DNA of 60,964 nt from an uncultured Gammaproteobacteria bacterium (GTDB lineage: Bacteria > Pseudomonadota > Gammaproteobacteria > Arenicellales > JAANXG01). Where the stretch lies: contig CAMYKW010000011.1 in assembly GCA_947259175.1 (NCBI GenBank), forward strand, positions 1 through 60,964, written 5' to 3'. A model generated the notes under the pieces. The model was not told the DNA's origin. It made no database searches and saw nothing but the letters and a program-made list of their open reading frames with translations. Shown here piece by piece: positions 1 to 60,964 of this stretch (positions within the stretch are counted from its first letter, which is position 1; each line of letters begins with the position of its first letter). The translations under genes and the position numbers were made by a program.

Positions 1-531
1 CCGGCCGCCGCGGTAACGCCATACTCGCAGCGTTCGCGCCAGATGAGGGCGGTCAACGTAGGCGATTTCGAAGGCCCCGTCGCCGTCCAGGTCCGCGGCA
101 CCGACCGGCGCGAGCCAGCGGTAGGCGGTACCGATGAAAGGTGTCGTAACGAGGCTGCCGTCGAGCCGCGCGACCGCGAGCCGGGCGCCGCGTGTATACG
201 AGCTCTGAACGAAAACGACCTCGGGCCTGGCATCACCGTCGAGGTCGGATACCCGCGGCGCGATGTCCTCGATGATCATATCCCGCATGGGAATGGTGAG
301 CACCGGCTCGCCGCCGGCCTGATCCTGCCCGAGTGGGCCGAGATGGAATCGCAGGCGCGTCCACTCGGGGGTTCCGCCGAGAACGTCATGACCGTACCGG
401 TGTTCGGTAAGCGGTTCATCGAAACAGGCGCGCACTACCCAGGTGCCATCGCCATCGGCACAGCTTTCCTGCGCTCCGAGCGGCGCGGCCAGAACCAGCG
501 ACATCAGGGCGGCGGCGTGGCGCATCTTCAT
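1..531 (-). CDS. Secreted FG-GAP/VCBS-repeat-like protein, 3' end outside window
   Basis: The reading frame opens at the ATG at 531 and runs off the left edge of the window, so only the N-terminal 177 codons are visible. It begins with a signal peptide (MKMRHAAALMSLVLAAPLGA, likely cleaved near residue 20). Two Asp-rich loops follow, SDLDGDARPEVVFV and ADLDGDGAFEIAYVD, which match the calcium-binding DxDxDG loop of FG-GAP/VCBS beta-propeller blades. The protein is therefore probably a periplasmic or surface beta-propeller; no enzymatic domain is seen in the visible part. A GGAG lies about 20 bases upstream, which is rather far, so translation initiation may be weak. The gene follows the two minus-strand envelope genes upstream and may share their transcript. 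Confidence 0.75.
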   Translation of the reverse strand, partial: MKMRHAAALMSLVLAAPLGAQESCADGDGTWVVRACFDEPLTEHRYGHDVLGGTPEWTRLRFHLGPLGQDQAGGEPVLTIPMRDMIIEDIAPRVSDLDGDARPEVVFVQSSYTRGARLAVARLDGSLVTTPFIGTAYRWLAPVGAADLDGDGAFEIAYVDRPHLARTLRVWRYRGGR

Positions 532-560
532 AAGCCGATGAACGGATAAGGCTCCTATAA

Positions 561-1214
561 TTATTTTTTTGGAAATCTGAATAGCAAGGTAGCTGAATAA
601 ACATTGATGTCAGGTGTCTCTACATCCACGCCGGCCAAGGCCAATGTCTCGTTGAATGCATATCGTTGCCAATCAAGCCGAATGGTTGCGTTTGCAAGGT
701 TGACGGCACCACCCGCCCCCCATAAGATCGTTGCACCAGTTTCGCTGGCACTTTCCCTTCTTGGAATAGAAGGGGCTTCAGCAACCAGTTCTACTTCACC
801 TCCTGCGGCGCCCAGTCGCCCGTAGATTGCGCCAATACTGCTGATGGGAATTTGGGGTAACAGGGAAAGCGTACCGCCTTTTACGTTGACCGTCGCATTT
901 GCCGCGATGGGTGCTTCGGTGGACAGGGCCGGCTCACCTAAATCAAACACCGTAGCTTCTGCGCCAAGGTAATTATTGATCTGGTAACCGATGATGCCCT
1001 GAACCGCAGTGTCTTTCTCTTCATCACCACAGACAATACCGGCAGTTGCACAAAATTCATCCACTTTTTCGGGGTTTACAATGTCGGACTGACCTAAAGA
1101 AAGTCCAAAGTAAAAACCGTTCTCAGTTGCGAACGCGGATAAATACGACCCTAAAAGGAGAACGAAAATAGAGATCGCAACGAATCTGGCAATGAATTTT
1201 ATCTGATTTAGCAT
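561..1214 (-). CDS. Small outer-membrane beta-barrel protein (OmpA/opacity-porin-like)
   Basis: A 217-residue protein. The start is placed at the ATG at 1214 because it directly precedes a classical signal peptide (hydrophobic core about residues 9-24, cleavage after AFA near residue 29); codons further upstream would overlap the preceding gene. The mature part has alternating hydrophobic/polar beta-strand patterns (NGFYFGLSLGQSD, GAIYGRLGAAGGEVEL, VYSATLLFRF) and ends in strand-like FRFPKK, as in eight-stranded OmpA/OmpX/opacity-type barrels. Two Cys (FCATAGIVCG) could form a disulfide in an extracellular loop. No Shine-Dalgarno is obvious; the gene lies 25 bases after the lipoprotein gene and is probably translated from the same mRNA. 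The family assignment rests on topology, not on a specific motif. Confidence 0.72.
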   Translation of the reverse strand: MLNQIKFIARFVAISIFVLLLGSYLSAFATENGFYFGLSLGQSDIVNPEKVDEFCATAGIVCGDEEKDTAVQGIIGYQINNYLGAEATVFDLGEPALSTEAPIAANATVNVKGGTLSLLPQIPISSIGAIYGRLGAAGGEVELVAEAPSIPRRESASETGATILWGAGGAVNLANATIRLDWQRYAFNETLALAGVDVETPDINVYSATLLFRFPKK

Positions 1215-1239
1215 TGTTAGCTTCGAGTGTGGGATGCCT

Positions 1240-1746
1240 TTAGGACCTAGCATTAATCTTGCCGACAACCGTGACGGGAACATTCTGGCCCCCAACATTG
1301 CAGTTTCCCGATCCTGTTAGCGGACCCGAGATAGTACTGCCACTGACCGTGGCATTTACCGTGGCAGCTCCGGAACAACTGATGCCGTCTTTAGATTCAT
1401 TGATCGGAGTGTCGACACTGAAGGTATTCCCGTTCAAACCAGTCGAGACTGTCCGTCCTTCCGCCGTCAAGTTCACGCTCGAGCCGGTGATCACAACCGT
1501 AACAGGGGTGCTTTTGTCTGTAACCGGGTAGCCGGGGGCGCTCAGCGTCACATCGGCCGTACCGCTATAGGTGATCGAGGTTGCCGGAGAGCCGGCACCC
1601 GTTGCGTCGTTGCGGCTGGCACTGGAGGGCTCGCCGCCAATCCCGCCGCTGCCGGTTTCACCGCCCGCCGCAGCGGATTCAGTGACGGTGCTGCCGTCGC
1701 AGGCGATCAGGAACAGGGTAAATAATAGGGCACCGAACGTCTTCAC
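1240..1746 (-). CDS. Putative lipoprotein of unknown function
   Basis: A 168-residue protein starting at a GTG (1746) with GGGAG eight bases upstream. It carries a lipoprotein signal peptide with lipobox LIAC, so Cys16 would be lipidated. A Gly/Ser/Ala-rich linker follows, then a low-complexity beta-rich domain full of Thr, Val and Ser (ITYSGTADVTLSAPGYPV, VNATVSGSTISGPLTGSG). Two Cys in the C-terminal half could be disulfide-bonded. No known family was recognised. It precedes the small barrel gene on the same strand, so a joint envelope role is likely but not shown. Confidence 0.7.
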   Translation of the reverse strand: MKTFGALLFTLFLIACDGSTVTESAAAGGETGSGGIGGEPSSASRNDATGAGSPATSITYSGTADVTLSAPGYPVTDKSTPVTVVITGSSVNLTAEGRTVSTGLNGNTFSVDTPINESKDGISCSGAATVNATVSGSTISGPLTGSGNCNVGGQNVPVTVVGKINARS

Positions 1747-2214
1747 TTAGGATCTCCCAGGGGTCAGGTAAAGAAATAAATATACCATAAATATCTTATA
1801 GTTAAATAATACTTTTAATAAATAACTAGAGATTTGGCTATTAACATCCTCATGTGTCGGCCGGGAGCGGGTTTTCTTAAGCTCGGATTCATGCCATGCC
1901 GGAGCCCCATGGCTTGGGTGCGCTGAGGGTCTTGAGGTCGGGAAGGTCCCTGGGGGGCGAGGGATAGGAAATCGCAATGGATAAGAAGCATAACCGCTAT
2001 GCTGTTCGCCAGTAATGTGCTGATGGGCGGCGCGCTGGTTTAGTGTCCCGCGCCCGGTCTCCTCATCTACAATACCGCCGCAGCGCCCAAGTGCTCGTCA
2101 TCCGCGTTGTTCTGGTTCCGTGAATGGGCGTGTTCAGCGGATGCCGTAAGCGGCGCGGTGGAGGACGCCTTCGCGCGTCGTTCACATCCAGCAGGCTAGC
2201 TTCACCACATCGGC
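1747..2214. other. Non-coding stretch, possibly with decayed 5' end of the downstream peptidase gene
   Basis: No intact gene is seen. On the plus strand an AGGAAATCGCA ribosome-binding-like sequence precedes an ATG at 1977 that is closed after 12 codons. In another frame MLFASNVLMGGALV, which looks like a signal-peptide core, also ends at a stop. The frame of the downstream peptidase is open back to a TAG at 2197-2199. This is what the degraded beginning of a secreted protein could look like, but there is no homology proof. Confidence 0.3.
1766..1850 (-). promoter_or_regulatory. AT-rich probable promoter region of the lipoprotein/barrel genes
   Basis: About 80 bases directly upstream of the GTG at 1746 are very AT-rich compared with everything around them. 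Read on the minus strand they contain GGTATATT, a five-of-six match to a -10 box, with a weak TTTAAC 16 bases before it. The composition supports a promoter; the exact boxes are uncertain. Confidence 0.35.
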
Positions 2215-5200
2215 GTGCGTGACCGAGTCACCCTGCCGCCGGATACCCCGCGAACCGTGTCATTCCTGTTACACGCCGGCATGCAGCCCAAGGCCACAGG
2301 CGGCGCCCGATTGATTTCGGTCAAGCCGGCCGGGAACCGCGGTGTTCCGCTGGAGCGCGTCACCGTAGAGCTGAGCCCGGGCGGGCGCGAATTCACTCTG
2401 GAATACGGGGGGAGGATCCATCATCCGATACGGCAACTGAGCGAGGAGTATGCGCGCAGCTTCAGCGTGTCGCCCGGTTTGATATCGACGGATGGCGCGG
2501 TCCTGTCGGGGGCCACCCATTGGGTGCCGCAATTCGAAGACACCGGCTTGTCGTTTTCCCTCGAGGTGACGCTGCCCGCGGCGTGGCGCTCGGTAACCCA
2601 GGGGCTGCGTTCTGAACGGCGGCAGCACGGCGCACAAGTCACAGACACCTGGGCGATCGACACCCCCCAGGAGGAGATTTATCTCATCGCCGGGGATTTT
2701 ACCGAGTACTCCGATGCGGCCGGCGCCGTGCAGGCGATGGTGTTTCTGCGTGATGCGGATCCCGCGCTCGCGGCCAAGTATCTCCAGGCGACCAAGCAGT
2801 ACGTGGAACTGTATCGCGATCTCATCGGTCCCTATCCGTATCGTAAGTTCGCGCTGGTGGAGAATTTCTGGGAGACCGGTTACGGCATGCCGTCGTTCAC
2901 CTTGCTGGGGCCGCGCGTCATCCGCTTCCCATTCATTCTACATTCCTCTTATCCCCACGAGATCCTGCACAACTGGTGGGGCAACGGCGTGTACGTGGAC
3001 TATCAACGGGGAAATTGGGCCGAGGGCCTGACCAGTTACCTCGCCGACCACCTGATCAAGGAGCAGCGCGGGCAGGGCGTGGCCCACCGGCGGCAGGTGT
3101 TGCAGAAGTACACCGATTACGTACGCGATCAAAAGGATTTTCCATTGACCGAGTTTCGCGGCCGCCACAGCTCGGTTACCGAGGCGGTCGGCTACGGCAA
3201 GACCCTGATGCTGTTCCACATGCTGCGCCGGGAGTTGGGTGACGCGACCTTTGTCGATGCATTGCGTCAGCTGTATCGCCGGTATCGATTCAAGGTCGCG
3301 TCCTACGATGACGTGGCTGCGGTATTTGAACAGGTCAGCCAGAAACCGCTGCGCGGTTTTTTTCAACAGTGGGTGACCCGTATCGGCGCCCCGAGTTTGC
3401 GCATCAAGGATCTTCAGGTGACCGAGGGCGGTGACGGCGATGCCGGGTTCGTTCTCTCCGCCGTGCTCGAGCAGACCCAGGATGGCGAGGCTTATCAACT
3501 CTCGGTGCCTGTCGCGGTGCGCCTGGCGGGCGAGGACACCGCGTTTCAGAGCCGCGTCGAGGTGACGAGCAAGCGTCAGCGCATCGAGCTTGCCCTGCCG
3601 GCGCGACCGGTGCGGCTCGACGTAGACCCCGAATTCGACGTGTTCCGCCGCCTGGACCGCAACGAAATCCCACCCGCCCTCACCCAGGCGTTCGGCGCCG
3701 GCCGCGCCCTGATCGTGTTGCCGTCAAAGGCGTCCGCGCCGGTGCGCGACGCCTACCAGACCCTGGCACGCTCATGGGCGGCGCAGCGCGGGTCGCAGCT
3801 CGAGGTCAAGACCGATGACGAGATCAACGAGCTGCCCACCGGCCGCGCGCTGTGGATCTTCGGCTGGGACAACCGCTTTCGTCCCGTGGTGCAAAAAGCG
3901 CTGTCGGATTACACGTACCGGGACGAAAACGATGTCATCGAGATCGGTGACGAAAAATTGCGCCGCGACAAGCATTCGCTGGTGGTCGTCACCCGGCACC
4001 CGGATGATCCGGCCGAGGCCTTGACCTGGGTGGCCACGGACCATGCCGCGGCGATACCGGGACTGAGACGCAAGTTGCCGCACTACGGCAAGTACAGCTA
4101 CCTGGGATTCACCGGCGACGAACCGGCGAACGTCGTCAAGGGCCAGTGGCCGGTGATCGGCTCCCCGATGTCGCTCGCCGTTAAGTCGCCGGGTGCGGAA
4201 CGCGCCGCGTCCGGCACCGCGAAACTGGCGCCGCGCAAGGCGTTGGCGGAGCTGCCGCCGGTGTTTTCATCGCAGCGCATGCGGCAGGACATCGACCACC
4301 TGGCGGCGCCGGCGATGGCCGGCCGCGGGTTGGGAAGCGCGCAGCTGGACGCGGCCGCCGACTACATCGCCGCGCAGTTTCGTGCGGCCGGACTGCAACC
4401 GGGCGGCGATTCGGGAGGCTACCTGCAGACCTGGCGTGAGACGGTCGATGGGCTGGACCAGGAGGTGCGGCTCAGCAACGTCATCGCGGTGCTCCCGGGC
4501 AGCGACCCGCGGCTCGCCGGCGAGAGCGTGGTGCTCGGCGCCCATTACGATCATCTCGGCCGCGGCTGGCCGGACGTGCGTCAGGGCAACGAAGGCCAGG
4601 TGCATCCGGGGGCGGATGACAACGCCAGCGGTGTTGCGGTGATGCTGGAACTGGCCCGGGTGCTGGGCTCCGGCTGGCGGCCGGCGCGCAGCGTGATCTT
4701 TGTCGCCCTCACGGGCGAGGAGGCGGAAAAGCTGGGCTCGCGCCATTACGTGCGCAATCCGGGCGCCCACCCCACCGACAAGATCATCGGCATGCTGAAT
4801 CTGGATACCGTCGGGCGCCTGGGAAACGATCCCCTGTTGGTGCTGGGGACCGGTTCGGCGCGCGAATGGGTGCACATCTTTCGCGGCGCCGGCTACGTCA
4901 CCGGCGTGCCGATCAAGTCGGTGGCCGATGATATTGGTTCCAGCGACCAGACGAGTTTCTTGGATCTGGGGGTGCCGGCGGTGCAGTTCTTCTCCGGCGC
5001 CAACGCCGACTTCCACCGCCCGAGCGACACCGCGGACAAGATCGACGAGGCGGGGCTGGTAAAAGTCGCCGCGGTCGTCAAGGAGACGCTGGAGTACCTC
5101 GCCGCCCGCCCCGACGCGCTGCACACGACGCTGACCGGCGGCCCCCAGCGCGATCGCAATGGCGGCGCCGGGCGGCGCGTGCTGTTGGGAACGGTGCCGG

Positions 5201-5436
5201 ATTTCGCCTTCACCGGCCCGGGGGTGCGCTTGACCGGGGTGAGCGCGGATACGCCGGCGGAGCAGGTGGGGTTGCGCGCCGGTGATATCATCGTCGCCAT
5301 CAACGAAAACGAGATCCGCGACCTGCGGGCGTACTCGGAGCGCCTCAAGGCCTTGAACATCGGCCAGCGGGTGGTGATTCGTTTTGTGCGCGACGGCCGC
5401 GAACAAACCGTGACCACGACTCTGGCGGCCCGGTGA
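2215..5436 (+). CDS. M1-like / M28 bifunctional metallopeptidase with C-terminal PDZ domain
   Basis: A 1073-residue protein in three parts. Residues about 1-480 are M1-aminopeptidase-like, with HEILH at 248-252 and a Glu at 270, giving HEXXH-X17-E; classical M1 enzymes have X18. Residues about 690-990 are an M28 zinc peptidase with AHYDH (near 777), GADDN (near 801), GEEAEKLGSRHYV, NLDTVG and DFHRPSDT, so the ligands of a two-zinc site are all present. Residues about 1005-1073 form a PDZ domain (GVRLTGVSADTPAEQVGLRAGDIIVAIN). Such proteins are normally exported peptidases, yet this frame has no signal peptide. The GTG at 2215 is the first start after an in-frame TAG, and the sequence begins in mid-domain (RDRVTLPPDTPRTVSF). 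The gene is likely 5'-truncated or decayed. The TolB-like gene follows about 50 bases later. Confidence 0.85.
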   Translation: MRDRVTLPPDTPRTVSFLLHAGMQPKATGGARLISVKPAGNRGVPLERVTVELSPGGREFTLEYGGRIHHPIRQLSEEYARSFSVSPGLISTDGAVLSGATHWVPQFEDTGLSFSLEVTLPAAWRSVTQGLRSERRQHGAQVTDTWAIDTPQEEIYLIAGDFTEYSDAAGAVQAMVFLRDADPALAAKYLQATKQYVELYRDLIGPYPYRKFALVENFWETGYGMPSFTLLGPRVIRFPFILHSSYPHEILHNWWGNGVYVDYQRGNWAEGLTSYLADHLIKEQRGQGVAHRRQVLQKYTDYVRDQKDFPLTEFRGRHSSVTEAVGYGKTLMLFHMLRRELGDATFVDALRQLYRRYRFKVASYDDVAAVFEQVSQKPLRGFFQQWVTRIGAPSLRIKDLQVTEGGDGDAGFVLSAVLEQTQDGEAYQLSVPVAVRLAGEDTAFQSRVEVTSKRQRIELALPARPVRLDVDPEFDVFRRLDRNEIPPALTQAFGAGRALIVLPSKASAPVRDAYQTLARSWAAQRGSQLEVKTDDEINELPTGRALWIFGWDNRFRPVVQKALSDYTYRDENDVIEIGDEKLRRDKHSLVVVTRHPDDPAEALTWVATDHAAAIPGLRRKLPHYGKYSYLGFTGDEPANVVKGQWPVIGSPMSLAVKSPGAERAASGTAKLAPRKALAELPPVFSSQRMRQDIDHLAAPAMAGRGLGSAQLDAAADYIAAQFRAAGLQPGGDSGGYLQTWRETVDGLDQEVRLSNVIAVLPGSDPRLAGESVVLGAHYDHLGRGWPDVRQGNEGQVHPGADDNASGVAVMLELARVLGSGWRPARSVIFVALTGEEAEKLGSRHYVRNPGAHPTDKIIGMLNLDTVGRLGNDPLLVLGTGSAREWVHIFRGAGYVTGVPIKSVADDIGSSDQTSFLDLGVPAVQFFSGANADFHRPSDTADKIDEAGLVKVAAVVKETLEYLAARPDALHTTLTGGPQRDRNGGAGRRVLLGTVPDFAFTGPGVRLTGVSADTPAEQVGLRAGDIIVAINENEIRDLRAYSERLKALNIGQRVVIRFVRDGREQTVTTTLAAR

Positions 5437-5485
5437 GGCCGGCGATAACGATTGACACGAACTATCGGAAACCAAGGAAACTGTG

Positions 5486-6538
5486 ATGCATCTAATCATT
5501 GTGTTCATGTCCATGCTGCTTTTCTTTCCCGCCGCCGAGGCGGCCAGCGGGAGCGGTGCGCCACAACCGGCGGGGATTGATTTCGGCGAGGCGCACCTGA
5601 AAAACATTAAACAACTGACCTTCGGCGGACAAAACGCCGAGGCGTATTTCTCCCGTGACGGGCGCGAACTGATATTTCAGTCTACCCGCGACACCCTCGC
5701 GTGCGATGCGATATTCCGCATGAACGCCGACGGAACCAACACTCGTCAGGTGTCCTCGGGCAAGGGTGCGACCACCTGCGCGTTCATCGCGCCGGATAAT
5801 CGATCCATCGTCTACGCGTCCACGCATCTGGGCGGCGAGGCGTGTCCGCCGAAACCCGATTATTCGCGCGGCTACGTGTGGCCGCTGTACGACAGCTATG
5901 ACATTTTCAAGGCGGGCCCGGAGGGCGGCGATGTGCAACGTTTGACCGAAACGCCGGGTTACGACGCCGAGGCGGTTTTCTCGCCCAACGGAGACAAGAT
6001 CCTGTTCACATCGGTACGCTCCGGCGACCTCGAGTTGTATCTGATGAATCCGGACGGCTCGGGGGTGGAGCAGCTGACCGCCATGCCTGGTTATGATGGC
6101 GGCGGGTTCTTTTCCCTGGACGGAAAATGGATCGTGTGGCGCGCGTCGCGCCCCACCGGCAAGGCGCTGCGCGACTACCAAACGCTGCTGGCCCAGGATT
6201 TGATCCGGCCCGGCAATCTGGAGATCTTCATCATGAATCTCGCCGACCGCGAACCGATCCAGCTGACGGACAACGGCGCCGCCAATTTTGCGCCGTACTG
6301 GCACCCTGACGGCAAGTACGTGATATTCGCGTCCAACATGGAAAATCCCAAAGGCCGCAACTTCGACCTGTTCTTGTTCCATCTCGAAACGCGCAAAGTG
6401 GAGCGTGTGACCAATTATCCCGGATTCGACAGTTTCCCGATGTTTAGCCATGACGGGAAGAAACTGGTGTTTGCGTCGAACCGCAACGGCAAGGTGCGCG
6501 GCGAGACCAATGTGTTTATCGCCGATTGGGTTTGGTAG
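5486..6538 (+). CDS. TolB-like WD40/PD40 beta-propeller periplasmic protein
   Basis: About 350 residues, starting at the ATG at 5486 with AAGGA upstream (a GTG three bases earlier is possible). A signal peptide (MHLIIVFMSMLLFFPAAEA) is followed by repeated PD40 blades of the type seen in TolB and in tricorn/DPP propellers: EAYFSRDGRELIFQSTR, EAVFSPNGDKILFTSVRSGDLELYLMNPDGS, APYWHPDGKYVIFASN and FPMFSHDGKKLVFASNR. No catalytic domain accompanies the propeller, so a binding or scaffold role in the periplasm is likely. It lies immediately downstream of the fused metallopeptidase and is probably co-transcribed with it, which suggests that both act on exported peptides or proteins; that link is inference. 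Confidence 0.85.
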   Translation: MHLIIVFMSMLLFFPAAEAASGSGAPQPAGIDFGEAHLKNIKQLTFGGQNAEAYFSRDGRELIFQSTRDTLACDAIFRMNADGTNTRQVSSGKGATTCAFIAPDNRSIVYASTHLGGEACPPKPDYSRGYVWPLYDSYDIFKAGPEGGDVQRLTETPGYDAEAVFSPNGDKILFTSVRSGDLELYLMNPDGSGVEQLTAMPGYDGGGFFSLDGKWIVWRASRPTGKALRDYQTLLAQDLIRPGNLEIFIMNLADREPIQLTDNGAANFAPYWHPDGKYVIFASNMENPKGRNFDLFLFHLETRKVERVTNYPGFDSFPMFSHDGKKLVFASNRNGKVRGETNVFIADWVW

Positions 6539-6707
6539 CGGCGCGCGGGCACGCTTTCAGTTTCGCGTAGACCCTGCTAGAAGTATTTTATAGTTCACAC
6601 AATGCAGCAGCCGGTTTTTATCGATGGCGCATGATTGTTAACACCCGGCGAGAGTCGTATCAACCCGATCAATCGAATACTGACAGCGGATTTCAACAAG
6701 GACTGCC

Positions 6708-7505
6708 ATGACTGATTCCAACGCAGCGGATTCCCCTCAGCAGCGCCCGGTTAACCATGCGGGGACGGCGAGGTTGAGTTTTGCCATCGATGCCCGGCGC
6801 GTGTTGATCGTCGTATTCATCGCCTGCGTATCCGCCGAGATCCTGTTCTTCATACTCGATATGGTTATTAATCACGAGCGCGGCTCCGATATCCGGGCGA
6901 TACGCCGGATATTCAACACCGCCCGCGAGGGCAGCCTGCCTTCATGGTTCGGAGTGACACAGACTTTTTTGATCGGCGCGACTGCGCTGATCAATTTCGC
7001 CCTGGTGAGCAAGATCGACGGGGCCACCTGGCGCCGGATCGGGTGGTTGTTGCTGGCGCTTGCGTTTATTTACATGTCGGCGGACGATGGTGCCAAGATT
7101 CATGAGCGCCTCGGCACCGCGTCCCGGGAGTTTGATTTCATGCAAGGCCCGCTGAGCGCCTATCCCAGTTATGCCTGGCAGGTCTTTGTCGGCCCGTTGT
7201 TTGCGGCGCTCGGGTTATTTATCTTGTATTTCTTGTGGCGTGAACTGCCGACGCGCCTGGAGCGTTTCACGGTGGTGGCGGCCCTGGGCACCCTCGCGTT
7301 TGCCGTGTTTCTCGATTACGTGGAAGGTTTGGACGACGGCTATGTGCTGCTACTCGATAACACCGACTGGTCGAAGCGTGCGGTGGAACACTATTCGAAG
7401 TCCATCGAAGAGGTCATGGAGATGTTCGGCATGACGCTTTTTCTCACGCTGTTCCTGCGCCATGCGATGCGTCTCGGTTCCTCGGTTTACGTGGAGTTTT
7501 ATTAG
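6708..7505 (+). CDS. Multi-pass inner-membrane protein of unknown function
   Basis: A 265-residue protein with AAGGA five bases before the ATG. After a polar N-terminus of about 28 residues there are roughly six hydrophobic segments (about 31-52, 80-100, 111-127, 155-176, 187-207 and 238-253). A notable polar motif, MSADDGAKIHERLG, follows the third segment, and FLDYVEGLDDGY lies at the end of the fifth; conserved acidic/His residues at membrane borders could bind a metal or proton. No transporter or enzyme family was recognised. The 169 bases upstream are free of genes and may hold its promoter. Confidence 0.7.
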   Translation: MTDSNAADSPQQRPVNHAGTARLSFAIDARRVLIVVFIACVSAEILFFILDMVINHERGSDIRAIRRIFNTAREGSLPSWFGVTQTFLIGATALINFALVSKIDGATWRRIGWLLLALAFIYMSADDGAKIHERLGTASREFDFMQGPLSAYPSYAWQVFVGPLFAALGLFILYFLWRELPTRLERFTVVAALGTLAFAVFLDYVEGLDDGYVLLLDNTDWSKRAVEHYSKSIEEVMEMFGMTLFLTLFLRHAMRLGSSVYVEFY

Positions 7506-7559
7506 CTCGCTGAGCGGAAATTGGAACTATCGAGGTACATGAACCCCGTAGCGTGAATG

Positions 7560-8309
7560 TCAACGTCTTAATTCGCGACGCTGCAGGTACAGGATATATC
7601 CCCCCCACAGGAACGCCAGCCACATCAACAGCTCGCCGGTGAAATCGATTCCCGCGGCGATGCGATGATCTAGATGCAGCCACCCCAGGGTCGACAGGAT
7701 GTTGTGCCAGTCGTGCACCCCCGGCATGTCCCGGCCGGTGACGCCGCCGAGCAACATCAATTGCCCCGCGCGTGCATCGTTCACATAAGGCGCGACATCC
7801 ATCATGCTTTGTGCGAACCACCAAAGCCCCAGGGATGCGCCGAAGTTGTCCCGGTTCTGGCGGATCAGCGCGATTAGTGCGATCAGCGGCATCAATAGCT
7901 GGCCGAGGGTGCCTCCGAGGACCGTGATGAAATTCCCGAAAGGGCGAAAGATCCAGTGTCCCGCCTCGTGGAACACCAGATTGACGTTGTGCATGAACGA
8001 GGCGCCGATCTCGTTGGTTGTAAATGACATCTGGATGAACCTAAAGCCCCAGACCACGAATGCGACATACAACAACAGGCGGCCGTAGAAAACCAACGGG
8101 TCGATGGGAGACGGCACATAGAGAACCGTCGCCTTCAGCCGTTGGAAAAACCTCGCGGTGGATTCCTCTTTGCCCGGCACCGTGGTGTCGACATGAAACC
8201 GGGTCTTCATCCACTTGGAGAAGATCAGACCGCAGCGCGGGCACCGGTCCAGGGGCCCCTCATCCGAGGCTTGTCGCCGGTAATCACATTCCGGGCAGGT
8301 CTCGTACAT
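7560..8309 (-). CDS. Membrane-bound HEXXH metalloprotease-like protein with N-terminal zinc ribbon
   Basis: A 249-residue protein taken from the ATG at 8309, because the recognisable domain starts there with a zinc ribbon: CPEC at 5-8 and CPRC at 23-26. Four or five hydrophobic segments follow. FHEAGHW (His114, Glu115, His118) is the HEXXH of a zinc metalloprotease, lying at the border of a membrane segment as in M50/site-2-type proteases. A possible third ligand lies in DVAPYVNDARAG. An AAGGA sits almost directly against the ATG, so the exact start is uncertain. The gene is convergent with the preceding membrane protein and divergent from the sucrose operon, with 120 bases between the two starts. 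Proteolytic activity is inferred from the motif only. Confidence 0.7.
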   Translation of the reverse strand: MYETCPECDYRRQASDEGPLDRCPRCGLIFSKWMKTRFHVDTTVPGKEESTARFFQRLKATVLYVPSPIDPLVFYGRLLLYVAFVVWGFRFIQMSFTTNEIGASFMHNVNLVFHEAGHWIFRPFGNFITVLGGTLGQLLMPLIALIALIRQNRDNFGASLGLWWFAQSMMDVAPYVNDARAGQLMLLGGVTGRDMPGVHDWHNILSTLGWLHLDHRIAAGIDFTGELLMWLAFLWGGYILYLQRRELRR

Positions 8310-8429
8310 ATCCTTGAGTGTAGTCCAGACCTCTGTGGGACCGTTTTGCAGGCGCGATCCGTCGCGGTTGCGAACCGTGCCCACGGAAAGTTTGCAAAAC
8401 GAATTGAAATTGCGTATCACAGGAGGCCT

Positions 8430-10595
8430 ATGGCGAAAAAAGATTCCAGCCAAGGACTGTACTTGGTATTGATCAGCGTGCACGGACTGATCCGTGGGCA
8501 TAATCTCGAGCTTGGCCGCGACCCGGATACCGGCGGCCAGATCCGTTACGTGGTGGAACTCGCGCGGGCCTTGGGTGAACATCCCAAGGTCGCGCGCATC
8601 GATCTGCTCACCCGCCGCATCGTCGACAGCAACGTCAGTGCCGATTATGCACGGCCGCAGGAAAGCCTCGGCGATGGTGTCAATATTGTGCGCATCGACG
8701 CCGGGCCCGACGCTTATGTCCGTAAAGAGGAATTGTGGGACCACTTAGACACCTTCGCCGACAACGCGGTGGAATATCTGCGCGCAGCGGGTCAATCACC
8801 GGATGTCATTCACAGCCACTACGCAGACGCCGGTTACGTCGGCACCCGGGTCGCGGCGTTGCTCGGCCGCCCCCAGGTGCACACCGGCCATTCTTTGGGC
8901 AGGGTGAAGCGAAGAAGGCTGCTGGCGGCGGGGCTGAAGACCGTGCAGGTGGAGGAGCAGTACAACATGTCGCGGCGCATCGACGCCGAGGAAACCGCGC
9001 TCGGCGCCACGGAACTGGTGATCGCCAGCACCCACAATGAGATCGACGACCAGTACGCGCGCTACGATTTTTATCAGCCGGAAAAGATGCGCGTCATTCC
9101 GCCCGGGACCGATCTGAATATTTTTTCTCCGCCCACCGGGGACGAAGCCGGGGCGCCGATCGCGGCACAGATCAATCGATTTCTGCGTGACCCCGACAAG
9201 CCGATGATCCTGGCGCTGTCGCGGCCCGATGAACGCAAGAACATCGCCACCCTCATTAAGTGCTACGGCGAGTCGGACGAACTGCAGAAGGTGGCGAATC
9301 TGGTCATCGTCGCCGGCAACCGCAACGACATACAGGAGATGGACAGCAGCGCCCAGCGGGTGTTGACCGAAATCATCCTGCTGATCGACCAGTACGACTT
9401 GTATGGGAAAGTGGCCTATCCCAAGCACCACTCGCCGGATGAGGTGCCGGTCATCTATCGCCTGACCGCCGCATCCAGCGGGGTGTTCATCAACCCGGCG
9501 CTCACTGAACCGTTCGGGCTGACCCTGATCGAGGCGGCCGCCAGCGGATTACCGATCGTGGCCACCGAAGACGGCGGGCCCCAGGACATCGTCGCCACCT
9601 GCAATAACGGCATTCTCATTGATCCCCTGGACGAGAACGCCATGGCCAAGGCGCTGCTCAAGATTCTCTCCGACGCCGCCGTCTGGCGCCGCTTGTCGCA
9701 CAATGGGCTCAAGGGGGTTCACGAGAATTATTCGTGGCAGGCGCATGCGCGCCGCTTTATCGACACCATCACCCCGCTGCTCGAGGGTACGGCAAACCTG
9801 CCGCGCACGCCGCGGGTACGCCGGCCGATGCTGTATCACGATCGCGCCTTGTTCACCGACATCGACCAAAATCTGCTCGGCGATCCACGGGCGCTGTCCG
9901 ATTTGGTGGACCTGATTCTCGAGAACCGCAAGTGCATCAGCTTCGGCATCGCCACCGGCCGCAGTCTCGAATCGGCGCTGGCGGTGATGAAGCGCTACGG
10001 CATACCGCTACCCGATGTGCTGATCACCAGCGTCGGAACGGAGATCTATTACGCGCCCCAGCTCAGCGTCGACAAGAGCTGGGCGCGCCATATCGATTAC
10101 ATGTGGAACCCGGCCGTAGTGCGCGACACCTTGGCGGAAATCCCCGGCCTCGAGCTGCAACCGAGAAGGGAGCGCAGCCGTTTCAAGGTCAGCTATTACA
10201 TCAACCCGCGCAAAGCGCCGTCCATCGACGAGATCAACAGCCTGTTGCATCAGGCGGATCAGTCGGTGAACACCTTTCTCTCTTTCGGACAGTACCTGGA
10301 TATCGTTCCGGTGCGCGCGTCCAAGGGGCTGGCGCTGCGTTATTTCTCCACCCTGTGGGATATCCCCCTGGATCACATCCTGGCCGCGGGAGGCACGGGC
10401 ACCGACGAAGACATGATGCGGGGAAACACCCTGGCGGCCGTGGTCGCCAACCGCCACGACGAAGAGCTCGAACAACTCGCGGATGCGGACCGGATCTACT
10501 TCGCCACCCGCGCGTACGCCGCCGGCATCATGGAGGCTATCGCCCACTACGACTTTCTGGACGCTTGCCGCATTCCGGCGGAATTCGATGCCTGA
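8430..10595 (+). CDS. sps: Sucrose-phosphate synthase with degenerate C-terminal phosphatase-like domain
   Basis: Makes sucrose 6-phosphate from a nucleotide sugar and fructose 6-phosphate (EC 2.4.1.14) in the cytoplasm. The ATG at 8430 follows AGGAGG. The 721-residue protein opens with the SPS/sucrose-synthase N-terminal signature (HGLIRGHNLELGRDPDTGGQ). It has a GT4 acceptor/donor core with GHSLGRVKRRRL, ALSRPDERKNI and EPFGLTLIEAAASGLP. From about residue 465 it carries a HAD phosphatase-like domain. There the first motif reads DIDQN instead of DxDxT, and the late motif reads GGTGTDED where active sucrose phosphatases have GDSGND, so one metal ligand is missing and the domain is probably inactive, as reported for the cyanobacterial enzyme. 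The separate active phosphatase gene overlaps its 3' end, which fits this view. Confidence 0.93.
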   Translation: MAKKDSSQGLYLVLISVHGLIRGHNLELGRDPDTGGQIRYVVELARALGEHPKVARIDLLTRRIVDSNVSADYARPQESLGDGVNIVRIDAGPDAYVRKEELWDHLDTFADNAVEYLRAAGQSPDVIHSHYADAGYVGTRVAALLGRPQVHTGHSLGRVKRRRLLAAGLKTVQVEEQYNMSRRIDAEETALGATELVIASTHNEIDDQYARYDFYQPEKMRVIPPGTDLNIFSPPTGDEAGAPIAAQINRFLRDPDKPMILALSRPDERKNIATLIKCYGESDELQKVANLVIVAGNRNDIQEMDSSAQRVLTEIILLIDQYDLYGKVAYPKHHSPDEVPVIYRLTAASSGVFINPALTEPFGLTLIEAAASGLPIVATEDGGPQDIVATCNNGILIDPLDENAMAKALLKILSDAAVWRRLSHNGLKGVHENYSWQAHARRFIDTITPLLEGTANLPRTPRVRRPMLYHDRALFTDIDQNLLGDPRALSDLVDLILENRKCISFGIATGRSLESALAVMKRYGIPLPDVLITSVGTEIYYAPQLSVDKSWARHIDYMWNPAVVRDTLAEIPGLELQPRRERSRFKVSYYINPRKAPSIDEINSLLHQADQSVNTFLSFGQYLDIVPVRASKGLALRYFSTLWDIPLDHILAAGGTGTDEDMMRGNTLAAVVANRHDEELEQLADADRIYFATRAYAAGIMEAIAHYDFLDACRIPAEFDA

Positions 10596-11427
10596 CACCC
10601 TGCTTATTTGCACCGACCTCGACCGCACGCTTCTTCCCAACGGGCCGCAGCCTGAATCACCGCGGGCGCGCGAACGGTTCGCTCTAGTTGCCGCGCGGCC
10701 GGAGGTGCGCACAGCCTACGTTACCGGCCGTGATCGCAATCTGGTCGAGGCGGCGATCGAGGAGTACGCGATACCGGAGCCCGATTTCGTCATCGCCGAC
10801 GTCGGCACCTCGGTGTACAGTGTGAACGACGGCGCGTGGGCGTTGTGGCATTCCTGGTACGAGTCCCTCGCCGGCGAGTGGAAGAGCTTCGACGGCAAAT
10901 CCCTGCACGCGTTGCTTGCCGATCTCACTGTATTGAAGCCTCAGGAAGAGACCAAGCAGGGCCGTTTCAAGAGCAGCTATTACGCGCCCGAGTCGAGCGA
11001 CGTTGAGCAATTGAAGAATGAAATTGGCCCGCGCCTCGAGGAAGCCGGTCTGTCTTACCGTATCATCTGGAGCATCGACGAGACCCTGGAAGTGGGGCTG
11101 GTGGACGTGCTCCCGGAACACGCCTCCAAGCTCCACGCCATAGAATTTCTGATGCATCGTCTACATTATGAAAACGCAGACACCTTGTTCGCCGGGGACA
11201 GCGGCAACGATCTGAGTGTGCTGTGCAGCCACATCCCGGCGGTGCTGGTCGCCAACGCCACGGAGGAGGTGCGGCGTGAGGCGCAGCAGCTCTGTGATCC
11301 GGAACACGCCGAAGCCGCCTTGTACTGCGCACGAGGTGGATTTCTGGAGATGAACGGCAATTACAGCGCGGGCATCCTCGAGGGACTCGTTCACTATCAC
11401 CCCTATACCGCGCGCTGGATGCGCTGA
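10588..11427 (+). CDS. spp: Sucrose-6-phosphate phosphatase
   Basis: Hydrolyses sucrose 6-phosphate to sucrose (EC 3.1.3.24), making the pathway irreversible. The start is the ATG at 10588, overlapping the last eight bases of the synthase gene, so the two are translationally coupled. The 279-residue HAD-superfamily protein has all expected motifs: DLDRTLLP near the N-terminus (nucleophile and acid/base Asp), YVTGRDR, FKSSYYA for the cap/phosphosugar contact, and FAGDSGNDLSVL for metal binding. Its length is usual for the family. Contrast with the corresponding degenerate motifs in the neighbouring synthase supports a division of labour between the two proteins. Confidence 0.93.
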   Translation: MPDTLLICTDLDRTLLPNGPQPESPRARERFALVAARPEVRTAYVTGRDRNLVEAAIEEYAIPEPDFVIADVGTSVYSVNDGAWALWHSWYESLAGEWKSFDGKSLHALLADLTVLKPQEETKQGRFKSSYYAPESSDVEQLKNEIGPRLEEAGLSYRIIWSIDETLEVGLVDVLPEHASKLHAIEFLMHRLHYENADTLFAGDSGNDLSVLCSHIPAVLVANATEEVRREAQQLCDPEHAEAALYCARGGFLEMNGNYSAGILEGLVHYHPYTARWMR

Positions 11428-11440
11428 GCGGTCTCCCTGC

Positions 11441-12334
11441 ATGGCGCGCGCACAAACTCCTTTTGTCTTCGGCGAGGTGCTGTTCGACCGGTTTCCCGAT
11501 GGCCACATCGTCCTCGGCGGCGCGCCGTTTAACGTCGCCTGGCATCTACAGGCCTTCGGCCAGGCGCCGGTGTTCATCAGCCGCGTCGGCGACGATCCCC
11601 TGGGCCGCCGTATCCGCGGCGCGATGCAGGCCTGGGGGCTGTCGACCGCCGGCCTGCAACTGGACTCCCGGCATCCGACCGGCACCGTGGAAGTGCAATT
11701 CAATGACGGCGAACCGGCTTACGACATCGTCTTCGGCCGCGCCTACGATCATATCGACGGCGCCGGCCTGCCCCCGGGCGTGCCGGCGCTGCTCTACCAC
11801 GGCACCCTCGCGCTGCGCTGCGCGGATTCGCACCGCGCCCTGGAGGCGCTCAAGGCGGCCCACGAGGTGCCGATCTTTGTCGATGTAAACCTGCGGCCGC
11901 CGTGGTGGGATGCCGAGACGACGCACGCGGCCCTGGCGGCCGCGGCCTGGGCCAAGCTCAACACGGACGAGCTGGCGCTGTTGACCGATGCCGGCAAGGC
12001 GCTGGAGGACAACGCGCTGGATCTGTTGCAACGACACGCTTTGGAACTGCTCATTGTGACCCGCGGCGAACGAGGTGCTATGGTTATCGGTGCGGACGGC
12101 GAAACAACCGTGGTCGCGCCGCCGCCGGCGCAGCCGGTGGTCGACACCGTAGGTGCGGGGGACGCGTTCAGCAGCGCCTTTACCCTCGGATTGCTGCAGC
12201 GCTGGCCGCTGGAACTGACCCTGGACAGGGCGCAGGACTTCGCCAGCGCCATCGTCGGCGTGCGCGGCGCCACGGTGCAGGACAGAGGCTTTTACCAGCC
12301 GTTTATCGAGCAGTGGGGGTTGTTGGATTCATGA
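11441..12334 (+). CDS. PfkB-family sugar kinase, probable fructokinase
   Basis: A 297-residue ribokinase-fold protein. It has the PfkB N-terminal signature ([17 protein letters not shown]) and the C-terminal [13 protein letters not shown] motif near residues 235-247, whose Asp is the catalytic base and whose Gly residues form the anion hole. It lies 13 bases after the phosphatase gene and overlaps sucrose synthase by four bases (ATGA). That position fits a fructokinase phosphorylating the fructose released by sucrose cleavage, as in the sucrose clusters of nitrifiers and methanotrophs. Substrate assignment rests on context; other hexoses cannot be excluded from the sequence. Confidence 0.87.
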
Positions 12335-14736
12335 ACCGTAGCTTGGATACGTTACGAAGCGCGATCGATTATCTCAGCGGCTGTCGCGGCGAGCTGGCCC
12401 AGTTCGTTCACGAGCTGCGCTCCGGTGACGCCCGGTTTCTGCTGCGCAACAACATCCACGACCTGTTCGAGCAACTCTGCGAAGCGGATGGCGGCGGAAC
12501 ACTGCGCGCGAGTCCTCTGGCGATTCTGGTAAGCTGGTGTCAGGAGGCGGCGCTCAACGAGTCCTGGGTATATTTCGCCTTGCGGCCGCGTATCGCGAGC
12601 TGGATTTACCTGCGTGTCAGTATCGACACCCTGGATCTGGAGCCGATAGACACGGCGGCGTTCCTGGCGTTCAAGGAACGGCTCGCCACCGGCCACGCGG
12701 ACGACTCATGGGCGCTGGAGGTGGATATGGAGCCCTTCTCCCGTGAGTTCTACAAGCTGCACGAGTCGGAGTCCATCGGCAGGGGGGTCGAATTCCTGAA
12801 CCGCCATCTCTCCAGCCAACTGTTCCGCGATCTGGGAAAAGGGGATAAGCGTCTTCTGGATTTTCTTCGCGTGCACAAATACCGCAGCCAGCAACTGATG
12901 CTGAACGGGAGCGTCGACGACGTGTCCGGTCTGCGTCAGGCGCTGCGATCGGCCGAATCCGTGCTCAAGGGGCAGGACCCGTCCACACCGTGGCCGTCGT
13001 TGGCGCACGAGGTGCGCGCGATCGGATTCGAACCCGGATGGGGCAATACCGCAGCGCGGGTGCGTGATTCCATGCGCCTGCTGCTGGACATCCTCGAGGC
13101 GCCGTCGCCCGGCGCGTTGGAGCATTTTCTCGGCCGCGTACCGATGATTTTCTCGCTGGCGATTGTCTCGCCCCACGGATACTTCGGCCAGTCCAATGTG
13201 CTCGGGCGGCCCGACACCGGGGGCCAGGTGGTTTACATACTGGATCAGGTGCGGGCGCTGGAACGGGAGATGCGGCGCCGCTTGCACGAACAGGGAATCG
13301 ACATAGAACCGCAGATCGTGGTCGTCACCCGCCTGATACCGGAGGCCGAGGGGACCACCTGCGACCAGCGGCTCGAGGCCATCGCCGGCACCAGCAACGC
13401 GCGCATCCTGCGGGTGCCGTTTCGCAACAGCAGCGGCGAGGTGATTCCCCATTGGATCTCGCGCTTCGATATCTGGCCCTACTTGGAGCGCTACGCGACG
13501 GAGGCGGAGCGTGAAGTGCTGGCGGAACTCGGCGGCCGGCCGGATCTGATCGTGGGCAACTATTCGGACGGCAATCTGGTGGCTTCCCTGATGTCCAAGC
13601 GCCTGGGGGTCACGCAGTGCAATATCGCCCACGCGCTGGAAAAGACGAAGTATCTGTATTCCGACCTGTTCTGGCAGGACAATGAGGACAACTACCACTT
13701 CTCCTGCCAGTTCACCGCCGATCTCATCGCCATGAACGCCGCGGATTTCATCATCACCAGCACCTATCAGGAGATCGCCGGCACCGACGAGACCCTCGGG
13801 CAATACGAAAGCCACGCTTCGTTCACCATGCCGGGGCTGTACCGGGTCGTGCACGGTATCGACGTCCACGACACCAAATTCAACATCGTGTCGCCGGGCG
13901 CCGATGCGGAGGTCTATTTTCCCTACACCGAGAACGACCGGCGCCTGCATCATCTAAAGGACAGTATCGACGACTTGATATTCGGCCGCGAGGCCGGCAA
14001 CGACGTGCGCGGCGTGCTCGAAGACGTGGACAAACCGCTGTTGTTCACCATGGCGCGCATGGACCGCATCAAGAATATCACCGGTTTCGTTCAGTGGTAC
14101 GGCGAATCCGAGGCGCTGCGCCGCGAAGCGAACCTGCTGGTGATATCCGGCCACGTGGCGGTGGAACGCTCCGGCGACACCGAGGAACGCGAGCAGATCC
14201 TGCGCATGCACGATCTGATGACGCATTACCAGTTGGACGGCCAGGTGCGCTGGCTGGGCCTGCAACTGGAGAAGCCGTTCGCCGGGGAACTGTACCGCTG
14301 CGTCGCGGATCATCGCGGCGCCTTCGTCCAGCCGGCGCTGTTCGAGGCCTTCGGTCTGACGGTGATCGAGGCCATGACCTCCGGCCTGCCCACCTTTGCC
14401 ACTTGCTTCGGCGGGCCGCTGGAAATTATCGAGGACGGCATCTCGGGATTTCACATCGATCCCAACCGCGGTGATGAGGCCGCGGAAAAGATCGCCGAGT
14501 TTCTGCGCCGCTGCGCTGAGGACGCGGATCACTGGCAGCAGATTTCCGACGGCGGACTGCAGCGGGTCGCCGAACGCTACACCTGGGAAAGCTACGCCGA
14601 ACGGATGATGACCCTGTCCCGGGTGTACGGTTTCTGGAAGTACGTCAGCGACCTCGATCGCGCCGAGACCCAGCGCTATCTGCAGATGTTCTACGGCCTG
14701 CAGTTCCGTCCGCTGGCGGAAAGGATCGAGGCCTAA
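12331..14736 (+). CDS. sus: Sucrose synthase
   Basis: Reversibly converts sucrose and NDP to NDP-glucose and fructose (EC 2.4.1.13). The 801 residues match the usual length of about 800. The ATG at 12331 overlaps the kinase stop codon. The N-terminal half is the regulatory region. The GT4 core begins with the characteristic [25 protein letters not shown] split here as SPHGYFGQ and [12 protein letters not shown], continues with [11 protein letters not shown] and [14 protein letters not shown], and has the E-x7-E motif in [17 protein letters not shown] near residue 671. Together with the kinase it gives the cell a route to recover sucrose carbon as NDP-glucose and fructose phosphate. Confidence 0.94.
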
Positions 14737-14763
14737 GCCGGACATTGCGCCAAGGCGGCCCTT

Positions 14764-14892
14764 ATTGTCATCCCGAGATGTTCGAACGATCCATATTGAC
14801 ATCCTGAGGCGGCAGCCGAAGGATCTTGATCTTGTGACGAAACTGCCGTAGTCGACGTGGGTAAGATTCTTCACTGCGCTCACAATGACAAT
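14764..14892. repeat. Short element of about 129 bp with terminal inverted repeats
   Basis: The element starts ATTGTCAT and ends ATGACAAT, an exact 8-base terminal inverted repeat; extending inwards, 11 of 14 positions pair (ATTGTCATCCCGAG against the reverse complement of the other end). Inside lie phrases familiar from dispersed bacterial intergenic repeats (GCAGCCGAAGGATCTTG, AAGATTCTTCACTGCGCTC). It has no coding capacity, so it could be a MITE-like or ERIC-like non-autonomous repeat. Only one copy is in this window, so mobility is inferred. Confidence 0.5.
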
Positions 14893-14893
14893 G

Positions 14894-14917
14894 TCGCGGC
14901 TGGAAGGCCGCTCCCAC
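14894..14917 (-). repeat. REP (repetitive extragenic palindrome), copy 1
   Basis: Read on the minus strand the site begins with the GTGG head, followed by the stem GCGGC-CTTCCA-GCCGC and a terminal GA. This is the layout of REP elements in Pseudomonas and Xanthomonadales, which are mobilised by RAYT transposases. A second copy of the same design occurs at 51693-51715. Confidence 0.6.
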
Positions 14918-15162
14918 AGGTAGAACCCAGTTGTGGCAGCGCTTTTTACCGTAAACAGAGCACGGCACAAGCAAGCGCGATTCATTTGAGAATCCTTGAC
15001 TGAAAACAAGCAGACTCGGAATGATATAAATGGTTGGAACAGGATCTTGTGGTACAGCAATGGCTGTTGCTTTAATTATAGATGTCGCCACAAGGCGTTA
15101 GACTGCACCTAGAAACATCGACGCTTCGCAAACACTGAAACACACCTGCGAATCTTGCACTC

Positions 15163-16017
15163 GTGTTACAACCGGTAAAAACCCCCTCACGGCCTGTTGC
15201 AGATTCACTGCTTGAATACCTGCTTCGCCACCGCCGCCTGTTCGTGCTGACGGGCGCCGGTTGCAGCACCGCCTCCGGCATCCCCGACTATCGCGATGAT
15301 CAGGGCCGCTGGAAGCACCGGCAGCCGGTGATGTACCAGGACTTCGTGCGCAGCGAGGCAGTGCGCCGCCGCTATTGGGCGCGCAGTCTCTTAGGTTGGC
15401 CGACTATCGAACGCGCGCGACCCAACGGCGCCCACCACGCCCTCGCGGCGCTGGAGGCATGCGGCCATATTCACCAGCTCGTGACCCAGAATGTCGACGG
15501 CCTCCATCAGCGGGCCGGCAGCCGGCGGGTGATCGACCTGCACGGGCGGCTGGATGCGATCGAATGCCTGGATTGCCGACTCACCCAGTCGCGGGCGGCG
15601 TTCCAGAACGCGTTACAGGACCTCAATCCCGGCTTGCAAGCCGAGATCGCGACCACCGCGCCGGACGGCGATGCCGATCTGGAGGACTTTGAGCTGGACG
15701 CGGTGCGGGTCCCCGATTGCAGGCAATGCAGCGGGGTGCTCAAGCCCGCGGTCACCTTCTTCGGAGAAGCGGTGCCCAGGGGCCGTGTAGCGCGCGCCTA
15801 CCGGCGCGTGGAAGAGAGCGATGCGATGCTGGTGGTGGGCTCATCGCTGATGGTGTTTTCCGGTTACCGCTTCTGCCGTGCGGCGATCGAGCAGGGCAAG
15901 TCCATCGCCGCAATCAATCTCGGACGCACCCGCGCGGACGCCGAGTTGACCTTGAAGATCAACGACGACTGTGGCCGCGTGTTGACCCACGTGGCGGAAC
16001 GCCTGGCAGCGTTCTAA
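15163..16017 (+). CDS. Sir2-family NAD-dependent protein deacylase (sirtuin)
   Basis: A 284-residue cytoplasmic sirtuin that would remove acyl groups from lysines using NAD+. Visible motifs are GAGCSTASGIPDYRD (residues 31-45, NAD binding), TQNVDGLH (108-115), catalytic His127 in DLHGRL, a zinc site with Cys135/Cys138 and Cys186/Cys189, LKPAVTFFGEAVP, and GSSLMVFSGY. The DDQGRW segment after PDYR resembles class II (SIRT4-type) sirtuins. The GTG at 15163 is the likely start; no clear Shine-Dalgarno precedes it, so initiation is uncertain. The gene is convergent with glucokinase and overlaps its stop by four bases. Confidence 0.9.
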   Translation: MLQPVKTPSRPVADSLLEYLLRHRRLFVLTGAGCSTASGIPDYRDDQGRWKHRQPVMYQDFVRSEAVRRRYWARSLLGWPTIERARPNGAHHALAALEACGHIHQLVTQNVDGLHQRAGSRRVIDLHGRLDAIECLDCRLTQSRAAFQNALQDLNPGLQAEIATTAPDGDADLEDFELDAVRVPDCRQCSGVLKPAVTFFGEAVPRGRVARAYRRVEESDAMLVVGSSLMVFSGYRFCRAAIEQGKSIAAINLGRTRADAELTLKINDDCGRVLTHVAERLAAF

Positions 16018-16961
16018 TCCTCACGCAGCAACTGCTGCAGGTAAGCATTCAGCCCCACCAGCGCCGGCGCATGGGCGGTAATCAGGAACGCCGGGATCTC
16101 GCTCAGGTAGTCTTCGAAGCGGCCCTTGGACTCGAAGCGCTGGCGGAAACCCGACTGCACCAGTTGCGACCGCAGCCTGGGCAGGATGCCCCCGCCGAGA
16201 TAAATCCCGCCGCGCGCCCCCAGGCTCAAGGCCAGGTTGCCGGCCACCGTGCCGAGGAACGCGAAGAACAGATCCAGCACATCCTTGGCTTGCGGATCGC
16301 CTTCGATGGCCTGCTTTGAGATCGCGGCGGGGGTCAAGCCGTGGGGCGCGGCGCCGGTCACGGCCTCGTAAAGGATCACCAGACCCGGACCGGACAGCAC
16401 CCGCTCCGCGGACACGTGTCCGAAGCGCCGGCGGAGGTGTTCGATGATCCGCGCCTCCCGCGCGTTCACCGCCGGCAGGGTGACATGGCCGCCTTCGCCA
16501 CTGATCGGCGCCCAGCGGTCACCGGACGCCGCCAGCCCCGCCACCCCCAGTCCGGTGCCGGGCCCGAGCACGCCCACCGTGGCCCCGGCCACCGGCGCCG
16601 CGCCGCCGATCTGCACGCGATCGTCACTGCCAAGTTGCGGAACCGCAAACGCAAGGGCGGCGAAGTCATTGATCAGGACCACCCGGTCCACGCCGAATTG
16701 AGATGCCATTCGCGCCGCATCCATGGACCAGTCGAGGTTGGTCAATCGCGCCACGCCGCCGCGAATCGGGGCTGCGACCGCCACCGCGACACCGTCCGGA
16801 TCGGGGAGTCCGATCTCGGCCAGATAGTGCTCGAGTAGCGCGATCGGGTCCTTGAAATCCCGATTCTCATAGCTGCGCACCTGCTGCACGAGGTATCGCT
16901 CACCGCCCAGACCACAACGGGTGTGCGTACCCCCGATGTCGGCAAGCAAATGTCTATTCAT
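16014..16961 (-). CDS. glk: Glucokinase
   Basis: Phosphorylates glucose with ATP (EC 2.7.1.2). The 315-residue protein has the expected length and the Glk/ROK-type motifs: ADIGGTHTR at the N-terminus (phosphate loop), LINDFAALAFAVP (catalytic Asp), LGPGTGLGVA, SGEGGHVTLP, and YLGGGILPR for the adenosine site. It sits near the sucrose operon and could return free glucose to metabolism, though it is on the opposite strand and separately expressed. Its 3' end overlaps that of the convergent sirtuin gene by four bases. Confidence 0.93.
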   Translation of the reverse strand: MNRHLLADIGGTHTRCGLGGERYLVQQVRSYENRDFKDPIALLEHYLAEIGLPDPDGVAVAVAAPIRGGVARLTNLDWSMDAARMASQFGVDRVVLINDFAALAFAVPQLGSDDRVQIGGAAPVAGATVGVLGPGTGLGVAGLAASGDRWAPISGEGGHVTLPAVNAREARIIEHLRRRFGHVSAERVLSGPGLVILYEAVTGAAPHGLTPAAISKQAIEGDPQAKDVLDLFFAFLGTVAGNLALSLGARGGIYLGGGILPRLRSQLVQSGFRQRFESKGRFEDYLSEIPAFLITAHAPALVGLNAYLQQLLRED

Positions 16962-17089
16962 CTAGCAGAATCTCTGCTCTGCCACGCGACGGTCTAGCGC
17001 CATGCGCGAATACCATGACACGGGGCCGCCATCTCTTGCCCACTGGTGTAGCGGCGTCGCGGCGTGCGGCAAATGTTTTTCATCCGTGT

Positions 17090-17989
17090 TTATTTCCCTA
17101 AGTGCCTGCGCACGAAAGCCGCGGTGCGCTGCATGGCGTCTTTGGCGGCGAGATCGTCGGCGAAGGTGCGCACGTTGGGCGGACGGAACTCGAATCCGCG
17201 GCCGACGCCCGGGTAGACGATGAGACGCACATCCCGACCCTTCTTTTTCAGGCTCTCGTAGACGAAGATGATCGGGCGGTGGCGCTGATACTGCTCGTGC
17301 TCGCCGAAGAACATCAACGCCGGCACCTTGAGATCCTCGGCCTCCGGCGCGTATTTGTAGATCTGCATCGGCTCCGCGGCGTTCGGGTCCTGCAGGTGCG
17401 GATAGTAGGAGACCCAACAGGCCACCGCCTGATCCTGTTTTTTGTGCGTGACCAACGCCTTGAGGGACACATAGCCGCCGCGGGTGTGGGAGACGGTGCA
17501 TATCCTGTCGCCACTGATGTGCGGTACGCCGAGCAGATAGTCGATGCTGAGCGCGGTGTCGCGCTCCACCACCTCGTCGTGCTCGATGGGAAACTTGTCG
17601 ATGAAATTGGCGAACCACAGATCCGGGGCGAGCACCACGAAACCGCGCGCCGCCAGCCGCCTGGGATGGCGCAGGGTCAGATCGTCCAGGCCCCGGCGGC
17701 CGTGGACGAACAGCACCCCCGGGTACTTATTATCGTCCTTGGGGCGGAACAGAAACGCGGGGATCTCCTTGTCCCCGGCCGGGATGGACACTGATTCCAC
17801 GACCACTTCATGATTGGCCGGGGCAGGGATCTTGCCGTCGTTCCACCACGCATCGTCCCACCACCACTTTTGCTCGTCCTGGGGGTACAGGTAGCGCACC
17901 CAGCTCTTGTCGTATGTATAGCCCCATTCTTGTGCGCTCGCCGAGAGGGTGAGCGATGCCATTAACAAGCCCAAAATAACCCGTTTCAC
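17090..17989 (-). CDS. Dienelactone-hydrolase-family protein with replaced catalytic triad
   Basis: A 299-residue secreted protein from a GTG at 17989, chosen because AGGTAA lies seven bases before it and a signal peptide (MKRVILGLLMASLTLSASA) follows. The fold signature is that of dienelactone hydrolases (YPGVLFVHGRRG, GFVVLAPDLW, PALMFFGEHEQY, YPGVGRGFEF). At the nucleophile elbow, however, the sequence is SHTRGG with Thr169 in place of Cys or Ser. The acid position has Glu232 instead of Asp, and the catalytic His position is Arg264. A Trp-rich stretch lies near residues 42-49. The protein is probably not a normal hydrolase and may bind a ligand or use a different chemistry. Confidence 0.8.
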   Translation of the reverse strand: MKRVILGLLMASLTLSASAQEWGYTYDKSWVRYLYPQDEQKWWWDDAWWNDGKIPAPANHEVVVESVSIPAGDKEIPAFLFRPKDDNKYPGVLFVHGRRGLDDLTLRHPRRLAARGFVVLAPDLWFANFIDKFPIEHDEVVERDTALSIDYLLGVPHISGDRICTVSHTRGGYVSLKALVTHKKQDQAVACWVSYYPHLQDPNAAEPMQIYKYAPEAEDLKVPALMFFGEHEQYQRHRPIIFVYESLKKKGRDVRLIVYPGVGRGFEFRPPNVRTFADDLAAKDAMQRTAAFVRRHLGK

Positions 17990-18236
17990 GCGACTTACCT
18001 TTGCTTCAGTGTGTGTTTGTCCGCATGCGCCGTGCACCGTCGCCGCAAGAGGCGCCGGCAACGTATCCTATCAGCAAAATACCCGCATTGGGGCGGTCTC
18101 GATGGAATATTCCCGCCTCTTTGGCGGTCTATGTCACTACGGATTCACTCCAGAGACGACCGACTGATCGTACGCGAAATCGGTAGGCTGTGCCGCCGAC
18201 CAAAACGCATGAGACTGCAAACGAGGACCAACGATA

Positions 18237-18794
18237 GTGAACACCCACGTGACTAAGCTTTTTTCTGTTTCGCTGCTGTTTTTAGTTCCCTACCTGGCCG
18301 CGGCGGGCGAGCCAACCAAATCCCAGCCCTCGGTGCCGGCGGCTGTGGAGGCGGGCGTCGTCCTCACCGATTTCGCAGGCAAACAAAGCACCATCGACGA
18401 ATTCGCCGGCGGTGACAAATGGCTGGTGGTGATGATCTGGGCCTCGGACTGCCACATCTGCAACACCGAGGTCGTCGAGTACATGGCCTTCCACGAGGCG
18501 CACAAAGACAAGGATGCCTCGGTGCTGGGCATCTCCATGGACGGCGCATCGCGCAAAAAAGAAGCCCAGGACTTCCTCGACCGGCACCTGGTCAACTTCC
18601 CCAGCCTCATCGGCGAAGCCGAAGCAGTGACCAAGCTTTACGCCCAACTCACCGGCTCGTTCCTCGCCGGCACCCCGGCGTTCATGATCTACGACCCGAG
18701 CGGCGAACTCGCCGCCAAACAGGTCGGCGCGGTGCCGGTGAAGATCATTGAGGAGTTTATGGCGGCGAACGCCGATATGAACAATAGGGGTTGA
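18237..18794 (+). CDS. TlpA/ResA-like periplasmic thioredoxin-fold protein
   Basis: A 185-residue protein with signal peptide (core LFSVSLLFLVPYLAAA) and a thioredoxin-like AhpC/TSA-Redoxin domain. The redox pair is Cys72-His-Ile-Cys75 in ASDCHIC, and the cis-Pro loop is GTPAFMIYDPSG. Such proteins reduce or isomerise disulfides in the periplasm, often for cytochrome c maturation; no cytochrome genes are nearby, so the substrate is unknown. The GTG at 18237 is the start, with GAGGA 11 bases upstream. It is divergent from the dienelactone-hydrolase-like gene, with 247 bases between the starts. Confidence 0.87.
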   Translation: MNTHVTKLFSVSLLFLVPYLAAAGEPTKSQPSVPAAVEAGVVLTDFAGKQSTIDEFAGGDKWLVVMIWASDCHICNTEVVEYMAFHEAHKDKDASVLGISMDGASRKKEAQDFLDRHLVNFPSLIGEAEAVTKLYAQLTGSFLAGTPAFMIYDPSGELAAKQVGAVPVKIIEEFMAANADMNNRG

Positions 18795-18893
18795 TCCTAT
18801 AGTCGGACCCACCCGATGAGTGAGGGGAGCTTTTCCGAATAGAAAAAAAAAGATATGTCGCTTACGAAGTTGATAATCTTTGGCTGATGTCTT

Positions 18894-20051
18894 TCAACGC
18901 ATTGGCTTAGTGTCTGTCGATGACCAGAACTCCGTCGGCTGGATATTTGAATCCTTTACAGAGTATCTGAAGAATCGTTTTAAGTTATTTAGCGGCCGCT
19001 CAAACACGTGCCATGAAACAGCGGAGACTGCTAGTGTTGACGCCACCATTGTAACGAACTCCGTGGGCCCTTGATATTCAACCTCTATTCCTAAGGCATC
19101 AAAAACCGCTCGGACTACTGGAGGCACGAGAAGATGATAGACGTAGATCCCGTACGAGATTTTCCCCATGTAAACAAGTGATCGTGACTCAAGCAGTTTG
19201 CCGCCGGCCCCTTGGAAGGAATTGGCGGCAGACAGTACCAGCCATCCAAATACCATCGCCACGGCGAATTCGTATAAGCAAATATGAGCGATAATGCCTT
19301 TTCCCTTCCATGGGGTCATGCTCAGCGACACCAGAACGATCAGCCCCACCAACAGCATCCACCGACTTAACAGATTTGCTGATCTGAGTGTCCCCCTTTC
19401 GGATACGATCGCTAGTAGCGAACCGATGCCGAGAGCATCAAAGCTCGAGAGTGAGAGCACGTAAATTGCGATACCATTAAAATCGTGGGTTATGGCGTAC
19501 AAACGGTAGAGCGGGGCAACTAAAATTAGTAGTGCTATTAGCGGAATTAGGGCGCGCCGCGGTGCCAATAACACTAGCCAAGGCCACAGCAAATAGAACT
19601 GCTCTTCGACCGATAGACTCCAGAAATGAGCGAAATGCTCTGGATACCACCCTTCGATAGAAAGATGAATGTTGTATGTGTAAGTAATCAACCATGGCCA
19701 ATCGTCATGTGCCTCCTGCATTCCTGCGAAAAGCGCTATGAAGATTACCACGTAATACAATGGAAATATGCGCAAGAAACGCCGGATGTAAAACTGCCGC
19801 ACGACCAGCATTCTCGACTCATTAGTGGTGTCCGCGAACGACCTTGCTTGCAGTAAGATTCCGGTAATCAAGAATCCACTCAAAACAAAGAACAGGCGTA
19901 CGCCTAAGTATCCCAAAGAAAGATCGGACACGAACGACGGGAGATACTCCCGGCCTAAAAGATGATGCACAAGAACAGCAGAAACTGCTAAAGCACGCAG
20001 CGAGTCAAGTTGCGGCATGTACGATGAGCGGTTTGTCGGCTGCGCGCTCAT
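18894..20051 (-). CDS. Acyltransferase 3 family membrane protein (OafA-like)
   Basis: A 385-residue multi-pass membrane protein that would O-acetylate or otherwise acylate a sugar. The start is the ATG at 20051. The N-terminal PQLDSLRALAVSAVLVHHL contains the conserved LRA and His of the family; GVRLFFVLSGFLITG and RRFLRIFPLYYVV (the R-x-x-R-I-x-P motif) follow, then about ten hydrophobic segments and FWSLSVEEQFYLLWP. No SGNH domain is attached. It is the last gene of the minus-strand glycan block, 229 bases after the barrel gene, and probably modifies the product of that block. Confidence 0.88.
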   Translation of the reverse strand: MSAQPTNRSSYMPQLDSLRALAVSAVLVHHLLGREYLPSFVSDLSLGYLGVRLFFVLSGFLITGILLQARSFADTTNESRMLVVRQFYIRRFLRIFPLYYVVIFIALFAGMQEAHDDWPWLITYTYNIHLSIEGWYPEHFAHFWSLSVEEQFYLLWPWLVLLAPRRALIPLIALLILVAPLYRLYAITHDFNGIAIYVLSLSSFDALGIGSLLAIVSERGTLRSANLLSRWMLLVGLIVLVSLSMTPWKGKGIIAHICLYEFAVAMVFGWLVLSAANSFQGAGGKLLESRSLVYMGKISYGIYVYHLLVPPVVRAVFDALGIEVEYQGPTEFVTMVASTLAVSAVSWHVFERPLNNLKRFFRYSVKDSNIQPTEFWSSTDTKPMR

Positions 20052-20280
20052 GAATTTACCGATCAAATGCGGTGTCTAATCCGCAGCGCTGTCTCCCTAA
20101 GCACATACACCATTGTAGATGAGGTACTTACCGCGCTAATGGATTCAAGTATTGTTCTGGTGTCCACGTTTTCATGGACGTGACTGAAACGTGATTGACG
20201 ATCGCGTTACTGGCTCGACAGCGGAGAGCTACACCAAGGTATTACGCGTTTCGAAGGATTTGCTGGGCAAATCGGGTTAG

Positions 20281-21666
20281 CTAGTCCGAATAGGGATCGA
20301 AATATCGATTAAGATCGGAGCGGTCGGACCAAGACCGCCGCTTCTGCCCGTGTCTGAACACGATCCAAGCGGTAACATCGTCCACGTCGCCTCCATCATA
20401 GATTCGGTCACGATAGCGATTGTAGGTAACATACAACCCGAGTCGGCGGTTATTAGGTTTATCCTTGTCCCAAGTCCACGTCATACCCGCGTCAGCATAC
20501 ACGCCGTCATAATCCAGACCCCAGGTATCGTTGCGGCCGTCGTAGTAGGAGATTTGGCCCTTGAGTGCCGTGCGCCGTTTCGGAAATGCACGGCGCAACG
20601 ATACCGACAACGATCGATTCTGTGAACGCGAATTGTCCTCGTCATAGGATGCTCCGTCGATACCGACAAACGGGGAGATATTGAAATTTGCAGATGGGTA
20701 ATACGAGGCGCTCACGCTGTGGCCAGTCAGTTCATAACCACGATTAGAAATGTTATCTTCAGTATCGATCCGGTAGGAATTGATCGACGCGTACCAAGAG
20801 TCACTGCTGTAGTACAAAGAGCTGTCTAAACTCTGCATCGGGCCCTTGATCGGTCGGTAGCCGTCAGGTTCGTAAGTGGTCTCGTTGGTGCCGTTACCAT
20901 AGCTGAACGAGTATCCGATATTGGGCCAGTCGGACCATTGATAAGTCAACGTGGTTTGCGCGAATTGTTCCCTGATCCGCGGTTCGTCGGGCTCATCGTC
21001 CAGGTTGTTTTGTTTTGTTACCGCAGCCGCTCTGATTCCAAATCTTCCCGACCACCACGAGGACCATACTTCCCATTGATCCTGATCTTTATCTAAATTC
21101 TTGTCTTCTTTATGCGTGCGTGCGAGAAAGTCTTTGCCCACAGCACGGTAGCGGGTGCCATACTTGAACGGACCCTGTGATCCTGACACACCGAGTTTCA
21201 TCGACCGATCTTCGGCATCGCCGAAACCATCGCGGGCATCTGGATCGAAATAACTGAACGCGAGTTCACTCTCGGTCGAAAGTCCGGTGTTCGCGATCTC
21301 GGACTTCACCTTCACGTCCCAATAGGTGTTTGGTTGAGCCGGGTTGAACTTAATACCAGGCATGTTGCCTCGATGCTCTTGATATCTGGTATTGAGAGAC
21401 AGTGGAAACTTTTTCTCTGGCGGGTCGGGCAAGACGCGTTCGGTAGCGGCCTCTAAATCTATCTCCGGCTGTTGTGGTGCGCCAACAATTCGCCATCCGG
21501 CGTGATTATCTTGTGCCGCCGGGTGCTTCTCGTTCGGAGCCGGTTGCAGCGCAATGGGTGGGTAAAAAGACATGCCCACGGACGACAGAGCACATAGCGG
21601 CGTCATAGCAATGCATAACACCACCGACCACCGCACCATACAGGGATTTTGTCGATGTCCTCTCAT
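20281..21666 (-). CDS. Putative outer-membrane beta-barrel protein of the glycan cluster
   Basis: A 461-residue protein from the ATG at 21666, which has GGGAG seven bases upstream; the N-terminus is a signal peptide (VRWSVVLCIAMTPLCALSSVG). After a Pro-rich linker, most of the protein is made of amphipathic beta-strand patterns with many Tyr, Trp, Ser and Asp (SLYYSSDSWYASINSYRI, RRLGLYVTYNRYRDRIY, GLDYDGVYADAGMTWTW), as in large porin-like barrels. It ends DLNRYFDPYSD without the usual terminal Phe. A role in export or surface retention of the glycan is plausible from its position between the deacetylase and acyltransferase genes. No named family was recognised. Confidence 0.68.
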   Translation of the reverse strand: MRGHRQNPCMVRWSVVLCIAMTPLCALSSVGMSFYPPIALQPAPNEKHPAAQDNHAGWRIVGAPQQPEIDLEAATERVLPDPPEKKFPLSLNTRYQEHRGNMPGIKFNPAQPNTYWDVKVKSEIANTGLSTESELAFSYFDPDARDGFGDAEDRSMKLGVSGSQGPFKYGTRYRAVGKDFLARTHKEDKNLDKDQDQWEVWSSWWSGRFGIRAAAVTKQNNLDDEPDEPRIREQFAQTTLTYQWSDWPNIGYSFSYGNGTNETTYEPDGYRPIKGPMQSLDSSLYYSSDSWYASINSYRIDTEDNISNRGYELTGHSVSASYYPSANFNISPFVGIDGASYDEDNSRSQNRSLSVSLRRAFPKRRTALKGQISYYDGRNDTWGLDYDGVYADAGMTWTWDKDKPNNRRLGLYVTYNRYRDRIYDGGDVDDVTAWIVFRHGQKRRSWSDRSDLNRYFDPYSD

Positions 21667-22019
21667 CCGGGCTCCCACTGCAACGTCACCGTTGTCTCAG
21701 ACCATCTTACTATACCACTATTAGGGTCAATTTCGCGGTTTTTCATGTCGTTACAATTCCATGAATTTACTGTGACATCAATACCCCAGATCAAGCCGAC
21801 GCATACAAATATTCCATATTGTATCGGTGGATTACTTCGAACGTGCCGAGATGATGGATGACGCAATTTGGCCGCAGTATTGTTTCCGGCGCGAATCAAG
21901 CCGCCTGATGATACGGGTTCTGGTGTAGTTCCCGGATTTCAATTGCAGTGTGCCTAACCCAGAAACCTTGTCATTAAATGGAACTCGGGATTACATAAAA
22001 ATGGCGTAGGATAGCCGTG
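21667..22019. other. Intergenic stretch between deacetylase and barrel genes
   Basis: About 350 bases without a gene. The part nearest the barrel gene is AT-rich and holds a candidate promoter, listed separately. The remainder shows no convincing ORF, terminator hairpin or repeat. Its length suggests that the barrel and acyltransferase genes can be transcribed on their own. Confidence 0.4.
21704..21730 (-). promoter_or_regulatory. Candidate promoter of the barrel gene
   Basis: On the minus strand TTGACC (five of six to the -35 consensus) is followed after 15 bases by TAAGAT (four of six to -10). The predicted transcript would begin about 30 bases before the ATG at 21666. The spacer is short, so confidence is limited. 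Confidence 0.35.
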
Positions 22020-23798
22020 TCAGGACATCGCGTCCGGATCACGATTTGGCACCGCCGGGTCGATGCAAACGGAGCCAAAACCTGCAGCGCGCTTACTGAC
22101 CGGGCAAACCAACGCGACATTGTCGATTGATATCGTCAACTTTGACGGTAAGTTATCGTCGGGGTGGAAAACACCAACGCGGATCGTATGATCCAGCGAT
22201 TGCATCGCTTGATCGGCAGTCATGGAGATGCACCAGCCGCCGGCATCTCCACATATCGCGATTCGCCTGCTTAGGAGGCCGGCCAGGTCTCGGAAACTGA
22301 TGAATCTTGTTGCGCCGGCATCTTGCCACTGTCCCAGCCAGGTTTTCAGCCACGCTATTCCGTGAATCGCAAGTTCATAGTCATGGAAGTACCCTACCAC
22401 CGGCAGTCCCGCATCAAACCAAACCGGGTCCGGGGCGTCCAAGTAAGGCGCGCAAATATGCTGACACCAACAGAAGCGCCCTTGATCGCGGATGGCAAGG
22501 TAGTAGCTGGATACCAACTGAAGTCTGAGGTCTAACGCATGGCAGAGAGCGTCGTCAGCCCACTGATCGCCAGGACAAATCAAGGTTGTGGGAACGGTGT
22601 CAAAGTATCGTTGAAGCACCGCCAGGCCTAGCGTCAGGGGATGTTGTTCGGGTGGACGTGCGGCGATTGTCGCCTGTGCTTCCCGGCCGAGTTCGCGATA
22701 CCAAGCGGTGATCGGCCAGTTTTCATGTCGATCCGGAGCCTTGCTCCAAGCGACCGTATCGGGATGCATGTGAGTGTAGCCGTGTAGTTCGACGTCGGCC
22801 AGTCCCGCGGTGCGAAGCGCCTGAATTCCGGCATACTCGGCCTGATAGTCGTAAACGGCGCCCGGAAAGAAACCCGCAAGATCATGGTATTTCACCAGCG
22901 GAGAGGGATAGACCTTGCCCGGCTCCCGGATCGCTTCACGACCATCGATCGTCAGAGTTCCGCGGGTGCTGTCGCCGTCGTCGACCCAGCCACCCACATA
23001 GCCTATCGCCAGGGATGCGCGGCGTCGTTCCATTTCGGCGCCAATCGCCCGCCAGGACGCTTCGTTGAGCTTGCGATAAGACCACTCGCGGCTGTACACA
23101 TTTTGCGCGCCCCCGGGATCGTCCATTCGCAAGATCATTGTCCCTTCAAAATCCAGCCACGCAACGGGTCCGAATGACCCGCAAATCAACAGGTGTCGTA
23201 ACAAGGCAGAAGCTGCGCCGTCTGTATCTCTCGCTTCGCTTGGATGGAAGGCCAATGAGGCAACGGTGCCCCGCCCGACTCGTTTTCCCGTGATCAGCGG
23301 TGCACCGTCGAGGGTCGCCATCTGTTCAACAGCGCCTTCCGCGTTCAGGCTCAACGCGTCCAGTACCTTGCGGCATGACCATTCCCGGTGCAGGCCGGGG
23401 CCCCGCCAGTGCAGGCGGCGTCCCGAAACGGTCTGCGGGCCCGCTGCGATTCCGGCTAACCGGGACAACGGAGAGCTGATCCGGCCAGCCCGAGCAACCA
23501 ATAAAATCGGCTCTTCCGCCAAACGGGCCGCCAGATGATCGACCGCGTCGTTGGTCAGCGAGTCTGGATCGCAAGCGATGATGATCCACCGGCAGCCGGC
23601 CAGAGATTTGTGCTTCTCAAGCGATGACACTGACGTCACGGTCACGTTCCAACCCAACAAGCGAACGAGAGTGAGCCAGTCGAGAGCTTCGCGTTCCTCC
23701 GGCATGATCCATCCCCCGGTACCCCAGACTCGCTTTCCGATCGGCAGTTCGCCCTCCGCGGTCACGAGAAGCACCGTGTTGGCTTCCCGATCAGTCAT
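22020..23798 (-). CDS. NodB-like polysaccharide deacetylase-family protein
   Basis: A 592-residue protein from the ATG at 23798, overlapping the preceding GT4 gene by eight bases. The N-terminal 230 residues look like a nucleotide- or sugar-binding alpha/beta region. The C-terminal half has the hallmarks of a NodB-type deacetylase barrel: FEGTMILRMDDPGG (double Asp, metal and base), ELHGYTHMHPD (His pair) and, later, ICPGDQWADDALCHAL. No signal peptide is visible, so it would act on a cytoplasmic substrate or be exported in a non-standard way. It probably N- or O-deacetylates a sugar of the cluster product. The long N-terminal domain is unusual for the family. Confidence 0.72.
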   Translation of the reverse strand: MTDREANTVLLVTAEGELPIGKRVWGTGGWIMPEEREALDWLTLVRLLGWNVTVTSVSSLEKHKSLAGCRWIIIACDPDSLTNDAVDHLAARLAEEPILLVARAGRISSPLSRLAGIAAGPQTVSGRRLHWRGPGLHREWSCRKVLDALSLNAEGAVEQMATLDGAPLITGKRVGRGTVASLAFHPSEARDTDGAASALLRHLLICGSFGPVAWLDFEGTMILRMDDPGGAQNVYSREWSYRKLNEASWRAIGAEMERRRASLAIGYVGGWVDDGDSTRGTLTIDGREAIREPGKVYPSPLVKYHDLAGFFPGAVYDYQAEYAGIQALRTAGLADVELHGYTHMHPDTVAWSKAPDRHENWPITAWYRELGREAQATIAARPPEQHPLTLGLAVLQRYFDTVPTTLICPGDQWADDALCHALDLRLQLVSSYYLAIRDQGRFCWCQHICAPYLDAPDPVWFDAGLPVVGYFHDYELAIHGIAWLKTWLGQWQDAGATRFISFRDLAGLLSRRIAICGDAGGWCISMTADQAMQSLDHTIRVGVFHPDDNLPSKLTISIDNVALVCPVSKRAAGFGSVCIDPAVPNRDPDAMS

Positions 23799-25059
23799 TT
23801 CGAGCGCCCCGAGGAACGAAACACTTCCGCAGTTCAGTCGCCACCGCCGACGGTGAGATACGTCGCTCGGCCATGGCCCTGACCCGGGGCCGAAGAGACG
23901 CCACATGGGCAGGATTGGCGAGCACGTGCGCCATTTTCGCCTGAAATGCGGCGTCATCGCCGGGAGGCGTCAGCCACCCTGTTTCTTCCTCCGTGACTAA
24001 TTCACTGACCCCGCCTACTTGGGTGCTGAGCACCGGGGTGCCGCACGCCATAGCTTCACCCACGACCGTTGGGAAACCCTCGCGCCGCGATGCCAACAAC
24101 AGGCACTCCGCGGCATTGTAAAATGCTGCTTTGGTTTCGGCCTCCGAGACCCAACCCAGGAAACGAATCCGCCTCCCGGCCTGTTCAGCCGCGAGCTGCT
24201 TTAGCTCATCGCTATCCAGACCCTCCCCGACAATCAATAAATCGGCGTCAGAGTGTTGCTCCGTAAGCGCCGCGAAACAGCGAATGATCGAGCGGATACG
24301 CTTCATTGTGTCATCGAGCCGGCCGACAAACAAAAGGTAACGCCGATCTTTGCTCAGATCGGCAAGTTGGCACGCCGTCGTCCGATCGAGTGGCCGGTAA
24401 ACATCAATATCGATGGGAGTCAAGATCAACGACAGTCGTATGGGCGGTACGTGATATCGGTGAGTGAGCATTTCAAGCTCATCTTGACCGGACACGATCA
24501 AGCGATCCGCCCGGGGAATGGTGAATCGGCGAATCGTGCCACCGAGGTATTCCGACGGTTCGCCTCCCGCGTGCCACCCTATTAGCGGTATGCCCAGGAG
24601 TCTCGCGGCCAACAAGAGCACATCGAAACGCCCTGAAGCGTACCCTTCCACGAATAAGAAGTCCGGCTGATCCCGCCTGAGCGACTTGAGCAACGGCCAG
24701 GACACGGGCGCGAGATACGAGGCCATCGTGGCGAACGCTCGATAGGCGGTCTGCCATCGCCACGCCGCCCTCGGGAGATAGAATGCCTTCCACAGCCAGC
24801 GGTGAAGGGTGGACGAGGGAAGCATCTTGACTTGGCAACCGACCACCTCGTGGTGCGTGGCTTCAATTTCAGGAGCCAGAGAGCTGACGTACCATGTGAC
24901 CTCACCAATCTCACGCTGAATGATACTTAGGAATGCATGACAACCCGCATTCGCCCACCGTGTGGCGAATTCTTTCTGGCCAACATTGTAATGCGGGTAA
25001 AAGTCTTCAAATACGTCGGCGGAGTCAAAGAACGCAATCAGCGGTCGTTCACGGTGCAT
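23791..25059 (-). CDS. Glycosyltransferase family 4 enzyme
   Basis: A 422-residue GT-B protein. The C-terminal Rossmann half shows the GT4 pattern clearly: YLLFVGRLDDTMKRI, ADLLIVGEGLDSDELKQLA, IRFLGWVSEAETKAAFYNAA, and the E-x7-E motif REGFPTVVGEAMACGTPVL, followed by VGGVSELV. The N-terminal half is the acceptor domain with GWHAGGEPSEYLGG. It is cytoplasmic and would add one sugar to the growing glycan. It begins eight bases after the aminotransferase stop codon and overlaps the deacetylase gene, so the three are translated together. Confidence 0.9.
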   Translation of the reverse strand: MHRERPLIAFFDSADVFEDFYPHYNVGQKEFATRWANAGCHAFLSIIQREIGEVTWYVSSLAPEIEATHHEVVGCQVKMLPSSTLHRWLWKAFYLPRAAWRWQTAYRAFATMASYLAPVSWPLLKSLRRDQPDFLFVEGYASGRFDVLLLAARLLGIPLIGWHAGGEPSEYLGGTIRRFTIPRADRLIVSGQDELEMLTHRYHVPPIRLSLILTPIDIDVYRPLDRTTACQLADLSKDRRYLLFVGRLDDTMKRIRSIIRCFAALTEQHSDADLLIVGEGLDSDELKQLAAEQAGRRIRFLGWVSEAETKAAFYNAAECLLLASRREGFPTVVGEAMACGTPVLSTQVGGVSELVTEEETGWLTPPGDDAAFQAKMAHVLANPAHVASLRPRVRAMAERRISPSAVATELRKCFVPRGARND

Positions 25060-25067
25060 CGATCTAT

Positions 25068-26270
25068 CTAGCGGGCGTAATATTCAAGGGTTCGCCGAAC
25101 CGCGAAGATCACATCATCGACATCTTTGTCCGTAAGTTTAGGTGACAAAGGCAAGGATAGGGTGCGCTCTGAAATCCATTCGGCATGGGGTAAGTCATGC
25201 GGTGCATAATTAAACGTCTGGCGATAGTATTTGTGAAGGTGCAAAGCGCGGTAATGGACACCAGTGCCGATACGTTGTCGATGAAGGGCCAGCGCCACTT
25301 GATCACGAGTGGCTTTCAACTGTTCCAGATCCAGGAGCAGTGTGTACAGGTGGCGCGCATGCCTTGTGCCGCTTTCCTCCGGCGGAGGTAGATAAGCGGG
25401 AAGATCTGCGAACGCCTGATCGTATCTTGACCAGATCTCCTGACGCCGGATCAGGTTTTGTTCAACGCGCTTCAATTGATGCAATCCGAGTGCTGCCTGT
25501 GTATCCATCATGTTGTACTTGAATCCGGGTTCGACAACCTCGTAATGCTTGAATCCCTCGTCGGAGAAACGCTTCCAGGCGTCCGCATCCAGGCCGTGCA
25601 GCGCGAGTGTCTTGATTCTCGCAGCCAGGTCCGTCTTTGCGGTTGTAATCATCCCTCCCTCGCCGGTTATGACGTTTTTGGTGACGTAGAAACTGAAAGC
25701 ACCCAAATCGCCGAGTGTGCCCGCGTGGCGACCGTGATAAAGAGTCTCCACGGCGTGGGCGCAATCCTCGATCACCATAAGTCCATGCAGCTGGGCTATA
25801 CTGAGAATCGCGTTCATGTTGCATGGCCGTCCCGCAAAATGCACCGGCATGATCAGCCGGGTGCGGGGCGTTATCCGCCGACTTACCTCATCTGGGTCCA
25901 AACACATGGTTTCCCGGTCGACGTCTACCAGGACAGGGCGTCCTCCCGCGTGGATAACCGCATTGGCGGTAGCAGCGAAAGTCATTGCAGGAACGATCAC
26001 TTCATCGCCGGATTGAAGGTCCACGGCAACCATCGAAAGATGCAGGGCCGCGGTACATGAATTGACGGCGACCGCTTGCGGTGTCCCTACATATTCACCA
26101 AAGGCACGCTCGAAGGCTGCGACTTTCGGACCGGTACCGATCCAGCCGCTGCGCAAGGTGGCCACGACTTCTTTGATTTCAGCCTCGAGCAGCTGCGGAC
26201 TGCCGAATACAAGATAATCTTCACGGACAGGGTCATCTAGAGGGGATTTGCCATACGTTAAAGTGGCCAC
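25068..26270 (-). CDS. DegT/DnrJ/EryC1/StrS-family PLP aminotransferase
   Basis: A 400-residue nucleotide-sugar aminotransferase, starting at a GTG. It shows the family motifs SGWIGTGPKVAAFERAF, VAVNSCTAALHLSM (phosphate loop), VIEDCAHAVETLYHG (PLP-ring Asp) and the internal aldimine Lys198 in FSFYVTKNVITGEGG. Such enzymes transfer an amino group from glutamate to a keto-sugar nucleotide, so the product probably contains an amino sugar. No partner dehydratase is in the window, so the keto-sugar must be made elsewhere. It sits between a methyltransferase and a GT4 gene. Confidence 0.92.
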   Translation of the reverse strand: MATLTYGKSPLDDPVREDYLVFGSPQLLEAEIKEVVATLRSGWIGTGPKVAAFERAFGEYVGTPQAVAVNSCTAALHLSMVAVDLQSGDEVIVPAMTFAATANAVIHAGGRPVLVDVDRETMCLDPDEVSRRITPRTRLIMPVHFAGRPCNMNAILSIAQLHGLMVIEDCAHAVETLYHGRHAGTLGDLGAFSFYVTKNVITGEGGMITTAKTDLAARIKTLALHGLDADAWKRFSDEGFKHYEVVEPGFKYNMMDTQAALGLHQLKRVEQNLIRRQEIWSRYDQAFADLPAYLPPPEESGTRHARHLYTLLLDLEQLKATRDQVALALHRQRIGTGVHYRALHLHKYYRQTFNYAPHDLPHAEWISERTLSLPLSPKLTDKDVDDVIFAVRRTLEYYAR

Positions 26271-26289
26271 CTAGTATTGACTCCAATTG

Positions 26290-27318
26290 TTATGGCACTC
26301 GTTTGCGAAGTGGACTGCCAGCTCGCGAGCTAAATATCTTGATATTTTCATCTTCGTGCAAACATTCAAAGAATTTGTGTACGTACGCGCTTAGCTCGGC
26401 ATAGTACTCGAGCCACCAGAAGGCGGGCCACCCGATTACCATGGTATCGGCACCGTGCTTAACGGCTTGCTCGAGCTCCGAGATAGCAGACTCGGCGTCC
26501 TTAGGCGGTCCTTCATATTTGCCTTCGCGATCACACAGTCGGACAACGTGCAGGCCGGACGCAAAGCTCTCACCAAACTGGGCGTCATCGACCAAGGCAA
26601 GCGTGGATCCAGGTGAATGAAATTTGTAGACAGTGGTTTCCGCCTCCAGGGTTCGGTTCATCCAGCGGTAGAGTTCGTAGTGTTGCGGATGAACCAGGGC
26701 CAACGGCGATTCGGTCGATTTGTACTCATTGAGCGGGGGTAAGGTCTTTAGAACGTGTTCATGGATGTACAACAATGAGTTCTGAGCATACCACCAGTCG
26801 ACTCGATCATCCTCCCAGATCCGATGTCGTATGCAGTCAACGGCCGAATACCCGCGTTGCCGAAACCGCTCAGCCCAGTAGCCTGGCCATTGTTCATGAC
26901 GATGGTGCGTTCCCCATTGACCCGGGATGGCAGACGAAAACAGCACAATCGTTCCCAGCCGTGTCAAGGAGTCTACGAATTGATTGGCGCAGGCCTCCGG
27001 CAGATACTGCGCGACTTCCAGCGACACCACCAGATCGAACTCCCGCTGCAGCCGTATGGGTGTGCGCAGGTCCCAGGCGATAAATCTTTGACTCGGAATC
27101 TCCAGGTTTTTCTGGTCCACCCACGATCCATCCATTCCTAGAATATCGACAACACCCATGTCGCGAAAGACAGACAGCCAAGTACCTGCCCCGCAGCCGA
27201 CATCCACCACGCTAGACGGCTGAAACCAGTTCACGAGCAAAGGCACGATACGCCGTGCCGATTCACGCGAGCGCTCCTGGATACGGCCTGAGTGAAACAC
27301 TCGAAACGGATGGCTCAT
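26290..27318 (-). CDS. SAM-dependent methyltransferase with C-terminal GWPxFWWL domain
   Basis: A 342-residue two-domain protein. Residues 1-190 are a class I methyltransferase: VVDVGCGAGTWLSVF (SAM loop, 37-51), ILGMDGSWV, FIAWDLRTP and FDLVVSLEVAQYLP. Residues about 237-332 form a separate domain that begins SPGSTLALVDDAQF, contains GPPKDAESAISELEQ, and has its core in GADTMVIGWPAFWWLEYY. The same C-terminal domain ends a second methyltransferase and a sulfotransferase in this cluster, so it is likely a shared docking or substrate-binding module. The methyl acceptor is probably a sugar hydroxyl. A GAAGA precedes the ATG. Confidence 0.83.
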   Translation of the reverse strand: MSHPFRVFHSGRIQERSRESARRIVPLLVNWFQPSSVVDVGCGAGTWLSVFRDMGVVDILGMDGSWVDQKNLEIPSQRFIAWDLRTPIRLQREFDLVVSLEVAQYLPEACANQFVDSLTRLGTIVLFSSAIPGQWGTHHRHEQWPGYWAERFRQRGYSAVDCIRHRIWEDDRVDWWYAQNSLLYIHEHVLKTLPPLNEYKSTESPLALVHPQHYELYRWMNRTLEAETTVYKFHSPGSTLALVDDAQFGESFASGLHVVRLCDREGKYEGPPKDAESAISELEQAVKHGADTMVIGWPAFWWLEYYAELSAYVHKFFECLHEDENIKIFSSRAGSPLRKRVP

Positions 27319-27341
27319 AGGATCTTCGCGAAGTCGCTATG

Positions 27342-28490
27342 TCAGCTGAATTCCGCTGCATCGAGCATTTGCGCAACAACCGTACGAGCCTCGAAATGCT
27401 CTTCCGCGATGGCCCGCGCCGCTCTGGCGTGAAGGCGGTAGTTCGTCTGCAACTGATCCAATCCTTCGAGGACGTCCTCGACTGTGGTAAACGATAACAC
27501 GCCTTCTCCAGTCGGGAGCCAGTCGCCAAATCCGGTGTCTTGATGCAGAACCGGCCGGCCGGCTCCAAGATAGCAAGTACTGCGATCGCTGAACCAGCCG
27601 CAGCGTGAAGCTACATATGCGTGTTTGGCGATGCCGAGGTCAGCGCCGGAGTCTGCAATGAACTTCTTGTAAGTATCAATCTCCAGCGAGACGCGCAGAG
27701 GATTGATCACCTCCCAGCCCTGCTCGCGCAGCTTATCCCTGGGCGCGGCACCGCCCACGGCCACCGCCAAGGGTTGGTCGGTACGGCGAGGCAGAGCGAA
27801 GAACGGCTTGAACGAGCGATCCTTGTAGCCATACACCTGCCCCCCAATATACACATCACTACCCGACGACCAGTTCATCAGAGTGGTTATCGGACGACCG
27901 GCTCGTGCGGGTGAGGCGGTCCATGAACGTGTTGCAACCACAGGGCGAGCCGGTAGCCAGCGCCGTCCTGCGCTGGGTACCGCACAGTCAGGCGCACCGA
28001 TACGGGTCGAGTAGGTGAATAAAACGGGGTAATGAGACAGCGTTTCATCGAGACCGCCGTCGAGCATTTTGCTCTGGGTAAACATCGGGTCTCCGTCTAT
28101 GAATGCGCGTCGCGGGCATCGCTCCAGTTCATCGAACCATGTTGGGTCCGCGAGGGTCAGCACAAATTCAGCTTCGTCGAGTGCGGACGAGAGATCTTGC
28201 CATCCAGCTCCGTGGCATTGGTTCTGCCGGTCGATGAAACTCCAACTCCCATTCGTGATGCCATAGGTCGCGAGTACATTCGCCAAGAATCTAAGGGCAT
28301 AATCCGGATTATCCGTCATTTTCCCCGCTTCGGGGTGGTAACATTCATTTGAATGGTTCAGGCGCTCGACGTAGTGTATGCGGTACCCGAGTTCCTGTAA
28401 TCCGGCAATGTAGTGCAGGTTGTACAAAGCCATTCCCGCAAGGGGTAACTTGCCGATAAAACCAACCACAATAGCAATTCGCTCAGTCAA
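27342..28490 (-). CDS. Cluster paralogue F: glycosyltransferase-like protein (GWFSxRS family)
   Basis: A 382-residue protein starting at a TTG (28490), supported by GGAG seven bases upstream and a stop codon not far before. It belongs to the six-member family of this cluster. The N-terminus reads IAIVVGFIGKLPLAGMALYNLHYIAGLQELGY, here cited in part as LAGMALYNLHYIAGLQELG; the middle has RRAFIDGDPMFTQ and DCAVPSAGRRWLPARPVV. The C-terminal hallmark is AKHAYVASRCGWFSDRS, then CYLGAGRPVLHQDTGFGDW and LPTGEGVLSF. The two-Rossmann layout and the late Glu/Asp-rich site look like a GT-B glycosyltransferase, but donor and acceptor are unknown. This copy is the most diverged in its acidic position (SGADLGIAK where others have E). 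Confidence 0.72.
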   Translation of the reverse strand: MTERIAIVVGFIGKLPLAGMALYNLHYIAGLQELGYRIHYVERLNHSNECYHPEAGKMTDNPDYALRFLANVLATYGITNGSWSFIDRQNQCHGAGWQDLSSALDEAEFVLTLADPTWFDELERCPRRAFIDGDPMFTQSKMLDGGLDETLSHYPVLFTYSTRIGAPDCAVPSAGRRWLPARPVVATRSWTASPARAGRPITTLMNWSSGSDVYIGGQVYGYKDRSFKPFFALPRRTDQPLAVAVGGAAPRDKLREQGWEVINPLRVSLEIDTYKKFIADSGADLGIAKHAYVASRCGWFSDRSTCYLGAGRPVLHQDTGFGDWLPTGEGVLSFTTVEDVLEGLDQLQTNYRLHARAARAIAEEHFEARTVVAQMLDAAEFS

Positions 28491-28572
28491 TCCAGCGCTC
28501 CGTTAGGTCAACTGCTGTAACGAGTCGCAGCACGATTTCTCCCGGTACTCAAAGCCTTACTTGCTGTGAACG

Positions 28573-28589
28573 TACCTATCCGATAGGTA
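28573..28589. promoter_or_regulatory. Perfect palindrome upstream of paralogue F
   Basis: TACCTATC-C-GATAGGTA is an exact 8-base inverted repeat around one base. It lies in the 123-base gap between paralogues E and F, about 85 bases before the TTG start at 28490. It could be a repressor operator or a short RNA hairpin; no T-run follows on either strand. Confidence 0.35.
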
Positions 28590-28613
28590 TAAGCTCCTCT
28601 GCGCTTGCAGCTC

Positions 28614-29801
28614 TCATGCACCTCCACTGTTCATAGATTTATCAATCAAGTCGATCAGTATTGTCTTGGATTCAAAGTATTGTTCAGCTATTTCTCTGGC
28701 TGCTTTGCAATGCATATTATACCTATCCGCCACGTCCTCAATTCCGGCAAGAGCTTCTTCCGGATTTGTAAATCCAATGACCCCGACGCCGGTCGGCAGC
28801 CAATCCGAAAATCCCGTATCTTGCACGATCACTGGCCGTCCACTTGCGAGATAGCAGACACTTCGTTCACTGAACCAGCCACTACGGCTCACGACGTAGC
28901 CGTGTTTCGCTACGCTGAATTCACCCTTAGAATCCCGGACGTACCTCTCATAAGTCGATGGGTCTATTGTAGGTTGACGAGGATCAATCAGCGTCCATCC
29001 GTTCTTTTGCAAGAGTTCTCGCGGCGGCTTGCCACCGCCCAGAGCCAGCTCCAGCCTCTCCGCAGTGCGGGTGGGAAGGTCCATGTACGGTCGGAAGGAT
29101 TCTGACTTCATACCATAGTTCCGGCCCTCGTAGTTGAGCGGCGTATAGCTTTCCCAAAGCATTACGGTAGTGAATTTCCCGTTTGGTCGACCGGGAGTTA
29201 TCGGGAGGGTATCCAGAACCACCGGTTGTCGCGTCGGGATCCAGGGCAAGCCGTCACTGGGTATCGTGCACTGATCAGAATTGATATTTTCAGCGAACGT
29301 CAGAAAGGCTGTGTGCTGCGATGCCAAGTGCATTCTGTCCGGTTGCGACAGATGCTTGATCTGCGTGAACGCCGGGTCTTCATCCACAAAGGCACGATTG
29401 GGAATGGACTGTACCCACGGTCGAACCGGGTTCGCACCGGCCAAATTCAACAACAAGTCGGCAGACCCGCATATCTCGCTGATTCGATCGGCGCATGGCC
29501 CAAGCCAAGTGGTGCGGTGGGCGTCGTAAAATGCCCACCGGTCACCGAAACCAATGGCATCCAAGCTTCGGCCTGCAAATTTGATTCCGTACGTAGGATC
29601 AGCGTCCGTGACGTCTCGTTTGGGGTCGTAGCAAGAAGGATAATCATCACTATCTTCCAGGAAGTAAACATCATGGCCGAGCCGCATGAGTCCCATCAAA
29701 TACTGAAGATTGCTCCACACCATTCCTCCTAACGGTCCGCGTACAATAAAACCCTCGACCACGATGCGCAGCCTTTCGCTATTGGGAGTGTGGCTAATCA
29801 T
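28614..29801 (-). CDS. Cluster paralogue E: glycosyltransferase-like protein (GWFSxRS family)
   Basis: A 395-residue member of the six-paralogue family. Signature segments are RGPLGGMVWSNLQYLMGL, GHDVYFLEDSDDYPSC, RAFVDEDPAFTQIKHL, DQCTIPSDGLPWIPTRQPVV, FTTVMLWESYTPLNYEG, and the C-terminal GEFSVAKHGYVVSRSGWFS, ERSVCYLASGRPVIVQDTG and LPTGVGVIGF. The terminal helices (HCKAAREIAEQYFESKTILI) close the domain as in GT-B enzymes. No signal peptide or membrane segment is seen, so it is cytoplasmic. It is closest in style to paralogues B and F. Role in sugar transfer is inferred from fold pattern and context. Confidence 0.74.
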   Translation of the reverse strand: MISHTPNSERLRIVVEGFIVRGPLGGMVWSNLQYLMGLMRLGHDVYFLEDSDDYPSCYDPKRDVTDADPTYGIKFAGRSLDAIGFGDRWAFYDAHRTTWLGPCADRISEICGSADLLLNLAGANPVRPWVQSIPNRAFVDEDPAFTQIKHLSQPDRMHLASQHTAFLTFAENINSDQCTIPSDGLPWIPTRQPVVLDTLPITPGRPNGKFTTVMLWESYTPLNYEGRNYGMKSESFRPYMDLPTRTAERLELALGGGKPPRELLQKNGWTLIDPRQPTIDPSTYERYVRDSKGEFSVAKHGYVVSRSGWFSERSVCYLASGRPVIVQDTGFSDWLPTGVGVIGFTNPEEALAGIEDVADRYNMHCKAAREIAEQYFESKTILIDLIDKSMNSGGA

Positions 29802-30101
29802 CCGACAACCGGCGTTCTTTGGTTCTCACGCTCTATCCCTCGATACATAGCATCATCATCGGCAACGACTCTATTCTATAGATATTTATTGCCACAGCGA
29901 GGGAGTTGGTGTGATCAGCGCGGGCAACTTTTCTTCGTTAAAAGAGTTTTTCGAATCTTGTCGAGAGTGGTAAACGTTCAGCCCGTTATCGATTCTGCTT
30001 GCGCGTCGGGGCGATGATAATAAGAACGTCAAACATTGTGTTAGCGCTTCCAAGCGTGGCGTGATAGTAATAGGCGGGATGGCACCGCATCGAGAACAAT
30101 T
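29802..30101. other. Intergenic stretch between second methyltransferase and paralogue E
   Basis: Three hundred bases with no gene supported. An AT-rich patch near 29870-29890 contains -10-like hexamers on the minus strand but no acceptable -35 partner. No hairpin terminator or repeat was noticed. Confidence 0.35.
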
Positions 30102-31118
30102 TCAACGTAGGTCCCAGATAACTAAGCGACCATTATTTAGTAGACATGGAAAGTTCGCGCGAAGATGTTCGTGAAAATTCGCATAGTAATCAAGCCACCA
30201 GAATGTAGGCCAACCGAAGACTATGTAATCCGCGCCTGCAGCACGCATTTGCTCCAGTTCCTGGATCGCTGTGTCGTCGTTGGGTGGTGGACCGTGATAA
30301 ATATCGTCGTGCTCAAGAAACGGAATGGTTCTCCTGACTGATGCGATCTTCGATCCGGTCCATTGCTCATCATCCACCAAAATTATCGTGGCGTTTGATG
30401 GGACCACTGAGATCAAGTCGCGAGCCGTGATCTCCATGCGGTGCCCGTCGACTTTGTTGAATGGTACGGGTTCATTAACGATACACGCAGCTAGCCCGCG
30501 TTCATAACCGGGGAGCGTCTGCACCTCAATCGCATCGCCGAGACAGGTCTGCCAGAAGGCGATGTGCTTCTTCTCCTCTTTTCGGTCTGCATCATCCAAG
30601 AGAATGATTGTGCCAGGTCGTGCAAAGTCCATGGCCTGATAAAGGACACCCAGCCGGCCGCCCAAAGCCAGGGGTGGACCGTCCACAAACACCAGATCGG
30701 CTGGTTGCGAAGTTTCAAGATTACGAGCATCGATGTGGTATACCGGAACCGTATTACCAGCGCACTGGCGGGCGACGAGGGGTGCGACAATCACCTTGCC
30801 AGCATTCTTTTCCAGGGTGGATTCAAGAGCGGCCATTGTGGTCCGTGCATAATCAGGATCATGATCTATCGACGTGATGCGGCAGTCTGGGTTTGCTCGG
30901 CTGCAAGCCCACATCATTGCCTGAGTGGACAAACCGGAGCCGAATTCGACAATTTGGCGCGGCGCTAAGCACCGGCAGAGTGCCACCAGAAAGCGAAGTG
31001 CATCGGGTGCGAGGGTCCATCCCGTCGGAATGAGCGGCGGTTCAATCTCAGAGAGGTCGACTTTAACCGCCTCGTCGTAGGCGGCAGTCAGAGCTAAACG
31101 CGATTCTTCGATCGTCAT
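30102..31118 (-). CDS. Methyltransferase-like protein with C-terminal GWPxFWWL domain
   Basis: A 338-residue two-domain protein. Residues about 30-215 form a Rossmann methyltransferase of the type using an acidic SAM loop: PRQIVEFGSGLSTQAMMW (54-71), ITSIDHDPDYARTTM, ADLVFVDGPPLALGGRLG and GTIILLDDADRKEEK. Residues about 240-338 are the domain shared with two other cluster enzymes: SNATIILVDDEQW, GPPPNDDTAIQELEQ, GADYIVFGWPTFWWLDYY and a terminal RLVIWDLR. The N-terminal domain differs from that of the other methyltransferase in the cluster, so the C-terminal domain has been joined to different catalytic partners. The acceptor is unknown. Confidence 0.8.
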   Translation of the reverse strand: MTIEESRLALTAAYDEAVKVDLSEIEPPLIPTGWTLAPDALRFLVALCRCLAPRQIVEFGSGLSTQAMMWACSRANPDCRITSIDHDPDYARTTMAALESTLEKNAGKVIVAPLVARQCAGNTVPVYHIDARNLETSQPADLVFVDGPPLALGGRLGVLYQAMDFARPGTIILLDDADRKEEKKHIAFWQTCLGDAIEVQTLPGYERGLAACIVNEPVPFNKVDGHRMEITARDLISVVPSNATIILVDDEQWTGSKIASVRRTIPFLEHDDIYHGPPPNDDTAIQELEQMRAAGADYIVFGWPTFWWLDYYANFHEHLRANFPCLLNNGRLVIWDLR

Positions 31119-31310
31119 GGCCGTAAGTGAACGCTATGCATGACTGACAACGCGCGCGCTCGGCGCCAAAACACTACGCTGACCGAGCTTATGGCTGATC
31201 GATCCAGGATAGATAACATGATGTACCGTATTTCGGTTGCACAACTGTAGCATTCGAAGTCTAGGCGGCTCCACAAGAATCCACGAAGGTCGCGTCTGAG
31301 TTCAAGACGC

Positions 31311-32048
31311 CTAATAATACTTGGTATCCATGTCGTATTCTTTAAGATCCCATCTCCGGTGTTTAGCATATTCCGTCATATTGCGATTCGGCATGGTTCT
31401 GCTTTTAGTTAAGTCAGCTATCACGAGATTGGGATAACAAACAAATGACCGATTGTGGTACTTCAGCGCCACGTTCCTTACCACGCCGTCACACTGGTAG
31501 TTTCTCTTTTCCAACTCGGTCAATATTCCACTCAATATCGCGACAGAAAAAGCATTAGCAAAAAGGCCATATGTGTGTTTTGTGGGCGCGTAGCATGTAT
31601 TGCGAATGTCGACGCCGTCCCATGACACTTGAGATGCCCCGAGGTACAGAACCTGCCAATCCGATACCGCGCGGATAATATTAGTATGGAAATCACTGTA
31701 TTTTTCCACAAAGTCTTTATGAAAGTAGATGTCATCTTGGAACACTATAATACTTTCATACCCGTGTGCGATGGCGTCTTGAAAAATCGTCATATAGGAC
31801 TTATGAACCCCAAACGCACCGTAACTGCGAAACAAGCCGTATTTGTGCGGTTCGAAACCTGGGGCGGTATCCAAATTCCTTCCCTTGTAATAATTAAATT
31901 CTTCTTTAATCGTGTTCCCGTCAATCGCCGGGAATCTTTGATGTTCTATATTCAGCTCGGCAAGTTTCTGTTTCAATAATTCATATTTCCATAAATCCGC
32001 ATCGAGATTCAGAACGTAGACTTTGGAAAACGTATCGTTAATCAACAT
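31311..32048 (-). CDS. Glycosyltransferase family 25-like enzyme
   Basis: A 245-residue protein of the LPS glycosyltransferase family 25 type: VYVLNLDADLWKYELLKQKL at the N-terminus (the KI..iNLd motif), FPAIDGNTI, SYGAFGVHKSYMTIFQDAI and the metal-binding acidic motif IIVFQDDIYFH, followed by VLYLGASQ and HTYGLFANAFSVAIL. It would add galactose or a similar sugar. The ATG at 32048 overlaps the preceding acyltransferase gene by seven bases. Its codon use is clearly more AT-rich than that of the flanking chromosome, pointing to recent transfer. Confidence 0.82.
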   Translation of the reverse strand: MLINDTFSKVYVLNLDADLWKYELLKQKLAELNIEHQRFPAIDGNTIKEEFNYYKGRNLDTAPGFEPHKYGLFRSYGAFGVHKSYMTIFQDAIAHGYESIIVFQDDIYFHKDFVEKYSDFHTNIIRAVSDWQVLYLGASQVSWDGVDIRNTCYAPTKHTYGLFANAFSVAILSGILTELEKRNYQCDGVVRNVALKYHNRSFVCYPNLVIADLTKSRTMPNRNMTEYAKHRRWDLKEYDMDTKYY

Positions 32049-32641
32049 CGGTCGGTAACGGGATTTAAACGCCTGATGACCCGGGCGGGGTCACCAACAA
32101 TGACTGAATAGGGTGGGACGTCTTCTGAGATTATCGTCTTGCATCCCACAATTGAACCTTCGCCCAGAGTCACGCCGGGCAGAATGACCGAACCAAAGCC
32201 GATCCAAACATTATCCTCGATGAGGACTGGCATGGATTCGTCTGGAGGAGGCAGCCAACGATTGGAATTTTGGGATGCGGCGCGAAGCGCCTGCCGACGA
32301 TTTACGACAGGGCAGTTAATTCCGGACGGAATGTCCGTGACAACCACCCCCCAGGAGAATAAACAGTGAGCGCCGATAGTGACGCGGTCATTGCAAACAA
32401 GATAAGTGTTATTGAGACAGGTGTATGCCCCAATATCAATCCGTCCATGCGGGCCAATAGCAAAGGTCGAGCGATTGTAGGCGCCAGAGGCTTTACCCAT
32501 GATGAGTCCAGGCTTTTTTGCTGAGAGGAACATTGCGAACGCGTATGAACTGTCGATATAAACGTCTTCGCCGATTTGGATGTTTGCAGGTATGGCGCCT
32601 CCGTACCAGTCGTACTCAAGGTGTTTGAGGTCTTCAGTCAT
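32042..32641 (-). CDS. Hexapeptide-repeat (left-handed beta-helix) acyltransferase, copy 2
   Basis: A 199-residue protein with the imperfect hexapeptide repeats of a left-handed parallel beta-helix (IGPHGRIDIGAYTCLNN, VTIGAHCLFSWGVVV, VLIEDNVWIGFGSVILPG, VTLGEGSIVGCKTIIS) and the usual C-terminal PPYSVIVGDPARVIRRL. It probably transfers an acetyl group from acetyl-CoA to a sugar. Its N-terminus (WYGGAIPANIQIGEDVYIDSS) matches that of the adjacent gene, so the two arose by tandem duplication and then diverged. It lies seven bases after that gene and overlaps the GT25 gene. Confidence 0.85.
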   Translation of the reverse strand: MTEDLKHLEYDWYGGAIPANIQIGEDVYIDSSYAFAMFLSAKKPGLIMGKASGAYNRSTFAIGPHGRIDIGAYTCLNNTYLVCNDRVTIGAHCLFSWGVVVTDIPSGINCPVVNRRQALRAASQNSNRWLPPPDESMPVLIEDNVWIGFGSVILPGVTLGEGSIVGCKTIISEDVPPYSVIVGDPARVIRRLNPVTDRC

Positions 32642-32648
32642 CGGGAAT

Positions 32649-33236
32649 TTACTTCACCAGTGAAGCGGGATTTCCGGCAATAACCTCATCGGGCGGGACA
32701 TCCTCGACGACGACCGCCCCGGGGGATACGACCGTGCCGCTACCTATTCGTACTCCCTTTAGAATTGTGGCGTTGTAACCGATCCAAACGTCATCCTCTA
32801 TTACCACTTCCGAAGCGGAAACTGAAGGTCGGCGTTTGCGGTCGCCGACCGGAGATAGTGCGATCGTGTCCGCCAACCGTGCTGCAGGGTCGAGCGGATG
32901 GAAATCCGAGTCGATGATCGTGACGCCCCCGGCGATGAACACTCGCGAGCCGATGATTATTCGGCGCGCGGCTACCAGCGAGGCGTTCGCCAAATAGCAG
33001 TCGCTGCCAATTTCTATAGTCCCGGATTCATCTGCGGCAAGAGAGGTACGCCACAGCGTGACGTTACTTCCGATGCGAAGTCCTACACGCGCTGTCGAAC
33101 GAAACTCCTTAAAACAGAATGTCGAATCTACGACACAGTTCGGGCCGATCTCAATGTTCTTCGGAATTTCTCCCGGATACCAGTCGCCGGAAAGGCGACC
33201 ACCTGGGAGCAGTGCGTGGAAGCGCGGCGTACTCAT
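32649..33236 (-). CDS. Hexapeptide-repeat acyltransferase, copy 1
   Basis: A 195-residue left-handed beta-helix protein: WYPGEIPKNIEIGPNCVVDS, LRIGSNVTLWRT, IEIGSDCYLANASLV, IIIGSRVFIAGGVTIIDSD, VVIEDDVWIGYNATILKG, VRIGSGTVVSPGAVVVED and IAGNPASLVK. DSDFHPLD carries the His typical of WbbJ/LacA-type O-acetyltransferases. It is a tandem paralogue of the next gene and starts six bases after the stop of paralogue D, so the series is one transcript. Different insertions between the repeats suggest that the two copies modify different sugars or positions. Confidence 0.86.
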   Translation of the reverse strand: MSTPRFHALLPGGRLSGDWYPGEIPKNIEIGPNCVVDSTFCFKEFRSTARVGLRIGSNVTLWRTSLAADESGTIEIGSDCYLANASLVAARRIIIGSRVFIAGGVTIIDSDFHPLDPAARLADTIALSPVGDRKRRPSVSASEVVIEDDVWIGYNATILKGVRIGSGTVVSPGAVVVEDVPPDEVIAGNPASLVK

Positions 33237-33242
33237 AGTGAT

Positions 33243-34433
33243 TCAATCCATCAGTTGTTCCAAAAACTTAGCGAGCACGACCGCGCTGTCGAAATAGTCC
33301 TCGGCCACCGCGCGCGCAGCACGGGCATGTTTAGCCGGCTCAGCTTCGATACGAGCGAGGACCTCCGCGGCGTGTGTCGCATCGTCGAATGCGAATAGAC
33401 CGGCTCCGGTGGGAATATACCTTGACCAGGCAGTGTCCTGAGTCACCACTGGCCGGCCGGATGCAAGGTAACATGCCGATCGTCCCGAGAACCACCCAGT
33501 GCGCGCTTTTACGTACGTCTCTTTGGCGACCGAAAGTTCACCCCTGGACGACTGGATGAAGGAACGATAACTGCGCCAATCCGGAACCGTCTCCTGCGGA
33601 TTGAGTACAGACCAACCATTACGTTGAGCTTGGTCCGTGGGAAACGGAGTGCCGCTAGTCTGTCCAACCGCCACTGCCAGAGCAATTGGCTCCACCAACC
33701 GGGGTAGCGTCAAAAGTCTTTCAAACTCCACGTTTTTCTGGCCCCAAGCTTCGCCTTCGAATTGCACGGGGGGCACCACGCTCCAGTTCATAACCGTACT
33801 GTAAGAGGCATTAGCTTGTTTGGGAGGATCAGAGTAGGGCCAGTGGCCAAGACAAATGGGCTGGCGTGTGGGGCGCCAGTCAATACCGCATCGAGGGACG
33901 CGGCAATCTGCAGCGCCGATATTTTCGCCGAATGTGAAATGATGGGTATGTGCGTGCACGAGATTTCGCATGCTGGACTCGCCCGGCGTGAAGGCGGTCT
34001 CTGTCACATATTGCATCTGAGTGAACATGGGATCTGAATCGATTAATGCGCGCATGGGAATCGCCTGGTATTCATCACGCATCACCGTAGAGCACGATAT
34101 ATTGACGAATATGTCGGCGCTGTTACACACTTCGCGTAACGTGTTCGTGCTCATGCCGAACGTCTCGTTGGTGACGGCATCACGATAAGCCCAACGGTCG
34201 GCGAGCCCGAACGACGTCATAATGTCTTGAACTAAAGAAACGTTTCTGGAGCAACTAACGGCCTCACCGGCATCCTCTTGGAAAACAGGCCACAACCCGG
34301 TGTCTTCCAAGTAATACACATCGCAGCCGAGTTCGGCGAAACCCAGAGGGTACTGAACGTAGTCCCACGTGGTTCCGCCCGCCTCGAGGAGGCCCAGGAA
34401 ACCGCCTACGATTATCCGCGGTTGTTCTGGCAT
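33243..34433 (-). CDS. Cluster paralogue D: glycosyltransferase-like protein (GWFSxRS family)
   Basis: A 396-residue family member. Visible signature segments are GCDVYYLEDTGLWPVFQED, RALIDSDPMFTQMQYV, DCRVPRCGIDWRPTRQPICL, YSTVMNWSVVPPVQFEGEAW, and the C-terminal GELSVAKETYVKARTGWFS, GRSACYLASGRPVVTQDTA and IPTGAGLFAF. The N-terminal glycine motif reads EAGGTTWDYVQYPLGF, differing from the GGMVW seen in other copies. The Gly in GRS replaces the Asp or Glu of the other members. The protein is cytoplasmic with no membrane segment. Glycosyl transfer is inferred. Confidence 0.73.
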   Translation of the reverse strand: MPEQPRIIVGGFLGLLEAGGTTWDYVQYPLGFAELGCDVYYLEDTGLWPVFQEDAGEAVSCSRNVSLVQDIMTSFGLADRWAYRDAVTNETFGMSTNTLREVCNSADIFVNISCSTVMRDEYQAIPMRALIDSDPMFTQMQYVTETAFTPGESSMRNLVHAHTHHFTFGENIGAADCRVPRCGIDWRPTRQPICLGHWPYSDPPKQANASYSTVMNWSVVPPVQFEGEAWGQKNVEFERLLTLPRLVEPIALAVAVGQTSGTPFPTDQAQRNGWSVLNPQETVPDWRSYRSFIQSSRGELSVAKETYVKARTGWFSGRSACYLASGRPVVTQDTAWSRYIPTGAGLFAFDDATHAAEVLARIEAEPAKHARAARAVAEDYFDSAVVLAKFLEQLMD

Positions 34434-34490
34434 AAAATTATCGAGATTATCGTCAGTCTGAGCTTGGCGCCGAGACGGAGTTATAAAGCA

Positions 34491-35708
34491 TCATAGAAGT
34501 CCCACTCGCCGTAAGATATCACCCACCACTCTTTCGGCCTCGAAGTACTCTCGCGCAATCTCGAGGGCGGCAATGGAATGGCGCTGGTACTCGTCGGCAA
34601 TATGCGCAATCGCGTCGAGTGCGTCGTCATGAGTTTGAAATGAGAACAAGCCCTGTCCTGTCGGAACGAACTTACCGAAACCCGTATCCTGGGTAACGAC
34701 CGGACGCGCGGCTGCCAAGTAACAGACACTGCGATCGCTGAACCATCCGCTTCGGGGACGAACGTACTGCTCTTTTGAGACGGTAAACTCACCCAAAGAC
34801 CTGTTGATGTAGCTATGGTAAGACTTTGGGTCTTCTAGCGTACCAGATGCGATCGTCCGCCAGCCGCACTGGCCGAGTCGGTCCAGGTCCTCTGCGTTGA
34901 TTGCTCCTACCGCGAGCTCGAGCGGAAGTCTTGACTCGTTAGGCAAGTCGATAAATCTCAAGAATTCATAATGCTTGCTCCAATGCCAGGCTTCGCCGTT
35001 CCAGATCACGTCTTTACTTTTATGTTTCCAGTTTGCCACGCTGGTGAGGGCCGCCCCATCAGGAGGATTGGTACGCGTTTGCCATAAATCGACGCAAACC
35101 GGGGGTCGTGTCGGCAACCACCTATATTTGACCACAGGCACGAGGCAATCCGCTGCGCCGAGGTTTTCCCCGTACGTAAAAAGATAGTCGTATGCGTCGA
35201 GCTCTTGTATATAAGTTTGATTGCCCTTAGCGACTTCAACTTGCTTATAGACAGGATCGGTTTCCAGATAAATCAGGCACTTTATGCTGGTGTCAACGTT
35301 CTCGAGTTCTTGCGCGCCACACAGGTTAATTACCGCGTCCGCCTCCCGGTATAGCCTGTTCAATCCCGAGCGATCGGTCGCGCCTACACAAGCGGCTTTA
35401 GAGTCCGGTCGGCCAAATACCCAGCGATCGCCAAGGCCTATCATTTCCATGAAACTTGCGAGCAGGCGCACATTGGCACCGAAGTTCTCCGTAGGGATGT
35501 AGGTCACGGGGTCGTAGAGAAGACGGTCTGAGTCTTCCACGTACCAAACATCAAATCCCAGGCGCCGCAGTGGAACGAGGTAATGATAGACCTGCCAGAC
35601 CATACCGCCGAAAGGTGAAGAAGCGAGCATCCCCCAAACGATAATTACACCGCGTGTGGCTGACGGGTATTCGTCCGGTCGAATGATATTGTCATCGGGC
35701 TTGGTCAT
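34491..35708 (-). CDS. Cluster paralogue C: glycosyltransferase-like protein (GWFSxRS family)
   Basis: About 405 residues. The second in-frame ATG (35708) is preferred because AGAGGA lies six bases before it, whereas it touches the ATG at 35714. Signature segments are SPFGGMVWQVYHYLVPLRRL, FDVWYVEDSDRLLYDP, CLIYLETDPVYKQVEV, DCLVPVVKYRWLPTRPPVC, and the C-terminal GEFTVSKEQYVRPRSGWFS, DRSVCYLAAARPVVTQDTG and VPTGQGLFSF. The conserved middle aspartates are partly changed (ETDPVYKQ for DxDPxFTQ), which hints at a different donor or acceptor. It follows paralogue B by 18 bases. Confidence 0.74.
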   Translation of the reverse strand: MTKPDDNIIRPDEYPSATRGVIIVWGMLASSPFGGMVWQVYHYLVPLRRLGFDVWYVEDSDRLLYDPVTYIPTENFGANVRLLASFMEMIGLGDRWVFGRPDSKAACVGATDRSGLNRLYREADAVINLCGAQELENVDTSIKCLIYLETDPVYKQVEVAKGNQTYIQELDAYDYLFTYGENLGAADCLVPVVKYRWLPTRPPVCVDLWQTRTNPPDGAALTSVANWKHKSKDVIWNGEAWHWSKHYEFLRFIDLPNESRLPLELAVGAINAEDLDRLGQCGWRTIASGTLEDPKSYHSYINRSLGEFTVSKEQYVRPRSGWFSDRSVCYLAAARPVVTQDTGFGKFVPTGQGLFSFQTHDDALDAIAHIADEYQRHSIAALEIAREYFEAERVVGDILRRVGLL

Positions 35709-35726
35709 CTTCATTCCTCTGTAACG

Positions 35727-36866
35727 TCAAGCTAGAGCGGCCTCGAGCAGCGCAGGCAACACTCGCTCGGCGGCAAAATGCCCGGTTGCCAGATCGCGTG
35801 CTACCTTTCGATGGGACTCATAGTCTTTGTTGATTGCTTCAATTCCTGCGACGGCCTCATCGAGGTCGCTGAACGTGACAACGCCTTCTCCGGTAGGCAG
35901 CCAGCTGGCGATGCCGGTATCCTGTACCAGCACAGGCCGGCCTGAGGCCAGATAGCAGACACTACGATCGCTAAACCAACCACTGCGTGTGTCGACATAA
36001 GTGTTTTTGGCAACACCAAACTCTGCACGCGACCTTTGAATGAAGCGACGATATTGTTGCGGTGTTTTCGATACGGTCCAGCCGTCGACTGCTTGCCAGC
36101 CATTGTCAGCGAGTCGTTTATTACCGCCTCCCGTGACCGCTATCTTTAAGATCTGATTCGTATGGCTTGGTAGAGAAAAAAATTTCTCGAATTCCCTGTT
36201 TCTCTGCCCGTATTCGACACCCTTGTAATTCAGGTCCTTCATGCCTCGCCAACGGATGATGGAAGTGAATGGTCCAGAGCCGACGTCATTCGCAAATGGC
36301 CACTCCTGTAGCACGACTGGAGATACCGTCTTGAGCCACTTTCGCCCCAGCGTGGGAATAGGACAGTCCGGGGATTCGATCCGCTGCCCAATCGTGAACA
36401 GAGCTTCACTACGATCGAGGGTCTCGATAAATGCCGGCTCACCCCGCGCGTAGCGGAACTGTGTGAAGCCGGGATCGATGTCAATAAATGCCCGCCGGCG
36501 CGGCAGGTCGTACTCCGGTCGCCAGGAGAGAAACGGGATGCCGCGAATGAGGAGGAGGTCAGCTCGTTCGCAAACCTCCCGGAACGTATCGATAGGCAGG
36601 CCTGCCGATTTGTCTCCCGCACGGTACATCCATCTTTCGGCAAAGCCGAAGGGCTCCAGGCACGATCGAACGTATTCACCGGGATAATCGAGATCCCAGG
36701 TCGTCTCCTCCTTTTCCCATTTGTACACACCCGACCATTCTCCGGAATCCTCCAGGTAAAAGACGTCGTGACCGAGCATGCTTAGACCGATCAGGTATTG
36801 CAGGTTGGCCCAGGCCTGCCCCCCCGTTACGGATCGTCCTATTCCTCCGGTAAGTACGATGACCAT
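35727..36866 (-). CDS. Cluster paralogue B: glycosyltransferase-like protein (GWFSxRS family)
   Basis: A 379-residue protein with AAGGG six bases before the ATG. Signature segments are TGGQAWANLQYLIGLSMLG, HDVFYLEDSGEWSGVYKW, RRAFIDIDPGFTQFRYARG, DCPIPTLGRKWLKTVSPVV, and the C-terminal AEFGVAKNTYVDTRSGWFS, DRSVCYLASGRPVLVQDTG and LPTGEGVVTF. It carries the cleanest form of the family consensus and is a good query for the group. A GGN-type glycine loop (AVTGGGNKRLADNGW) starts the second half. Sugar transfer is inferred from the GT-B-like organisation and the gene neighbourhood. Confidence 0.75.
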   Translation of the reverse strand: MVIVLTGGIGRSVTGGQAWANLQYLIGLSMLGHDVFYLEDSGEWSGVYKWEKEETTWDLDYPGEYVRSCLEPFGFAERWMYRAGDKSAGLPIDTFREVCERADLLLIRGIPFLSWRPEYDLPRRRAFIDIDPGFTQFRYARGEPAFIETLDRSEALFTIGQRIESPDCPIPTLGRKWLKTVSPVVLQEWPFANDVGSGPFTSIIRWRGMKDLNYKGVEYGQRNREFEKFFSLPSHTNQILKIAVTGGGNKRLADNGWQAVDGWTVSKTPQQYRRFIQRSRAEFGVAKNTYVDTRSGWFSDRSVCYLASGRPVLVQDTGIASWLPTGEGVVTFSDLDEAVAGIEAINKDYESHRKVARDLATGHFAAERVLPALLEAALA

Positions 36867-36948
36867 TCTTACCCTTTAATCGCATTCCGCAATGGAAGTG
36901 GATGCATTCCACTGCCCTTGCTAAACAGATTTAGATTTGAATTCAAAT

Positions 36949-38112
36949 CTAGAAACACGCTGTGAGCATTTGCTCCAAACAACCCCTGGCGTCAAATAAT
37001 GATTCCGCGAGTTCGCGAGCTGCTCGCGTGTGTTGCGAGTAGTTATCGTTAATGTCAGCTACTCCGGCGACAGCGCCATCGAGATCATTAAACGCGACAA
37101 TGCCCATACCGGTTGGGAGATGGGCCGAGTAGCCGGTATCTTCAGCAAGCACTGGTCGGCCCGAGGCCAGATACGCCACACTTCGATCGCTGAACCAGCC
37201 GGTACGTAACTCTTGATAAATCGGCTTTGCACAACAGATCTCGGCTCGGGAGTGTTGCAGGTAGGATTGATAAGCCTCTGGAGATGCCGCTACTTTCCAT
37301 GGATCAGTTAGCTGCCATCCATGCGTCTCCAGTAATTCCCTGTCCCCCGATCGATCGTCCGGATGAATCTGGATCGCAAGTTCAAAAGACCCGCTCGCGC
37401 GTTGCGGCAACTGCAGATACCTCAAGTAAGCATCTCGCTTCGAGATGCTAAGAATTCGATCGTCAAGCCACAGTTCACCCCAATTCCAATGCGTCACTGA
37501 ACTGAAAGGACTGGCCAGATGAGGTCTATGTGGTTGAGGCCAACTAGGTATGTGTACGAACGGCCGAAACGTGTGCCACTCGTGGCCCAACTTGGGGACC
37601 TCACAGTCCGGCTCATTGATATTCAGACCGACTGTCAGGTAACGTTGGTGTTTATCGATGCGGATATCATTCTGCTGGGGAACGGACACTTGGAGATGTC
37701 CGGGATCGAGGTCGATAAGCACCGGGTATCGAAACTCATCCAGTAGTGGCTGTTGCGCAGCAGCGCAAATATTCCAGAACATATCTGCAGTGTTGATGAG
37801 CGCCTTGGTCTCGGAATAAGAACGACCGTACGTGGTTGCGAAGCGCAGGTCGTATTCCTCGCAGTCTTTGTCGAACAAAAGTACAACTGCGTTTTCACCT
37901 AGCCCGTGACACTGCAGACGATCGAAGAATCCGTAAATCATCTGATGGTCTCGCTGAGAGTCTCCGGTCGACCAGACTAGTTCTAATAGCGTGGCATCGT
38001 GGCCTAATGCCGTTAATCCAAGTAGATACTGCAATAGAACGTTCCAATGACCACCGGCTTGAGAATAGCGCGCTAGTGATCCACTGCCGAGAACGAGACG
38101 AAGATGAGACAT
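36949..38112 (-). CDS. Cluster paralogue A: glycosyltransferase-like protein (GWFSxRS family)
   Basis: A 387-residue protein from the ATG at 38112 (a longer frame reaches 38157, but the conserved region starts with SHLRLVLGSGSLARYSQAGG). It is the most diverged member at the N-terminus: GGHWNVLLQYLLGLTALGHD, LIDLDPGHLQVSV and DCEVPKLGHEWHTFRPFV. The C-terminal hallmark is intact: AEICCAKPIYQELRTGWFS, DRSVAYLASGRPVLAEDTG and LPTGMGIVAF. A different first domain with the same second domain fits a change of acceptor with a retained donor site. It is the first of the four paralogues transcribed in a row (A-D). Confidence 0.73.
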   Translation of the reverse strand: MSHLRLVLGSGSLARYSQAGGHWNVLLQYLLGLTALGHDATLLELVWSTGDSQRDHQMIYGFFDRLQCHGLGENAVVLLFDKDCEEYDLRFATTYGRSYSETKALINTADMFWNICAAAQQPLLDEFRYPVLIDLDPGHLQVSVPQQNDIRIDKHQRYLTVGLNINEPDCEVPKLGHEWHTFRPFVHIPSWPQPHRPHLASPFSSVTHWNWGELWLDDRILSISKRDAYLRYLQLPQRASGSFELAIQIHPDDRSGDRELLETHGWQLTDPWKVAASPEAYQSYLQHSRAEICCAKPIYQELRTGWFSDRSVAYLASGRPVLAEDTGYSAHLPTGMGIVAFNDLDGAVAGVADINDNYSQHTRAARELAESLFDARGCLEQMLTACF

Positions 38113-38400
38113 TCTCGCTCTCAGGTGACTCGCATCAGAAGTTTGGGATCGGACCACCCGCCTCTACGATTTGCGGCTCCAGTATCATCAATATCCCGCA
38201 GCGCGAAAGATACGAACAATGACTGGCAGATCCTGAGAATGGCGGAATACCGAGCAACAACAGCAAATGTATTGACGACAATTGCAGCTCTGACCGACGC
38301 TACGCGTGTCGCGAAAACGGCGCATTGCCGACTTATGCGACCCATTAAGAGATTGAAAATGGCCATAGTTTATTTTATCAACCGTTGCTCTGGAAAACGG

Positions 38401-39357
38401 TCAGTCAGACTCGGCATCGAGATCGTAAATGACCGCGCGCGGGCTCTTGAAAATACACTTATGATTTACACGCAGGTATCGTTCAAGATCCTTGTAATGT
38501 GATAACCACCAGAACGATGGCCACAAGAGCACCAGATACTGCGCACCCTTTTCTCGCAAGTGCTCGAGTTCGCAAATCGCCGACTCGTCATCAGCCGAAG
38601 GGCTCCAGTGCCCGTCGTTACGCTCTCCCATCGATATCAACTCGCGGTTCTCTAAATAGATGTTCGTATCCAGCGCATGATCATCGACAAGAACTAGCTT
38701 GCTCCCGGGAGGTATATATTGTGTGATTTCCTGGTTTGCCTTTTGCGCATTGCAGTAATGCTCAACGTCGGCATGCCAGCTTCGTTTTGTTGTTTTCGTC
38801 ACATTGTGCTTTGTGTTCCATTCATTCAAAGCGCGCTCGAGGTCTCCTCGCGCGCCGATAGCCTCCCAGAACCTTGGAAACACTTCTTGTATGTCTGCTA
38901 GCCAGATGGTCAATTTTTGTGTTTTGTCCCGCAAAAACAACTCAATGTTGTCATTTACCCTTCGCCAGTACTGCATACTCGCCTGAAGTTTGAACTCATC
39001 TGACAGAGCAAACGTGTGGCGACCATACTGTAGCGGACCCCAGGCATAGGAGAACACAATGCTGTCGATGCTCCGATGTGCCAGACTCTTCGCGACTTCA
39101 TGTTGATCCCGGATCAAATGTACATAAAACGCGGTGTCTCCGTATTCCTTGTCGAGCGTCCCTAAAAACCAGGACAGGCGGTTATCCACCTCTATATGAT
39201 TGGGCGGGTATTTGAGCGATGCGTATGCGAGTTGCCCCTGTGCAACACGATTTGCGCGATGGGATTCATGCGCGACCGTGTAGTTGGTCATATGACGACA
39301 CGATCTCGTGAAAGTCTCGCTAGCACAACGCCCCGTAGAAAGCACGAAGACATTCAC
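38401..39357 (-). CDS. Sulfotransferase-like protein with C-terminal GWPxFWWL domain
   Basis: A 318-residue two-domain protein starting at a GTG. Residues 1-200 resemble PAPS-dependent sulfotransferases: FVLSTGRCASETFTR at residues 4-18 matches the 5'-phosphosulfate loop, and FYVHLIRDQHEVAKSLAHRS (78-97) matches the 3'-phosphate-binding strand-helix with its Arg and Ser. Residues about 216-313 are the domain also found in two methyltransferases of the cluster: PGSKLVLVDDHAL, SPSADDESAICELEHLREK, GAQYLVLLWPSFWWLSHY and AVIYDLD. The product may therefore be sulfated. No PAPS synthesis genes are in the window. Confidence 0.76.
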   Translation of the reverse strand: MNVFVLSTGRCASETFTRSCRHMTNYTVAHESHRANRVAQGQLAYASLKYPPNHIEVDNRLSWFLGTLDKEYGDTAFYVHLIRDQHEVAKSLAHRSIDSIVFSYAWGPLQYGRHTFALSDEFKLQASMQYWRRVNDNIELFLRDKTQKLTIWLADIQEVFPRFWEAIGARGDLERALNEWNTKHNVTKTTKRSWHADVEHYCNAQKANQEITQYIPPGSKLVLVDDHALDTNIYLENRELISMGERNDGHWSPSADDESAICELEHLREKGAQYLVLLWPSFWWLSHYKDLERYLRVNHKCIFKSPRAVIYDLDAESD

Positions 39358-39483
39358 CGTCGCAGTTCCCCCGAGTCGATCACTCGGTTGGCCATGCCGG
39401 CGTTAAATGTCATTATGCACTCAGGGTTTGAGCATTCGTCCAGCGCGATTGACGGCGGCAATCTCGCCGACGTGGGGATAGAA

Positions 39484-41265
39484 CTAAACATGGACCGCGG
39501 GCAACTGGTCACTGCCATGGTCATCGTTTACCGATGGAGCGTTCGCTCGGCTCTCGATGATTCGTCTATCTCGTAGTGTCACGACGCGATCGGCATTACG
39601 AATCGTAGACATGCGATGGGCGATAATAAAAGTGGTGCGGTCGGCCATCAAGCGGTCCAGGGCCTGGAGAAACAACATTTCAGTCTCGGCGTCCAACGCC
39701 GAAGTCGGTTCGTCGAGAATGAGTATGGGCGCATTCTTGAGGAGGGCCCGCGCAATGGCCAGCCGCTGGCGCTGACCGCCGGAAAGCGTTGCGCCGCGTT
39801 CTCCAATGACTGTGTTATAACCGTCAGGAAGCCGCTGAATAAATTCATCCGCGTTGGCGGCTATCGCTGCATCTTCAATCTCCCTGAGGTGTGCATCGGG
39901 TCTGCCGTAGGCAATATTCTCGGCAATTGTGAGCGGCAGCAAAAAGGGGTCCTGCAGCACCAGAGCAATCTTGCTGCGTAAGCTGTCTAGAGTCAGACCA
40001 CGCACATCGTACCCGCTGATCAAGACGCGTCCCGACCACGGATCAAAAAATCGTGGTATCAAAGAGACCAGCGTGCTCTTGCCCGCACCGGTCGCACCCA
40101 CCAGCGCAATAGTCTCACCCGGCTGTGCTTCGAGGGTGACGTCCTCAAGCACAGGGCGGCTTGGCTCATAACCGAAAGAAACTTGTTCTAACCGCACCGC
40201 TAGACCCAAGTTGCCGGTTGGCGCCGGAAGACCCCTTGCTCCGGGCGCCTCCTTCACGGCTTGTTCCGTGTTCAGGACCTCAAGCACGCGGCGTGCGCGG
40301 CCTGCTGCGTCCGCGTAACTCGTTGAGAGATAGGCGACGGTTTCTATTGGAGTGTAAAGCGAGGCCAGATAACTGAGAAACACGAGAAGGCTACCGATTG
40401 TCAGCGAACCGTTCAGCACATGGACACCACCCAACGCCATAACTGCGGCGGTCCCCAAAGCCGTCGCAGTGCTGACGCCGATCTTGTACTGAAGCTGAGA
40501 GACAATTGTCCTTAGATAAGCGCGGATTGCGCGCGTCGATACGTTACGAAACCTTTCATCTTCATGGGCCTCGCGGCCGAATGCCTGCACCACTGGCAGC
40601 GCACTGATCGTTTGTTCCGCCACGGCCATTAATTCGCCCTCAGCCTGGTGTTGTTCGTAGGTTCGCTCGGTCATGCGTGGCGCCAGCCATTTCATCAGCG
40701 CGGGTAGAGGTCCAACCGCGACCAATGCGAGCAGAGCCAGTGTACGGTCGAGGTGCCACATGACGATGAACATCGTTATGATTGTCACAACTGACACGAT
40801 AGTCGGAAGAATGATCAGAACAAACAAATGTCGAACGCAGTCGGTGTCGGTGATGACCCGGCGAACCAGATCGCCCGCCGGTTTGGTCCCGTGATATTGC
40901 AGCGAAAGGCGTTGCAAATGCGCGAAAATCTCAACACCAAGGTCAAACTTCATACGCGACGCTGCGCCCGTTTGTATGTAAGCTTTTAGTATCGCGACTA
41001 CCTGCCTGCTGACAAAAATCATCAGTGTTCCCAAAGCCAGCCATGCCAGCAGAGCGCTGCTTGAACCGCCGCCGGGCATGGCCGTAAGCCAGAATACCGC
41101 GTCGGGAAGCGGCTGGTCGGTAATTACGTAATCGACTATCAGTTTGAGTGGCCAGGGCGCGAGGATGTTGAGCAGTACCCCAAGGAACAGAAACATTAGT
41201 ACGGCAGCAAATCGGCCTCGATAGGGGCGGGCGAAACGCAGAAAATGTAACCACCAACGATTCAC
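39484..41265 (-). CDS. ABC exporter half-transporter, MsbA type (second of pair)
   Basis: A 593-residue fused permease-ATPase. The N-terminal half has about six membrane segments. The ATPase half has Walker A GATGAGKST, Q-loop LVLQDPFLLP, signature LSGGQRQRLAIARALL, Walker B ILILDEPTSALD and the switch His in IIAHRMST. The GTG start overlaps the stop of the partner gene by four bases, so the two half-transporters are made together and probably form a heterodimer. Both nucleotide sites look intact. Because no Wzx/Wzy or Wzm/Wzt genes are present, this pair is the likely exporter of the cluster product or its lipid-linked precursor. Confidence 0.92.
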   Translation of the reverse strand: MNRWWLHFLRFARPYRGRFAAVLMFLFLGVLLNILAPWPLKLIVDYVITDQPLPDAVFWLTAMPGGGSSSALLAWLALGTLMIFVSRQVVAILKAYIQTGAASRMKFDLGVEIFAHLQRLSLQYHGTKPAGDLVRRVITDTDCVRHLFVLIILPTIVSVVTIITMFIVMWHLDRTLALLALVAVGPLPALMKWLAPRMTERTYEQHQAEGELMAVAEQTISALPVVQAFGREAHEDERFRNVSTRAIRAYLRTIVSQLQYKIGVSTATALGTAAVMALGGVHVLNGSLTIGSLLVFLSYLASLYTPIETVAYLSTSYADAAGRARRVLEVLNTEQAVKEAPGARGLPAPTGNLGLAVRLEQVSFGYEPSRPVLEDVTLEAQPGETIALVGATGAGKSTLVSLIPRFFDPWSGRVLISGYDVRGLTLDSLRSKIALVLQDPFLLPLTIAENIAYGRPDAHLREIEDAAIAANADEFIQRLPDGYNTVIGERGATLSGGQRQRLAIARALLKNAPILILDEPTSALDAETEMLFLQALDRLMADRTTFIIAHRMSTIRNADRVVTLRDRRIIESRANAPSVNDDHGSDQLPAVHV

Positions 41266-43076
41266 GTCCCAGCCTTCCCAGCGGAATCCTCTGTCTGGAG
41301 CGTGTAATAACGATGATACTTGCCGCGCGCTGCAATCAATGCATCGTGGCTACCGCTTTCTTGAATTTTCCCATCTCCCAGTACTACGGCGCGATCCGCA
41401 TGCCGCACCGTAGACATCCGATGAGCAATGATGAATGTGGTTCGGTCTGCCATCAAACGCTCCAGAGCCTCCAACAACAACGCTTCGGTCTGGGGATCCA
41501 ACGCTGAAGTGGGCTCGTCAAGAATCAATATGGGTGAATCCTTCAGCAATGCGCGGGCGATAGCGAGCCGCTGACGCTGTCCGCCCGACAACGTCGCTCC
41601 GCGCTCGCCAATCACCGTGTCGTAGCCATTCGGCAGTCGGCGAATGAATTCATGTGCATTCGCCGCATGGGCTGCGGCCTCTACCTGATCGCGGTCTGCG
41701 TCGAGACGGCCATAGGCGACGTTCGCAGCCACCGTCATCGGCAGCAGGAACGGCTCTTGCAAAACCAATGCGATCTGTGCGCGCAGGCTCGCAAGCTGCA
41801 CGTCTCGGGCGTCGACGCCATTTACTAGGACGCATCCTTCCCAGGGATCGAAAAACCGCGGGATGAGCGAGACGAAAGTGCTTTTGCCGACACCAGTAGG
41901 CCCGACCAGTGCGATGGTCTCTCCCGGCGCGACATCCAGACTGATATCGTGGAGAACGGGCCGGTTAGGTTCATACCCGAATGTGATGTTTTTCAGCCGC
42001 ACCGCCATACCGCGTCCTTGTATCGCCGGTAGCGGGAGTGCACCGGGTTTGTCTTTCACCGTCTCTTCGGAGTCCAGCACCTCGAGAACACGATCGATGT
42101 TTGCTTCCGTGCCTTTGAGATTGCCGTACGCGCCAAGCAGGCCGCCAAACGCACCCCTCAGGGTTTGTACGTACGCCGTGAACACCAGCAGGCTTCCTAC
42201 CGAAATCGAACCGGACAGCACCTGTTGACCCCCGAGATATAGAATGATCGCCATACCTACGGCCATGGAGAAGCCATTCACAAACGTATACGCGTGACGG
42301 ATAAGCACGCCTTGCTGACCCCGGACAACAATCTGACCCGCCACTTGCGAGAAGCGGTGCTTATTAGTCGCCTCCCGCGAAAAGGCTTGCACCACGGGTA
42401 TTGCAGTTACGGTTTGTTGTACCAGGCTGGTAAGCTGAGATCGTGCCTCCAATTGTTGGCGTGAGCGTCGTTTCAAACGCTTCCCGAAATACAAAGCAGA
42501 ACCTGTAAGCACAGGGGTCACAGCTAACAGAACGATCGTGAGCAATGGGTCCAACGTCCACGCCAGTGCGGTCACGGTAAATATCGTAAACATATGCTGA
42601 GCTGGTGATACCAGCAACTCGGAGGCCAGCTTATACGTACACCAGACATCTCCGGATAGGCGCGCGAGCCAATCCCCCACGGAGCCCCGTCCGTGAAATA
42701 GCAGAGACAGGCGTTGCAGTTGGGAGAACAAGTCGCGCGCGAGATCGTAGACCATGCGCATGCCGGATGCCGACCACGTCCAAGTAGTACCTACATCCAA
42801 CGCGCTGTTGAGTGCAAATAGCGCAAAGCTCGCTATAGCGGCGGCAAAGATGAGCACCATAGGCGCGATGGAAATTGATAGGGCGGCGAAGAAAGATTCT
42901 ATGAAGGCCGGAATTTCCGCATCGCCCAGGGCGTAGTCGACCAGGATCTTCAGGGGCCACGGCATCAAGGCAGCCGTCGCTGCACTCACTATCGTCAGAA
43001 TGAGAATGACTGCGAGGCCGCGTTTTTGCCGCATGATATACGGCATCATTCGAGCGTAACGGTGGCGCGTTGACAT
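41262..43076 (-). CDS. ABC exporter half-transporter, MsbA type (first of pair)
   Basis: About 604 residues from the ATG at 43076 (a TTG at 43091 is an alternative start). The membrane domain spans roughly residues 20-310, and the ATPase domain has Walker A GPTGVGKST, LVLQEPFLLP, signature LSGGQRQRLAIARALL, Walker B ILILDEPTSALD and IIAHRMST. It is clearly paralogous to its neighbour, with closely matching ATPase halves and diverged membrane domains, as expected for a heterodimeric exporter. It starts 36 bases after the stop of the GH-GT2 gene and belongs to the same operon. Confidence 0.92.
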   Translation of the reverse strand: MSTRHRYARMMPYIMRQKRGLAVILILTIVSAATAALMPWPLKILVDYALGDAEIPAFIESFFAALSISIAPMVLIFAAAIASFALFALNSALDVGTTWTWSASGMRMVYDLARDLFSQLQRLSLLFHGRGSVGDWLARLSGDVWCTYKLASELLVSPAQHMFTIFTVTALAWTLDPLLTIVLLAVTPVLTGSALYFGKRLKRRSRQQLEARSQLTSLVQQTVTAIPVVQAFSREATNKHRFSQVAGQIVVRGQQGVLIRHAYTFVNGFSMAVGMAIILYLGGQQVLSGSISVGSLLVFTAYVQTLRGAFGGLLGAYGNLKGTEANIDRVLEVLDSEETVKDKPGALPLPAIQGRGMAVRLKNITFGYEPNRPVLHDISLDVAPGETIALVGPTGVGKSTFVSLIPRFFDPWEGCVLVNGVDARDVQLASLRAQIALVLQEPFLLPMTVAANVAYGRLDADRDQVEAAAHAANAHEFIRRLPNGYDTVIGERGATLSGGQRQRLAIARALLKDSPILILDEPTSALDPQTEALLLEALERLMADRTTFIIAHRMSTVRHADRAVVLGDGKIQESGSHDALIAARGKYHRYYTLQTEDSAGKAGT

Positions 43077-43112
43077 GACAGGCGTGGCCAATTAGGCCCG
43101 GAGATTCCTAAG

Positions 43113-45665
43113 TTACAGCTGCTTGATGGCCTTCACGGTGGCCGCAATGGCGGCCGAGGACTCGTATAAGCCGCGCAGCGCTAGGGTGGCGGCAACGGCA
43201 ATGAACACGCTGCTGGACAGCCAGGCATTGTCGGCGCCGGCGAGCACCGCGAGCAGTATGAACAGCGCCACCGCCAGCACACTTTGCATTTTCCATTTCG
43301 GCCATGTGCGGAATTTTAACATCTGGCGGCCGGAGCCGTGCTCTTCCACTGCCATCAGCAGGCGCGCGCGGCCCAGGGGACCGGGCCGGACTTCCAGATC
43401 CCAGAAGTCGTACTCGTCGCCGTTGTCGGTGACCATGCCGTTGGCCAGCACGATATCGCCCAGGCGCCGCAATATTTCAGCGGGGTCTTCCCATTCCTCA
43501 CGCCACAGCGTCGTGGTGCGCAACGGCCGTGGGCTGGCCCACTTCCACACGCCGCGCCGTCGCCATGGGGTGAGGCCGTGTTTGATACGTCCCAGCAGGC
43601 GCGCCACCGGTTGCATGCAATGCATGAGGCCGGTCACTGCATATAACTTCATGCGTTGCCAACTCGATTGCCCATCGCTGGTGAATCGCGCCTGGGCCGC
43701 GCTGCGCACCGCTTGCCACAATGGCAGCAGGGTCGCCACCACCAGCAGCGGGATGGCAAACGCCAACGGCGCCCAATTCAGGCTCAGCAGAGACATCACC
43801 GCGAGGCCGGCGACCAGCAGATACCACTCCGGCATCATGGTCAGCGATGCCAGCAGGGTCGGCGCCGGTTCATAGATTGACTGAAACGGTGCGCTGCCCC
43901 ACACGCCCTGATAGATCCGCGCCCGCGATGCGTGCACGTGCAGGGTGAGTCCCTTGCCGTACAGCCTGCCGCCCCAACTGATGTGGCCCAGGGAGTTGTA
44001 CTTTTGCGGCCATTTCTCTTCCAGCAGCGCCTCGGCCTTGCCGTAACCCATTTGCTGGCGCCAGTAGGTGACGACGGAGTTACGCCGGTGATGCCACACC
44101 AGCGCCGCCGGGCTGAAACCGATGGTCCAGCCGCGGTCCTGCAGGCGCCAGCAAAGATCGACGTCGTCGCCGGCGACGCGGAAGCGGGGGTCGAAGCCGC
44201 CTACGGCCTGCAATGCGTCTTTGCGGAACGCCATATTGCAGCCGGGAATGTGTTCGGCGATGCGGTCGGTCAACAACACCTGTACCGGGCCGCCCGGCGC
44301 GTTGGCGACGCAGTCGGCGATCCAGCCGTCACCCGGGGGCGCCAGGTTGGGCCCGCCGACGCCGACGTAATCGCCGCTAAGGAACGCCAGCGCCAGGTAA
44401 TTCAACCAGTGCGGATCGGGATAGGCGTCGTCGTCGATGTAGGCGACGATCTCACCGCTGGCCGCCTCCATGCCGGTGTTGCGCGCATTGCTCAGGCCGC
44501 GATTTTGGGTGGTGATCAGGGTGAACGGGTATTCGGATACGATGTTGCTGACGTTGTCGGTGGAGCCGTCGTTGACGACGATGACCTCGAAATCCGGATA
44601 CTCCAGCCGCATCAGGTTTTCCATGGTGTCGCGGATGGTCTTGCCGCCGTTGAAGCTGCACACCACCACCGAGATCCGCGGCCACTCGGTCTGGGGCGAA
44701 AACGGTGTCTCGCCCAAAGCCTGGGCTACTGTATCGAGGGCTATTTTCGGGCTGCGGTCGCGCCGGGTGAGCCCGAAGTCCCAGTCTTCGATGTCGTGGC
44801 CGCCGCGGTACCACTCGTCGGTCCATGCAAACACGAACGCGCCGCAGCAGCCCTCCTTGAAAATCGTGCGCACCTGCCAGTTGAGCACCATCGCCTGGGT
44901 CTCTTCGCCGTTGCGCTGACTGTCCAGGCCCACCTCCGCCATCAACACCGGCCGGTCGTCGCTCAAGTTGTGCAGACGCGCGAGATAATCCTCCAGGGAC
45001 TGCTGCGATTCGAGATAGACGTTGAAGCACAGCAGATCGAGAAACGGGAGATCGAGGTACTCGGTGGTCGGGAAGTTGACGTAGGTGACCAGCGCCGTGG
45101 GGTCTTCTTCCTTTACGACATCGTACAAACGGTGCAGAAACTTTTCGATCTTACGATGGCCGTGCCAGCGCACGATGGAGGCGGGGATCTCGTTGCCCAT
45201 GGTGTAGCACAACAAGGCCGGATGCCCGACGCAGGGGCGCACCGCCTCCCGCAGGCGTCGTTCGATCGTCCGGGCAGTGGCGGCGTCCTCGAGAAAGGTG
45301 ACGTGCTGCTCCCACGGCAGTCCCACCATCACCCGCAGGCCGTGTTTCTCGGCGATGTCGAGCAGCCAGCGGGGCGGCACGGTGTAGGTGCGCAGCGCAT
45401 TGAACCCGCACTGCGCCATGGCCAAGAAATCGCCCTCCACGACCTCCGGCAGTGGATATTGCTCGCCGCCGTCATCGGGACGGAAAGTCCCGTAGGTAAC
45501 CCCCTTGATCCACAGCTTCTCGTCGCCGGCGTACAGAAACTTGCCGCGTACGACGGGGCGTTCGACCACCTTTTTGAATAAGGGAATGAGTTCCGCGGAC
45601 TCATGGGTACGATTCGTGGGCGCGATGCGCGACAGCGGTATCGGCAGCTGCGTAGCTTTGTTCAT
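43113..45665 (-). CDS. Fusion of a glycoside-hydrolase-like TIM barrel with a family 2 glycosyltransferase
   Basis: An 850-residue protein from the ATG at 45665, with AAGGA close upstream. Residues about 30-325 form a GH2/GH-A-clan-like barrel with FNALRTYTVPPRWLLDIAEK, Glu159 in YTMGNEIPA (acid/base position) and Glu244 in VLMAEVGLD (nucleophile position), plus FAWTDEWYRGG. Residues about 328-560 are a GT2 domain: ISVVVCSFNGGKTI, IVVNDGSTDN, AYIDDDAYPD (DxD, 411-413) and RVAGDDVDLCWRLQDRGW. The C-terminal third has two pairs of membrane segments. A glycan-making and a glycan-cleaving or transglycosylating domain in one membrane protein could trim or transfer the chain. It heads the cluster, followed by the two ABC genes. 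Confidence 0.87.
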   Translation of the reverse strand: MNKATQLPIPLSRIAPTNRTHESAELIPLFKKVVERPVVRGKFLYAGDEKLWIKGVTYGTFRPDDGGEQYPLPEVVEGDFLAMAQCGFNALRTYTVPPRWLLDIAEKHGLRVMVGLPWEQHVTFLEDAATARTIERRLREAVRPCVGHPALLCYTMGNEIPASIVRWHGHRKIEKFLHRLYDVVKEEDPTALVTYVNFPTTEYLDLPFLDLLCFNVYLESQQSLEDYLARLHNLSDDRPVLMAEVGLDSQRNGEETQAMVLNWQVRTIFKEGCCGAFVFAWTDEWYRGGHDIEDWDFGLTRRDRSPKIALDTVAQALGETPFSPQTEWPRISVVVCSFNGGKTIRDTMENLMRLEYPDFEVIVVNDGSTDNVSNIVSEYPFTLITTQNRGLSNARNTGMEAASGEIVAYIDDDAYPDPHWLNYLALAFLSGDYVGVGGPNLAPPGDGWIADCVANAPGGPVQVLLTDRIAEHIPGCNMAFRKDALQAVGGFDPRFRVAGDDVDLCWRLQDRGWTIGFSPAALVWHHRRNSVVTYWRQQMGYGKAEALLEEKWPQKYNSLGHISWGGRLYGKGLTLHVHASRARIYQGVWGSAPFQSIYEPAPTLLASLTMMPEWYLLVAGLAVMSLLSLNWAPLAFAIPLLVVATLLPLWQAVRSAAQARFTSDGQSSWQRMKLYAVTGLMHCMQPVARLLGRIKHGLTPWRRRGVWKWASPRPLRTTTLWREEWEDPAEILRRLGDIVLANGMVTDNGDEYDFWDLEVRPGPLGRARLLMAVEEHGSGRQMLKFRTWPKWKMQSVLAVALFILLAVLAGADNAWLSSSVFIAVAATLALRGLYESSAAIAATVKAIKQL

Positions 45666-45838
45666 GTTCCTTACGAATTAACCAGACTTGTTCGAGTCGC
45701 GGTGATGTTGCACTACGGCGCAAACCACCGCCGGTCACGGCGACCGGAAAACCAGCACACGTACTTCTAGAGTGTGTAGAAAAAGGTGTGCTCCCCCCGA
45801 GTGCCTGTGTCAAGTTCCCGCAAGCACCACCGGGGTCG

Positions 45839-45867
45839 ATTATATAAAAAAATCATGTGACTGTGGT
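45839..45867 (-). promoter_or_regulatory. Candidate promoter of the glycan operon
   Basis: On the minus strand a perfect TATAAT (45839-45844) is preceded, after 17 bases including a T-run, by ACCACA at 45862-45867, only three of six to the -35 consensus. A weak -35 next to a perfect -10 is typical of activator-dependent promoters, and a Crp-type site lies just upstream. Confidence 0.5.
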
Positions 45868-45900
45868 ATTACTTTCGCTGAAAAATCGACGAATGCGACT

Positions 45901-45920
45901 TTTGTGACTAATGTCACAAA
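45901..45920. promoter_or_regulatory. Perfect Crp/Fnr-superfamily binding site
   Basis: TTTGTGACTAATGTCACAAA is an exact 8-base inverted repeat that contains TGTGA-N6-TCACA, the full consensus of Crp, Vfr and Clp. Its centre is about 78 bases upstream of the start predicted from the TATAAT at 45839-45844, a distance compatible with class I activation. The next gene in that direction is the GH-GT2 fusion heading the glycan block. Confidence 0.65.
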
Positions 45921-45987
45921 CCGTGTTCGCCTGCGGCGCTTAACCCTCACGTGACTTCAACTCCTAATGTGTCGACTCGGTATCTGC

Positions 45988-46602
45988 TCAGCGCCGCGAG
46001 TGGGCGCGGATGACATCGTCATCGGCTTCGAACATCCAATTGGGGTGGCGATGCAAAATGCTTTTCCGGATTTGTGCGAGCGTAGGGTAGTCCCTTGCGT
46101 GCCCGAACAGTCGCGCGTCGTCGATCAACAACACATAGTCCCGGAGGTCGGATTCCAACACTTGCTCGAGCTCCCGCTGAATCGGGGTGATGGCGTGATC
46201 CTCGTCCCGGTACCCGTGCACGGCGTGGGCATCCAGCCAAATCAAACAGGGCTGATTAACGGCGTCCAGCACGGTCGCGAGCAGAACCGCGCTGTCTCCC
46301 GGTATGAGCGTAATTTTCGGATGCCGCGCAAATCGTTGCTGCGCCCGCAGATAAAGGTGTTCGTTCAACTCGATCGAATACAGCGCTTCGAAAGTCCGAT
46401 AACAGGCCGCGAGCATATCGCCGTAATAAGTGCCGGTCTCCACAAACGCCTTCGATTCGAATCTTGCGGCGTAGGCTTTTACCAGCCGTTGTTTGAACAA
46501 CGGCGGCGGGGTGTCCCGCGGCGCGCCCAGTCGCCAGCGTAGATAATCAACCCGTTCACGCAGCAGATTGGCCGCCGGGTGTGTCCTCAGATTGCGGAAC
46601 AT
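45988..46602 (-). CDS. Small SAM-methyltransferase-like protein
   Basis: A 204-residue cytoplasmic protein. KAFVETGTYYGDMLAACYRT (about residues 51-70) resembles the SAM-binding loop of TylF/MacO-like methyltransferases, followed by ALYSIELNEHLYLRAQQRF (acidic residue for the ribose) and PGDSAVLLATVLDAVNQPCLIWLDAH. The LLIDDARLFG motif resembles the metal-binding acidic pair of such enzymes. It is upstream of the glycan operon on the same strand but separated by 322 bases carrying a promoter, so it may be an independent gene. Substrate unknown. Confidence 0.68.
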   Translation of the reverse strand: MFRNLRTHPAANLLRERVDYLRWRLGAPRDTPPPLFKQRLVKAYAARFESKAFVETGTYYGDMLAACYRTFEALYSIELNEHLYLRAQQRFARHPKITLIPGDSAVLLATVLDAVNQPCLIWLDAHAVHGYRDEDHAITPIQRELEQVLESDLRDYVLLIDDARLFGHARDYPTLAQIRKSILHRHPNWMFEADDDVIRAHSRR

Positions 46603-46804
46603 TCGCTGCGTCGCGGTTTGATTTTCTGATCAAGGGATGTTGTGGCGTTCGCGCCGTGGAACCCGCAAGTATGAGGGCTCTATATCCCGTTGATCAAAGT
46701 CGCTGGTTTTCTGCCAGTCTGAGTGATTGATTCGCGGATGGGGACGCAGATCCCTGAGTCGTGCGGGACACGACCTTGAGCAAATCGACGACCGGCTGTG
46801 GGCT

Positions 46805-46876
46805 TTATCGCACCAAGTGGTGAAACAGCAGCACGATCAGGAAAGAAATGGTCATGGCGACCAACACTTCCGTCAT
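46805..46876 (-). CDS. Small single-pass membrane protein of 23 residues
   Basis: A very short reading frame that is easily missed. The ATG at 46876 is preceded by GAGGAGATAAG, an excellent Shine-Dalgarno sequence with proper spacing, and the frame ends in TAA at 46805-46807. The peptide begins MTEVLVAMTISFLIVLLF and ends with a His-His-Leu-Val-Arg tail. This gives an acidic N-terminus, one hydrophobic helix of about 16 residues and a basic end, the usual build of bacterial small membrane proteins such as KdpF or CydX, although it is not clearly one of them. It stands alone in a 700-base gap. Function unknown. Confidence 0.55.
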   Translation of the reverse strand: MTEVLVAMTISFLIVLLFHHLVR

Positions 46877-47305
46877 CTTATCTCCTCATGGTTGACCCTC
46901 GGCGGCCAGCGGCCGCGTGGGCCCAAGACTCGTTGGCTTATAACTCAAGTATTGACCACTCGCGCAGGACTGCAAGGTGCTTCGCGTCAATTTACGCAAA
47001 TCCCGGCATTGTTGCGTTGCAACATCAGGTGTCACCCAGTGAACATTAGACCTTTCAGCTGCGGATGCATTGCGTACGGCGAAAATTCGCCCGGTGGCAG
47101 CACGGGCACCCCCCATCGGAATGAGACGAAGTGATTTGTGCCGGGTGCCGGCATTAATTTATCCTCTAAGCAACACGCTGGGCCCGTTTGCGGTGGGTCG
47201 ATAGATCTGACGGCAACCGGATAATCAAATTTGTTCACTCATTTCGCGCCGGGTCTTTCCCGGGTGGATCCGGCCGACGTGACGACAACACAGAGCGCAC
47301 AGGCA
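46877..47305. other. Intergenic stretch upstream of malic enzyme
   Basis: No convincing gene; ORFs here have atypical composition and no ribosome-binding sites. It should contain the promoter of the small membrane protein (minus strand) and of malic enzyme (plus strand), but no well-matched pair of boxes was found. Confidence 0.35.
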
Positions 47306-48973
47306 ATGATGAGCACGACATCTCGCAACCCCACGGTCTCCAAGATCGGTACTATTCCCACCGGCGTCGAACTGCTGCACGACCCGGTATTGAACAAAGG
47401 CACGGCATTCACCGATGAGGAACGCGACGCCCTGGGCCTGCGCGGATTATTGCCGCCGCACGTCCACACCATAAAAGAGCAGGTGATGCGGGTGATGGAG
47501 AACTTCCGGCGCAAACCGACGCCGCTGGAGCAGTACATCAATATCACCGCGCTGCAGGCGCGCAACGAGACGCTGTTCTATCGCGCGGTGCTCGATAACC
47601 TCGAGGAGATCATGCCGATCATCTACACGCCGACCGTCGGCGAGGCCTGTCAGCGCTATGGGCATATCTTCAACCGGCCGCGCGGATTATTTATCAACGC
47701 CAAAGATCGCGGACAAATTGCCGAGGTGCTGCGCAACTGGCCGCGCGCGGACGTGCGGGTGATCGTGGTCACCGACGGCGAGCGCATCCTGGGGCTCGGG
47801 GATCTGGGCGCCGACGGCATGGGCATCCCGGTGGGCAAGCTCAGCCTGTACACCACCTGCGGTGGCGTGCATCCCAATCAGTGCCTGCCGGTGACCCTGG
47901 ATGTGGGCACCGAAAACGAGGAATTATTGGCCGATCCCCTGTACATCGGCCTCAAGCAACACCGGCTGCGGGATGCCGATTACAACGATCTGGTGGACGA
48001 GTTCGTCGACGCGGTACAGGAGGTCTACCCCAAGGCGCTGATCCAGCTCGAGGACTTCGCGAATAACAACGCGTTCTGGATCCTGGAGAAATACCGCAAT
48101 CGCATCTGCACCTTCGACGACGACATCCAGGGCACCGGCGCGGTGGCCTTGGCCGGATTGCTGGCGGCGCCGCGCATCACCGGCGGCGGCATCGCCGACC
48201 AGACGGTGTTGTTCCTCGGCGCCGGTGAGGCGGGCATCGGCATCGGCGACATGGTGGTGGCGGCGATGCGCGCGGAGGGACTGTCCGAAGCCGAGGCCAT
48301 GCGCCGCTGCTGGTTCTTTGATTCCCGCGGCCTGGTGGTTAAATCGCGCACCGACCTGGTGGAACACAAGCGTCCCTACGCCCACGAGCACGCGCCGGTG
48401 GACCGCTTCCTGGACGCGGTCGAGGCGCTCGAGCCCACCGCGATCATCGGTGTCAGCGGCCAGCCCAAGACCTTCACCCGCGAGGTGCTCGAGGCCATGG
48501 CGCACATCAACGAGCGGCCGGTGGTGTTTGCGCTGTCGAACCCCACTTCGAAGTCGGAGTGCACCGCCGAGGAGGCCTACAACTGGACGCAGGGCCGCGC
48601 GGTGTTCGCCAGCGGCAGCCCGTTCGACCCGGTCAATTTCGCGGATCAGACCTTCGTCCCCGGCCAGGGCAACAACGCCTATATCTTTCCCGGCGTCGGT
48701 CTCGGCGTCGTGGTGTCCGGCGCGCGGCTGGTCACCGATGAGATGTTTTCCGAGGCGGCGCGGGCATTGGCGGATCAGGTAACCCCGGGCGACCTGAAGC
48801 TGGGGCGTCTGTATCCGCCGCTGTCCAGCATCCGTGAGGTCTCCGCGCACATCGCCGCCGCGGTGGCGGAAGTCGCCTGGCGGCGTGATTTGGCGACGCT
48901 GGAGCGGCCGGAGGATGTGCTCGGCTACGTCAAATCACAGATGTATCAGCCGGTGTATCGGAGCTATGTCTGA
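47306..48973 (+). CDS. maeA: NAD-dependent malic enzyme
   Basis: Oxidatively decarboxylates malate to pyruvate (EC 1.1.1.38). About 555 residues from the ATG at 47306 (an adjacent ATG at 47309 is equivalent), close to the 565 of E. coli MaeA; an upstream TTG would add a non-homologous tail. Motifs include [28 protein letters not shown] (malic enzyme N-terminal), [17 protein letters not shown], the metal ligands in [16 protein letters not shown] and [16 protein letters not shown], and the NAD-binding [15 protein letters not shown]. It precedes fumarase by 38 bases in the same direction, linking fumarate, malate and pyruvate. Confidence 0.94.
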
Positions 48974-49011
48974 GCGACGTCATTGCTGCGGGTGAACGAT
49001 TGGGGAATGAG

Positions 49012-50616
49012 ATGACGGATTTCAAGTTCGAACCGATATTTCAATACGGCTACGATGCCACCGAGTATCGCCTGCTCACCGGCGATTACGTATCCGAGGC
49101 CGAATTCGAGGGGCACAAGATCCTCAAGGTCGATCCCGAGGGCCTGCGGTTGCTTGCCCGCGAGGCGTTCAGCGACGTGTCGTTCTTCCTGCGCGCCGCG
49201 CACCTGGAACAGTTGTCCCAGGAACTCCAGGATCCCGACGCGACCGACAACGACCGCTTTGTCATCTACACCCTGTTGCAGAACGCCTGTGTCGCCGCCG
49301 CCGGGGTGTTGCCGTCCTGCCAGGATACCGGCACTGCCATCGTCATGGGCAAGAAGGGCCAGCGGGTGTGGACCGGCGGCAACGACGAGGAGCCGTTGTC
49401 CGCCGGCATCCATGACACCTACCAGCAGAAAAATCTGCGTTATTCCCAGATTGCGCCGCTGTCGATGACCGACGAAAACAACACCAGCACCAATCTGCCG
49501 GCGCAGATCGACATCATGGCCACCGCGGGCGATGAGTACTCGTTCCTGTTCATCGCCAAGGGCGGCGGTTCGGCCAATAAGTCGCAATTGTTTCAGGAGA
49601 CCAAGAGCCTGCTCAACGAGGAATCCCTGGTGCGGTTCATCGGCGAGAAGCTGAGTGGGCTTGGTACCGCGGCGTGTCCGCCGTATCACATCGCGCTGGT
49701 CATCGGCGGCACCAGCGCGGAGACGACGATGAAGATGGTCAAACTGGCTTCCTGCGGCTATCTGGATCATCTACCCACCGTCGGCAGTGAACTCGGCCGC
49801 GCGTTTCGCGACCTGGAGTGGGAGCAACGCGTGTTTCAGATTGCCCGGGAAACCGGCATCGGCGCGCAGTTCGGCGGCAAGTATCTCGCCCACGATGTGC
49901 GCGTGATTCGCCTGCCGCGGCATGCGGCGTCGTGCCCGGTGGGCATCGGCGTGAGCTGCAGCGCGGACCGCAACATCAAGGCCAAGATCACCCGCGACGG
50001 GATCTTCCTCGAGCAGCTCGAATACCACCCCGAGAACTACATGCCGGCGCAGGCGCCGGAGACCGCGCCGCCGGTGAGCATCGATATCGACCAGCCGATG
50101 GCGGAAACCTTGCAGACCCTGAGCCGGTTCCCGATACGCACCCGGTTGAGCCTCACCGGCACCCTGATCGTCGCGCGGGATATCGCCCACGCGAGGATCA
50201 AGCAGCAGCTCGACCGCGGCGAGCCGATGCCGGAGTACTTCAAGAACCATCCGATCTATTACGCCGGACCGGCGAAGACCCCCGAGGGCATGCCATCGGG
50301 GAGTTTCGGCCCCACCACGGCGGGGCGCATGGATTCCTACGTCGATTTGTTTCAGTCCCACGGCGGGTCGAAGATCATGCTCGCCAAGGGCAACCGCTCG
50401 CCGCAGGTGCGCGAGGCCTGCGGCAAGCACGGTGGATTCTATCTGGGATCGATCGGCGGACCCGCCGCGATTCTCGCCCGGGAAAACATTGAAGATGTAC
50501 AAGTCGTCGATTTCGAAGACCTTGGAATGGAGGCGGTGCGCAAGATCCGGGTGAAGAATTTTCCGGCCTTCATTATCGTCGACGACAAGGGCAACGATTT
50601 TTTCGTGGACCTGTGA
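49012..50616 (+). CDS. fumA: Class I fumarate hydratase ([4Fe-4S], FumA/FumB type)
   Basis: Interconverts fumarate and malate (EC 4.2.1.2). The 534-residue single chain has the fused alpha/beta organisation of FumA. The start at 49012 is supported by GGGGA six bases upstream. Predicted cluster ligands, by alignment from memory with E. coli Cys105, Cys224 and Cys318, are Cys103 (PSCQDTGTA), Cys222 (GTAACPPYH) and Cys316 (GVSCSADRN); all three are shifted by the same two residues. Other conserved pieces are [37 protein letters not shown] and [11 protein letters not shown]. The iron-sulfur cluster makes it oxygen-sensitive. It is followed by a tandem-repeat-bearing gap. Confidence 0.95.
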
Positions 50617-50623
50617 TTGCGGA

Positions 50624-50658
50624 GATCGGTGATCGGTGATCGGCGTTCGGTGATCGGT
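50624..50658. repeat. Heptanucleotide tandem array (GATCGGT), five units
   Basis: Five consecutive 7-base units of GATCGGT, of which three are exact and two carry one or two changes. It begins eight bases after the fumarase stop codon and is separated by 34 bases from a second heptamer array. Confidence 0.8.
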
Positions 50659-50692
50659 CATTACGCACAACAACATCGCAAGCGCGGTTGCA

Positions 50693-50748
50693 AACCCCGA
50701 ACCGCGAACCCCGAACCCCGAACCCCTAACCCCGAACCCCGAACCCCG
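50693..50748. repeat. Heptanucleotide tandem array (AACCCCG), eight units
   Basis: Eight consecutive 7-base units of AACCCCG, six exact and two with one change (AACCGCG and AACCCCT). It ends five bases before the GTG start of the next gene and therefore replaces the place where a Shine-Dalgarno sequence would lie. Confidence 0.85.
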
Positions 50749-50753
50749 ATAAC

Positions 50754-51686
50754 GTGCCAACCTTACTGTTCAAGAGCGCAGTCGATTCCGGGCCTGACTG
50801 GCAGCGCGCGCTGCAGGCGGCGATGCCGGAACTCGCGGTGCGCGTGTGGCCCGACGTCGGTGATCCGGAAGAGATCGAATATGCCCTGATCTGGACGCCC
50901 ATCGGCGACGTGCTGCACTCGCTGCCGAACCTCAAAATCGTATTCTCGCTGGGCGCCGGGGTCGATCACCTGTTGCGTGAGGACGGGCTGCGCCGCGATG
51001 TGCCCATCGTGCGCATGGTGGATCCGGCGCTGACCGAGGGGATGAGTGAATACCTGCTGTATCACGTGCTGCGTTATCACCGCCGCATGCCGGACTATGC
51101 GGCCCAGCAGGGTCAGCGGCGTTGGCGACAGTTGCCGCAGGTTGTTGCCCGGGAGCGGCGCATCGGCATCATGGGCCTGGGCGTAATGGGCGCCGACGCC
51201 GCCGGCAAATTGGCCGCCCTGGATTTCACCGTGGCCGGCTGGAGCCGCACGCCCAAGTCGTTGGCCGGCATTCGCTGCTTTCACGGCGAATCCCAGCTGC
51301 AGGATTTCTTGCACGGCACCGAGATACTCATTTGTCTACTGCCGCTGACGCCCCAGACCCGCGCCATCATCAACCGGCAGACGTTGGCGGCGCTGCCGCG
51401 CGGCGCGTACATCATCAACGTCGCGCGGGGCGCGCACGTCGATGAGGAGGATCTGCTGACGGCGCTGGATGCCGGACACATCGCCGGCGCCACCCTGGAT
51501 GTGTTCGCCGATGAACCGTTGCCCGGAGATCATCGCTTGTGGACACATCCGGCGGTGACCGTGACCCCGCATATCGCCAGCCTCACCAACCCCGGCACCG
51601 CCGCCGCCCATATCGTGGCCAACATCCGCCGCCACCGGCGCGGCGAACCGCTCAGCGATGTGGTGGATTGGGAACGGGGGTATTGA
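50754..51686 (+). CDS. ghrA: D-isomer 2-hydroxyacid dehydrogenase, glyoxylate/hydroxypyruvate reductase A-like
   Basis: A 310-residue NAD(P)H-dependent reductase of the GhrA type, which would reduce glyoxylate or hydroxypyruvate. Motifs are VFSLGAGVDHLL, the dinucleotide loop RIGIMGLGVMGADAAGKL, the basic residue in WSRTPK (suggesting NADPH), LPLTPQTRAIINRQTL, YIINVARGAHVDEEDLL (Arg), LDVFADEPLPGDHRLW (Glu) and VTPHIAS (catalytic His). It starts at a GTG with no ribosome-binding site, because a tandem repeat array ends five bases upstream; initiation may depend on readthrough from fumarase. Exact substrate is uncertain. Confidence 0.87.
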   Translation: MPTLLFKSAVDSGPDWQRALQAAMPELAVRVWPDVGDPEEIEYALIWTPIGDVLHSLPNLKIVFSLGAGVDHLLREDGLRRDVPIVRMVDPALTEGMSEYLLYHVLRYHRRMPDYAAQQGQRRWRQLPQVVARERRIGIMGLGVMGADAAGKLAALDFTVAGWSRTPKSLAGIRCFHGESQLQDFLHGTEILICLLPLTPQTRAIINRQTLAALPRGAYIINVARGAHVDEEDLLTALDAGHIAGATLDVFADEPLPGDHRLWTHPAVTVTPHIASLTNPGTAAAHIVANIRRHRRGEPLSDVVDWERGY

Positions 51687-51692
51687 ATTGAT

Positions 51693-51715
51693 TCGCGCTT
51701 GCAAAGCGCTCCCAC
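51693..51715 (-). repeat. REP (repetitive extragenic palindrome), copy 2
   Basis: On the minus strand a GTGG head precedes the stem GCGCT-TTGCA-AGCGC and a terminal GA. The layout is the same as in the copy at 14894-14917, with compensating changes that keep the stem paired. It begins six bases after the hydroxyacid dehydrogenase stop codon. Confidence 0.6.
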
Positions 51716-51764
51716 CAAAGCCCGCGGTGAGACAGGCAGGGGGCAGAACTGTAAACTGTCGGCG

Positions 51765-52595
51765 ATGACTATCACCGGCAGCGATCACAAACCATTGCGC
51801 GTCGCCATCGGCGGATTTGGCGCCGTGGGCGGTGTCGTTGCCCGGCGCGTGGACCAGGGTATCGACGGCCTGGAGTTGGTCGCGGTGTCGGCCCGCGACC
51901 GGCGAGGCGCCGAGGATCGCATGGCCGGCTTCCGCCGTATGGTCCCGGTGTTGTCGCTGGCGGAGCTCGCGGATGCCGCGGATGTGGTGGTGGAGTGCGC
52001 GCCGGCGGCGGTGTTTGCGCAGTTGGCGCGGCCGGTGCTGAGCGCGGGGAAGATCCTGATGCCGATCACGGTGGCCGCGCTGCTGGAGCATTTGGACCTG
52101 GTTGAGGTCGCCAAGAACCACGGGACGAGAATCATTGTCCCCACCGGGGCGCTGCTGGGCCTGGATGCGGTGCAGGCGGCGGCCGAGGGCCGCATCGAAT
52201 CGGTGCGCATGGTGACCCGCAAGCCGCCGGCCGGGCTGGCCGGCGTGCAGTATCTGGCGGACCGGGGCATCGACCTCAGTGGGCTCGAGAAGCCTTTGCG
52301 GGTTTTCGAAGGCAACGCGCGCGAGGGCGCGCATCACTTTCCCGCCAACGTGAATGTCGCCGCGGTGCTGGGCCTGGCCGGCATCGGCGCCGACCGCACC
52401 CGGCTGGAAATCTGGGCGGATCCGACGGTGACGCGCAACACCCACCAGGTGGTGGTGGAAGCCGACAGCGCGCGCCTGGAGTTGAAGATCGAGAACGTGC
52501 CGTCGCCCGGCAATCCGCGCACCGGCAAGATCGTCGCCTTGAGCATCATCGCCGCGCTGCGCAAGCTGGTGGCGCCGCTGTGCATCGGCACTTGA
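51765..52595 (+). CDS. Aspartate dehydrogenase-like (NadX-family) oxidoreductase
   Basis: A 276-residue protein from the ATG at 51765. It has an N-terminal Rossmann loop (RVAIGGFGAVGGVVARRV), VVECAPAAVFAQLARPVL, IIVPTGALLGLDAVQAA and the conserved FPANVNVAAVLGLAGIGADRT with NTHQVVVEADSARLELKIENVPSPGNPRTGKI split across the C-terminus; these match L-aspartate dehydrogenases (EC 1.4.1.21), which interconvert aspartate and iminoaspartate. In this context it could connect aspartate nitrogen with the malate/fumarate enzymes upstream. The true substrate may be a related amino or imino acid. Confidence 0.82.
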   Translation: MTITGSDHKPLRVAIGGFGAVGGVVARRVDQGIDGLELVAVSARDRRGAEDRMAGFRRMVPVLSLAELADAADVVVECAPAAVFAQLARPVLSAGKILMPITVAALLEHLDLVEVAKNHGTRIIVPTGALLGLDAVQAAAEGRIESVRMVTRKPPAGLAGVQYLADRGIDLSGLEKPLRVFEGNAREGAHHFPANVNVAAVLGLAGIGADRTRLEIWADPTVTRNTHQVVVEADSARLELKIENVPSPGNPRTGKIVALSIIAALRKLVAPLCIGT

Positions 52596-52651
52596 GCGCC
52601 GCACGGCCGGGGCCGCGGGCGTTGCCCGGTTACGAGACCCGCATGCGCCGG

Positions 52652-52689
52652 TGATATAGTCGCCGGCACTTTCTAATCAAACCTGATTA
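52652..52689 (+). promoter_or_regulatory. Extended -10 promoter with downstream palindromic operator
   Basis: TGATATAGT (52652-52660) fits an extended -10 (TGnTATAAT with one change). Fourteen bases on, TAATCA-AACC-TGATTA (52674-52689) is an exact 6-base inverted repeat around four bases, just after the predicted start of transcription and before the ATG at 52702. This is a good place for a repressor responding to the substrate of the transporter/hydrolase genes downstream. Confidence 0.45.
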
Positions 52690-52701
52690 ACAAACAAGCT
52701 T

Positions 52702-54489
52702 ATGTTCACTACGCGACCCGAACTCAGCGGCACCTTCGGCATGGTCGCCTCCACCCACTGGCTCGCCTCTTCGGTGGGCATGGCCATCCTCGAGAAGGGC
52801 GGCAACGCCTTTGACGCCGCGGCAGCGGCGGGATTCGTCCTGCAGGTGGTGGAGCCGCACCTCAACGGCCCCGGCGGCGACCTGCCGATCGTTCTGTACA
52901 GCACCGAACGGCAACAGGTGCAGGTGGTGTGCGGCCAGGGTACGGCGCCGGCCGGCGCCACCATCGAGCGGTTTCGTGCGCTGGGCCTGGACATGGTGCC
53001 CGGCTCCGGCCTGCTGGCCGCCACCGTGCCCGGTGCCTTCGACGCCTGGTTGTTGATGCTGCGCGAGTTCGGCTCGCTGCCGTTGCGCGACGTCATCGCG
53101 CCGGCAATCCATTATGCCCGCGAGGGTTATCCAATAGTGTCCGGCGTCTGCGCCACGATCGGCACGGTCAGCGAGCTGTTCCGCGATGAGTGGCCAAGTT
53201 CGGGGGCGTTGTATCTGGACAACGGCTCACCACCCCGCGCCGGCACGCTGTTCCGCAATCCGGAGCTCGCCGACACCTACGCTCGCATCGTGGCCGAGGC
53301 CGAAGCCGTGGGCGGTGACCGCGAGGCGCAAATTCAACGAGCGCGTGATTTGTTTTACCGCGGTTTTATCGCCGAGGCGATCGACGCATTTTGCCGCGAC
53401 AATGAATTCCTGGATTCCTCCGGACGGCGGCACGCCGGTTTGTTAACCGCCGACGACCTGGCGGCATGGCAGGCGAGCCTCGAATCGCCGTTGTCCTACG
53501 ATTACCACGGTTACACGGTGCATAAGACGCACAGCTGGGGGCAGGGTCCGGTGTTCCTGCAGCAGCTTGCGTTGTTGAAAGGCATCGACCTGGCATCCAT
53601 GGATCCATACGGCGCTGAATTCGTGCACACGGTGGTGGAATGCGCCAAGCTCGCGTTCGCCGACCGCGAGGCGTTCTATGGCGACCCGGATTTCGTGGCG
53701 GTGCCCGCGGATCAGTTGTTGAGTGACGCCTACAACGACGCGCGCCGGGCGCTGGTGGACACCCAGGCGAGCCTGGAGCTGCGTCCGGGCAAGCTCCCCG
53801 GGTACGGCGCCGAACCGATCCACCGCATCGCGAAACCGGACGCCGCGGCCGGCGGCGCCGCGGTGTTGGGGACCGCCGAAGACACCTTCGCCCGCTACGG
53901 CGGCGTACGCGGCGACACCTGCCACCTGGACGTGGTGGACCGGGCCGGCAATATGGTTGCGGCGACGCCCAGCGGCGGCTGGCTGCAGAGTTCGCCGGTG
54001 ATCCCCGGTCTCGGATTCGCGCTGGGTACGCGGGCGCAGATGTTCTGGCTGCAGGAGGGCCTGCCGACGAGCCTGGCCCCGGGTGCGCGGCCGCGCACCA
54101 CGCTGACTCCGTCCCTGGCGTTCCGCCACGGAGAGCCGTACCTGGCGTTCGGCACACCCGGCGAGGACAAGCAGGATCAGTGGTCGTTGACGTTCTTTTT
54201 ACGCCATGTGCACCACGGCATGAACCTGCAGGAGGCGATCGACGCGCCGATGTTCCACACCAGCCATTTCCCGGGTTCGTTTTATCCCCGCGAGTCGTAC
54301 CCCGGCCGCGTTGCTATCGAAAGCCGCTTTCACGGGGAGGCAATCGGCGAGTTGCGCCGCCGCGGGCACGACATTCAACTCGAGAACGACTGGTGCCTGG
54401 GCCGCATCAGCGCGGTGGCCCGGGACGGCGGGATGCTCAAGGCGGGGGCGAATCCACGCTACATGCAGGGCTATGCCGTGGGGCGATAG
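52702..54489 (+). CDS. Gamma-glutamyltranspeptidase-family Ntn hydrolase
   Basis: A 595-residue protein of the GGT family, which matures by self-cleavage before a nucleophilic Thr. The family start motif MVASTHWLASSVGMAILEKGGNAFDAA is seen (quoted here only as AILEKGGNAFDAA), with HLNGPGGDLPIVLY and the cleavage/nucleophile site RGDTCHLDVVDRAGN, placing Thr406 at the active site. PGARPRTTLTPSLAFRHGEP follows. No signal peptide is seen, so unlike classical GGT it should be cytoplasmic, as for the oxamate amidohydrolase/acylase branch. It lies upstream of tctCBA, so it may hydrolyse the amide bond of an imported carboxylate. Confidence 0.87.
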   Translation: MFTTRPELSGTFGMVASTHWLASSVGMAILEKGGNAFDAAAAAGFVLQVVEPHLNGPGGDLPIVLYSTERQQVQVVCGQGTAPAGATIERFRALGLDMVPGSGLLAATVPGAFDAWLLMLREFGSLPLRDVIAPAIHYAREGYPIVSGVCATIGTVSELFRDEWPSSGALYLDNGSPPRAGTLFRNPELADTYARIVAEAEAVGGDREAQIQRARDLFYRGFIAEAIDAFCRDNEFLDSSGRRHAGLLTADDLAAWQASLESPLSYDYHGYTVHKTHSWGQGPVFLQQLALLKGIDLASMDPYGAEFVHTVVECAKLAFADREAFYGDPDFVAVPADQLLSDAYNDARRALVDTQASLELRPGKLPGYGAEPIHRIAKPDAAAGGAAVLGTAEDTFARYGGVRGDTCHLDVVDRAGNMVAATPSGGWLQSSPVIPGLGFALGTRAQMFWLQEGLPTSLAPGARPRTTLTPSLAFRHGEPYLAFGTPGEDKQDQWSLTFFLRHVHHGMNLQEAIDAPMFHTSHFPGSFYPRESYPGRVAIESRFHGEAIGELRRRGHDIQLENDWCLGRISAVARDGGMLKAGANPRYMQGYAVGR

Positions 54490-54565
54490 CGTCACACTGG
54501 TCAAGCCCGCACCAGATGGGTTACGCTAATCTTCGATTTTCATAATCAGACATAGAGGGTGGAGC

Positions 54566-55531
54566 ATGATTAAGCGTTATATTTTCAGCATCGTCATCGC
54601 CGCGTTTGCGTTCGCATTCGTACCGGGAAAACTGTTCGCCGCGGACATCCCGTGCAGTACCGCTAAATTGATCGTTCCGTGGAAGGCCGGTGGCGGCACC
54701 GATATTATTTTTCGCGTCGTCGTCGATGCGATGAACAAAGGTGGCCTCCAGCCGCCGCTGCAGGTGGTCAACATCACCGGGCAGGGCGGCAATAAGGGCG
54801 CCAAGGAAGCCCGTGTCGCCAAGCCGGACGGCTGCACGCTGTTCGCGATGCATCAAAGCGCCATTACCAGCTTTTTCAGCGGCCGCGTGGATTTCACCTG
54901 GGACGCCTTTGAGCCGGTGGCGATGGTGACCAACACGCCGTCCATCATCGGCGCCAACAAGGACGTGCCGTACAACGACGTCAAGGACCTGATTGCGGCG
55001 GCCAAGGCGAAGCCCAGCAGCGTGCTCGCCGGCGGCACCCTGGGCTCCACCAGTCAATTCATCTTTCTGCTGCTCGAAGATGCCGCGAACGTCAAGTTCA
55101 AGCACATCTCCTACGACGGCACCCGTGAGCGCATGACCGCGCTGCTGGCCAAGAACATCGAGCTCGGTGAGATCAACGTCACCGCCGCGCAGAAATACAT
55201 CAAGACCAACGAGCTCAAGGCGCTGGGTATCGCCACGCCGGACAGGGACAAGCGGGTGCCGAATGTGAAGACCCTCAAGGAGCAGGGAATCGACCTGGTG
55301 TTCGGTCTGGACCGCGGTGTGATGGCGCCCAAGGGCACCCCTGCAGACGTCATCAAACACTACGAGGCCGCCATCCTCAGGGCGATGAATTCCCCGGAAG
55401 TCGTGTCGCAACTCGAGGCCAAAGGCAGCATCGTGCTTCCGCTCGGCACCGCGGATTACGGTAAGCACTTGCAGCAGACCTACGACACCTTGAGGACGAC
55501 CGCAGTCAAGGTCGGAATCTACAAGCCGTAA
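54566..55531 (+). CDS. tctC: Tripartite tricarboxylate transporter substrate-binding protein (TctC/Bug)
   Basis: A 321-residue periplasmic binding protein with signal peptide (core FSIVIAAFAFAFVPGKLFA, cleaved before ADIPC). The GGGTGGAG ahead of the ATG is a strong ribosome-binding site. Bug-family signatures are KLIVPWKAGGGTDIIFR, ITGQGGNKGAKEARVAKPDG, VLAGGTLGSTSQF, HISYDGTRERMTALL and GVMAPKGTPADVIKHYEAA. It captures a carboxylate for the TctA/TctB permease encoded next. The ligand, probably a di- or tricarboxylate or its derivative, cannot be read from the sequence. Confidence 0.92.
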   Translation: MIKRYIFSIVIAAFAFAFVPGKLFAADIPCSTAKLIVPWKAGGGTDIIFRVVVDAMNKGGLQPPLQVVNITGQGGNKGAKEARVAKPDGCTLFAMHQSAITSFFSGRVDFTWDAFEPVAMVTNTPSIIGANKDVPYNDVKDLIAAAKAKPSSVLAGGTLGSTSQFIFLLLEDAANVKFKHISYDGTRERMTALLAKNIELGEINVTAAQKYIKTNELKALGIATPDRDKRVPNVKTLKEQGIDLVFGLDRGVMAPKGTPADVIKHYEAAILRAMNSPEVVSQLEAKGSIVLPLGTADYGKHLQQTYDTLRTTAVKVGIYKP

Positions 55532-55620
55532 CGGCGTCGGTAAGTTCTCAACGGATGCACGCCGCCGGCGGTCGCGCACTGAGGCCGCCGGTAGCGTACG
55601 TCTAAACCTGGGACCGCAGT

Positions 55621-56106
55621 GTGCGCCGATTCCATGTAGACACACTGGTTGCGATTTTCCTGCTGGTTTTCTGCGGCGTGTTCCTCGCGGCGACCTTCAG
55701 CATCCGCGAGACCAGCTATGCCAGCCTGGGGGCCGAGGTATGGCCGCGCGTCATCCTCGTGTTTCTCACCGTGTTGAGCCTCGCGTACTTCGTGCAGTCG
55801 CTGCGCCGTGAGCCTGTTGAGCGGCAGACGCCGGAACCGCGGGGGCTTAAGCAGTGGTTCCTGCACCATCTCAACGCCTTCTGGTGTTTTCTTTGGTTCG
55901 GTTTGTTCCTGCTCACCCTGCCTTACCTGGGCATGCTGGTGGGGGGGATGTTGTTCGTCTATGTCACGCTCACCTCCCTGGGGCGCCGGGATCTGCACGG
56001 CCATGCGCTCCACGCGGCGATCGCGGTGATCTCGGTGGGCGCCATGTGGGCGATCTTCACCTACGGACTGAAGGTGTTTCTCCCCACGGGAAGCCTGTTT
56101 TACTAG
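55621..56106 (+). CDS. tctB: Tripartite tricarboxylate transporter small membrane subunit (TctB)
   Basis: A 161-residue protein from a GTG at 55621 with four hydrophobic segments (about residues 8-27, 36-55, 80-110 and 130-150), the size and topology of TctB. RETSYASLGAEVWPRVILVFL near the N-terminus is typical of the family. It lies between the binding protein and the large permease gene, with an 89-base gap before it. It stabilises or assists TctA in the inner membrane. Confidence 0.87.
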   Translation: MRRFHVDTLVAIFLLVFCGVFLAATFSIRETSYASLGAEVWPRVILVFLTVLSLAYFVQSLRREPVERQTPEPRGLKQWFLHHLNAFWCFLWFGLFLLTLPYLGMLVGGMLFVYVTLTSLGRRDLHGHALHAAIAVISVGAMWAIFTYGLKVFLPTGSLFY

Positions 56107-56125
56107 TGACGATGGAGATGCACCG

Positions 56126-57781
56126 CTGATCGAGAACATACTCAGCGCGGCTTCCGAGGTCTTCCAGCTGCATACGCTGGCATTGATGACCCTCGGTGTC
56201 ACCGCGGGTTTGATCGCCGGCGCCATTCCCGGCTTCACCGTCGCCATGGCGGTGGTGCTGACCCTGCCGTTCACCTTCGGCATGACCGCCACCCAGGGGC
56301 TGTCGACGATGATCGGGGTGCTGGTCGGCGGCCTCTCCGGCGGGCTGATGGCGGGCATGCTCACCGGCATCCCCGGCACGCCGTCGTCGGTGGCGACCAC
56401 CTTCGACGGCTTTCCCATGGCGCGCAAGGGACGCCCGGGCCTGGCCCTGGGGATCGGCGTGTGGTCGTCGTTCTTCGGCGGCATCACCGGGGCGGTGGTG
56501 CTGGTGACCCTGGCGCCGCAACTGGCGCGGGTCGGCCTGGAGTTCGGGCCGTGGGACTATTTTGCACTGGTGATGTTTGCACTGACGATCACCTCCAGCC
56601 TGTCCGGTAAAGCATTGCTCAAGGGCATCATCGCCGGCACCCTGGGCTTGCTGGTCGCCGCCATCGGCGAGGACGAGGTCAACGGCGTGGCGCGGTTCAC
56701 CTTCGGCAACGACGCCATCCGGCAGGGCTTTGCGTTCCTGCCGGTGCTCGTCGGCCTGTTCGCGTTCAGTCAGTTGTTGAGTGACGTCCAGGACCGGGTC
56801 AAGGCGGGTAAGCCGCTAATGCCCAAGGGAACCCGGGCGGTGCGGGTCGAGCACCGCCGGGCCATCGCCGAGGTCCTGAGCCGCTGGGTGGTGGTGTTGC
56901 GCTCGTCATTCATCGGCGTGTTCACCGGCATCCTGCCCGGTGCGGGGTCGTCGGTGTCCAATATCCTCGCTTACGATCAGGCCAAGAAGGCGTCGAAAAA
57001 TCCCGACGAGTTCGGCACCGGGATCGCCGACGGCATCGTCGCGCCCGAGTCGTCGAACAATGCCACCGAAGGCGGCGCGTTGATTATGGTCATGGCCCTG
57101 GGCATACCGGGCGACATCATCACCGCGGTGATGCTCGGTGCATTATTGATACACGACGTGGTGCCGAGCCCGTCGTTTATCAGCGAAGAACCGGTGCTCG
57201 CGTATTCCATTTTTATCGCGTTCTTTTTCGCCCACTTCATCATGGTCACTATGCAGGCGTTCTGCCTGCGCATCTTCGTACTGATCACCCGCATACCGAT
57301 GTACATCCTCGCATCGGTGATTTTGATCTATTGCGCGATCGGCGTGTTCGCGTTGCACAACGTCGGTTTTGATTTATGGACCTTGTTTTTGTTCGGCATC
57401 CTCGGCTATGTGCTGCGCAATCTCGGCTTTCCACTGGCGCCGATGATCCTGGGCGTGGTGCTCGGCGACATCGCCGAACTCAACCTCAACCGCGCGTGGT
57501 CGATCAACAACGACCTCACTTTGTTCATTACCCGGCCGTGGTCGGCGTTTTTCCTCACCCTGGCGGCGTTTTCCACCGTGTTTCCCCTTTATCAGCGCGA
57601 CCGCGGCGTCAAGGCCTGGACACAGTTCTATTTTCCCATCTTCGCGTTTGCCATCGCCGTGCCGGTGGTGTTCATGGGCGGCGTGGTGCGCCCGGTCCTT
57701 GCGTTGTGTCTCGTCGGCCTCGGTGTGTATCTGCTGTGGCGTCGTGCGCAAGTGGCGCCGAGGACTGACACCAAATCTTGA
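56126..57781 (+). CDS. tctA: Tripartite tricarboxylate transporter large permease (TctA)
   Basis: The main permease subunit, about 551 residues with roughly twelve membrane segments. Motifs include GAIPGFTVAMAVVLTLPFTF, GGLSGGLMAGMLTGIPGTPS, TTFDGFPMARKGRPGLALG, GILPGAGSSVSNILAYDQAK and GIVAPESSNNATEGGALI, all typical of TctA. Family members align from LIENILSAASEVFQLHTL, which lies before the first ATG (56186) and TTG (56183). The only plausible start upstream is a CTG at 56126 with GGAG eight bases before it, in a region translationally close to tctB. If the later start were used, the first membrane helix would be shortened. Confidence 0.88.
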   Translation: MIENILSAASEVFQLHTLALMTLGVTAGLIAGAIPGFTVAMAVVLTLPFTFGMTATQGLSTMIGVLVGGLSGGLMAGMLTGIPGTPSSVATTFDGFPMARKGRPGLALGIGVWSSFFGGITGAVVLVTLAPQLARVGLEFGPWDYFALVMFALTITSSLSGKALLKGIIAGTLGLLVAAIGEDEVNGVARFTFGNDAIRQGFAFLPVLVGLFAFSQLLSDVQDRVKAGKPLMPKGTRAVRVEHRRAIAEVLSRWVVVLRSSFIGVFTGILPGAGSSVSNILAYDQAKKASKNPDEFGTGIADGIVAPESSNNATEGGALIMVMALGIPGDIITAVMLGALLIHDVVPSPSFISEEPVLAYSIFIAFFFAHFIMVTMQAFCLRIFVLITRIPMYILASVILIYCAIGVFALHNVGFDLWTLFLFGILGYVLRNLGFPLAPMILGVVLGDIAELNLNRAWSINNDLTLFITRPWSAFFLTLAAFSTVFPLYQRDRGVKAWTQFYFPIFAFAIAVPVVFMGGVVRPVLALCLVGLGVYLLWRRAQVAPRTDTKS

Positions 57782-57854
57782 ACCTTTTGTGATCGATTTG
57801 TGACATCTGTTCCCTAAGGTGGGGCGTCGAACCACCTTCAGGAGACCAAGAATC

Positions 57855-58580
57855 ATGAATCGATCAGTACATAAACTGTTTTCCGCGGCCGCGGCCGTTG
57901 CATTGTTACCGGCTGTCGGCATGACCACCAGTTATGCGGGCCCGCCGATTAAGACTTACGACGTGACGATTATGAATATGACCAGCGGTCAGCCCTTGAC
58001 CCCGCCCGTGGTGGCTACGCACAGGCGGCCGGTGGATGTGTTTGAGGTCGGCGAGCCCGCCAGCTTTGAAGTGAAAGAAATCGCAGAGAACGGTAACGTG
58101 ACGCCTCTTGCTGACGCATTGGCCGCGAACAAACACGTATTCGAATCCAAGGTGGTTCCCTCGCCCATCGGCCCGCCGCCGATCCTCCCCGGGGGCATGC
58201 TCAATTTTCAAATTACCGCTTCCCCCCCGGCGAAGTATTTGTCGTTCGTGTCGATGTTGATTTGTACCAACGACGGATTTACCGGTCTCGATGCCAAGCG
58301 CCTGCCGAAGAAAGTCGGCAACAGTGTGAGCGTCATGATCGGTGCGTATGACGCCGGGACTGAGATGAATACCGAAGACTACGCTGATATAGTGCCGCCG
58401 TGCCAAGGTCTGGTGGGCCCCCCCTCAGGGGATCCCGGCACCGGAACCAGCGATCCGGCGCTGGCTGAAGGCGGCGTAATAACCAGCCATCCCGGTGTTG
58501 TCGGCGGCGATGATCTACAGCTGGGTATACACGATTGGACCGACCCGGTGGCCAAGGTGGTGATCACCCGCGTACACTAA
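57855..58580 (+). CDS. Secreted Spondin_N-domain protein
   Basis: A 241-residue protein from the ATG at 57855 with AGGAGA upstream. A signal peptide (AAAAVALLPAVGMTTSYA) precedes a domain of the Spondin_N type: YDVTIMNMTSGQPLTPPVVATH is the conserved opening (quoted here only as YDVTIMNMTSGQPLTPP), then VGEPASFEVKEIAENGN, LSFVSMLICTNDGFTGLDA, IGAYDAGTEMNTEDYADIVPP and a C-terminal DPVAKVVITRVH. In bacteria such proteins are exported and of unknown function, often near regulators or surface genes. It precedes the damaged two-component pair, and a strong hairpin follows it. Confidence 0.82.
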   Translation: MNRSVHKLFSAAAAVALLPAVGMTTSYAGPPIKTYDVTIMNMTSGQPLTPPVVATHRRPVDVFEVGEPASFEVKEIAENGNVTPLADALAANKHVFESKVVPSPIGPPPILPGGMLNFQITASPPAKYLSFVSMLICTNDGFTGLDAKRLPKKVGNSVSVMIGAYDAGTEMNTEDYADIVPPCQGLVGPPSGDPGTGTSDPALAEGGVITSHPGVVGGDDLQLGIHDWTDPVAKVVITRVH

Positions 58581-58594
58581 CGTGCCGATGTGCC

Positions 58595-58628
58595 GTGACG
58601 GGAACCGGCCCCGGCCGGTCCCCGTCAC
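58595..58628 (+). terminator. Strong hairpin after the Spondin_N gene
   Basis: A 16-base stem with a single mismatch (GTGACGGGAACCGGCC paired with GGCCGGTCCCCGTCAC) around two bases begins 15 bases after the stop codon. No T-run follows, so it may act as an mRNA-stabilising or Rho-assisted terminator structure rather than a classical intrinsic terminator. Confidence 0.5.
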
Positions 58629-58715
58629 TACGCGGCGCGGCAGGGAATAAGCCAGCGGATTGAGTTGCGCTGGCTGTGTACTCGAGTATTCGCAAGGACA
58701 TATGATGGCCGGGCC

Positions 58716-59388
58716 ATGAAACGCAAGGTGCTGATCATCGAGGACGACCCGGACATCTCCCGGCTGATCCGGATCAACCTCAAGGATCTTGAGTGCGACG
58801 CGACCATCGCCGCAAACGGTGTCGAGGGACTTGAAGTCTTTCGCCGCAATTCCTTCGATCTGGTGGTGCTGGACCTGATGCTGCCGGGCCTGGACGGCCT
58901 GTCGGTATGCCGCGAGCTGCGCAACCGCCAAGTCCACGGAGCTGGACCGTGTGGTGGGCCTGGAGATGGGGGCGGACGATTATCTGACCAAACCGTTCAG
59001 CATCCCGGAATTGATGGCGCGCATCAAAGCGCTGTTTCGACGGGTGGATGCTCTCACCGCAAACCCCGCCGCTACCAACGGGGCCAACCAACGGATCGAG
59101 CATGCCGGGATGAGCATAGACGCGCGGCGCCGCGAGGTGACGATCGACGGCGTGCCGGTGGAGTTGACTGCGCGTGAGTTTGACCTGCTGCTGCACTTCG
59201 CGCGCCATCCGGGACGCGTGTTCAGCCGCGTTCAGTTGCTCGACGCCGTATGGGGTTACAGCCATGAAGGCTACGAGCACACCGTCAACACCCACATCAA
59301 CCGGTTGCGGACGAAGATTGAGGAAAACCCATCCAAACCCCGCTATATTCAGACGGTGTGGGGAGTGGGCTACAAGTTTGCGGATTGA
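58716..59388 (+). pseudogene. OmpR/PhoB-type response regulator, internal deletion and frameshift
   Basis: The 5' part encodes a receiver domain (KVLIIEDDPDISRLIRINL, then FDLVVLDLMLPGLDGLSVCRELRNR with phospho-acceptor Asp in VLDLMLPG). Near 58930 the frame changes. In the new frame the sequence resumes with AKSTELDRVVGLEMGADDY and LTKPFSIPELMARIKALF, followed by a complete winged-helix DNA-binding domain (LTAREFDLLLHFARHPGRVF, INRLRTKIEENPSKPRYIQT, VWGVGYKF). The missing piece is the beta-4 strand with the conserved switch Thr (normally of the form TPILMLTA), about ten residues. Neither frame alone gives a working protein. An ACCGCC next to the junction may have served as a direct repeat. 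An assembly error cannot be excluded. Confidence 0.82.
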
Positions 59389-59391
59389 GCA

Positions 59392-60823
59392 GTGCTCAAC
59401 ACCCTGTACGCGAAGCTGTCTTTGGGTCTGGCAATCCTGTTGATCGTGATCGGCCTGGCGTATGCGTTTATCAGCAACACCATCACGCGCAACTACCTGC
59501 AACAGGTCAATCAACAGTTCAACCGCAATCTGGCGCGCGATCTCGTGGCCGATCGCAACCTGGTCGCCGAGGGACGTATCGACCAACGGGCGCTGGCGGA
59601 AACCTTCCGCCAGTACATGGTGATCAATCCGAGCATAGAGATTTATCTGCTCGATACCGTGGGCAATATCCTCTCTTACTCCGCGGATCCCGGGAAGGTG
59701 AAGCGCAAGCGGGTGTCGCTGGACCCGATTCATTCGTTCCTGGCGATGGATGAGAACTACCCGTTGCTGGGCGATGACCCGCGGAGCCACGATGGGAAAA
59801 AAGCGTTTTCGGTGACGCCGGTGCCTAATCCGCAGCGACCCGAAGGTTACCTATACGTGGTATTGCGCGGCGAACAGGTGGAGCAGGTGGAGCGCATGAT
59901 TCGGGAGAGCTACTTCCTGCGCATGAGCGGCTGGGCCGTCGCCGCCAGCCTTGCTTTCGGCCTGTTGGTGGGGTTGGCGGTGTTTCGCCTGTTGACTCGC
60001 CGTTTGCAGCGTTTGTCCGGGGTAATGGAGGAGTTCGAACACAGCCGATTTGACTCGCAGCGCACGTACGGTGCCGTCGCAAGTGCGCATGGCCGAGAGG
60101 ATACGCGAGCAAATCGAACAACTGCGCGAACAGGACGCCCTTCGCCGCAGCCTGATTGCCCAGGTTTCCCATGACCTGCGCACGCCACTGGCCTCAATGC
60201 TCGGTTATCTCGAAACCCTGCAGATCAAGACACGGGAGCTCCCCGAGGAACAGCGCGCCGAATTCCTCGGTACTGCGCTCGAGCAGGGGAAACGGCTGAG
60301 CCGCATGGTCGAGGAGTTATTCGAACTGGCGAGCCTGGACGCACGCGAGAAAGCGCCGATGTTGGAGCCGTTTGCGCCCGCCGAACTGGCGCAGGACGTG
60401 GTGCAGAAACATCGCTTGCGGGCCAAGCACAGAGGAATTGCTCTGCAGCTGACTGCGGTGCCCGATGCGCCGTTCGCACACGGCGATATCGCCATGACCG
60501 AGCGCGTTCTGGATAACTTGCTGGACAACGCCTTTGCGCACACGCCGGACGGCGGCCGCATCGCCGTCGCAATCGGGGTGCGCGAAGGCCGGGTCGTGGT
60601 GTCCGTGACCGACAGTGGCCTGGGTATCGCCGAAGACGACCTCGATGCGGTATTCGAACCTTTTTTCCGCGCCGACCCGGGCTCTGGGGATGGATCGCAT
60701 GCCGGCCTGGGTTTGGCGATCGCCAAGCGCATAATGACGTTACAGCACGGGATGGTCTGGGCGCGGAATGCTCCGCAGGCCGGCGCCACTTTCGCGATTG
60801 AGTTACCTCTGGCTCCGGTTTAA
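59392..60823 (+). pseudogene. Sensor histidine kinase, broken in the HAMP region
   Basis: Starting from a GTG three bases after the regulator gene, the first frame encodes a membrane helix (LSLGLAILLIVIGLAYAFI), a periplasmic sensor region of about 150 residues, a second helix (WAVAASLAFGLLVGLAVF) and the start of a HAMP linker (RRLQRLSGVMEEFEHSRFD). About 60050-60095 the coding frame changes. The second frame carries RMAERIREQIEQLREQDAL, the H-box SLIAQVSHDLRTPLASMLGY, and complete N, G1 and G2 boxes (LDNLLDNAFAHTPDGGRI, VTDSGLGIAEDDLD, GLGLAIAKRIM). About 15-18 residues of HAMP appear missing. Like its regulator partner it seems non-functional as written. Confidence 0.82.
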
Positions 60824-60964
60824 CGGTTGAAATTTCAGTAAAACGCGCCGTGGTGCAATATGCGGGCTAGAATGACCGGTGGTTAAAGGCGGGTATCGTC
60901 ATCGAACATAATGTATATGAACTGTGACTTTAACTTACGGACAAGAAATTCACGCTTGACTTAA

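Follow-up and report, generated by a model that had tools for sequence, protein, structure and literature searches.

The window analysed here, a stretch of 60,964 nucleotides from an uncultured gammaproteobacterium (contig CAMYKW010000011.1), carries two methyltransferases (MT1 and MT2) and a sulfotransferase-like protein (ST) that end in the same domain, called here the tail (Table 1). An earlier note, made from the sequence alone, had placed the three reading frames correctly, and all lie on the minus strand. Six proteins of the GWFSxRS family accompany them; 14 of 25 members of that family match PF13524, Glyco_trans_1_2 (E 0.1 or better, best 1.5e-8). The acyltransferase-like genes, the ABC half-transporters and the 850-aa fusion protein are also recurrent neighbours across loci.

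Table 1. Features of the cluster in the window (tail limits as defined by the profile)
Feature	Position	Strand	Basis
MT1, 342 aa, Methyltransf_23 + tail	26290..27318	-	Pfam PF13489, 37.1 bits (cut-off 27)
MT1 tail domain, residues 229-333	26320..26634	-	Profile E 5.5e-38; genome-wide E 7.1e-37; BLASTP to other two tails
GWFSxRS glycosyltransferase-like protein 1	27342..28490	-	GWFSxRS family profile
GWFSxRS protein 2	28614..29801	-	GWFSxRS family profile
MT2, 338 aa, Methyltransf_24 + tail	30102..31118	-	Pfam PF13578, 34.3 bits (cut-off 26.3)
MT2 tail domain, residues 233-338	30105..30422	-	Profile, BLASTP; AlphaFold2 model pLDDT 91.0, pTM 0.85
Two hexapeptide-repeat acyltransferase-like genes	32042..33236	-	Family in 6/30 loci; one member matches PF00132
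GWFSxRS protein 3	33243..34433	-	GWFSxRS family profile
GWFSxRS protein 4	34491..35714	-	GWFSxRS family profile
GWFSxRS protein 5	35727..36866	-	GWFSxRS family profile
GWFSxRS protein 6	36949..38157	-	GWFSxRS family profile
ST, 318 aa, sulfotransferase-like domain + tail	38401..39357	-	Motifs; 50%-identical tail-less relative
ST tail domain, residues 209-317	38407..38733	-	Profile, BLASTP; AlphaFold2 model pLDDT 86.1, pTM 0.81
Two ABC exporter half-transporters	39484..43091	-	Family in 14/30 loci; Walker A + LSGGQ in both
850-aa Glyco_hydro_2_C + Glycos_transf_2 fusion	43113..45665	-	Pfam; relatives near GWFSxRS genes in several loci

When the whole proteins are compared by BLASTP, the tail is the sole significant alignment of each pair: MT1 and MT2 are 39% identical over 97 residues (E 4e-20), MT1 and ST 31% over 112 (E 1e-16), and MT2 and ST 35% over 105 (E 3e-22), while all other segments have E values of 0.24 or worse. 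The 66 to 82 bits of the real tail pairs are far above the 25.0 bits or less reached with 100 shuffles of the partner. A profile made from 33 tails outside the window finds these three (at E 7e-43, 7e-33 and 2e-32), bearing out the claim that one module ends all three; up to E 10 it finds no fourth among the 485 ORFs of at least 60 aa in the window. The motif proposed for the module needs some loosening. Its I-x-D-L end occurs in MT2 and ST only, as was said, but an exact PPxxD is found in MT2 alone, its counterparts being GPPKDAE in MT1 and SPSADDE in ST. In the long motif that ends in GWPxFWWLxxY, neither the R nor the Y is present in MT1, and ST has LLWP in place of xGWP.

As had been supposed, the catalytic domains do not form one homologous set. 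MT1 and MT2 fall into separate Pfam families, their catalytic domains give no significant BLASTP alignment with each other, and only the tails align across the three proteins. ST matches no Pfam or NCBIfam family up to E 1, and a sequence search of the PDB gave nothing credible; its name comes from motifs read by eye (STGRCASETF and RDxxxVAKSL). Its catalytic domain has a relative in Pseudanabaena PCC 7367, 50% identical, that carries no tail. Since tail-less relatives of the catalytic domain of MT1 exist as well, the tail is evidently not needed for either fold.

The module turns out to be more widespread than the three window enzymes suggested. By record titles, the 75 tails gathered come from eight phyla, in 34 genomes or records of which 11 are related cyanobacteria, and the tail is C-terminal in 74 of the 75 proteins. 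Listing by profile the catalytic domains to which it is fused across bacteria, a step the earlier note had proposed, gave GT2, GT34, GT4-like, methyltransferase, sulfotransferase and other domains; nearly all the identified partners are of kinds able to build or decorate glycans. None of 36 tails matches a family of Pfam or NCBIfam (E up to 0.1), and in the open-access literature, judged by title and abstract, no earlier description fits. The tail is an undescribed protein domain, one homologous module borne by many enzyme families. A cyanobacterial tail has no match in plasmids at E 0.01, and none of 86 pattern matches of the tail profile in viral contigs is related. Two sequence matches in the PDB were judged to be chance, a local one to a GHL15 protein (E 0.0023, or 0.039 with a larger profile) and one to a designed TIM barrel (E above 1).

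Do tails follow their enzymes? On the tail tree, whose bootstrap had yet to settle and in which the MT1 tail of the window forms a long branch, tails have moved between unrelated enzymes, once inside one cluster; in one cluster of G366, a single gene separates a GT2 from a sulfotransferase with a sister tail. Between distant genomes, mean tail identity within the MT1 class is 0.374 (3 pairs) against 0.387 to other classes, and the corresponding values are 0.381 (1 pair) and 0.425 for MT2, 0.451 (14 pairs) and 0.443 for ST4, and 0.457 (131 pairs) and 0.449 for GT2a. GT2b, the remainder class under labels set by motif, is the exception (0.525 against 0.458), and it drives the overall excess of same-class identity between distant groups (0.489 over 292 pairs, against 0.437 over 1856 different-class pairs). 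Judged by identity, the similarity of tails between distant genomes for most classes hardly depends on the enzyme. Nonetheless, class clusters on the tree, with 25 changes against a mean of 33.8 after shuffling, a number as low being reached in none of 200 shuffles. This clustering and the higher same-class identity indicate that tails partly follow their enzymes. Vertical descent of tails with their catalytic domains accordingly holds in part, GT2b and GT2c clustering by class and MT1 and MT2 not.

The AlphaFold2 models of the MT2 and ST tails share one predicted alpha/beta fold. The MT2 model runs H E H E H E H H E E, that is, five helices and five strands; in the ST model, the helix at 26-30 is unassigned and two short extra strands are assigned. 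Simple hydropathy, applied to each protein as far as its tail reaches, gives no TM-like segment in 68 of the 75, one in five and two in two. The tail is a portable, soluble domain, alpha/beta in fold, about 105 residues long and probably non-catalytic, with conserved aromatic and acidic segments. In a set of 57 dereplicated tails, conservation reaches 90% or more at 15 positions (D18; P35, E38, G45, P47, A53, E56 and R59; W72, F75, W76, W77 and Y81; L88 and L106). Glycan-binding sites typically have aromatic and acidic groups. Several of the conserved positions fall on helices or strands, and the conserved aromatics could be residues of the core instead of a binding site.

Comparison of the models with known structures suggests a modest resemblance to the luminal dome, or CC unit, of GT-C glycosyltransferases (CeDPY19, STT3, AglB, ArnT, ALG12 and AftD), whose luminal or periplasmic domains supply the top VIA-align matches of both, at middling scores. 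For MT2, ranks 1 to 11 are all GT-C (seven different proteins, Z 6.2 to 4.5), the next being unrelated at Z 4.4, a tie by the rule of the tool. For ST, GT-C takes 8 of the first 12 ranks (four different proteins, Z 5.9 to 4.4), PLP enzymes and, at rank 5 with Z 5.3, a substrate-binding protein standing among them. All the GT-C matches fall below the Z of 8 asked for by VIA-align guidance. Foldseek places AglB first for the MT2 model (E 0.078); for the ST model it puts dihydrofolate reductases (DHFRs) first, at TM of about 0.2 to 0.3, and AglB at rank 49, with TM 0.49. A viral fold library gave no match to the tail at E 0.001 or better. The predicted five helices and five strands of the MT2 tail equal the count given for the CeDPY19 core by Bloch et al. 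(PMC10154233); in that enzyme a groove with the dome on one side and luminal loops on the other takes up the acceptor peptide (PMC10154233), and in AglB the acceptor pocket belongs to the CC unit (PMC3703281). There are differences. GT-C domes sit on multi-spanning membrane enzymes, whereas the tail sits on soluble ones, and the WWDYG of the oligosaccharyltransferase CC unit is absent from the tail, in which LVD follows strand 1 and WPxFWWLxxY follows strand 3. When the tail profile was scored by hhalign against 26 bacterial PMT_2 C-termini, taken as single sequences (4 of 30 loci with a short C-terminus being left out), and against 200 decoys, the medians were 12.35 and 11.6 (p 0.055). The best score belonged to a decoy, inspected and judged to be chance. 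At the level of sequence, no relation of the tail to bacterial GT-C C-termini is detectable.

What might the tail do? Perhaps each cluster builds one glycan, and the tail would give every enzyme the same grip on that glycan or its carrier. By binding the acceptor or carrier, it would recruit glycosyltransferases, methyltransferases and sulfotransferases to a single acceptor. This is put forward, tentatively, as the most likely role. It is favoured by the glycan-related nature of nearly all identified partners, by tail identities that for most classes hardly vary with the enzyme, by the conserved aromatic and acidic residues, by the place of the acceptor in CeDPY19 and AglB, and by the tail-less relatives of the MT1 and ST catalytic domains; against it count the partial tracking of enzymes by tails, the modest structural match, and sulfotransferase-like genes of tail clusters that lack the tail. 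Carbohydrate-binding modules offer an analogy, as they too stand beside varied catalytic domains acting on one kind of substrate and have conserved aromatics. They differ in that Pfam includes CBM families and none of its families matches any of 36 tails, and in that the tails are on biosynthetic enzymes.

The tail is strongly associated with clusters of GWFSxRS glycosyltransferases, and the main rival to an acceptor grip draws on this association: the tail may instead dock to a conserved protein of the cluster, most plausibly a GWFSxRS glycosyltransferase but alternatively the 850-aa GT2 or the ABC exporter, and so bring the enzymes together in a complex. Of 26 tail genomes in which both were sought, 24 contain GWFSxRS proteins (the genome-wide count leaves out L006, L008, L009, L012, L015, L019, L021, L023 and G992). 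In the order of G364, the centre left out, they occur in 4 of 4 tail genomes, three with very similar neighbourhoods, against 2 of 238 others (Fisher p 1e-7). The median gap from tail gene to nearest GWFSxRS gene is 1.2 kb (47 tails on loci with such a gene). A shared substrate predicts this co-localisation equally, however, and the association has gaps: the tail genomes G367 and G377, both metagenome assemblies, one with its tail on a contig of 6.7 kb, gave no GWFSxRS match, and several GWFSxRS clusters have no tail. The sister tails of G366 are also what docking would expect. Assembly-line docking domains are short terminal modules common to different proteins of one cluster; the tail is likewise terminal and common to different cluster proteins, but it makes up an entire alpha/beta domain, and the modifying enzymes that bear it are free-standing. 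Conservation and predicted fold lean towards binding of a common substrate, even though the same pattern would result if the partner were a conserved protein. Docking is a real possibility.

It is unlikely that the tail is a structural or inert appendage, whether a cap that lends stability or a C-terminus that was shuffled and has no binding role. That would suit the tail-less catalytic relatives and the tail-less enzymes within tail clusters, among them sulfotransferase-like genes named by motif (L086 4073 and 4840, L151 5907), which also dispose of the idea that every decorating enzyme of a cluster bears the tail. If the tail bound neither ligand nor partner, its strong conservation across phyla and enzyme types and its tie to one kind of cluster would be difficult to account for. 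Clustering of the enzymes by tail-to-tail binding is quite improbable and cannot be the whole story, for although the copies lie within 7 kb on one contig in 9 of 10 multi-copy genomes (on two contigs in the tenth), 10 of 20 tail genomes have a single copy, including G363, nearly complete by its record title, the others being mostly draft assemblies.

To return to the acceptor grip, a broader version of it can be framed, more doubtfully: a GT-C-dome fold might have become a soluble mobile module of at least two subfamilies, passed among glycosyltransferases, methyltransferases, sulfotransferases and others, and serving as the acceptor handle in a glycan assembly line, itself undescribed and spanning phyla, that is built around GWFSxRS glycosyltransferases and ABC exporters. 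If the acceptor grip is right, one undescribed domain would mark the enzymes working on one glycan, and its presence could serve to locate such clusters in genomes, to set their limits and to tell which enzymes share a polymer. A fold known otherwise from within large membrane glycosyltransferases could then be studied on a small soluble model, and the tail could be used as a portable handle for recruitment when glycan-modifying enzymes are engineered.

The second of these subfamilies is under-counted, because the genome surveys used the first-subfamily profile with a threshold of E 1e-6 (0.01 in one survey). One of its tails has no match in plasmids, phages or viral contigs. Tails resembling it are probably common, and those the earlier note mentioned from elsewhere, of the form GA-x-Y/F-L-V-F-P...WWL, fit this divergent subfamily, which comes from a single genome, belonging to another phylum, where it is borne by similar enzymes whose genes neighbour those of GWFSxRS proteins.

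MT1 and MT2, the two methyltransferases, and ST, the sulfotransferase-like protein, end in one C-terminal domain of about 105 residues (the tail), as the earlier note had proposed. For the three pairs of proteins, the only significant BLASTP alignment is the tail (E = 4e-20, 1e-16, and 3e-22), with shuffled controls reaching at most 25.0 bits, and a profile built on 33 tails of other organisms picks exactly these three proteins from the 485 ORFs of the window (E = 7e-43 to 2e-32). The catalytic parts are indeed not homologous as a set: MT1 and MT2 match different Pfam families, ST has no match in Pfam or NCBIfam, and pairwise significance is confined to the tail. In the genome that the window comes from, a three-row profile found no extra copy up to E = 10. 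Noncatalytic modules shared by several enzymes are a known idea; the tail domain itself is absent from the curated libraries searched (0 of 36 tails match Pfam or NCBIfam at E = 0.1), and the open-access papers searched gave no prior description of it.

Location and content of the features discussed
Feature	Stretch	Coordinates	Strand	Content
MT1 ORF	window	26290-27318	minus	Methyltransf_23 above Pfam cut-off
MT2 ORF	window	30102-31118	minus	Methyltransf_24 above Pfam cut-off
ST ORF	window	38401-39357	minus	sulfotransferase-like by P-loop-like motifs
Cross-phylum gene set	window	27342-45665		six GWFSxRS GT-B-like proteins, hexapeptide acyltransferase pair, two ABC exporter halves, 850-aa Glyco_hydro_2_C-GT2 fusion
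Gene pair	window	22020-25059		645-aa protein and GT4
Export genes	L068	11914-14522		HlyD-like and MacB-like
SDR gene	L079	7192-8346		over two frames, the second part ending in a tail
Short ORF	L151	38-385		tail on 116 residues
Second-subfamily frames	L201	4869-17470		divergent tails in three large open frames, those of G809 listed below
G809 tail frame 1				large open frame: GT2, Sulfotransfer_3, tail, GT4
G809 tail frame 2				large open frame: methyltransferase, tail, GT-B
G809 tail frame 3				large open frame: Methyltransf_24, tail

The earlier note had also proposed that a profile be used to list the catalytic domains fused to the tail. In all, 34 genomes or records supplied 75 tails, on GT2, GT34, methyltransferase, sulfotransferase, and other proteins. 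Motif labels, the last GT2 label being a remainder class, place 52 of them on GT2-type proteins; sulfotransferase-like proteins carry 9, methyltransferases 6, and other proteins 5, while the remaining 3 belong to fragments or unknowns. Among the representatives scanned, the families above the Pfam cut-off N-terminal to tails are Glycos_transf_2, Glyco_transf_34, Methyltransf_23, Methyltransf_24, TylF, Sulfotransfer_3, and Sulfotransfer_4, along with adh_short (the SDR gene in two frames) and Abhydrolase_3 followed by Sulfotransfer_4. GT4-like and NodZ-like partners fall below the cut-off, and a GT8-like partner has no Pfam match. In 74 of the 75 cases, no more than 25 residues separate the end of the tail from the end of the ORF; the sole internal tail lies between GT34 and FkbM methyltransferase domains. 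A plasmid-borne CDS of 228 residues in Pseudanabaena PCC 7367 is 50% identical to ST, over the catalytic part only, and plasmid relatives of MT1 match within residues 1-212 in the best 10 of 12 records. Since these relatives match the catalytic part alone, the tail is an addition to catalytic domains. The tail on the short ORF of L151, near a contig start, is possibly free-standing or belongs to a truncated gene.

In part, tails follow their enzymes; they have also moved from one enzyme to another. Between distant genomes, the identity of tails on like vs unlike enzymes is nearly equal in three classes, at 0.374 vs 0.387 for class MT1, 0.451 vs 0.443 for ST4, and 0.457 vs 0.449 for GT2a; it is lower on like enzymes for MT2 (0.381 vs 0.425, with one like pair) and higher for GT2b, the remainder class (0.525 vs 0.458), and for all classes pooled (0.489 vs 0.437). 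A tree of 51 tails, whose bootstrap had not fully settled, needs 25 class changes vs a shuffled mean of 33.8, clustering by class more than all 200 shuffles. The same tree has well-supported branches that join tails of different enzymes: GT2 and sulfotransferase of one cluster in G366, the genome of a Gemmatimonadaceae locus (99/84); the SDR tail and GT2a tails of related cyanobacteria (100/89); GT8-like and MT2 tails of two planctomycete assemblies (95/90); and NodZ-like and GT4-like tails (98/81). The starred branches by themselves require at least three changes for GT2a and at least two each for ST4 and MT2. The class clustering together with these mixed branches shows both behaviors.

AlphaFold2 predicts one alpha/beta fold for two of the tails: in models of the MT2 tail (pLDDT 91.0, pTM 0.85) and of the ST tail (pLDDT 86.1, pTM 0.81, from an alignment without the MT2 tail), the secondary-structure elements line up, apart from one short helix that the ST model lacks and two short strands that it has in addition. 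With the MT2 model, the first 11 rows from VIA-align are seven different proteins, all GT-C membrane glycosyltransferases, with scores of 6.2 (CeDPY19), 6.1 (ALG12), 5.9 (yeast OST), 5.8 (ArnT), and on down to 4.5 (P. furiosus STT3), over 83-99 residues at 2.8-3.9 A; unrelated folds start right below, at 4.4. With the ST model, GT-C proteins (CeDPY19, ArnT, AftD, AglB) take 8 of the first 12 rows, among a substrate-binding protein and PLP enzymes. The top Foldseek matches are an AglB domain for the MT2 model (E = 0.078) and DHFRs, at low TM-scores, for the ST model. Sequence comparison of the tail with bacterial GT-C C-termini gave no link. The predicted resemblance to GT-C domes is a lead, at Z values that are middling by the tool's own scale. 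Bloch et al. (PMC10154233) describe the core of the CeDPY19 dome as an alpha5-beta5 sandwich that GT-Cs have in common, and they place the acceptor peptide in a groove that lies between the dome and luminal loops. In the MT2 model, helices and strands number five each. The CC unit of AglB bears a WWDYG acceptor pocket (PMC3703281).

Fifteen positions are conserved at 90% or more in 57 dereplicated tails. By the secondary structure of the MT2 model, they lie at the end of strand 1 (D18), from strand 2 to the long helix (P35, E38, G45, P47, A53, E56, R59), and at the end of strand 3 and in the helix after it (W72, F75, W76, W77, Y81), with two hydrophobic positions, L88 and L106, outside these segments. 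The window tails deviate at a few of them (e.g., Q59 in MT2). The tail may be a common acceptor- or carrier-binding domain, through which different enzymes would bind the same acceptor or carrier. We hold this reading tentatively, at somewhat short of even chances, and prefer it on three grounds: strand ends carry aromatic and acidic groups, tails have moved from enzyme to enzyme, and the fold points the same way. Docking of the tail to a shared protein is a more doubtful possibility. Both are likelier than a tail that is inert or structural; that role is improbable, yet it gains somewhat, at the expense of acceptor or carrier binding, from conserved positions located on helices and strands as well and from the partial agreement of tails with enzyme class overall. 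Self-assembly is very unlikely; the presence of just one copy in half of the 20 tail genomes surveyed speaks against it.

There is also a second, divergent subfamily. G809, from the phylum of G366, has three tails with a mean identity of 27-30% to the first type, and GWFSxRS genes, of a glycosyltransferase-like family, are on the same stretch. Sitting on comparable kinds of enzyme, and again accompanied by GWFSxRS genes, this sister subfamily supports a single common role, as seen in one genome. Its tails are reminiscent of tails in actinobacteria and proteobacteria.

In the samples taken, the tail is rare. Scanning genome contigs yielded 28 loci, assigned by record titles to Verrucomicrobiota, Cyanobacteriota, Pseudomonadota, Nitrospirota, Gemmatimonadota, Planctomycetota, Chloroflexota, and Actinomycetota, plus one bacterium not named further. 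With the central genome counted, the tail is found in 2 of 60 relatives of the window genome, 1 of 299 genomes of its phylum, and, for G364 (the genome of a Nostoc locus), 1 of 194 genomes of its phylum and 5 of 243 of its order. In the phylum of G366, 3 of 298 genomes match at E = 0.01: the center, one second-subfamily genome, and one fragment. Of the ten genomes with several copies, nine have every copy on a single contig, within 7 kb, and the tenth has its copies on two contigs.

GWFSxRS genes share the stretch with the tail in 17 of 20 stretches fetched (the exceptions are L070, L080, and L084) and in all four later ones (L148-L151). At the genome level, the family is present in 24 of 26 tail genomes (18 of 20, both of the relatives sample, and five of five in the order sample, with one of these already among the 20), nine further tail records or genomes lying outside the 26. 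In the order of G364, without the center, 4 of 4 tail genomes have it vs 2 of 238 others (Fisher p = 1e-7), with fewer independent cases since three of the four neighborhoods are very similar; among the relatives, without the own genome, the figures are 1 of 1 vs 1 of 58 (p = 0.03). The converse fails: several GWFSxRS clusters lack the tail. By PF13524, which 14 of the 25 members match with E no higher than 0.1, the family is GT-B-like. One GWFSxRS query had no match at E = 1e-10 in the plasmid collection. ABC exporters recur in 14 of 30 loci and hexapeptide acyltransferases in 6 of 30, and the Glyco_hydro_2_C-GT2 fusion is another recurrent neighbor. Gene sets related to the cross-phylum set of the window exist in other genomes without the tail. 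In the cyanobacterial clusters, as in L068, HlyD-like and MacB-like export genes come after the tail genes. The 645-aa protein of the window has no Pfam match above cut-off; by reading, a similar protein of 583 aa in L157 and GT4s similar to its neighbor in L083 and L157 lie near GWFSxRS genes.
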